DNA from: a virus
Strand: one strand, 5' to 3'
Virus record (IMG/VR): IMGVR_UViG_3300025570_000088
Span: 1 to 27,512 of that record
DNA length: 27,512 bases
The notes below the pieces were generated by a model. It had not been told where the DNA came from. It did no database searches and was given only the letters and a program-made list of their open reading frames with translations. Positions 1 to 27,512 of this stretch are shown here, piece after piece (the stretch's first letter is position 1; the number at the start of each line of letters is the position of its first letter). The position numbers and the translations under genes were made by a program.

Positions 1-51
1 AAATGTGAGTTCTGGGTTGTTGCTGGTGAATCGATCAATGTGGATTTTCAT
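1..51 (-). CDS. Partial small phage protein, N-terminus only
   Basis: An open frame starts with ATG at 51 and runs off the window edge after 17 codons (it begins MKIHIDRF). A strong GGAGGAG ribosome site lies just upstream, inside the end of the previous gene. The start overlaps that gene's TGA as TGATG, which implies translational coupling. Too little is present to assign a family. Confidence 0.6.
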   Translation of the reverse strand, partial: MKIHIDRFTSNNPELTF

Positions 52-266
52 CACTCACTCCTCCAATTAATCAACACTTGCAACAAATGCCATTCACCAT
101 GTGTCAGACTAAACTTCTCAACACCACTCTTGCGATCAATAACAATATCGTATCCTTCGCCGTTTGTCCACTCAGTGACTTCCATATAGTCATTGTCGCC
201 GCTCAGGTAGCAGTAACCTCTAAGTTCTGAGAATACTGTCCGTCTTTTATTTACTTTGATACTCAT
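51..266 (-). CDS. Small conserved-type phage protein, unknown function
   Basis: A 71-aa protein with no recognised enzyme motif. Its middle (DYMEVTEWTNGEGYDIVI) and end (SLTHGEWHLL) resemble small accessory proteins seen in other T4-like marine phages; this is from memory, not a search. A GTG three nucleotides upstream is in frame, but the ATG at 266 fits the GAGAGTGAGTG leader better. It is the first gene after the sigma-70 promoter at 297-325, so it is probably early. Its last codons carry the ribosome site of the next gene. Confidence 0.75.
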   Translation of the reverse strand: MSIKVNKRRTVFSELRGYCYLSGDNDYMEVTEWTNGEGYDIVIDRKSGVEKFSLTHGEWHLLQVLINWRSE

Positions 267-296
267 CACTCACTCTCTTCATTTGATTAGGGTACT

Positions 297-325
297 ATTA
301 TATCAAGAAAGCGAGAGGTTGTCAA
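297..325 (-). promoter_or_regulatory. Perfect sigma-70 promoter, cassette copy 1
   Basis: On the minus strand TTGACA (325-320) and TATAAT (302-297) are separated by 17 nt. It drives the 71-aa gene starting at 266. The -10 region and early transcript (TTGATATAATAGTACC) are nearly identical to the promoters at 5616 and 5878, so the three form one repeated early-promoter cassette. Confidence 0.93.
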
Positions 326-342
326 CAGTTTAACCATTTATC

Positions 343-750
343 TCATGAATGTTCGTCATCACTCAGGATTATACCATCTTGAATTTCGTAGTAGGTCTTG
401 GTATGATTGAAGTCGTTGTTTTCTAACCACTCTTCTTCGTCATCCCAATCATCAGTGTCAAGTGCTTCATCCATCTTCTCGGTGTCGCCCATCGAATCTT
501 CGGAGCATACATCATACACTGAATCAAATTCCCATTCTGAAAACTCGTCAATCTGAATATCTTCGCCTTCTAGTGCTGCCTGAAGTGTATCACATTCGTC
601 CCAGTCTTGAGGCGTGATAAAGAATGCGCCATTCCGATATACCTGTTCTAACCAGATTTCATCACCATTCTCATGCTGATAGTTCTCTGAGACTCTTACA
701 CACTTTTTGTTTGCCGCTTCAATCTTATAGGTCTTATCTGGTACTATCAT
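343..750 (-). CDS. Acidic hypothetical phage protein
   Basis: A 135-aa very acidic protein. The N-terminal half looks folded (YKIEAANKKCVRV, NGAFFITPQDW). The region around residues 85-120 is an Asp/Glu-rich stretch (TDDWDDEEEWLENND). An upstream in-frame ATG at 759 exists, but the ATG at 750 is better spaced from the purine-rich GAGAAG. The gene overlaps the end of the preceding gene, so the two are co-transcribed. Such acidity could fit a DNA mimic or an inhibitor of a DNA-binding host protein, but that is speculation. No family is recognised with confidence. Confidence 0.75.
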   Translation of the reverse strand: MIVPDKTYKIEAANKKCVRVSENYQHENGDEIWLEQVYRNGAFFITPQDWDECDTLQAALEGEDIQIDEFSEWEFDSVYDVCSEDSMGDTEKMDEALDTDDWDDEEEWLENNDFNHTKTYYEIQDGIILSDDEHS

Positions 751-1108
751 GCTTCTCATTCTCTACAAATATTTTAAGGGTTTGTCCATCATCTTGTACA
801 GAATGTGATACACTCTCTAATCCATAACCAAGATAAGAACGTCCATCATCATCAATGACTTCTACTCGGGTCACATCTTTCCATTCATGCTCAGAGGGAT
901 ATTCGAACCTTTCTTCGTCAGTTACAATCTCAATATGTTCATTGGGTTTTATACAGTAACCTGTCGCCTGCAAGAAATACTTAAACTGTTCTAGCATATC
1001 ATGTAGAGGAACATCACGATCAGTAATAGAAAACTCTATGTGATTGTTGACCGAACTGCCTAGATCACACTCATACGGTGTAGATATAAATTGGTAGTAA
1101 GGTTTCAT
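734..1108 (-). CDS. Hypothetical phage protein
   Basis: A 124-aa protein containing a segment (VPLHDMLEQFKYFLQATGY) of a kind found in many unknown proteins of tailed phages, where a short helix precedes FLxAxGY. No catalytic motif is visible. The start overlaps the stop of the upstream gene as ATGA, so it is translationally coupled. It belongs to the run of small accessory genes from metK to the left edge. Confidence 0.78.
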   Translation of the reverse strand: MKPYYQFISTPYECDLGSSVNNHIEFSITDRDVPLHDMLEQFKYFLQATGYCIKPNEHIEIVTDEERFEYPSEHEWKDVTRVEVIDDDGRSYLGYGLESVSHSVQDDGQTLKIFVENEKHDSTR

Positions 1109-1392
1109 TTAGTATAGTCCTCGATCAAAGTTATTCCAATCTCAGTAAGACGCTCTTCGCTTATGTCACTAAGGCATTCATTATCTTCTCGAAACATTTC
1201 GATTGCCTCTTCTTTATCAGATAATACTCTATGAGATGTTATCATTTCACCTAAATGCTCCTGAGAAAACTCTTTCGCTTCCTCCATAACTACAGTATCC
1301 AGCGCCCACTCTTTCGGATCATTGTCATTCAATTCGACACAATATCTCATACGATAGGTGCTGATACAATCAACCATAACAAACTTACTCAT
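1105..1392 (-). CDS. Hypothetical phage protein
   Basis: A 95-aa acidic protein. It has a mixed alpha/beta pattern with a block KEFSQEHLGEMITSHRVLS, which resembles a small family I associate with T4-like cyanophages (DTV...KEFSQ...GE.I). Function is unknown. The start is supported by GGGGAG a few bases upstream, in the last codons of the preceding gene, which it overlaps by 8 nt. Confidence 0.78.
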   Translation of the reverse strand: MSKFVMVDCISTYRMRYCVELNDNDPKEWALDTVVMEEAKEFSQEHLGEMITSHRVLSDKEEAIEMFREDNECLSDISEERLTEIGITLIEDYTK

Positions 1393-1588
1393 TAGGTTCT
1401 CCCCACACTTCTGATAAATGTTCTTGTGATAATTCCATATAGTATGCGCCAGGATAATGTCTTAGGCATCGATACGCTTGCTTTCTTACTTCACTCGGCA
1501 CTCTAGGTGTTGATTTCGGGTTCAATAAGTCTAACAAAAACTGTCTAGTATTATTAACTGCCCAGGTTCTTTCACATGGCATTGTCAT
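1385..1588 (-). CDS. BPSL0761-like protein, unknown function
   Basis: A 67-aa protein whose pattern MTMPxERTxAVxxTRxFL...TPRVPxxVRxxAxxxLRHYP matches the small BPSL0761 family known from proteobacterial chromosomes. The ERT, TR-FL and LRHYP blocks are visible at residues 6-8, 14-18 and 42-46. No biochemical role is established for the family. The start is strongly supported by GGAGGT eight bases upstream, inside the dCMP deaminase gene, which it overlaps by 17 nt. The recognition is from memory and would need a profile search. Confidence 0.8.
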   Translation of the reverse strand: MTMPCERTWAVNNTRQFLLDLLNPKSTPRVPSEVRKQAYRCLRHYPGAYYMELSQEHLSEVWGEPNE

Positions 1589-2027
1589 ACTGAATTACCT
1601 CCACACCACAATCAATTAGAAACTGCTTGCCGCTGCCCTTACTTGCAACATACTCGGTATCAACATAGACGGTATCGATACCACTCTGATATATTAACTT
1701 AGCACATTCCATGCAAGGAGTGTGAGTACAGAATAGAGTTGCACCTTTACTTGATTCGGAACTACGTGCAACCTTGGTGATTGCATTCGCTTCAGCATGA
1801 AGAACTTCGGGTCGCGACTTAGTATAGGATTTCTCTCTACCAAATTCATTTGCGTAAACTTGATGTTCACACACATTATCCCAACCTGAAGGCATACCAT
1901 TATAACCAATAGAAATGATACGATCATCTTTTACAATGATCGCTCCCACTTGTAATCTCTTTGCAGTGCTTAACTGTGCAAATCTATGTGCAGTATCCAT
2001 ATATGCTTTCACGAACTTTTCTTTCAT
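1572..2027 (-). CDS. cd: dCMP deaminase
   Basis: A 151-aa zinc-dependent cytidylate deaminase, close in length to the family. It converts dCMP to dUMP for dTTP synthesis during phage replication. The zinc and catalytic sites are intact: HAE at about residues 77-79 (His ligand, catalytic Glu) and PCxxC at about 104-108 (two Cys ligands). The block GYNGMPSGWDN is typical of the dCMP rather than the free-nucleoside branch. A GTG three codons upstream is in frame, but the ATG at 2027 is better spaced from AGGTG. It starts one base after the metK stop, so the two are co-expressed. Confidence 0.95.
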   Translation of the reverse strand: MKEKFVKAYMDTAHRFAQLSTAKRLQVGAIIVKDDRIISIGYNGMPSGWDNVCEHQVYANEFGREKSYTKSRPEVLHAEANAITKVARSSESSKGATLFCTHTPCMECAKLIYQSGIDTVYVDTEYVASKGSGKQFLIDCGVEVIQYDNAM

Positions 2028-2028
2028 A

Positions 2029-3144
2029 TTATTCACCTAAGTCTAAATCAAGTCTTTCCCATGGTAAGTCTGCTTTGCCGAAATGACCATAGTTAGTAGT
2101 AAGTTCTAATTGTAACATAAACAGGTCGAACTTGTCAATGATTCCTTTTGGTGTTAGGTCAACTTTTTCACGAATCAATGCCGCTAGATCGTTTCTAATC
2201 TTACCGTCAGCAAATACGTGTAGACTTGTTGGTTCTTTCACACCAATCGCATAACTTAATTGAACAGTACAAGTGTCAGCAAAGGTTGAGGCAACAATGT
2301 TTTTAGCAAGATATCTCGCCATATATGCACCACTTCTATCGACTTTAGTACAGTCTTTACCGCTAAACGCTCCACCTCCGTGCGGTGCGTACCCTCCGTA
2401 GGTGTCTACGATGATCTTTCGACCAGTTACGCCTGTATCACCATCTGGACCACCAATGATGAATCTACCAGTCGGATTGATTAAGAACTCTGTATCTTCA
2501 TCGAAGTAACCAGTAATTGCCCGCTTGACAATCTGGGTGATGAACGTCCGAATAATATCGAATGGATAGTCTTCTGTGTGTTGACTACTACAAACAACTT
2601 TACTAATGCGTAGAGGAGTGCCATCATCGCTGTACTCCATCGTCACCTGTGCTTTAGCATCAGGACCCAGATATTCAGCACGACCACTCTTTCGCTCTTC
2701 GGTCAATAGTTGAAGTATCTTGTGACTGTGATATATCGCACTCGGCATATAGTCTTCGGTCTCGGTACACGCATAACCAAACATCAAACCCTGATCGCCA
2801 GCACCAAAGTCATCAGTGCCTAAAGCAATATCAGGACTCTGTCCATGAATAAGATTGACAACCTCTAGCGTATCCCAATGAAAATTATCTTGCTCGTAAC
2901 CAATGTCTGCCACAACACTACGAACAATACTCTCAATTGTGTGCCGAGTTTTCATCGACATAGGATTAGCACTCTTGTATTCGCCTGCAACTACCACTGT
3001 ATTGCTAGTCACCAGGGTTTCGATTGCCGCACGATTGTTTGGGTTCTTATCAATAAGAAAACTTGCGATACTATCAGATATAAGATCCGCTATTTTATCT
3101 GGATGTCCTTCGCTAACACTCTCACTGGTAAACTCATAACTCAT
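2029..3144 (-). CDS. metK: S-adenosylmethionine synthetase (MetK)
   Basis: A 371-aa, essentially full-length methionine adenosyltransferase (the bacterial enzyme is about 384 aa), making S-adenosylmethionine from methionine and ATP. The family blocks are intact: FTSESVSEGHPDK near the N-terminus with the catalytic His, GAGDQGLMFGYA in the middle, and the glycine-rich phosphate loop GGGAFSGKD. An ATG at 3153 is in frame, but AAGGA sits directly against it and is correctly spaced for the ATG at 3144, giving the usual MSYEFTSESV start. MetK is rare in phages. It precedes dCMP deaminase, and two SAM-dependent methyltransferase genes occur elsewhere in this window. There is no sign of decay. Confidence 0.97.
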   Translation of the reverse strand: MSYEFTSESVSEGHPDKIADLISDSIASFLIDKNPNNRAAIETLVTSNTVVVAGEYKSANPMSMKTRHTIESIVRSVVADIGYEQDNFHWDTLEVVNLIHGQSPDIALGTDDFGAGDQGLMFGYACTETEDYMPSAIYHSHKILQLLTEERKSGRAEYLGPDAKAQVTMEYSDDGTPLRISKVVCSSQHTEDYPFDIIRTFITQIVKRAITGYFDEDTEFLINPTGRFIIGGPDGDTGVTGRKIIVDTYGGYAPHGGGAFSGKDCTKVDRSGAYMARYLAKNIVASTFADTCTVQLSYAIGVKEPTSLHVFADGKIRNDLAALIREKVDLTPKGIIDKFDLFMLQLELTTNYGHFGKADLPWERLDLDLGE

Positions 3145-3253
3145 ATTCTTCATCCTTACTTTTTATTTTATCTATTAGATACAACAATTCCTCTATTGAT
3201 TGTTGATCTCCTTCGTTATTAGTGTCTATCTCGATTTCCATTTTGATGATCAT
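3134..3253 (-). CDS. Small acidic ORF upstream of metK
   Basis: A 39-codon open frame running from an ATGA overlap with the previous gene into the first codons of metK. The product is acidic and protein-like (IEIDTNNEGDQQSIEELL). There is no strong ribosome site, so translation would rely on coupling; an internal ATG at 3241 is an alternative start. It fills an otherwise empty gap in a densely packed operon. No family is assigned. Confidence 0.5.
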   Translation of the reverse strand: MIIKMEIEIDTNNEGDQQSIEELLYLIDKIKSKDEEYEL

Positions 3254-3450
3254 ACACTGTACCAAGACCTTACTAAAGTCAGTGCAGAGATATACTCTTG
3301 CATGTGTACAGCATCTTTTGCTTGATCGTCATCGAATATCGCTAGACCACCATTAGTAATATTTTCTTCGAAGTCTTCAATCTGGCGCGTCAACTCTTGG
3401 ACCATGATAACATCGACCTGTTCTGGTTCTAACTCAATATTAATCGACAT
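3250..3450 (-). CDS. Small conserved-type phage protein, unknown
   Basis: A 66-aa acidic protein. It has a helical segment (QVDVIMVQELTRQIEDF) and a C-terminus ending in LVRSWYS. This helix-gap-helix pattern resembles small unknown proteins in other T4-like phages. AAGGTG is well placed upstream of the ATG. It overlaps the co-chaperonin gene by 11 nt and is probably co-translated with it. No function is proposed. Confidence 0.78.
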   Translation of the reverse strand: MSINIELEPEQVDVIMVQELTRQIEDFEENITNGGLAIFDDDQAKDAVHMQEYISALTLVRSWYSV

Positions 3451-3718
3451 CGAGAATCACCTTAACATGTTCGTAATGAACAACCGCTAACTTTACACCA
3501 TCACTTTCAAATGGCATTGCTTTAGTCCAATCAAGAATCACTTTGATTCCCGGAACAATAAAATCACAACCACCGCCTACAGACACAACTTCACCAGGTT
3601 TATTACCCGTTGTAATATCACCTGTGAGAATAATACCACTCGCCAATTCAGTATCTGGCGCTGCCACTTCCTTTACTACTACAAAATTATTTAACGCTAA
3701 AATTTTACTCATCATCAT
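3440..3718 (-). CDS. GroES/gp31-like co-chaperonin
   Basis: A 92-aa protein with GroES-type organisation. It has an N-terminal beta segment (NNFVVVKE), a mobile loop SGIILTG around residues 27-33 that matches the GroEL-binding GGIVLTG loop of GroES (IIL in place of IVL), then GEVVSVG and a C-terminal segment with HYEHVKVIL. In T4 the equivalent gp31 replaces host GroES so that GroEL can fold the major capsid protein; the same role is likely here but inferred. Three tandem ATGs (3718, 3715, 3712) leave the exact start open. The upstream membrane ORF ends inside this gene. Confidence 0.87.
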   Translation of the reverse strand: MMMSKILALNNFVVVKEVAAPDTELASGIILTGDITTGNKPGEVVSVGGGCDFIVPGIKVILDWTKAMPFESDGVKLAVVHYEHVKVILDVD

Positions 3719-3812
3719 CTTCTCTTAAATCAAATGCTAACCATGCGAACAACAGAACAGTAAAAAATACGATTCCTATATTATGTCCACTACCTAAATC
3801 ACCCAGTTCCAT
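3705..3812 (-). CDS. 35-aa single-pass membrane peptide
   Basis: A short ORF starting at an ATG embedded in the end of the upstream gene (ATG overlapping its last codons), with AAGGA about 9 nt upstream. The product has a polar N-terminus, a clear hydrophobic segment (IGIVFFTVLLFAWLAF, residues 12-27) and an acidic tail. It ends inside the start of the co-chaperonin gene. It is likely a small inner-membrane protein of unknown role. Confidence 0.65.
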   Translation of the reverse strand: MELGDLGSGHNIGIVFFTVLLFAWLAFDLREDDDE

Positions 3813-3996
3813 CACTCTCGTCCTTCTCATCTTCAACTGATTTTCTCGTGTACGCTACAGGATCACGGAAGAACGACCTTTCGTCTTCATCTAAAATTTC
3901 TTCCCAGTATGCTCTACAAAACCATTTCATGAAAAGTACAAACTTATACGAGCAATAGATTACGATGGGCACCATAACCCAATCCATAACACTCAT
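3799..3996 (-). CDS. Small membrane-anchored protein
   Basis: A 65-aa protein with an N-terminal hydrophobic helix (VMVPIVIYCSYKFVLFM, about residues 7-23), then basic and aromatic residues and a charged cytoplasmic-type tail. GGAGG precedes the ATG and is itself part of the last codons (RRV) of the UDP-glucose-dehydrogenase-like gene, so translation is coupled. The family is unknown. It pairs with the next 35-aa membrane peptide. Confidence 0.75.
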   Translation of the reverse strand: MSVMDWVMVPIVIYCSYKFVLFMKWFCRAYWEEILDEDERSFFRDPVAYTRKSVEDEKDESDGTG

Positions 3997-3998
3997 TA

Positions 3999-4805
3999 TT
4001 ATACCCTCCTATTTCTACTATTTGCTTCAATTACATTTTCTAGGAACGTCATATCAGTTCCCAAATCATTTCCCACTTCTAACATCGCGCTCATGTCTTT
4101 GGGGAAACAATGTCCACCGTAACCGAACTCGCCATCAGGACCAGGCACTTGTGTGTGAGAGTCAGATACTCTCGGATCTAAACATAACGCATCAATAATA
4201 CAATCATAGTCTGCGCCACCATCGCCATGACTGCCACCTCTATAATCATCGAGTACTTGCCACATCTGATTAAAGAATGATACTTTGGTTGCCAGATAAC
4301 AGTTGAGGAAGTATTTGGTGAATGCTGCCTGAGATGCTGTACTCAAGAATCGAACATCTTTCAGATTAGGCATAACTGGTTTAAGCAGTTCGTGCCAATA
4401 TCTCATCTCACCACCACCGTAGACCGCAAACTCTGAATCCGTGAAGTCTTTGAGATAGTTGAAACTAGTCGTACCACGAATGTACTCAGGACTAAATGTG
4501 ATGTTTTCATCACGAGAGTCAAAGAAGACTGGATCAGTTGTTGACTTCACCAAATACTTTGTACCGCCATACTTAGCAAACACCTCTTCTAATGCAGTCG
4601 TATCACACTTGCCGTCATCTCCCTGAGGAGTAGCAACACACACGATTACACCTTCGACGATTACATCCTCATCGACATAGAGACCCTTGTAAGGATCATC
4701 GATAAGAAGTTCAATCTTAGGATGTTCTTTTAGTGCCGCGTGTATCGCTTGACCTACTGGACCATAACCAGCAATTATAATTTTCTTTTTCAATTTATTC
4801 GTCAC
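3999..4805 (-). CDS. UDP-glucose 6-dehydrogenase-like protein with catalytic motifs
   Basis: A 268-aa member of the UDP-glucose/GDP-mannose dehydrogenase family, which oxidises sugar nucleotides to uronic acids with NAD. It keeps the NAD loop GYGPVG near residue 15, the substrate-site SPEY, the Lys/Asn helix (TKYFLNCYLATK) and the catalytic GGHCFPKD with Cys near residue 233. It ends about 35 residues after this Cys. The C-terminal sugar-nucleotide domain of standard enzymes (about 400 aa or more) is therefore missing, and the substrate is uncertain. The ORF opens with GTG at 4805; a TTG at 4793 is better spaced from AGGTG and would give a start at MKKKIII. A degenerate relative lies at 10729-11727. 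Confidence 0.88.
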   Translation of the reverse strand: MTNKLKKKIIIAGYGPVGQAIHAALKEHPKIELLIDDPYKGLYVDEDVIVEGVIVCVATPQGDDGKCDTTALEEVFAKYGGTKYLVKSTTDPVFFDSRDENITFSPEYIRGTTSFNYLKDFTDSEFAVYGGGEMRYWHELLKPVMPNLKDVRFLSTASQAAFTKYFLNCYLATKVSFFNQMWQVLDDYRGGSHGDGGADYDCIIDALCLDPRVSDSHTQVPGPDGEFGYGGHCFPKDMSAMLEVGNDLGTDMTFLENVIEANSRNRRV

Positions 4806-4944
4806 CTAGAAAGTTCTCTATTTTGTCGCCGCCTACATTATCTATATTGGTGCTTAATCTGTACAAATGCTTGAGCAAATAGTAATACGTGTCCCAGATT
4901 AACATGGGTAGAAAAATCATTATAACTTTATGTTGTCGTTTCAT
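4795..4944 (-). CDS. 49-aa small membrane-type ORF
   Basis: A short ORF that starts at an ATGA overlap with the 28-aa ORF before it and ends at the start of the dehydrogenase-like gene. The product has a basic N-terminus (MKRQHK), a hydrophobic stretch (VIMIFLPMLIW) and a Tyr-rich segment followed by an acidic tail. It fits a single-pass membrane peptide. The stop/start chaining supports real translation. Function is unknown. Confidence 0.55.
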   Translation of the reverse strand: MKRQHKVIMIFLPMLIWDTYYYLLKHLYRLSTNIDNVGGDKIENFLGDE

Positions 4945-5027
4945 AATAAACCACCCGCCTTAAGAACCCACATTGCACCATAACCAATCATAAAACCAAC
5001 ACTAAATCTAATTATCGTACTAATCAT
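4941..5027 (-). CDS. 28-aa hydrophobic micro-protein
   Basis: A very short ORF, mostly hydrophobic (begins MISTIIRFSVGFMIGYG). It is joined at both ends by ATGA overlaps to neighbouring small ORFs. AAGGA lies about 7 nt upstream of its ATG. It is probably a membrane micro-protein. The support is the overlap pattern, the ribosome site and the composition. Confidence 0.55.
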   Translation of the reverse strand: MISTIIRFSVGFMIGYGAMWVLKAGGLL

Positions 5028-5173
5028 GATACATCCTTTTCATAGATTTCAATATTCTCAGCAGGAACATTCAGCGCAATCAAGTTGCGCTTCATCTGCT
5101 CGGGATCTGCTACGTTCCACACAATGTGTCTCTCACCTAAACTATCAGTCCATTCGAGATTCATCACGTACAT
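5024..5173 (-). CDS. 49-aa hypothetical protein
   Basis: A short ORF starting one base after the stop of the conserved gene at 5175-5579. The product is soluble and acidic, with a protein-like pattern (LEWTDSLGERHIVWNVAD, then NVPAENIEIYE). The next ORF overlaps its stop as ATGA. No separate strong ribosome site is seen, so re-initiation from the upstream gene is likely. The family is unknown. Confidence 0.6.
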   Translation of the reverse strand: MYVMNLEWTDSLGERHIVWNVADPEQMKRNLIALNVPAENIEIYEKDVS

Positions 5174-5174
5174 T

Positions 5175-5579
5175 TTATGCCGCCTTCTTCAGTTCAAGGG
5201 GAGTATAGATGTAAGGAGTGTTGTAGGTTCCAACATTCATAGAGAGGTAGTGACTGACGTGGAAGTAATCAGTCATTGCATCAGATTCATCGAAGAAGTC
5301 TGGTCCTTTCATCGCATCTTTCAGTTCAGTCAGGAACGCAACAACAGTGGCATCATCATAGTTCTCTTTGATCCAGTGTTCGTTGACTTGAATGTAATCA
5401 CGCGGTCCGTACTCACTGACAGGCAAAGCACCGAGGATGTCTAACGCACCACTCTTGATGTTTACAACCAAAACGCTGTGGTGACGAACGGCAATGCTAC
5501 CTTTCATGTTGTACTTCTTGAGGACTGCTTTGATAGCAGGAGCGAATTCTTTTTTCATTTCTTGACTTACATACGCCAT
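5175..5579 (-). CDS. Conserved phage protein of unknown function
   Basis: A 134-aa protein beginning MAYVSQEMKKEFAPAIKAVL, a pattern I recognise from a family widespread in tailed phages and some mobile elements. Other family-like blocks are SIAVRHHSVLVVNI and DAMTDYFHVSHYLSMNVG. No catalytic role is known to me. An in-frame ATG two codons upstream exists, but GAGAG is spaced correctly only for the ATG at 5579. It has its own perfect sigma-70 promoter at 5616-5644, so it is probably made early and strongly. Confidence 0.85.
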   Translation of the reverse strand: MAYVSQEMKKEFAPAIKAVLKKYNMKGSIAVRHHSVLVVNIKSGALDILGALPVSEYGPRDYIQVNEHWIKENYDDATVVAFLTELKDAMKGPDFFDESDAMTDYFHVSHYLSMNVGTYNTPYIYTPLELKKAA

Positions 5580-5615
5580 AATCATATCTCTCAGTAATCG
5601 TTCGAATCAGGTGCT

Positions 5616-5644
5616 ATTATATCAATGTTTGCTTGGTATGTCAA
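5616..5644 (-). promoter_or_regulatory. Perfect sigma-70 promoter, cassette copy 2
   Basis: TTGACA (5644-5639), a 17-nt spacer and TATAAT (5621-5616) on the minus strand. It lies immediately after the 65-aa gene and drives the conserved gene at 5175-5579. From the -10 through the leader to the GAGAGAT ribosome site it matches the promoter at 5878. Confidence 0.94.
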
Positions 5645-5646
5645 CA

Positions 5647-5844
5647 CTATCCACATTTATTTAATGAATAGTCATCATTCATAGAATTTATATATCGATC
5701 AAGAATAATCGCGGTCTCCAGTGCATTGGTGATGCGCATGTACTCACTGTTGTAGTACGTTTTGTTGTATGCAGGAATACCTTCCATACCTTCGATAAGC
5801 ATCATTAAGTCATTACATAAGTTACTGATTTCACTATTAAACAT
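5647..5844 (-). CDS. Small hypothetical early protein
   Basis: A 65-aa mostly helical protein (EISNLCNDLMMLIEGMEG, then NALETAIILDRYINSM). An upstream in-frame TTG exists, but the ATG at 5844 follows GAGAG at correct spacing, exactly as in the sister cassette gene. It is a single-gene unit with its own promoter upstream (5878-5906), and the next promoter begins right after its stop. The family is unknown. Confidence 0.75.
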   Translation of the reverse strand: MFNSEISNLCNDLMMLIEGMEGIPAYNKTYYNSEYMRITNALETAIILDRYINSMNDDYSLNKCG

Positions 5845-5877
5845 AATTACATCTCTCAATCAATCGAATCAGGTGCT

Positions 5878-5906
5878 ATTATATCAAAAAAGGGAACCGC
5901 TGTCAA
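5878..5906 (-). promoter_or_regulatory. Perfect sigma-70 promoter nested in a terminator, cassette copy 3
   Basis: TTGACA (5906-5901), 17 nt, TATAAT (5883-5878) on the minus strand, driving the 65-aa gene. The -35 hexamer lies in the loop of the terminator hairpin at 5886-5916, and the terminator's T-run forms part of the spacer. The transcript start region (ATAGCACCTGATTCGA) is the same as in copy 2. Confidence 0.93.
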
Positions 5907-5916
5907 CAGTTCCCTT
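5886..5916 (-). terminator. Intrinsic terminator overlapping a promoter
   Basis: An 8-bp stem (AAGGGAAC at 5916-5909 pairing with GTTCCCTT at 5897-5890, minus-strand reading) with an 11-nt loop, followed by T residues to 5886. It ends the operon of the WYL_2-like gene. The same bases carry the -35 and part of the spacer of the next promoter. Confidence 0.85.
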
Positions 5917-5945
5917 AGATTGTTTTATTATAACAACATAACTTC

Positions 5946-6203
5946 TTATGCTTCGGGCGGATAACCCTTGTACCAGTCAGTCACAGTATCAACTCTGAAA
6001 GAACGCCACGCTTCTTTGTCTAATGACCAGACTGCGTAGTGATCACTCTCGGACTTCTGCTCTAGTATCTCAGGTACATTATCTTGAGACAATGCTCGAT
6101 TAAGGGTGCATGGCATGATTCTTGTGCCACCATCATTAATCTTCTCGAACTGAACTGTAACTACACCTTCTTGTGCTGCTTTTAAAAACTCATCTTTATT
6201 CAT
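5946..6203 (-). CDS. WYL_2/DUF2693-type SH3-barrel protein
   Basis: An 85-aa protein with the pattern VVTVQFEKINDGGTRIMPCTL followed at the end by VWSLDKEAWRSFRVDTV. This is the signature I associate with the Sm/SH3-barrel family WYL_2 (DUF2693), common in T4-like phages. T4-like members have no firmly established function; the fold suggests nucleic-acid or protein binding. It overlaps the MazG-like gene as ATGA and is the last gene before the terminator at 5886-5916. Confidence 0.75.
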   Translation of the reverse strand: MNKDEFLKAAQEGVVTVQFEKINDGGTRIMPCTLNRALSQDNVPEILEQKSESDHYAVWSLDKEAWRSFRVDTVTDWYKGYPPEA

Positions 6204-6499
6204 AAATCACTCTCTTTAACAAATATACCATCAACCATTCGACCCTTACGATCCTTAATATCATAATATGCAACATCTAAACAATGCTCTAATGATAAAC
6301 CATTACGCACTGCGATGTTAATCAATACTACCATGATATCACCAATATCATCTGCTACGTCTTTATTCTTACACACGTTGTCAGACAATTCACCCACTTC
6401 TTGGATCAACTTACATACTTGATCCTTGTCACTAGCACCATTAATCAGATTTCGATCTATGTGCCACTGCTTCACTTGCTCTATTCTTTTCTCTATCAT
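6200..6499 (-). CDS. MazG-like nucleotide pyrophosphohydrolase
   Basis: A 99-aa single-domain MazG-type protein. The metal-binding acidic residues are present as EVGE (about residues 34-37) and DDIGD (about 50-54), separated by a short helix linker as in the family. It would hydrolyse NTPs/dNTPs to monophosphates. In phages MazG is thought either to clean the nucleotide pool or to act on the (p)ppGpp response, but direct evidence varies. The start has GAGG at good spacing. It overlaps the next gene as ATGA. Confidence 0.87.
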   Translation of the reverse strand: MIEKRIEQVKQWHIDRNLINGASDKDQVCKLIQEVGELSDNVCKNKDVADDIGDIMVVLINIAVRNGLSLEHCLDVAYYDIKDRKGRMVDGIFVKESDL

Positions 6500-6608
6500 T
6501 TACTGCCTCATCATATATTTTAGATTGGTTTTCTTTTCTTTCCATTAAATCCCATACCGATCGCTGTTTTCTCTGTAGTGTCCTTACTTGAGCGGTCTTT
6601 AAACGCAA
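6441..6608 (-). CDS. Possible small basic ORF overlapping mazG
   Basis: A 55-codon frame opening with TTG, preceded by AAGGAG at the end of the upstream gene. The product is highly charged and helical (LQRKQRSVWDLMERKE). It fills an otherwise unused gap of about 110 nt and then overlaps the start of the MazG-like gene by 59 nt in another frame. ATG at 6545 is an alternative start. The long overlap and non-ATG start keep confidence low. Confidence 0.4.
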   Translation of the reverse strand: MRLKTAQVRTLQRKQRSVWDLMERKENQSKIYDEAVNDREKNRASEAVAHRSKSD

Positions 6609-6612
6609 TGTA

Positions 6613-6855
6613 CTAATCTCCTTGGTAGATTTTCTTTAAGTGTTTTTCGAACTCTTCTACTTTGTCCGTTCTGTTTGGCCAGTAGATGTAATCCTTTTCT
6701 GGGTTTTTCTTTAAGTTCTCTAACAATGGTAGAATGCCATTATACAACATATCTAACCTTTTTGCAACCAAAATCTCTCTTTCATTTGCAACAGTTACAG
6801 TTTCAAGTTCATCCTCTGTAACTGCTGTGAATCCAAAATCGAATATGTCACTCAC
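6613..6855 (-). CDS. Small conserved T4-like phage protein, unknown
   Basis: An 80-aa protein ending in a pattern I recognise from many T4-like marine phages: LPLLENLKKNPEKDYIYWPNR followed by a helix ending LKKIYQ. The N-terminus (FDFGFTAVTEDEL) also fits that group. Function is unknown. It overlaps the upstream gene as ATGA, and its last codons (GGA GAT) form the ribosome site for the next frame. Confidence 0.8.
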   Translation of the reverse strand: MSDIFDFGFTAVTEDELETVTVANEREILVAKRLDMLYNGILPLLENLKKNPEKDYIYWPNRTDKVEEFEKHLKKIYQGD

Positions 6856-7271
6856 TTCGCTAATTCCTTTTCAAGAAATGCTTTGCCTACTCTATCCCAC
6901 TCTTGAGGCGAAACATCATTCAAGGATCTAGCATCAGTTAAGTTATAATTAAGATCAGGTACAGCATAATCATAGTCATCTTCAACCATAGTTTCTTCTG
7001 AGTGTATGCGATCATGTTCATACAGTGCAAGAAATCCGTAATGGATAATCTTTACAATATCTTTGCGGTGGTCTGCGGGTTCACCCTTCTTACCATATCG
7101 ACCATTGTACTTGTCAACATTACCAAGAAAGAATCCAATACCATGACCACGATCAACGATTACTTCGCTCGACTGTAATCCGCCCTGTCCATAATGACCA
7201 CCATAAGTCTGGTCAATATACTTCATGAACTCAGCAATCAGTTCGTCTTCTCTAAATTTATAGTTCGGCAT
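6852..7271 (-). CDS. DUF3310-like protein
   Basis: A 139-aa protein with IDQTYGGHYG, then GFFLGNVDKYNGRYGKKG and DHRKDIVKIIHYGFLAL. This order (HY...GN..KY..R.G.K...D..K..HY) resembles the DUF3310 family of phage proteins, which has no established activity. The longest frame opens at a TTG (7286), but the ATG at 7271 has GAGGTG at ideal spacing, so the shorter form MPNYKFRED is chosen. The gene overlaps the end of the peroxiredoxin gene by 14 nt. Confidence 0.75.
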   Translation of the reverse strand: MPNYKFREDELIAEFMKYIDQTYGGHYGQGGLQSSEVIVDRGHGIGFFLGNVDKYNGRYGKKGEPADHRKDIVKIIHYGFLALYEHDRIHSEETMVEDDYDYAVPDLNYNLTDARSLNDVSPQEWDRVGKAFLEKELAK

Positions 7272-7782
7272 TTTTACACACCTCAATTAACATGGTCTGT
7301 GCATCTGATACTTCAAATGGGTCAGTTGGACACAGGTCACCGAATCCTTTCTCTTCAAACATTTTAGTGATTTTCATATCTTGAACTAGCATAGAGTATC
7401 TCCAAGAACGTTTGCCGAATCCAAGATTAGATTTGTCAACTAACACTCCTAGACTCTCTGCGAAGTCACCGTTTCCATCAGGCAACATCTTAACATTCTC
7501 GATACCGAGATTCTTTGCCCACTGGAACATACTGAAAGCATCGTTCACCGAGGTGCACCACACTTCATCAATACCCGCTTCCATGAACTCATTATAAAGT
7601 CCCTCATAACCCGGTAGTTGCTCATTAGAACAGGTTGGCGTAAATGCACCTGGTAGACCAAAGACTATTACATTCTTACCTGCAAATAAATCTTTGCTGG
7701 TTTTGTAAGACCACTCGAATGGATTACCATTACCGTTGTCTACTCTTTCTCTCATATAAAACATTGTATCTGGGACTAACAT
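7258..7782 (-). CDS. Peroxiredoxin (Prx5-like)
   Basis: A 174-aa thiol peroxidase that would reduce hydrogen peroxide or organic peroxides. The peroxidatic Cys lies in GLPGAFTPTCSNEQLPGYE (Cys about residue 51), the block typical of the Prx5 type. A conserved Arg is present in GKRSWRYSML. Other Cys residues, including one about 5 residues from the C-terminus, could resolve the disulfide. The longest frame starts at 7821, but AGGAA precedes the ATG at 7782 correctly and removes the overlap with the previous gene; family members also start near VPDxxF. Peroxiredoxins are unusual phage cargo and may protect the infected cell from oxidative stress. Confidence 0.92.
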   Translation of the reverse strand: MLVPDTMFYMRERVDNGNGNPFEWSYKTSKDLFAGKNVIVFGLPGAFTPTCSNEQLPGYEGLYNEFMEAGIDEVWCTSVNDAFSMFQWAKNLGIENVKMLPDGNGDFAESLGVLVDKSNLGFGKRSWRYSMLVQDMKITKMFEEKGFGDLCPTDPFEVSDAQTMLIEVCKNAEL

Positions 7783-7795
7783 AATATAATTCCTA

Positions 7796-7999
7796 TTAAT
7801 TAATTTTTCTATCGTTTCCATCGTAATCAGTAATGAACATGTTCAGGTCATCATCGACTTCGATACTCTTTGCTTTAAATAATGTAAGCAGGGACTGCCA
7901 TACGTCTGACATCCCCTCCCTTACTCCTACTGCTTTACCAATATAAAATGATACTGCCATGCTACCGATTGCTAATAATGTATGTAATACTGGATCCAT
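7796..7999 (-). CDS. Small membrane protein after gp41
   Basis: A 67-aa protein with one N-terminal membrane segment (HTLLAIGSMAVSFYIGKAVG, about residues 5-24) and a charged C-terminal tail. A much longer frame is open, but AGGAG directly after the gp41 stop is spaced for the ATG at 7999 (or 8005), so the upstream frame is rejected. A small membrane protein right after the helicase gene is a recurring arrangement in marine T4-like phages, to my knowledge without a known role. Membrane tethering of replication is one idea. Confidence 0.75.
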   Translation of the reverse strand: MDPVLHTLLAIGSMAVSFYIGKAVGVREGMSDVWQSLLTLFKAKSIEVDDDLNMFITDYDGNDRKIN

Positions 8000-8009
8000 T
8001 TTCATTCTC

Positions 8010-9377
8010 CTAGAACATTTTGATTCCGGATAAGTTCTTACCGCCCGGTGTACTCGTCTGAGGAACATCATCAGTTAGATTCTGCTCTGACGGATCAATA
8101 TCATATAGACGCATCTTAGAGCGATCAACACCAATCACGAAACGCTTTTCGACGTTAGGATCATTGTACCGATTCTTCAATTGCTTTACCATGATTTGGT
8201 TAAGACTAGACAATTCTTCGTTGCTAATCAATGCGAACATTAGATCAGCGGTTGCAGGTAGTCCGAACGATTCACTTGTATCTTCAAGACCAGGGTCAGA
8301 GTTACCGAATCCTGATCGTGTAGTCTGAGTAGCAGACATGATAGGAACGTTAAACTCTACAGCAAGACCGCGTAACTCTTCTGCGATTGCTTTAATATAT
8401 GTATAAGAGTTGATTGCTCCACCCATGCTCTTCATTCTCGCACTCGCGCATATGTTCAAGTAGTCAATGAATATTATATCAGGAACGAACTTCTTTTTCA
8501 ACTTTAATTCATTCAGCAGTGCTCGGAAGTGACCACTGTGTGCCGCACCAGTCGGATACTCTTTAATGATCAACTTACCATTAGTACCTGATGCAACTTT
8601 ATTGACCCTATCACTGAACATCTTCTGTGACATATTTTCTAACTGGTCAATAGGAACGTTCAGTAAGTTGGCATCGATACGCTCTGCGATACGTTCTTCT
8701 GCCATCTCCATAGTGATGTATAGAGCATTGCGTCCTTGTGCTAGTGCATTAGCGGCAACATGACACATGAACAGAGACTTACCAACACCAGTACCAGCAA
8801 GACAGATATTCAGCGTCTTATTAGGTAAACCACCCTTCGTGATAGTATTGAACTGTGACAAGTCGAAAGGTAGACGCTCTTCTTGCTCGTGGTAAAAGTT
8901 ATAACGACCATCAACATCTTCGAGATAATCATGACCCACATTGTTATCAAAACATACTGATAGTGCTTCAGTGAGAATATCAGGAAGTGCATCTTTAGTA
9001 AACGTCTGGTGTTTACCATCAATGACCGCAATCGATTCCATGATAGCAAGATATACAGCACGATCTTGACACCATTTCTCGGTAGACTCTAGCAACCAAT
9101 CTTCATTCTCAGGTGAGTAAGTGAAGATGGTTGGAAGAATGTCCATCGCATGAGTGTAAGTTTGTTCGGTGAATAAATCACATTGGTCAATTTCAATCTT
9201 GAATGATTCGATAGTAGGTAACGCATTGAACCTACTAACGAACTTAGTGACTTCAGTGAACAATAAAGAGTAAACACCTTCGAAGTACTCTTTTTTCAGA
9301 TGAGGAATAACTTTACGCAAGTAAGGTTCATTCGTCAACAAGTTTCTTAATATAGTTTGTTCTAAGTCAATCTTCAA
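8010..9377 (-). CDS. 41: gp41-like replicative DNA helicase
   Basis: A 455-aa DnaB-family helicase (T4 gp41 is 475 aa). It unwinds the fork 5' to 3' on the lagging strand and normally works with a primase. An N-terminal helical domain (about 1-150) is followed by the RecA-like motor. The Walker A motif GTGVGKS is at 195-201, the Walker B block is IIFIDYLNI, and the DnaB-type GRGLA-equivalent region is TQTTRSGFGNSD. It starts 2 nt after the 104-aa gene and is in the same operon as uvsX. Confidence 0.96.
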   Translation of the reverse strand: MKIDLEQTILRNLLTNEPYLRKVIPHLKKEYFEGVYSLLFTEVTKFVSRFNALPTIESFKIEIDQCDLFTEQTYTHAMDILPTIFTYSPENEDWLLESTEKWCQDRAVYLAIMESIAVIDGKHQTFTKDALPDILTEALSVCFDNNVGHDYLEDVDGRYNFYHEQEERLPFDLSQFNTITKGGLPNKTLNICLAGTGVGKSLFMCHVAANALAQGRNALYITMEMAEERIAERIDANLLNVPIDQLENMSQKMFSDRVNKVASGTNGKLIIKEYPTGAAHSGHFRALLNELKLKKKFVPDIIFIDYLNICASARMKSMGGAINSYTYIKAIAEELRGLAVEFNVPIMSATQTTRSGFGNSDPGLEDTSESFGLPATADLMFALISNEELSSLNQIMVKQLKNRYNDPNVEKRFVIGVDRSKMRLYDIDPSEQNLTDDVPQTSTPGGKNLSGIKMF

Positions 9378-9379
9378 TT

Positions 9380-9694
9380 CTATTCCTCAGAGTCAGGGTC
9401 ACCTAACTGTAGTTGTCCTTCTTGTGCTGCCGTCTCTAGTATACTTTCTAGTATAGCGCCAGCGTGTTCTTGCATGTCAACATCAGTTTCATCAATGTTG
9501 CCAGGAGTTGATTGTATCACAAAACTGAAGTTTAAGCAACCATCTTCTGCATTAAATTTGATATTTCCATATCTTATTACAGTTTCGACGAATTGACCAG
9601 ACGTGAGACGTACATCCCACGCTTGGTCATTCAGTGCTTCAGTACCATCAGCAGGGATCAACTCATAGTCAGTCCCTTCTACCATAACATTCAT
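9380..9694 (-). CDS. Unknown conserved-type protein between uvsX and gp41
   Basis: A 104-aa acidic protein. It has a beta-rich first half (YGNIKFNAEDGCLNFSFVI) and a helical second half (MQEHAGAILESILETAAQEG) with an acidic tail. A protein of this shape occurs beside uvsX/gp41 in marine T4-like phages as I remember them. The position between recombinase and helicase suggests a replication accessory role, but no domain is recognised. The start overlaps the uvsX stop as TAATG with GGAGG upstream. Confidence 0.82.
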   Translation of the reverse strand: MNVMVEGTDYELIPADGTEALNDQAWDVRLTSGQFVETVIRYGNIKFNAEDGCLNFSFVIQSTPGNIDETDVDMQEHAGAILESILETAAQEGQLQLGDPDSEE

Positions 9695-10725
9695 TACCCC
9701 TCCTCGATCAATGCGTCAAGGTCAATCTCCGATCGCTTACCGATACAGTAGGTCGATTCGACTAAATCTTGGAAACCTTTCTGATTAAGAATGTCTGCCC
9801 AGAACTCTGCGGTGAGAGTATCTTTCTGACGAACTTTAGTATCTTCACCTGCTTTCTGATACCAACCGTTAGATGGTTTAGTAACATAACCACCGCCAAG
9901 TGCGATGTCAAGTAGACCAGAATACTGTTCGATACCACCTTCCCATGATACCGTGATCGGAATCTTAGACTGCTCTTTAACATACCGAGACTTCTCTACT
10001 TTAACAATGAAGTCATAACCCATCACTTCTGTACCCGTCTTGTTCTGGCGACGACCGATGATCCAGATGTTATCAGCACTATAATAAATGCCAGTACCAC
10101 CGCCAACGATGTCTTTAGGGAACAAACCAATCTCTTTATAAGTGTGATTGATAGCAAGTAAAGGAATATTCTTCATGGTCAAGTAAGGAGTGGTCATACG
10201 GAACAGACCCTTCAATGCTTTAGCACGAGACATATCAGCAACAGATTTCTCATCAATAGCATCTTGAAGTTCTTTCTTGGACGCTAGGTTACCAATAGAA
10301 TCAATAACAATAATTACTTTATCTTTCTTCTCGATACTCTCAAGTTGACCAATCAAATCAAACTTCAGTTCTTCGACATTACGAATAGGAGTATGGAGTA
10401 CACGATCCACATCGATGCCGAATGCAGTGAAGTACGACTGCGGTGAACCAAACTCAGAATCATAGAACAACATGATCGCCTCAGGATCTGATTTCAGATA
10501 AGCAGAGGCAATCTTTAAAGCAAATGATGTCTTGAAGTGCTTCGATGGACCAGCAAGTACAGTCATGCCAGACACCAAACCACCATCAAGTTTACCTGAT
10601 AGTGCCACATTTAACATGGGCACATCAATAGAACACATCTCTTTCTCACCGAAGAACTCGGACTTGGACAACACATTGGTGCCCTTAATCTTTGAGTTCT
10701 TTTTCAATTTATCCATAACAGACAT
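9694..10725 (-). CDS. uvsX: UvsX recombinase (RecA family)
   Basis: A 343-aa T4-type RecA homologue (T4 UvsX is 391 aa; marine relatives are shorter) that catalyses strand invasion for recombination-dependent replication. The Walker A motif is GPSKHFKTS at 59-67, the UvsX-type variant rather than the RecA one. Walker B is VIIVIDSIGNL with Asp about 142. The stretch AINHTYKEIG and the DIVGGGTGIYYSADNIW region match the UvsX core. It starts 3 nt after the degenerate dehydrogenase-like gene and overlaps the next gene as TAATG. Confidence 0.96.
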   Translation of the reverse strand: MSVMDKLKKNSKIKGTNVLSKSEFFGEKEMCSIDVPMLNVALSGKLDGGLVSGMTVLAGPSKHFKTSFALKIASAYLKSDPEAIMLFYDSEFGSPQSYFTAFGIDVDRVLHTPIRNVEELKFDLIGQLESIEKKDKVIIVIDSIGNLASKKELQDAIDEKSVADMSRAKALKGLFRMTTPYLTMKNIPLLAINHTYKEIGLFPKDIVGGGTGIYYSADNIWIIGRRQNKTGTEVMGYDFIVKVEKSRYVKEQSKIPITVSWEGGIEQYSGLLDIALGGGYVTKPSNGWYQKAGEDTKVRQKDTLTAEFWADILNQKGFQDLVESTYCIGKRSEIDLDALIEEG

Positions 10726-10728
10726 ATA

Positions 10729-11727
10729 TTAATCCTTCAGATTTTTGTAGTTAATACATTCATCCAATAAGGGCAACTTATCAGACGTGCTTGCGAACAT
10801 ACGAACATCGTTCTCAAACTCACCACCAAATGATCGCGCTTGCTTGTAACTAATACCAGCATCAGTACGACCACGAATGAAAGTTGGGATCATTACAGAA
10901 CGATCATTAAGTTCTGGTGCTTTCTCAATCATACGACGAACGATAGATGGATTAGCACCACCGGTGTCCATAATTGCATCATGCAACTGATTAAAGTAGG
11001 TCTGCTTCACTGCTTTGAAACCCGCAATCGCCAATTTAGCATAAGCAACTTCAAAAATAGAACCTGTGACAAACTGTTGTGCAGAGAATATACTAGTGTG
11101 TGCCATAATCTTCATATGTTCTGGAATAACTGCTGGATCACCACCGAAGTATTCCACTTCAGGAGATAGAATGTTACCAATGTCAGTATCATCGCCTAAG
11201 ACAGGATTATACGTAACTTTCTTGATCATAACTTCATATGTTAATGCTTTGATTAGACGTTCAATAGTTTCAATATTGATGCTAGTCTTAATACATACAC
11301 CACTACCACAACCACGAATCAACTTATTAACTACATTGATAAGTTCAGCATCGTCCACCGAATCGTTCTTCAATAGCGGCACCGGAGTACATAAGAATGT
11401 GATCCCTGGTTTCCAATCAACTAGATCATCAATACCATCTAGTCCAGAAACGTGCATAGTATCTACAGACTTAACATCGAATGCTAATTGCATTGCTTGC
11501 GCAACCACATTGTCACCGACAACACCAATACGAATCTTCTGTGAATCACCGCCAGATTTTTTATCTGTCGCTTTATCTGCCGCCTGCTTTTCTAACTGTT
11601 GCGTCACTACTTCTCCCTTCCCCGCTTGAATCATTTCATACTGTTCTTCGGTCAACTGTTCTGAGTGAATGGTTGCATTCAACTCTTCTGTTCCGTCTAC
11701 CAATTCACCTTCGCTTATATCACTCAT
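10729..11727 (-). CDS. Degenerate UDP-glucose-dehydrogenase-like protein, likely pseudoenzyme
   Basis: A 332-aa protein. Residues 1-65 are acidic, Gln/Lys-rich and probably disordered. From about 66 the motif order of the dehydrogenase at 3999-4805 can be followed: Rossmann start RIGVVG, FLCTPVP, CIKTS, NPVLGDDTDIGNI, the helix AYAKLAIAGFKAVKQTYFNQ, and SFGGEFENDV. The functional residues are changed. The NAD loop GxGxxG reads GDNVVA, the catalytic Glu after NP is Val, and GGHCFPKD has become GGEFENDV, losing Cys and Lys. The frame is intact, the ribosome site (AAAGG) is good, and it sits inside the replisome operon beside uvsX. It looks maintained as a non-catalytic protein, perhaps structural or regulatory. 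The alignment is by eye. Confidence 0.8.
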   Translation of the reverse strand: MSDISEGELVDGTEELNATIHSEQLTEEQYEMIQAGKGEVVTQQLEKQAADKATDKKSGGDSQKIRIGVVGDNVVAQAMQLAFDVKSVDTMHVSGLDGIDDLVDWKPGITFLCTPVPLLKNDSVDDAELINVVNKLIRGCGSGVCIKTSINIETIERLIKALTYEVMIKKVTYNPVLGDDTDIGNILSPEVEYFGGDPAVIPEHMKIMAHTSIFSAQQFVTGSIFEVAYAKLAIAGFKAVKQTYFNQLHDAIMDTGGANPSIVRRMIEKAPELNDRSVMIPTFIRGRTDAGISYKQARSFGGEFENDVRMFASTSDKLPLLDECINYKNLKD

Positions 11728-11748
11728 ACATTTTTACCTTTCGTTAAA

Positions 11749-12693
11749 TTAATTATTTCTATATGCATATTCAACTGCTCGATCCGCTTCAACTTCTAGC
11801 GGTCTACTAGTATACCATTTTCCATTATCATTGTCAAGTTGTCTGCATAAATCTGCAACTTGCTTGGCAGTGATAGGATAACCTCGCTTGATTGCTGTAC
11901 CTGCTGTTGCAACCATTATTTGATACATCTTGTGATACCACCCACCCTCTGCGATCCCACCGTACTCTATGGCAAGACGCTTCGGAAAGAATGGACAGTC
12001 GCGATAATCTGTCCATGAGATGTTTGTTGTTGTCATTGAATTTTTACGATGCTCGATTACTGCTTTCTGCATTTCTTCGGGCAATCTATCTAGGAAAGAA
12101 TTGCCAGTCTTTGTAACGTATGGATGTTTACTTATAAGAGCATTAGGATCAATGCTATTACCACCAGAATGCTCGAAGAAAAAGTTAGTAGCACCAGGAT
12201 ACACCGCAGGAATATAATACATCCTTGCAAGATCCTTTGTTTGCGGGTCACCGATTTCTCCAATGTCGGTATTGAGGGCGTACCAAAATGACTTGATTTT
12301 ATCATTTTCGACAGGCGTTTCAATTCTGAAGACAAGACGGAACTTATAATAGTCAGCACGAGAACTAGCAGTACTATAACACACGAAATCCAGATCGCTA
12401 AATCGAGAGATAAGGTCATTCTTTAAAATGACCAAGTCAGGAGCGAAACTATGCTCATCAACATCAACTGCACACCAACCTCCCCAATATAAAGTATTGA
12501 CATTGCTACGTGTTGTACCTTCTGCGAAGATAGCGGGACTAATGAGTGCTGATGAGTTTTTACCACCTTTTTCTCCATGCTTAGTTGATAGACCTTTAAG
12601 CAGTCCGACGAACTCATCCCAAGTATCAAAAGATGCCTTGCGATGAGTCTTATTGTCGAATGCAGAATTAAATATTGTCAGTTCGTATTTCAT
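11749..12693 (-). CDS. Primase-like protein, archaeo-eukaryotic primase type
   Basis: A 314-aa protein with the order of motifs expected for archaeo-eukaryotic primase (AEP/prim-pol) domains. These are an acidic VDVDE (Asp77, Asp79), then YSTASSRADYYKFRLVFRI (about 106-124, the position of the sxH-like motif) and DPQTKDLARMYYIP (about 149-162, third acidic residue with Arg). The T4 primase gp61 is a TOPRIM/DnaG-type enzyme, so this would be a non-homologous substitute near helicase gp41. The C-terminal part (about 240-310) is helical and could be a PriCT-like module. The promoter -10 lies only 7 nt before the ATG, so the mRNA would be almost leaderless. The family call is by motif only. Confidence 0.65.
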   Translation of the reverse strand: MKYELTIFNSAFDNKTHRKASFDTWDEFVGLLKGLSTKHGEKGGKNSSALISPAIFAEGTTRSNVNTLYWGGWCAVDVDEHSFAPDLVILKNDLISRFSDLDFVCYSTASSRADYYKFRLVFRIETPVENDKIKSFWYALNTDIGEIGDPQTKDLARMYYIPAVYPGATNFFFEHSGGNSIDPNALISKHPYVTKTGNSFLDRLPEEMQKAVIEHRKNSMTTTNISWTDYRDCPFFPKRLAIEYGGIAEGGWYHKMYQIMVATAGTAIKRGYPITAKQVADLCRQLDNDNGKWYTSRPLEVEADRAVEYAYRNN

Positions 12694-12700
12694 AATATGT

Positions 12701-12729
12701 ATTATAACACAATTATTTTAAGGATGCAA
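12701..12729 (-). promoter_or_regulatory. Extended -10 promoter for the primase-like gene
   Basis: TTGCAT (12729-12724), 17 nt, TATAAT (12706-12701) on the minus strand, with TGTGT directly before the -10 (extended -10 TGn). The expected start point falls at about the ATG of the primase-like gene at 12693, giving a leaderless or nearly leaderless transcript. It shares TTGCAT and TGTGTTATAAT with the gp43 promoter. Confidence 0.82.
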
Positions 12730-12732
12730 CCA

Positions 12733-13320
12733 TTATTTTTTAAGTGTTAATAGACCCATTTGATTGGTCTGTGTCTTACCTTTAAACGTCTGGTCATAGT
12801 CGAACTCTTTAACTAGTTCATACTTGTCTTGTTTGTACACCGCAGATTTAACTGCCCTTTGATCCCAGTTGTCTATTAGTAGATTAGGAATTGCTAACTC
12901 ATAAATAACTTCCATGTCATAGAGTGCCGCCTGTTCTGCATGATTGCCATCAACCAGTGCAAAGTCGAAAACGTATTCGTCAATCAACTTATCTTTAACA
13001 TCCTTTGTTCTACCTGGAACCCAAGTGAATCTATTAATGTATAAGTCGTTGAGTATGCCTACCATATCTCGTCTAATTTGAGGATCAGTGCAATCACCTG
13101 GTTTACCAATACGTTCATTGTCAGGAGATACTCCTACAATTCTAGCATTTTTGTAAATGTCTAACTGGTAAGTAGTCGAATGTCCTATGTGAAATCCGAT
13201 CTCTAATACAGACTTTGGATTATAGTGTTCTTGCACAAACGTAAATGCGTCAAAGACCTGTTGAGTTGGTGGCATATAACCCCAACCAATATCAGGGAAT
13301 GACAGATGATCTAATTTCAT
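12733..13320 (-). CDS. Class I SAM-dependent methyltransferase (Methyltransf_24-like)
   Basis: A 195-aa Rossmann methyltransferase. The SAM-binding motif I is SVLEIGFHIGHST (Glu40, Gly42, Gly46). A later FALVDGNHAEQAALYDMEV (about 120-138) is typical of the Methyltransf_24 type, often linked to sugar or glycan methylation. The substrate is not predictable. Its start overlaps the gp43 stop as TAATG, so it is translated from the polymerase mRNA. Together with metK and the FkbM-type gene it makes a SAM-using set in this genome. Confidence 0.85.
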   Translation of the reverse strand: MKLDHLSFPDIGWGYMPPTQQVFDAFTFVQEHYNPKSVLEIGFHIGHSTTYQLDIYKNARIVGVSPDNERIGKPGDCTDPQIRRDMVGILNDLYINRFTWVPGRTKDVKDKLIDEYVFDFALVDGNHAEQAALYDMEVIYELAIPNLLIDNWDQRAVKSAVYKQDKYELVKEFDYDQTFKGKTQTNQMGLLTLKK

Positions 13321-15758
13321 TAAAAGAAGTCCTCTAGTGATGCTCTCGGTTCAGAACTCCATCCAACTGCTGCCAGTATGGGTTCAAGTGGGTCAAGAAA
13401 AGTCTTAGAGTACTGCTTATCATAATCAATCTGAGGATTGACACCAATTTCTTTAGGCAAAGAAGTTGGAAATGATATTACATTCTCTCTAATACGATTA
13501 GGTAACTTGAGATAGACGAACTTAATCTTCTCGCCATCTTGCACCAGTTCATACTTATCAGTTAGACCTGCTTTCTTAACATAGTGATTATATAGAAGTG
13601 CACCACGAACGTGAATTGGTGTACCCTTACTATAAATTCTTTGTCTATCTTTATACTTAGTCAGATCCGAAATGCCTCTGGGAAATGCTACTGCTTCTGC
13701 GCCGAGTGAACTGAACTCTGCTTTAAACTTACGGATAAACGCTTGGACATCTTCTTCAGTGCCTTCGATAATAACCTTAAAGACTTCTTTGAACTTGGCA
13801 CGACACACCTGAGGAGTGCTTGACTTGATCGCTTCGATGCCCATCATCTTGAGTTTGGGTTCGGCGTACTGTACACCCTCATTGTTATGCACATTTAGAA
13901 TGTAACGCTTCTTCGCCATCCAGATACCGCGATCTGCAATCACCTCTCGTTCCATCACCATGCGATTGATATATGCGCCAGTGTCGTTCGCTAGTTTATC
14001 ATATGCACCAGCAATAACTTTCTCGAAATGCTCTGAACATATTTTATCAAGAAACTTAACAGGATCAGCAGGAGCGAACTTCGCGACCAGAGATGCCATG
14101 TTAATATACACTGAGTCAGTATCAATAGCAATAACATAATCTTTGTCAGACTTGAGGAGATTGTTCATCTCGTCGTTGACTGCTTTCTCTGCGGTCTTGA
14201 TAGCACGTTGACCAGACATAGTAACACCCTCGGCGATACGCTGATCGAAGTAGCGGAAGTACTTATTAGCAAGCGCACCGTAGAGACTGTTCATCAAAAT
14301 CTTAATTGCCATCTGCTGATTGTTTAGCGTTGCAATCTCATTCACTAGTTCCTTGGTAGGTTCGATCTCATACTTCTGCTGTGCCGCAAGCATATTCTTT
14401 TTGATACTTACACGATCATCATAGAACTTTCGAATCACGTTAGGAATCACGCCCTCTTTATCTTTGCGGAACGAAGCACCGTTAGCGGCAACGGCAGTAG
14501 GAATATCTTCGTCGTAACACATAGTCTCGGGCGACATATTGTATTGCACAATGATGTTAGGATAAAGAGACGCGAGGTCAAAAGATGTTACCCAGTCGTG
14601 TGAACCAACTTGTGGATCTTTAACATAACCACCGACAATACGACCTACATCATGATCGACAGGAGGTTTAGGTGGAATAATAACATTCTTCTTAATCAAC
14701 TGATTGTAGATGATAGAATCCCAGATAGAAGTTGTGCCGAACGTATCTGTATAGTTTACTTTAGACTGATATGCCATAGTAAGAGCAAGCGAGATTAGAC
14801 CCATCTTCTCTTCGAATCGGTGAATCAACTCTACGTCTTTAATGTTATAGTCGATGAACTTCTGATGATCCATTTTATAAAGAGTGTGAAGATTACCATA
14901 CTCTTCGTATGACAGTTTTGCTTCACCAAGTATAGTGTTAGCAACATGATCCAGTTTGTAGGACTCTTGCTCACCGTATGTAAGTTTGCCAAACTTCTTG
15001 AATAGATCGAGATAGTCGAGTTGCGAAATGCCTTCGAGATCATAAGACTGGTCAACACCGTACGCAGTTTTAATCTCACGAGCACGAACTATCTTCCATG
15101 GAGAGAATGCTTTTGTTGCATCGTCATTGATTACATTACGTACACGATTGACCAAATATGGAATATCGAACATCTTAGAATTCCAACCAGTTACGACATC
15201 AGGCGAGTTAGCACCCCACCAGTCCAAGAAAGCACGAAGAAGTGCCTTCTCATCGATCATCTTGAAGTACTCGACATTTAAGTCATTTAATGAAGAGTCG
15301 TAATCTTTAAGACCCCACACAACATAGGTATCGCTTTGATTGTTCTTGACACATATTGCAGTAACAGGATGTGCCGCCTCTTGAGGTTTAGGAAAACCTT
15401 GATCAGACTGCACCTCAATATCTAGGGAGCATACGTTGATAGTATCGCGATCCCATTTAATATCCTCTTGAGGGTATGCGGTACTAATGAATTGGGTTAC
15501 AAAGTTAGTTTGACCATGAACGTCGAAGTTCTTCACGCCATCGTATTGCTTAGAGAATTCAGTTGCTTCTTTCATGGAGTCAAACTGCATCGGTTCTACA
15601 GGAACACCATAAAGAGTATTGTATTTGCCAGTCGCCTTAGTTGATGTAACAAAAAGAGTAGGTTGATAAGGTACACGTAGTTGTACACGCTCACCGTTTT
15701 CGTATCCACGATAAAGTAATTTATTGCCGAATCGCGTCACATTAGTATAAAAATTCAT
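13320..15758 (-). CDS. 43: gp43-like family B DNA polymerase
   Basis: An 812-aa replicative polymerase with proofreading (T4 gp43 is 898 aa). The exonuclease motifs are intact: DIE at 113-115, [10 protein letters not shown] at 191-200, and YNIKD at 304-308. The polymerase motifs are intact: A (FDLASLYP, 393-400), B (KILMNSLYG, 486-494) and C (DTDS, 546-549), with KKRY downstream. The C-terminus ends ASLEDFF, like the clamp-binding tail of T4/RB69 polymerase. The open frame extends to 15794, but GGAGAACCT precedes the ATG at 15758 and the promoter -10 lies in the extension, so the shorter start is used. Confidence 0.97.
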
Positions 15759-15782
15759 AGGTTCTCCATAATATAAGATACC

Positions 15783-15811
15783 ATTATAACACACTTAATC
15801 GGGACATGCAA
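15783..15811 (-). promoter_or_regulatory. Extended -10 promoter for gp43
   Basis: TTGCAT (15811-15806), 17 nt, TATAAT (15788-15783) on the minus strand with TGTGT before the -10. The transcript would start near 15776, about 18 nt before the gp43 ATG. It is the same promoter type as the one before the primase-like gene, so polymerase and primase may be switched on together. Confidence 0.82.
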
Positions 15812-15816
15812 GCGAT

Positions 15817-16533
15817 TTATAATGTAACGAAGTGAAAGTTTGGATGGGTCTTTGAGTTGTAGTATCGTTCTTTTCCTTGGAATCTAGTTCTATCTGTTAC
15901 TGTGCAACCTTGACTCTCATCTATTAACTGAGTAATAGGACTATCAAGTACCACACTTGGTTTGGTGTGAGCATGAGAAACATTCACTGAAACACCTGTT
16001 TTGTTATCCATACCTTTCTTTGGCCAATAAACGTTGTATCGAATGTTGTTGTTTGCTCTACAGTATAAGTCAGTGACAGTATGAAGTATACTCATAGGTC
16101 CACGACAATTGTGCTTCTCGTCATTGATTACATGATCACAAAACATCTCTGCGACTTCTGGTATGACAGTATAACACTCAAGAGCAATACCAATATTACA
16201 AGTTGGCATCTCTGTGTATTTTAACATAATACGCCTGAACATGTCAACCTCTTCCGGAATTAAATATGCGTCATGTTCCATGATCCATAGACGTTCGCCA
16301 TTAGCGATTCGTCGCATGAGTCTGAAGGTTGAGTGTATGTGCGCTATCTCTTGAGGTGATCTATCTTTATGTTTTGATAACGTAAGATGTGGGAATAATG
16401 TATCTGGTGTGATGCACTGTATTACGTTTATGTTGAATACATCAGATACACTTTCAAAAGACTTGAGGGATAATTCGTTGTACTTAACTGCGAGTGGATT
16501 GTTTAGATCAACACCCATATATGCTTCAATCAT
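15817..16533 (-). CDS. Glycosyltransferase-like protein (GT-A type, GT25-like)
   Basis: A 238-aa protein. A Ser/Thr-Phe-Arg helix (HSTFRLMRRIANGERLW) leads into IMEHDAYLIP (Glu86, Asp88), the acidic metal-site block seen in GT25-like glycosyltransferases where a sugar nucleotide binds. The C-terminal part has NVSHAHTKPS, a possible second part of the active site. Acceptor and donor are unknown; lipopolysaccharide or a phage-modified glycan are options. AGGA precedes the ATG, whose first bases overlap the stop of a 9-codon ORF. The family call is from the local motif only. Confidence 0.6.
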   Translation of the reverse strand: MIEAYMGVDLNNPLAVKYNELSLKSFESVSDVFNINVIQCITPDTLFPHLTLSKHKDRSPQEIAHIHSTFRLMRRIANGERLWIMEHDAYLIPEEVDMFRRIMLKYTEMPTCNIGIALECYTVIPEVAEMFCDHVINDEKHNCRGPMSILHTVTDLYCRANNNIRYNVYWPKKGMDNKTGVSVNVSHAHTKPSVVLDSPITQLIDESQGCTVTDRTRFQGKERYYNSKTHPNFHFVTL

Positions 16534-16562
16534 TACTTCATCCTAAAGAGGTTGGGAGGCAT
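16533..16562 (-). promoter_or_regulatory. 9-codon leader ORF overlapping the glycosyltransferase start
   Basis: ATG at 16562 has GGAGG directly upstream and encodes MPPNLFRMK. Its TAA overlaps the glycosyltransferase ATG as TAATG. The ribosome site and the first codons pair with each other in the hairpin at 16554-16572. This looks like a translational control element or leader peptide; it is not shown to be expressed. Confidence 0.4.
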
Positions 16563-16572
16563 TTCACCTCCC
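16554..16572 (-). promoter_or_regulatory. GC-rich hairpin sequestering a ribosome site
   Basis: GGGAGG (16572-16567) pairs with CCTCCC (16559-16554) across a 7-nt loop. There is no T-run downstream on the minus strand, so a simple intrinsic terminator on that strand is unlikely. The 5' arm is a perfect Shine-Dalgarno sequence. On the plus strand the hairpin is followed by GAGTTTTG, so weak termination of plus-strand RNA is possible. Confidence 0.55.
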
Positions 16573-16580
16573 GAGTTTTG

Positions 16581-16673
16581 TTAGATTAGTGCTGTGATAG
16601 ATACAAACATTGCGACAGTACACATTGCTCCTACCAACCAAGAACCAACTTTGTCTACTTTAGACATGGTCAT
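16581..16673 (-). CDS. 30-aa membrane micro-protein
   Basis: A short ORF between hsp20 and the glycosyltransferase gene. The product begins MTMSKVDKVGSW and continues as one hydrophobic segment to the end (LVGAMCTVAMFVSITALI). A GGAG lies about 10 nt upstream. Charged N-terminus plus hydrophobic C-terminus fits a single-pass inner-membrane peptide. It is probably expressed with hsp20 from the late promoter. Confidence 0.65.
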   Translation of the reverse strand: MTMSKVDKVGSWLVGAMCTVAMFVSITALI

Positions 16674-16711
16674 TTCTTATTTTCTCCACGAAAATTATAC
16701 GATTAATTTGC

Positions 16712-17140
16712 TTAATTGATCTTAATTTTACGTGGACGCTTCTCTGCGGGCAATTCGACCTTTAGATTAACTACAAGGATTCCTTTGTCCAGAGTCGCTC
16801 CTACTACTTCTACATACTCAGAAAGTCGAAAAGTTCGTTGAAACTTCTTAGTGGAAATACCTTTGTGAAGGTACTCAACAGGCGCATCCACTTTTTGTTG
16901 ATTGCCTGCTATGTTCAAAGTTCTTTCGTCCTGCTCGATAACTAAATCATCCATCTCGAAACCCGCGACTGCTATCTCTATCACATAATCGAACTCGTTG
17001 ATTTTCACAACATTATGTGGAGGGTAAGTGTCCTTAGCATTTCTAGTTACAAAATCTAGTTCGTTAAACAGGTGGTCAAAACCCACAAATGATGCTCGTG
17101 GATATAGACTGGGTACTTTGATACTCGTTGCGTTCGTCAT
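16712..17140 (-). CDS. Small heat-shock protein (Hsp20/IbpA type)
   Basis: A 142-aa alpha-crystallin-domain chaperone. The N-terminal FxGFDHLFNEL resembles IbpA. The crystallin domain runs from about residue 35 (INEFDYVIEIAVAGF) to about 130, with the strand FQRTFRLSEYVEV and the GILVVNL motif. It ends with a short basic tail (RPRKIKIN). Such proteins hold unfolding proteins. T4-like marine phages often carry one, and its place here, transcribed from a late promoter (17204-17211), suggests use in late protein folding or assembly. GGAG precedes the ATG. Confidence 0.94.
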   Translation of the reverse strand: MTNATSIKVPSLYPRASFVGFDHLFNELDFVTRNAKDTYPPHNVVKINEFDYVIEIAVAGFEMDDLVIEQDERTLNIAGNQQKVDAPVEYLHKGISTKKFQRTFRLSEYVEVVGATLDKGILVVNLKVELPAEKRPRKIKIN

Positions 17141-17203
17141 AGTGCTTCTCCTTAATTAAAAGCAAGATTAAAATGTAGACCGGACCATCCGCATCTACGC
17201 TTC

Positions 17204-17211
17204 TATTTATA
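17204..17211 (-). promoter_or_regulatory. T4-type late promoter
   Basis: TATAAATA on the minus strand, the exact late-promoter -10 of T4 recognised by gp55 with the gp45 clamp. It is 64 nt upstream of hsp20 and directly after the stop of the 42-aa gene. gp55 and gp45 are both encoded in this window. It is the only exact match noticed by eye. Confidence 0.82.
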
Positions 17212-17216
17212 TTGAG

Positions 17217-17345
17217 TTACTTAACTCGATTTAAATAAAACTTGTACAAGTCCACATAGTATTGAAACTGTTTTGGACTGTGATCAGGATTAGGAAGTTG
17301 TCCGAAGAGTTCTTCCATCCTGTGAATATGTTGTTCTACTGTCAC
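17217..17345 (-). CDS. 42-aa protein downstream of regA
   Basis: A small ORF beginning with GTG that overlaps the regA stop as GTGA, with AGGT just upstream. The product contains MEELFGQLPNPD and FQYYVDLYKFYL, a pattern I associate with a tiny protein encoded beside regA in T4-like marine phages. It is probably translated by coupling to regA. Function is unknown. The late promoter for hsp20 begins right after its stop. Confidence 0.75.
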   Translation of the reverse strand: MTVEQHIHRMEELFGQLPNPDHSPKQFQYYVDLYKFYLNRVK

Positions 17346-17713
17346 TTGTTACCTATATTATACTTGGGACATAACTCCCATTCACTCTTTTCTTTGTGCG
17401 ATATAATCTTGATCTGTCTTAGCGGTGCGCATTCAGCAACCATCTCTTTATCGACAATGCTTACTAAACCCCAATCTGCTAACAACTGAGCAATACTATT
17501 TCTTCGTAGTAGATCCATCTCTTCTAAATTAGACTTCTTTCCATCTAGTAGAAACAGTTCTTTGAAGTGAACGATGAAGTACCTGCCTTGTTTGTGTAGT
17601 ATATGACAAGACTGAAACAGTTTATTTTCTTTGCGAGATGCGACACCCATTCGTGTCAGTGTCTCGCGCACTTTTAAGAAGTCATCGGGTTCTTGAAGAA
17701 TAACCTCTAACAT
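17342..17713 (-). CDS. regA: RegA translational repressor
   Basis: A 123-aa protein (T4 RegA is 122) that binds ribosome sites of early phage mRNAs and blocks translation, including its own. Blocks EPDDFLKVRETLTRMG, FQSCHILHKQGRYFIVHFKE, RRNSIAQLLADWGL and the C-terminal PKYNIGN match T4 RegA very closely. The frame is open to a GTG at 17746, but alignment with T4 RegA (MIEI... against MLEV...) points to the ATG at 17713, which has a weak ribosome site, as could suit self-regulation. If the GTG is used the protein gains 11 residues. Confidence 0.95.
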   Translation of the reverse strand: MLEVILQEPDDFLKVRETLTRMGVASRKENKLFQSCHILHKQGRYFIVHFKELFLLDGKKSNLEEMDLLRRNSIAQLLADWGLVSIVDKEMVAECAPLRQIKIISHKEKSEWELCPKYNIGNK

Positions 17714-17732
17714 ATCGGACGATGTCCATAAT

Positions 17733-18110
17733 TTAATTCCTTCCACCTTTATAGATCCTTTTTTTAATACTTACTATTTGGTCGGGTGTGAGGAGTTTAA
17801 GAGCAGACTTTGCTTTCTCGTTGCTATAACCATAATACTCTTTAACTGCATCCACGTCATCAGATTTGGTCGCTTTATCCCATTTAGAGAACCGCTTCCT
17901 CTTTCTAACTATATTTAGCAGAAAATGAAATTGTAGTTTTTTATCAATAGAGTAGTGCTGATTCATAGCATTAGCAACAGCAACCGTGTCAGGGAAGTAA
18001 GAAAGGGATCTATTTACCATATATGGAGCATAACCCTTCTCAGTCAGGTCATCTACCATCAGGTCTTTCTTACTTAGATTAATCGCCATCACATAATCAA
18101 AAGGGTTCAT
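17733..18110 (-). CDS. 62: gp62-like clamp-loader small subunit
   Basis: A 125-aa protein in the conserved slot between gp44 and regA. It begins NPFDYVMAINLSKKDL and contains YAPYMVNRSLSYFPDTV, which resembles gp62 of marine T4-like phages. T4 gp62 is 187 aa, so this is a short form. With gp44 it loads the gp45 clamp. A GTG at 18122 is in frame, but AGAGG is spaced for the ATG at 18110. It overlaps the exonuclease gene by 14 nt. Confidence 0.88.
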   Translation of the reverse strand: MNPFDYVMAINLSKKDLMVDDLTEKGYAPYMVNRSLSYFPDTVAVANAMNQHYSIDKKLQFHFLLNIVRKRKRFSKWDKATKSDDVDAVKEYYGYSNEKAKSALKLLTPDQIVSIKKRIYKGGRN

Positions 18111-18702
18111 TGTAGAATACACCTCTTAGCAACTGCTGTATTCTGAAAATGTCCATAGCGATATCGTGTGCAGGATTGTGAGCAATGAAGTCACCATCAT
18201 TAACGCCCTTGGGTACGAATGAGTTATTGATATTAATACCATGACCAATTGCGATACCTTCGATCATAGTACGTGTGTCACGAACATCGTAGAATCTGTA
18301 GGGTTCTGATGCACCCAACAAATTACATATAGATGTAGTGAGAACAGGATCAAACGAATTGCCACGAGTGTACACTAATTGACCCGGTGTCATTGTTGCT
18401 CGAAGAAACGCAGGCAGTTCTGTGATTGATGCGTCAGTTGACAGAGGTTTGAGTTGCGACATTGCCGCTTCTCCTTGCTTCTGCCACCATGCGAGTGTAT
18501 TCTTATCTATAATACGTCCATACTTCTCGACCTGCTCTTTAACATCAAACTTCATTATCTTAGCAAGACCAACTAAGTCCATATAAGAGTATGGTGTATC
18601 AGAAAGAAACATATCTTCGTCAACTGTCATGGCCGCCACGTTCACTACAGGAGCAGTATTCAAGTCAGTGCCTAATGTTTCATAATCATATATGTTAATC
18701 AT
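18097..18702 (-). CDS. DexA-like 3'-5' exonuclease (DEDDh)
   Basis: A 201-aa RNase-H-like exonuclease. Metal ligands are visible as DYE (Asp6, Glu8), NSFDP (Asp118) and AHDIAMD (His179, Asp184), the DEDDh arrangement. The AWWQKQGEAA block is typical of T4 DexA/exonuclease-VIII-like proteins (T4 DexA is 227 aa). It would degrade single-stranded DNA 3' to 5'. In T4 dexA is far from the clamp-loader genes; here it is between gp44 and gp62 and is joined to both by overlaps (TAATG with gp44). All catalytic residues are present. Confidence 0.9.
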   Translation of the reverse strand: MINIYDYETLGTDLNTAPVVNVAAMTVDEDMFLSDTPYSYMDLVGLAKIMKFDVKEQVEKYGRIIDKNTLAWWQKQGEAAMSQLKPLSTDASITELPAFLRATMTPGQLVYTRGNSFDPVLTTSICNLLGASEPYRFYDVRDTRTMIEGIAIGHGININNSFVPKGVNDGDFIAHNPAHDIAMDIFRIQQLLRGVFYNEPF

Positions 18703-19637
18703 TAGATCATCTCCACATTTGCCATTACTTCAGTCATACAAGCAACAATGTTTAACTCATGGTCAGCAACAAATGCCGCCTTGTATTGATAGTCAGCAAG
18801 AATTAATACTAACTGCGGAATAGATGACGGATCAACTCTATCATACATCTTGTCATATAGTGAACGGAAGATGGTCGAGGTATCTACATCAACATTATTA
18901 ACAACCCATGAGCGCATCTTCTTAAAGTCTTTTGCTTTCAGCGCGGCGAACAGTTGATCAACTTCACTATCAGTACTATCGATAGCAATAGAGTCTAGTT
19001 GACCACCCATTGAATAACGTTGACATTCATTAATCACACGTCTCCAGTCGGGAGCATGTTTCATAATCATGTTAGCAATCAGTTTATCACTGTACGTAAC
19101 ACCTTCGGTATCAAGAATTGTCTTGAGTCGTTCCATGAACTGACCACACAATTGACCCATGTCTTTCTTAGATGTATTGAATTCATATACACCACAGCGA
19201 GAATGGATAGGTTCGATGATACGGTTCTTGAAGTTACAAGTTAAGATGAATCTACAGTTGTCAGCAAACTCTTCGATGAAACCACGTAGTGCGGGTTGAG
19301 TTGATTGAGCATTAAGATAATCTGCCTCGTCTAGGATAACAACTTTAACGTCACCGCCAAGAGATACCGAAGATGCAAAGCGTCTAATCTTACCACGAAG
19401 TGTATCGATGTTACCATCTTCAGAACAGTTGACCACAATACAATCATAGTCTAGTTCTTTACATAGTGCTTTTGCTACAGTTGTTTTACCAAGACCAGCA
19501 GTACCAGTAAAAAGCATATTGGGCATCTCGCCGCCTTCTACGATTTTAAGGAATACGTCTTTTAGTTTTTTAGGAAGGATGGTGTCTTTAATTGTTTGTG
19601 GGCGATATTTCTCTACCCATAAAAAGTCTTTGCTCAT
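18702..19637 (-). CDS. 44: gp44-like clamp-loader ATPase
   Basis: A 311-aa AAA+ protein (T4 gp44 is 319 aa). The Walker A motif is GTAGLGKT (45-52), Walker B with the DEAD box is ILDEAD (101-106), and sensor residues lie in LTCNFKNRI with the SRC arginine finger (146-148). It forms the clamp loader with gp62 and opens the gp45 ring at primer ends and, in T4, for late transcription. GAGG precedes the ATG. It has its own promoter at 19677-19705, unlike a simple gp45-gp44 operon, because an FkbM gene is inserted upstream. Confidence 0.96.
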   Translation of the reverse strand: MSKDFLWVEKYRPQTIKDTILPKKLKDVFLKIVEGGEMPNMLFTGTAGLGKTTVAKALCKELDYDCIVVNCSEDGNIDTLRGKIRRFASSVSLGGDVKVVILDEADYLNAQSTQPALRGFIEEFADNCRFILTCNFKNRIIEPIHSRCGVYEFNTSKKDMGQLCGQFMERLKTILDTEGVTYSDKLIANMIMKHAPDWRRVINECQRYSMGGQLDSIAIDSTDSEVDQLFAALKAKDFKKMRSWVVNNVDVDTSTIFRSLYDKMYDRVDPSSIPQLVLILADYQYKAAFVADHELNIVACMTEVMANVEMI

Positions 19638-19676
19638 ATATGCCTCATAGTATAGTAAAATGCTTCAATAGTGTAT

Positions 19677-19705
19677 ATTATACACCATACGAAACAAAAA
19701 GTCAA
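19677..19705 (-). promoter_or_regulatory. Sigma-70 promoter for gp44
   Basis: TTGACT (19705-19700), 17 nt, TATAAT (19682-19677) on the minus strand. The -35 hexamer contains the TGA stop codon of the FkbM methyltransferase gene. The sequence before the -10 (GGTG) matches that at the gp55 promoter. Confidence 0.88.
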
Positions 19706-20541
19706 TCATTTAATTTCATAAAGTAAAAATCACCCCAGTTCGGGTTATAAGGTGGTATTTCTGCCGGCGGAATCTCAGAGTATCTTTCAAATTCTCTTGG
19801 ATGGTTTTCTTTAAACTCTAATAGACTAAAGTCACCAGATTTCCAGAATACATTATTCGAATAATCTGGCGACTTAAAGAACACAAGAGGATCAGATAAT
19901 GAATACACATACGTATCCATCGCAAAACCTATTACACTATAATCTAATCCATACAGTAAGTCAACTACTTCATTGTGCATATTTGATATTTCAATCTTTA
20001 ATACTGGATTGTTATTTTTTAATAACTCCTTTGCTCCCAGCAATAAATTATATTCACATCCTTCAACATCAATCTTCATATAAGAAACATTAGAGAAGTC
20101 AAATGAGTCTAAGGTTCTAGTAACTACTTTAGAAGAACCTATTCGTTTGCGAGAATCATTATCAATAGGAGGAATAAAATCAAGATGATTTGTTCTCCCA
20201 GTTCCCCTGTAAACAACAAGAGATGCAGTAGCATTATCGTCGCTTAACGCAAGTCTATGAGCGGTACAGTTATCATAGTTCTTTAAATTTTCCCTAAGAC
20301 AAAAATAATCATCACCGGGTTCGAAAGAATGTATTTCTCCGAAGTGTTTTACATATGAAACAGATTCAATGCCAGTACTAGCACCGCAGTCCAAATAAAC
20401 TTTATCAGGTCCGTAAATATCGCCAAGATTTAATTTATCAAGAACATGTCTCGATCTTCCAAATATATTAGCGATACCCGCATGTCTTCGATCTCTGACA
20501 AAATAGGGTTGACCATAAATCTTGTAGATTAGACTTAGCAC
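19702..20541 (-). CDS. FkbM-family methyltransferase
   Basis: A 279-aa SAM-dependent methyltransferase. Motif I is YLDCGASTGIES (49-60), followed by SFEP (72-75) and the FkbM-specific YMKIDVEGCEYNLLLGA (154-170), ending near PVLKIEI. FkbM enzymes often O-methylate sugars of glycans or natural products. The gene is AT-richer than its neighbours, starts with GTG and has no clear ribosome site. It splits gp45 from gp44, all of which suggests a recent gain. The substrate is unknown; a phage or host surface glycan is plausible. Confidence 0.88.
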   Translation of the reverse strand: MLSLIYKIYGQPYFVRDRRHAGIANIFGRSRHVLDKLNLGDIYGPDKVYLDCGASTGIESVSYVKHFGEIHSFEPGDDYFCLRENLKNYDNCTAHRLALSDDNATASLVVYRGTGRTNHLDFIPPIDNDSRKRIGSSKVVTRTLDSFDFSNVSYMKIDVEGCEYNLLLGAKELLKNNNPVLKIEISNMHNEVVDLLYGLDYSVIGFAMDTYVYSLSDPLVFFKSPDYSNNVFWKSGDFSLLEFKENHPREFERYSEIPPAEIPPYNPNWGDFYFMKLND

Positions 20542-20545
20542 AAAA

Positions 20546-20734
20546 TTATTCTACCGCTTGCGCCTGAGCATCTTCGACAATCTGAATCAATGCAATACAC
20601 TGATCACGCAACTGTCCAATAGTTGCTAGTTCTTCACCTTTAAATCCACCTCGGGCAGCAACTGTGTCGATTACTGCTACAGTTGATCGTGTAATACGAT
20701 TTGCCAGGTCTGTCATTTCTGCATTATTACTCAT
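20546..20734 (-). CDS. 62-aa unknown protein after the clamp gene
   Basis: A 62-aa helical protein (LANRITRSTVAVIDTVAARG, then IGQLRDQCIALIQIVEDA). The start is well supported by GGAGA at the end of gp45, two bases away. In T4 the gene after gp45 is rpbA (129 aa); this is not recognisable as RpbA. It could be a clamp- or polymerase-binding partner by position, but no domain is known. Confidence 0.8.
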   Translation of the reverse strand: MSNNAEMTDLANRITRSTVAVIDTVAARGGFKGEELATIGQLRDQCIALIQIVEDAQAQAVE

Positions 20735-20736
20735 TA

Positions 20737-21411
20737 CTATTCTCCGTAAGTACTAGATTTTTCGAGGGCGCACCAGTATTCGATGCCATTCTCTTTGTTC
20801 ACAAAATGTGAGATTAATTTCTTAGAAATACCAACTTCATAATCACCATCAATCATCTTGAGATTAGAGATGTTAAAGATAAAGTTAAACTTCTCTTCAG
20901 CAAATACTCCATCAACATCAATAGAATATACGTTTGATGTACGATCATTGTTATCGATCACAGACAATGATACAACACCATCAGATGCGGACACTGACAT
21001 TTCAGTATGACCAAGAACAGATGCCGCACGTTTGATACTGGATAGAGTGGCACTATCTAGTGTAAACTTAACTTCAGTCTCAGGCATAATGATATCTTTC
21101 GAAGGAGTAGTCAGCATATCAATATCAGAATAGAAGTACTTGATACGTGAGCGTCCAGCACTATCTGTTACAAGAACATAAGTGTCTTCGAACTTGAGTC
21201 GTGGTGAATCTACCAGAGATAGTACACTTAGGAACTCGCTTAGTTCATAGATACCAAATGTCTGAGGAAACGATACATCTAGTTCAACAGAACTTAGAAC
21301 GTTCTTTGCTTCTGATACAGTCTTGATTACATTGCCTTCAGTGATCACAATGTTTGGGTTGATAGTAGCATAGTTCTTGAGAACTTGCATTGTCTTTTCA
21401 GTTAATTCCAT
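20737..21411 (-). CDS. 45: gp45-like sliding clamp
   Basis: A 224-aa protein (T4 gp45 is 228 aa), which would trimerise around DNA. It tethers gp43 and, with gp55, activates late transcription. The two-domain beta/alpha pattern is visible, with segments ELSEFLSVLSLVDSPRLKFED and KFNFIFNISNLKMIDGDYEV matching the gp45 family. The position after gp46 and a dedicated promoter (21443-21471) fit strong expression. The leader has only a weak GAG ribosome site, so it could be a RegA target as in T4; this is inference. Confidence 0.93.
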   Translation of the reverse strand: MELTEKTMQVLKNYATINPNIVITEGNVIKTVSEAKNVLSSVELDVSFPQTFGIYELSEFLSVLSLVDSPRLKFEDTYVLVTDSAGRSRIKYFYSDIDMLTTPSKDIIMPETEVKFTLDSATLSSIKRAASVLGHTEMSVSASDGVVSLSVIDNNDRTSNVYSIDVDGVFAEEKFNFIFNISNLKMIDGDYEVGISKKLISHFVNKENGIEYWCALEKSSTYGE

Positions 21412-21442
21412 AATATATCTCAGTTTGTTTGTTTATGGGTGT

Positions 21443-21471
21443 ATTATAACACAGGTTTCTAGGGAAGTCAA
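21443..21471 (-). promoter_or_regulatory. Extended -10 sigma-70 promoter for gp45
   Basis: TTGACT (21471-21466), 17 nt, TATAAT (21448-21443) on the minus strand, with TGTGT before the -10. The -35 contains the TGA stop of gp46. It would give a leader of roughly 25 nt before the clamp gene. Confidence 0.9.
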
Positions 21472-23174
21472 GCGACTTTACTAAAGTTTTTCTCTTTAAT
21501 GAATTCGATCTTCGAATCAAAGTATTGCTCCAGGATTGCTCCTTTATGACTGATAACAAAGATGCTAGAATCACCATCCATACTATCAATTATCTTAGTC
21601 AGGTTATCCACACCATCAGCATCAAGAGATGAATCAAAAGTCTCATCTAGTATCAGCAGATTAGTGGCAACACTGTTCTTCATCTTAGCGATCATACGCC
21701 AAGTAAATAGTAACGCCAGATCGATACGTTGCTTCTCGCCCTCTGAGAACGAATCATACGAGAACGAATCACGGTGACGCGAACGAATAGTTTCTTTGAA
21801 AGTGTCATCTAGGTCAAACGAGACATAGAAGTCCAGAATCTGAAGATACTGATTCGTCAGTTTATTAATGACAGGCAAGTACTGCTTAATGATCTTGGTT
21901 TTGATACCAGTATCTTTCAACAGTTCTGCTATAACAACACCATATGATCCTTCGTCAGCAATCACGATATGTTCATCATGTAGAACTTGCTTACTCGCTT
22001 CGAGTTCTGCTTTCGCCTCTAGTGCTTCATCAATACTTGCTGTCTCTTCATCAATCTTAATAAGGTCATTCTGAAGAACTGACATACGTTTCTGCCACTC
22101 GTTCACTTGAGCATTGCTGATATGTACATCATTAATGGCAGAGACCAGTTGCTTGCTATGAGTCTCTACACTTCCACGTCTATCGTCGAGTTCGTTGATT
22201 TTAGTGGACGCTTGGGTTCTACCTTCTTCGAGTTCTTCTCCCTTAGTTCGTGCGTGTGCTGTTTTTGCTGATTTAAGGGATTCTTCGATGTCCTGGTCAC
22301 AGGTTGGACAGATGTCATTACTTTCATAGAATTTAATTTCCTTTGCAAGTTCTTTCTGTTTAACCTGAAACTGATGGTCGTACTTCTCGAACTCTACTCT
22401 CTGCTTGTTTATCTTAGCAAGTTGTGACTTTACTTGTGTCAGTTCATGCTCAAGATCAGCAGTATTAGTTGCTATACGTTCATCAATCTTCTCGCCCAAC
22501 TCAGTAATCTCTACCTGCTTCTTCGCTTTCTGTTCGGAACTAAGTTGACGAAGTGTGTTCACATATCGTTCTTGGTTCTTAATCTTATCACGAATCAACT
22601 CTAACTGAACTTGATTAGTCCGACCCTTCTCACGTAGCACTGACATACGCTCTTTAAGAATACCATTCATCTTAGAGAATACATTAATGTCAAGTAGGTC
22701 TTCGATCACATCTCGTCTGTGTTGAGCAGGCAGTTGCATGAATGGAACAAATGAAGATGATCCAAGAACAACTATCTGGTGAAACGATTTGTGATTCAAC
22801 TTCAGAATATTCTTCTCAAGTACTGACTGATATTCTTTATTATGACTGTCCTGATTGACCAGAACATTATCTTTCCATATCTCAAAAGTGTTGGGTTTAA
22901 TACCACGATGAATCTTATACTCACTCACACCAACAGAGAATTCAACTTCAACTACAGTTGCTTTACCGTTGATAGAATTTATTAACTGATTCTTCGTGAT
23001 ACTCCGATGTGCCTTACCGAACAGAGCGAACGACAGAGCATCCAGCATTGTAGACTTACCTGCACCGTTCTGACCTACTACAAGAGTAGACCTAGAACGA
23101 TTCAGTTGGATCTCTGTGAAGTTATCACCCGTTGATAAGAAATTCTTATATCTTAGTTTTTTAAAAATAATCAT
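21468..23174 (-). CDS. 46: gp46-like recombination nuclease ATPase (SbcC/Rad50 family)
   Basis: A 568-aa SMC-like ATPase (T4 gp46 is 560 aa). Walker A is GQNGAGKS (34-41). Two coiled-coil arms of about 100 residues flank a zinc hook CPTC (289-292). The ABC signature SFSEGEKQR is near 475-483 and Walker B is LLILDE (506-511). With gp47 it resects double-strand ends for recombination-dependent replication. Its ATG overlaps the gp47 stop as ATGA. The stop codon forms part of the gp45 promoter. Confidence 0.97.
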   Translation of the reverse strand: MIIFKKLRYKNFLSTGDNFTEIQLNRSRSTLVVGQNGAGKSTMLDALSFALFGKAHRSITKNQLINSINGKATVVEVEFSVGVSEYKIHRGIKPNTFEIWKDNVLVNQDSHNKEYQSVLEKNILKLNHKSFHQIVVLGSSSFVPFMQLPAQHRRDVIEDLLDINVFSKMNGILKERMSVLREKGRTNQVQLELIRDKIKNQERYVNTLRQLSSEQKAKKQVEITELGEKIDERIATNTADLEHELTQVKSQLAKINKQRVEFEKYDHQFQVKQKELAKEIKFYESNDICPTCDQDIEESLKSAKTAHARTKGEELEEGRTQASTKINELDDRRGSVETHSKQLVSAINDVHISNAQVNEWQKRMSVLQNDLIKIDEETASIDEALEAKAELEASKQVLHDEHIVIADEGSYGVVIAELLKDTGIKTKIIKQYLPVINKLTNQYLQILDFYVSFDLDDTFKETIRSRHRDSFSYDSFSEGEKQRIDLALLFTWRMIAKMKNSVATNLLILDETFDSSLDADGVDNLTKIIDSMDGDSSIFVISHKGAILEQYFDSKIEFIKEKNFSKVA

Positions 23175-24244
23175 ACTATATCTAGGGTCTGTGCCTCAAT
23201 CATTAATTGGTGAACTTCATTCTTGATACGATCTTTGTCTAAGACTGTATCTACAGCGTCTATGTAAGTATACAACAAATCTTCGGTAGAGTCAACATTT
23301 ATTTTATCATCATCAACATCATCACCCATAAACTCAGAAAAGTTCTCTGCAATCTTCAGTTCATGTATCTGTTTCATCTGCAAACGATCCACGAACTTCT
23401 CGAACAATTTAGGTTTAGACTTGTTCACCACAATCAACTTGACATACTTATTATCTACGTCAGGTAGTTCACCAATACCATACTTGTAATCCGCCTTCTC
23501 TACCGTATCGTCATAGTACACACGTTCGAAGATACGCAGTGGATTATGTACGGGTGTCAGTTCACGAGTGTCTGTGTCTAGTACATGGAAGTACTTAGGA
23601 TCATGTGCATCAGACCAGAAGAACTCGTACTGTGACCCAAGATAATGAATCGGTCCTTGCTGTGACTTGGTATGAAAGTGACCAGATAGAACCATTTCGA
23701 ATCTATCGAACGTCGATGATTTCATACCATGTACACAAGGAATACCCGCTTGCATCTCAAACCCTTCTAACTCCAAGTGCGCACCTACATGAGATGCTTT
23801 ACACGTAGCAAGAAACTCCATCGTGTGCTTTTCGTTATCTTGGTTTATCCACGGAACAAGTGCAAAATCAAGACCATCATAATTAACAACAGTAGGTTTT
23901 TCGATGATACGAACCTCTGCCATATAATGTCCGAGTAGTTCTTTTAGAGCATTCAGTTGATTCGTGTTCTTGTAGTACACATCGTGATTACCCGGGATAA
24001 TGTCCATGTGTATTTTATACTCACGAAGTTTCTCTAGGAATATCTTACGATTGTGTTCTAGTGCCTTAAAGTTAATAGTCTTTCTGTTCTCATAATAATC
24101 ACCAAGATGCACAATCTTAGTAATCCCGTTCTCTTTCAGATATGGAAAGAATACATCACGATAGAATCTCTCTTGATAGTCCATAAAGACTTCAGAAGAA
24201 TTTCGTACACCACAATGTGTATCATTTAGAAAAGCAATCTTCAA
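23171..24244 (-). CDS. 47: gp47-like recombination nuclease (SbcD/Mre11 family)
   Basis: A 357-aa metallophosphoesterase (T4 gp47 is 339 aa). The metal-binding motifs are all present: DTH (8-10), HLGDYYENR (Asp49), PGNHD (84-88) and SGHFH (187-191). It is the nuclease subunit paired with gp46. The C-terminal part (after about 270) is helical and acidic, the likely gp46-binding region. It starts 3 nt after gp55, so gp55, gp47 and gp46 form one transcription unit. Confidence 0.97.
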   Translation of the reverse strand: MKIAFLNDTHCGVRNSSEVFMDYQERFYRDVFFPYLKENGITKIVHLGDYYENRKTINFKALEHNRKIFLEKLREYKIHMDIIPGNHDVYYKNTNQLNALKELLGHYMAEVRIIEKPTVVNYDGLDFALVPWINQDNEKHTMEFLATCKASHVGAHLELEGFEMQAGIPCVHGMKSSTFDRFEMVLSGHFHTKSQQGPIHYLGSQYEFFWSDAHDPKYFHVLDTDTRELTPVHNPLRIFERVYYDDTVEKADYKYGIGELPDVDNKYVKLIVVNKSKPKLFEKFVDRLQMKQIHELKIAENFSEFMGDDVDDDKINVDSTEDLLYTYIDAVDTVLDKDRIKNEVHQLMIEAQTLDIV

Positions 24245-24247
24245 GGT

Positions 24248-24859
24248 CTAGTCCTCAAAATGTCCAGTCAAATCAGAATCAACAGAGCGACTTCGACGTT
24301 TACGTTTATTGTCTTTAGCATACTCTTTAATGAGTCTATCATTGGACTTAACATAGTCGATTCTACCACGTAACTCTTCTACAAACGCCTGTGTCTGCTG
24401 TTGTACTCCAGCATCAAGTAACTCATTACTAACTAGTTCGGACAATCCACTCTCTGACAAGTAGCGTACCTTAATGTCTTGTTGCTTCTTCTCTTTCTCA
24501 ATACGGCGAAGAAAAGCATACCAACTAATCTGTGTAAAATATGCGAATGCATTAGGTTTACCAGTTCGTGTGGCAGTTTCAAGATTATAGTTTTCAATTG
24601 CTTTTAAGCAGTTTTCTACAGCATCCATTACCATTTCTTCGCGATACGTATATCGGACGAAGTTAGATTTATGTGATAGTCCTTCACATATCTTTAAAAA
24701 GCATTCCGCAATGTAGTTAGTGACGATTGGTGGTACTTCGCCCTTCGCTACTGCGGCATTCTTAGATGCAACATAGTCCACTACCGCCTGTGAGAACATA
24801 GCATTATTAACGTAATGCGGTTTCTCTTTTGGTTTAAGTTTCTTTGTTGGTTCTTTCAT
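24248..24859 (-). CDS. 55: gp55-like late sigma factor
   Basis: A 203-aa protein (T4 gp55 is 185 aa) that directs host RNA polymerase to TATAAATA late promoters together with gp45. The central part (about 90-140) resembles sigma region 2: REEMVMDAVENCLKAIENY followed by NAFAYFTQISWYAFLRRIEKE. It ends SDLTGHFED, a hydrophobic-acidic tail where T4 gp55 carries its clamp-binding epitope. Its promoter lies inside the upstream nucleotidyltransferase gene. A matching late promoter is in this window before hsp20. Confidence 0.93.
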   Translation of the reverse strand: MKEPTKKLKPKEKPHYVNNAMFSQAVVDYVASKNAAVAKGEVPPIVTNYIAECFLKICEGLSHKSNFVRYTYREEMVMDAVENCLKAIENYNLETATRTGKPNAFAYFTQISWYAFLRRIEKEKKQQDIKVRYLSESGLSELVSNELLDAGVQQQTQAFVEELRGRIDYVKSNDRLIKEYAKDNKRKRRSRSVDSDLTGHFED

Positions 24860-24885
24860 TATCTTTGCTTACTCGGGTTAAGGGT

Positions 24886-25335
24886 TTATGTAACTTCGTT
24901 TGTTGGTTTATTATACACCACTTTTGCCTGATTGTCAACCACTCTTTGTCTTAAATCAGACGAAGAGAATCTGTGGGATCTTTCATTGAAGTAGATATGC
25001 ATACCTCGCTTACGACAGAGGTCTCTGCCAGTAAACTCTTTGTCCTTATATTCTTCGCCCAGTATACGTACATCTATATCGTACATAGAAAGAATATCAG
25101 TGAGGTCACGCTCGGTGCTGTAGGGAACAATCTCGTCAACATACGAACACGCTTGAAGTTGCGTGTAGCGTTCAACGATAGTTTGGATGGGTGCGTTCTT
25201 TGTGGGGCGATCTAGTTGTGGGTCAACTTGAAGTCCTACTATAAGATATTCACATTGTTCTTTTGCGTTGCGGAGCATCTGTACGTGACCAGCATGTAGC
25301 AGATCGAATGCGGAGCAAGTGAAACCAATTTTCAT
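24886..25335 (-). CDS. Cytidylyltransferase-like nucleotidyltransferase
   Basis: A 149-aa enzyme of the glycerol-3-phosphate cytidylyltransferase type, transferring CMP or AMP to a phosphorylated alcohol or sugar. The active-site HAGH (14-17, in FDLLHAGH) is present, as is ERYTQL near 55. The closing block RFSSSDLRQR (122-131) resembles the ISSTxIR motif. The substrate is unknown. It fits a nucleotide-activated sugar or polyol pathway with the glycosyltransferase and dehydrogenase genes. It has its own consensus promoter, a weak ribosome site, and contains the gp55 promoter near its 3' end. Confidence 0.88.
   Translation of the reverse strand: MKIGFTCSAFDLLHAGHVQMLRNAKEQCEYLIVGLQVDPQLDRPTKNAPIQTIVERYTQLQACSYVDEIVPYSTERDLTDILSMYDIDVRILGEEYKDKEFTGRDLCRKRGMHIYFNERSHRFSSSDLRQRVVDNQAKVVYNKPTNEVT
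24910..24938 (-). promoter_or_regulatory. Perfect sigma-70 promoter for gp55-gp47-gp46
   Basis: TTGACA (24938-24933), 17 nt, TATAAT (24915-24910) on the minus strand, located inside the last codons of the nucleotidyltransferase gene. The transcript would start near 24903, giving a leader of about 45 nt before gp55. Confidence 0.93.
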
Positions 25336-25367
25336 AATATAATGCCATTTCTTTTAATATAGAGTCC

Positions 25368-25396
25368 ATTATACACTATTAATGAACGATTGTCAA
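25368..25396 (-). promoter_or_regulatory. Perfect sigma-70 promoter for the nucleotidyltransferase gene
   Basis: TTGACA (25396-25391), 17 nt, TATAAT (25373-25368) on the minus strand, 33 nt before the ATG at 25335. It follows the terminator-like hairpin at 25411-25437. Confidence 0.94.
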
Positions 25397-25410
25397 GAAG
25401 TAAAATTAAT

Positions 25411-25437
25411 TAAAGAAAAAGGTTGACATCCTTTCTC
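25411..25437 (-). terminator. Intrinsic terminator after the uvsW operon
   Basis: On the minus strand an 8-bp stem (GAGAAAGG 25437-25430 with CCTTTTTC 25422-25415, one G-U pair) and a 7-nt loop are followed by TTT and more A/T. It ends the uvsW plus 162-aa gene unit. On the plus strand one pair becomes A-C, so the hairpin favours minus-strand RNA. Confidence 0.75.
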
Positions 25438-25451
25438 ATTTATAGTATAAT
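25423..25451 (+). promoter_or_regulatory. Perfect sigma-70 promoter on the plus strand, antisense
   Basis: TTGACA (25423-25428), 17 nt, TATAAT (25446-25451) on the plus strand. Transcription would start near 25458 and run into the 3' end of the 162-aa gene and then uvsW in antisense. The -35 hexamer lies in the loop of the hairpin described at 25411-25437. No plus-strand gene and no clear terminator follow. Confidence 0.8.
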
Positions 25452-25495
25452 GCACTTAGCACGTTTTTAATCACAAAGAAAAACTCTTTAGACAC

Positions 25496-25984
25496 TCAGT
25501 GAATAATATCATCGTCTTCTGGTTTATTCTTCATAAAAGGAAACTGAACAACATTATCACCATCTTTGCTCATAACACGTTTCATCGATGCTTCTAAGCG
25601 TCCTTTATTCTTCTCTAGGTTCTGTGCAAATAATTCTTCTGCTTCAGCAACTTCTTCATCTCTTTCTAAAGCAATATCATTCATCTCTTGCACTGCATAT
25701 ATAAACTCAGCACAAAGATGTTTGTTAGGGCGATTCACCGTAAGAACATGACTCATATCCAGCACCATATACTCTTTCTCACCTTCACAAAATTGAACGA
25801 AAGGACGGAATAAGAAAATGCTTTCACCACTATCATTCATTTGACCACTCACTATCTGCATAACATTTTTAATAATGATATCTTTAGAGTCCGAAATATT
25901 TGGATCAGTCCACTCTAATACCTCACATACTATCTCATGTCCACTCGTCAACTTAAATTGTGCAAAATCTAATTCATTCATCAT
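25496..25984 (-). CDS. Unknown protein cotranscribed with uvsW
   Basis: A 162-aa protein. The first about 85 residues look like a small beta barrel (FKLTSGHEIVCEVLEW, then SIFLFRPFVQF and MVLDMSHVLTVN), somewhat like an Sm/LSm fold. An acidic helix follows (ALERDEEVAEAEELFAQNLEKN), then a tail with VVQFPFMKNKPEDDD. The start overlaps the uvsW stop as ATGA. A barrel fold would fit nucleic-acid or protein binding, but this is inference. The gene body is opposed by the antisense promoter at 25423-25451. Confidence 0.82.
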   Translation of the reverse strand: MMNELDFAQFKLTSGHEIVCEVLEWTDPNISDSKDIIIKNVMQIVSGQMNDSGESIFLFRPFVQFCEGEKEYMVLDMSHVLTVNRPNKHLCAEFIYAVQEMNDIALERDEEVAEAEELFAQNLEKNKGRLEASMKRVMSKDGDNVVQFPFMKNKPEDDDIIH

Positions 25985-27456
25985 ATATCAACCTGTGTTA
26001 TCTTATAGGGAAACTGCTCTGCCGTGTAGATTTTTATCCTCTCTGCACTATGGCGAAGAGTAAAGTTTGCTTTCTTACCTATATGTAGATCATCCGCTAT
26101 ATCATATAATTTGGCAGTTGAACCATCATCACTCTGTCTTAACCCACGCCCGATAGACTGGAGTACACGTATCTGAGACTTGCTCGGAGACGCGAATATA
26201 ATATTGTGCAGATTTCGTATGTTAATACCAGTAGAAAAAGTGCCAAGAGAGGCAACAATGATACAATTATTATGCTTATCAACGATATTACGGATCTGTT
26301 CTCTATCTGCTGTCTTCGTCTCCCCACTAACATAGAATATCCTTTGACCTTCTTTGAGTTTATCTTCTACTAAATCCCGAAGCACCTTGCCATGCTTATC
26401 AACCAAGTTAAATAATACAAGTGTATTTCCAGTTTGATTGACCGCCAAGTTTGCAATGAAGTTGTTACGTTTTTCGTAAGTAACAATAAAATCGATTTCA
26501 TCTTGGTAACTCCTACCTTCTGTTAATTTACAAAACTCTTCGGCATACTTTAATAGTATAATGTCGATGTCTAGTTTTGCCAATGTCTCATTTTCTTGTA
26601 GTGCGTGTGTTGTTGTAACGCGATGTACCGGACCAAATAATCCCTCTAACACTAACTTATGTACTTGAGTACCGTCGAGTGTGCCTGTTGTTCCCCATCT
26701 ATATTCAGCATTCTTTGCTTTGTTCATAATAGATGATAAGGACTTCGACTTGAATCCATGTACTTCATCACCAAAGATAGCACCATAGTCTTCGAACCAA
26801 ACTGGGTGTAACTTATAGATGGACTGCCATGTTGTGACAACAATACGCTTATCAGTCTCTTTATCTTTACCAGAATAAATCTTGTGTACTTCGTTATCTA
26901 CATCCATTCCGTATGATTTAAAGTCAGCATACATCTGCTCAACAAGAGATGTTGTCGGAACAATAACAAGAATCTTCTTATCATGATTCGCCATGTACCA
27001 TTGCATTAACAGATAGATGATAAAGGATTTGCCAGAACCAGTCGGAGATATTAGAATACATCGCTTATATGTGATAGCGTGTGTTATAGCATCATACTGA
27101 TAGTCGCGAGGTTTGAATGGAATACCTAAAGTATCCATCCAATTCATGGTCTCTAAGTGATTGACTTTGTTAGTTTCGTACGGGAAACCGTAAGCACCTT
27201 CGTCCACCTTGATGCCATACCCACGTTGCATAGCAAACTTCTTTATAGCATAGTATAACCCTGCATTGATCTGTCCTGTGTTACGATCCAGCATTCTTAT
27301 CTTGCCGTCCCACAACCGCTTCTTTACAGCGGGCATGAACTTCGCACCAGGTACCTCAAATGTAAAGTGTTCACTCAATTCATGGACCACATCAGGGTCA
27401 CACTCCACCAATTGGAGCATCGAGTAATCTTTCATTTTCAGGGTTATTGTTTGCAT
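25981..27456 (-). CDS. uvsW: UvsW-like helicase
   Basis: A 491-aa superfamily 2 helicase (T4 UvsW is about 500 aa). An N-terminal domain (about 1-110) precedes the motor. Motif I is PTGSGKS (138-144), motif II is DEVH (230-233), motif III is TGT (near 257), and motif VI is SIGRGLRQ (434-441). It unwinds R-loops and branched DNA and helps switch from origin- to recombination-dependent replication. The ATG follows an in-frame TAA directly (TAAATG) with AGGA in front, so translation is coupled to the gene upstream. Confidence 0.97.
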   Translation of the reverse strand: MQTITLKMKDYSMLQLVECDPDVVHELSEHFTFEVPGAKFMPAVKKRLWDGKIRMLDRNTGQINAGLYYAIKKFAMQRGYGIKVDEGAYGFPYETNKVNHLETMNWMDTLGIPFKPRDYQYDAITHAITYKRCILISPTGSGKSFIIYLLMQWYMANHDKKILVIVPTTSLVEQMYADFKSYGMDVDNEVHKIYSGKDKETDKRIVVTTWQSIYKLHPVWFEDYGAIFGDEVHGFKSKSLSSIMNKAKNAEYRWGTTGTLDGTQVHKLVLEGLFGPVHRVTTTHALQENETLAKLDIDIILLKYAEEFCKLTEGRSYQDEIDFIVTYEKRNNFIANLAVNQTGNTLVLFNLVDKHGKVLRDLVEDKLKEGQRIFYVSGETKTADREQIRNIVDKHNNCIIVASLGTFSTGINIRNLHNIIFASPSKSQIRVLQSIGRGLRQSDDGSTAKLYDIADDLHIGKKANFTLRHSAERIKIYTAEQFPYKITQVDI

Positions 27457-27512
27457 TTAGAATCCTGCTTCAAATTGCTTCCATCGTATCATATTTCCGA
27501 TTGTCTGGTGTC
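27457..27512 (-). CDS. Partial C-terminus of the gene upstream of uvsW
   Basis: An open frame enters from the window edge and ends with TAA immediately before the uvsW ATG. The last residues are MIRWKQFEAGF. The direct TAAATG junction and the AGGA inside its last codons resemble the other gene junctions here. It is too short to identify, and an untranslated leader remains possible. Confidence 0.4.
   Translation of the reverse strand, partial: HQTIGNMIRWKQFEAGF

Follow-up and report, generated by a model that had tools for sequence, protein, structure and literature searches.

The window, a 27.5-kb virus record analysed here as one stretch of DNA, raises the question of whether the same few bases can end the RNA of one gene set and start that of the next. 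At positions 5916-5878 its minus strand reads AAGGGAACTGTTGACAGCGGTTCCCTTTTTTGATATAAT, 39 nt in which a promoter and a terminator-like hairpin are built on shared bases and which, judged from its letters, appears to perform both tasks. The first-pass annotation had described a terminator and a promoter nested in about 40 nt, giving no strand. The element lies on the minus strand, and three lines of evidence support the nesting: the sequence itself, changes in relatives that preserve the structure, and its recurrence among unrelated phages.

The window derives from a marine T4-like phage and encodes a DNA polymerase, clamp loader, UvsX, replicative helicase, SbcC-like nuclease subunit, DNA helicase, Hsp20 and MazG. 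The closest named DNA belongs to a Synechococcus phage, at ~70-78% over a short stretch. Every assigned gene lies on the minus strand, including the 85-aa gene ahead of the element, whose stop codon precedes the hairpin by 29 nt (Table 1).

Geometry of the element and its surroundings

The promoter at 5916-5878 scores 12/12 against the sigma70-type consensus and carries a TG before the -10 hexamer; this assignment, like that of the terminator, is a consensus match. Its hexamers are 17 nt apart, within the 16-18 nt of sigma70-type promoters. The hairpin, centred on the -35 hexamer, comprises 8 Watson-Crick pairs (AAGGGAAC/GTTCCCTT) and, beyond them, four further pairs that include two G-U; with this extension the minimum-energy fold reaches 12 pairs around a 3-nt loop. 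It is a stable, GC-containing stem, with a folding energy of -16.5 kcal/mol (z = -3.8), and one of 200 shuffles was equally stable. As in an intrinsic terminator, a U-tract stands directly 3' of the stem (CCCTTTTTTGA, with two T of the T6 run lying within the stem), and a terminator scan picked out these bases too, as a stem of 12 pairs with TTTTGATA after it. The 8-bp hairpin proposed earlier is therefore present as the Watson-Crick part of a longer stem. Its assignment of TTGACA to the loop holds for the 8-bp reading, in which the hexamer lies entirely in an 11-nt loop, whereas in the full 12-pair fold TT and the last A are paired at the top of the stem. The T-run was correctly placed inside the promoter spacer.

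Table 1. Coordinates of the nested element and neighbouring features in the window
Feature	Position	Strand	Remarks	Basis
MazG-like pyrophosphatase gene	6200-6499	-	same upstream unit as the 85-aa gene	
Upstream gene, 85 aa, phrog_1086 (unknown function)	5946-6203	-	last gene of the unit presumed to end at the hairpin	
Terminator-like hairpin, 12 pairs	5916-5890	-	centred on the -35 hexamer	fold; pairing kept in relatives
-35 hexamer TTGACA	5906-5901	-	loop/top of the hairpin	consensus match
Promoter spacer, 17 nt	5900-5884	-		
T6 run (U-tract)	5891-5886	-	lies in the promoter spacer; T6-T7 in every close relative	
-10 hexamer TATAAT	5883-5878	-	TGA just before (extended -10)	consensus match
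Downstream small gene, 65 aa	5647-5844	-	ATG at 5844; next after the element	
Next promoter, 12/12	5644-5616	-	hairpin-free internal control; precedes the 136-aa gene 5175-5585	

The next promoter, 262 nt further on, served as an internal control. It is equally perfect and yet folds with only -2.7 kcal/mol (z 0.5); the stem at 5916-5890 is therefore no by-product of the promoter type.

On the plus strand of the window, a 12/12 promoter (25423-25451) is followed by no gene in its own orientation and is directed, antisense, into the gene at 25496-25984(-). Opposite its -35 hexamer is the loop of a terminator-like hairpin on the minus strand (25437-25415), and a 12/12 promoter of that strand comes after the hairpin, at 25396-25368. 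A second promoter type, GTGT(T)ATAAT, often with a short ATAC palindrome around the -10 hexamer, occurs on the minus strand near 12715, 15817, 19677, 21443 and 25368 and differs from the GATATAATAG type found at 297, 5616 and 5878.

Chance expectation and conservation in relatives

To estimate how often such nesting would arise by chance, the promoter was held fixed and its flanks were simulated from first-order Markov models of the whole window or its intergenic sequence. Stems of seven or more pairs with a T-rich tail arose with a probability of 1-2e-3 per promoter, and those of 12 or more pairs with 0.7-2e-5. The window contains 12 promoters scoring at least 11/12, among which only that at 5916-5878 is nested. 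Terminator-like sites as such showed no excess in positions 1-14000 of the window (8 versus 6.4 in shuffles); the evidence therefore consists of geometry and conservation, not of the scan count.

Close relatives carry the element in two forms, one identical to that of the window and the other reading AAGCGAACTGTTGACAGCAGTTCGTTTTTTTG(C/T)TATAAT, and both promoter hexamers and their spacing are unchanged in all of them. The four hairpin differences of the second form comprise one full swap (G-C to C-G), one change from G-C to G-U and one from U-G to U-A, and all 12 pairs are kept. When four changes were placed at random outside the hexamer, the 12 pairs all survived in 0.7% of trials (P = 0.007). 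A shuffle control of the pair counter gave 174/500 for the window's lineage, whose three distinct rows (haplotypes) are too few for this control to be informative. The kept G-U pairs maintain pairing in RNA without maintaining a palindrome in DNA, and so fit an RNA stem.

The gene behind the element is swapped among these relatives: the window has a 65-70 aa ORF, whereas locus L005 and its kin have an unrelated 58-aa ORF (L005 2722-2898). Different small ORFs thus follow one terminator-promoter element, as if genes had been exchanged at the junction.

At greater distances the element is absent or different. Relatives at 90% protein identity (loci L008-L010) lack both the element and the small gene, and the element was not found downstream of distant kin of the 85-aa gene (loci L482-L498). 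Loci whose 136-aa protein is 76-79% identical have strong promoters, none of them nested. In the more distant locus L029, a different hairpin surrounds a weaker promoter (TTTACA, TATACT), just past its copy of the 136-aa gene.

Recurrence in viral and bacterial genomes

IMG/VR was scanned with the pattern TTGACA-N9-T6-N2-TATAAT, which ignores the stem, and matches were scored as nested when a hairpin of at least 7 pairs spanned the -35 hexamer and abutted the T-run. Upstream flanks exchanged between promoters served as the control. Among the matches listed, 21 of 104 distinct promoters were nested, against 1.85 in the control (max 6); across all viral loci examined with this pattern, including the window's site and its relatives, the count was 29/124 (23%) among the matches listed. 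A replicate pattern, with the T-run moved by one base and promoters already seen dropped, gave 34/57 (60%) among the matches listed (control 10.3, max 17). When A6 was substituted for T6, only 1/77 of the matches listed had a hairpin. The T6 and A6 sets differ with P = 3e-6 and 2e-15, values that overstate independence because related phages were counted separately. The matches listed fall into 23 groups by rough clustering, in which some relatives are still split.

Nesting was rarer in the other sets. Bacterial genomes scanned with the first pattern yielded 5/119 among the matches listed (control 1.1), strong viral promoters drawn from an independent pattern yielded 2/215 among the matches listed (control 0.5), and none was found in 50 kb each of T4, T5 and Syn9. 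Divergent gene starts were absent before nested sites (0/59, versus 11/107 and 8/75 in the comparison sets). Co-directional upstream gene ends showed no excess before nested sites relative to other T6 promoters (64% versus 65%).

Two further arrangements were observed during the survey. Loci L658 (6437-6450) and L158 (2695-2708) each have a divergent pair of nested promoters; the two -35 hexamers are the arms of a single palindrome, which is also the hairpin before the T-run. Near position 9016 of L084 and 734 of L094, a GC-rich 12-pair hairpin surrounds the -35 hexamer (GATGGCAGGGGAGTC-TTGACT-CCCCTGCCAT) and is followed by a poor T-run; either an operator or a weak terminator could account for it.

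The element recurs in Lactococcus phages. In the first 90 kb of phage WRP3 (Audreyjarvisvirus), 8/37 plus-strand promoters scoring at least 11/12 are nested; these sites lie in ~75-105 nt gaps between co-directional genes, and the stems differ at most of the eight. One family of sites was aligned across WRP3, 949, LW81, AM5 and P1048, with orthologues and paralogues mixed. In it, 98.9% of cells are paired and three pairs change on both sides; none of 500 shuffles reached its covariation score, and slid registers pair at 38-60%. At another site, compared between 949 and P1048, two full swaps and one single change leave all 13 pairs intact (P = 0.0012).

Many loci found with the replicate pattern share one conserved gene set. 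Two of them, L512 and L518, were compared with named phages and are closest to Synechococcus myoviruses. The element in these T4-like cyanophages precedes a small conserved gene, followed by a thymidylate-synthase-like gene and phoH. A hairpin is present in 15/16 orthologous sites, with differing stems in several registers, and two full swaps separate loci L502 and L549. Locus L531 has TTGACG as its -35 hexamer, the G of which is paired with the stem. In the same neighbourhood of the named phage S-SRM01 stands AGGAGGG-TTGATT-CCCTCCT-T6, with a weaker -10 hexamer. Automatic stem registers in L504, L535, L536 and L555 were discarded, as their purine-rich arms form G-U pairs with the U-run.

Several phage groups seem to have reached the nested junction separately. 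Because phages that are not related share the arrangement while their hairpin sequences differ, it appears to be a genetic part under selection that saves space.

Proposed mechanism, alternatives and known systems

We consider it likely that the site is a composite junction at which upstream transcription would end inside the promoter of the next unit, and we infer from the sequence that RNA would really end and start there. Polymerase arriving from the MazG/85-aa unit would produce an RNA with the hairpin folded at its end, stop at the U-tract that follows and release the RNA, as in intrinsic termination. A sigma70-type holoenzyme would use the same DNA, as duplex, for the promoter of the next unit, with the -35 hexamer at the hairpin top, the U-tract in the spacer and TATAAT thereafter. 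A stop codon, a terminator, a promoter and a ribosome site would thereby be packed into ~100 nt.

Compactness with no coupling is the simplest view of this layout and the one we hold most likely. A nested element that also couples the two functions, through promoter occlusion or polymerase recycling, is a less likely possibility. A polymerase that pauses at the U-tract necessarily overlaps the promoter; as it would cover much of it, termination could affect initiation. Transcription through the site might likewise block the promoter and set the order of expression, as the first-pass annotation proposed and the geometry allows. E. coli polymerase commonly remains on DNA after intrinsic termination, and such retention with restart at nearby promoters has been reported in vitro (PMC6978380; PMC11347151); restart is plausible in vivo but still lacks demonstration there (PMC11347151), and compactness alone already explains the layout. 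The stronger proposal, that polymerase halted at the U-run restarts with sigma on the next promoter at a high rate without leaving the DNA, seems unlikely. If true, such restart coupling would hand expression on from one phage unit to the next across a terminator-promoter distance of zero.

It is improbable that the hairpin, instead of terminating transcription, serves to stabilise an mRNA at its 3' end or to mark a processing site: a terminal hairpin is able to protect a message without polymerase release, but the T-run abutting the stem is conserved and required for the enrichment. Quite improbable, too, is a DNA operator over the -35 hexamer for a dimeric phage or host repressor, with the T-run incidental. 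The inverted repeat covers the -35 hexamer, the usual place for an operator, paired changes would equally preserve a DNA palindrome, and what look like phage operators do occur in loci L032 and L033, where palindromes such as GTAAGGATCCTTAC lie in the spacers of several strong promoters without a T-run. However, hairpins accompany T6 and not A6 (29/124 and 34/57 versus 1/77 among the matches listed), and several kept pairs are G-U, which give DNA no symmetry. Furthermore, an operator would be expected as a palindrome independent of the T-run, with a sequence shared by several sites, whereas the window holds one copy and the WRP3 stems mostly differ. Coincidence of a promoter and a hairpin is very improbable. 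That one of 12 strong window promoters is nested and that the element is missing from relatives at 90% protein identity would agree with it; the probability of ~2e-5 per promoter, the structure-preserving changes, and the enrichment and recurrence elsewhere argue against it.

The composite junction, as we favour it, resembles known elements in part. It shares with intrinsic (rho-independent) terminators a GC-containing stem with a U-tract directly after it, and is unlike them in that its loop and U-tract also make a complete sigma70-type promoter. Like T4-type early promoters, which are served by host sigma70, it places a strong TTGACA/TATAAT pair before small early-type genes; unlike them, it has a hairpin around the -35 hexamer, and none of the T4 promoters in 1-50000 scoring at least 11/12 is nested. 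In the E. coli frd/ampC region, neighbouring operons share regulatory DNA, with the terminator/attenuator positioned downstream of the ampC promoter and not around its -35 hexamer.

Our literature search returned recycling studies and T4-like genome papers, the latter predicting terminators and promoters separately, and did not find the form nested around the -35 hexamer; since it covered open-access literature only, this is absence of evidence. Annotation that calls the two signals apart will overlook the nested element, for which a hairpin around TTGACA with a U-run in the spacer offers a searchable rule for compact operon junctions. The element could also be a compact part for synthetic operons.

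Overlapping terminators and promoters are already known in phage T5 (AY543070), where a rho-independent terminator and the next promoter are annotated as overlapping between co-directional genes, for example P10a (27162-27235) and a terminator at 27219-27251. In the T5 cases examined, both hairpin and T-run precede the -35 region; at 5916-5878 the hairpin instead spans the -35 hexamer and the T-run lies in the spacer, a form that appears new within the open-access literature searched. In terminator-proximal recycling (PMC6978380, PMC6978322, PMC11347151), a terminator is closely followed by a separate promoter at which polymerase may restart; in the window's element the distance between the two is zero, which makes it a natural site for an in-cell test of terminated RNA polymerase restarting at an adjoining promoter.
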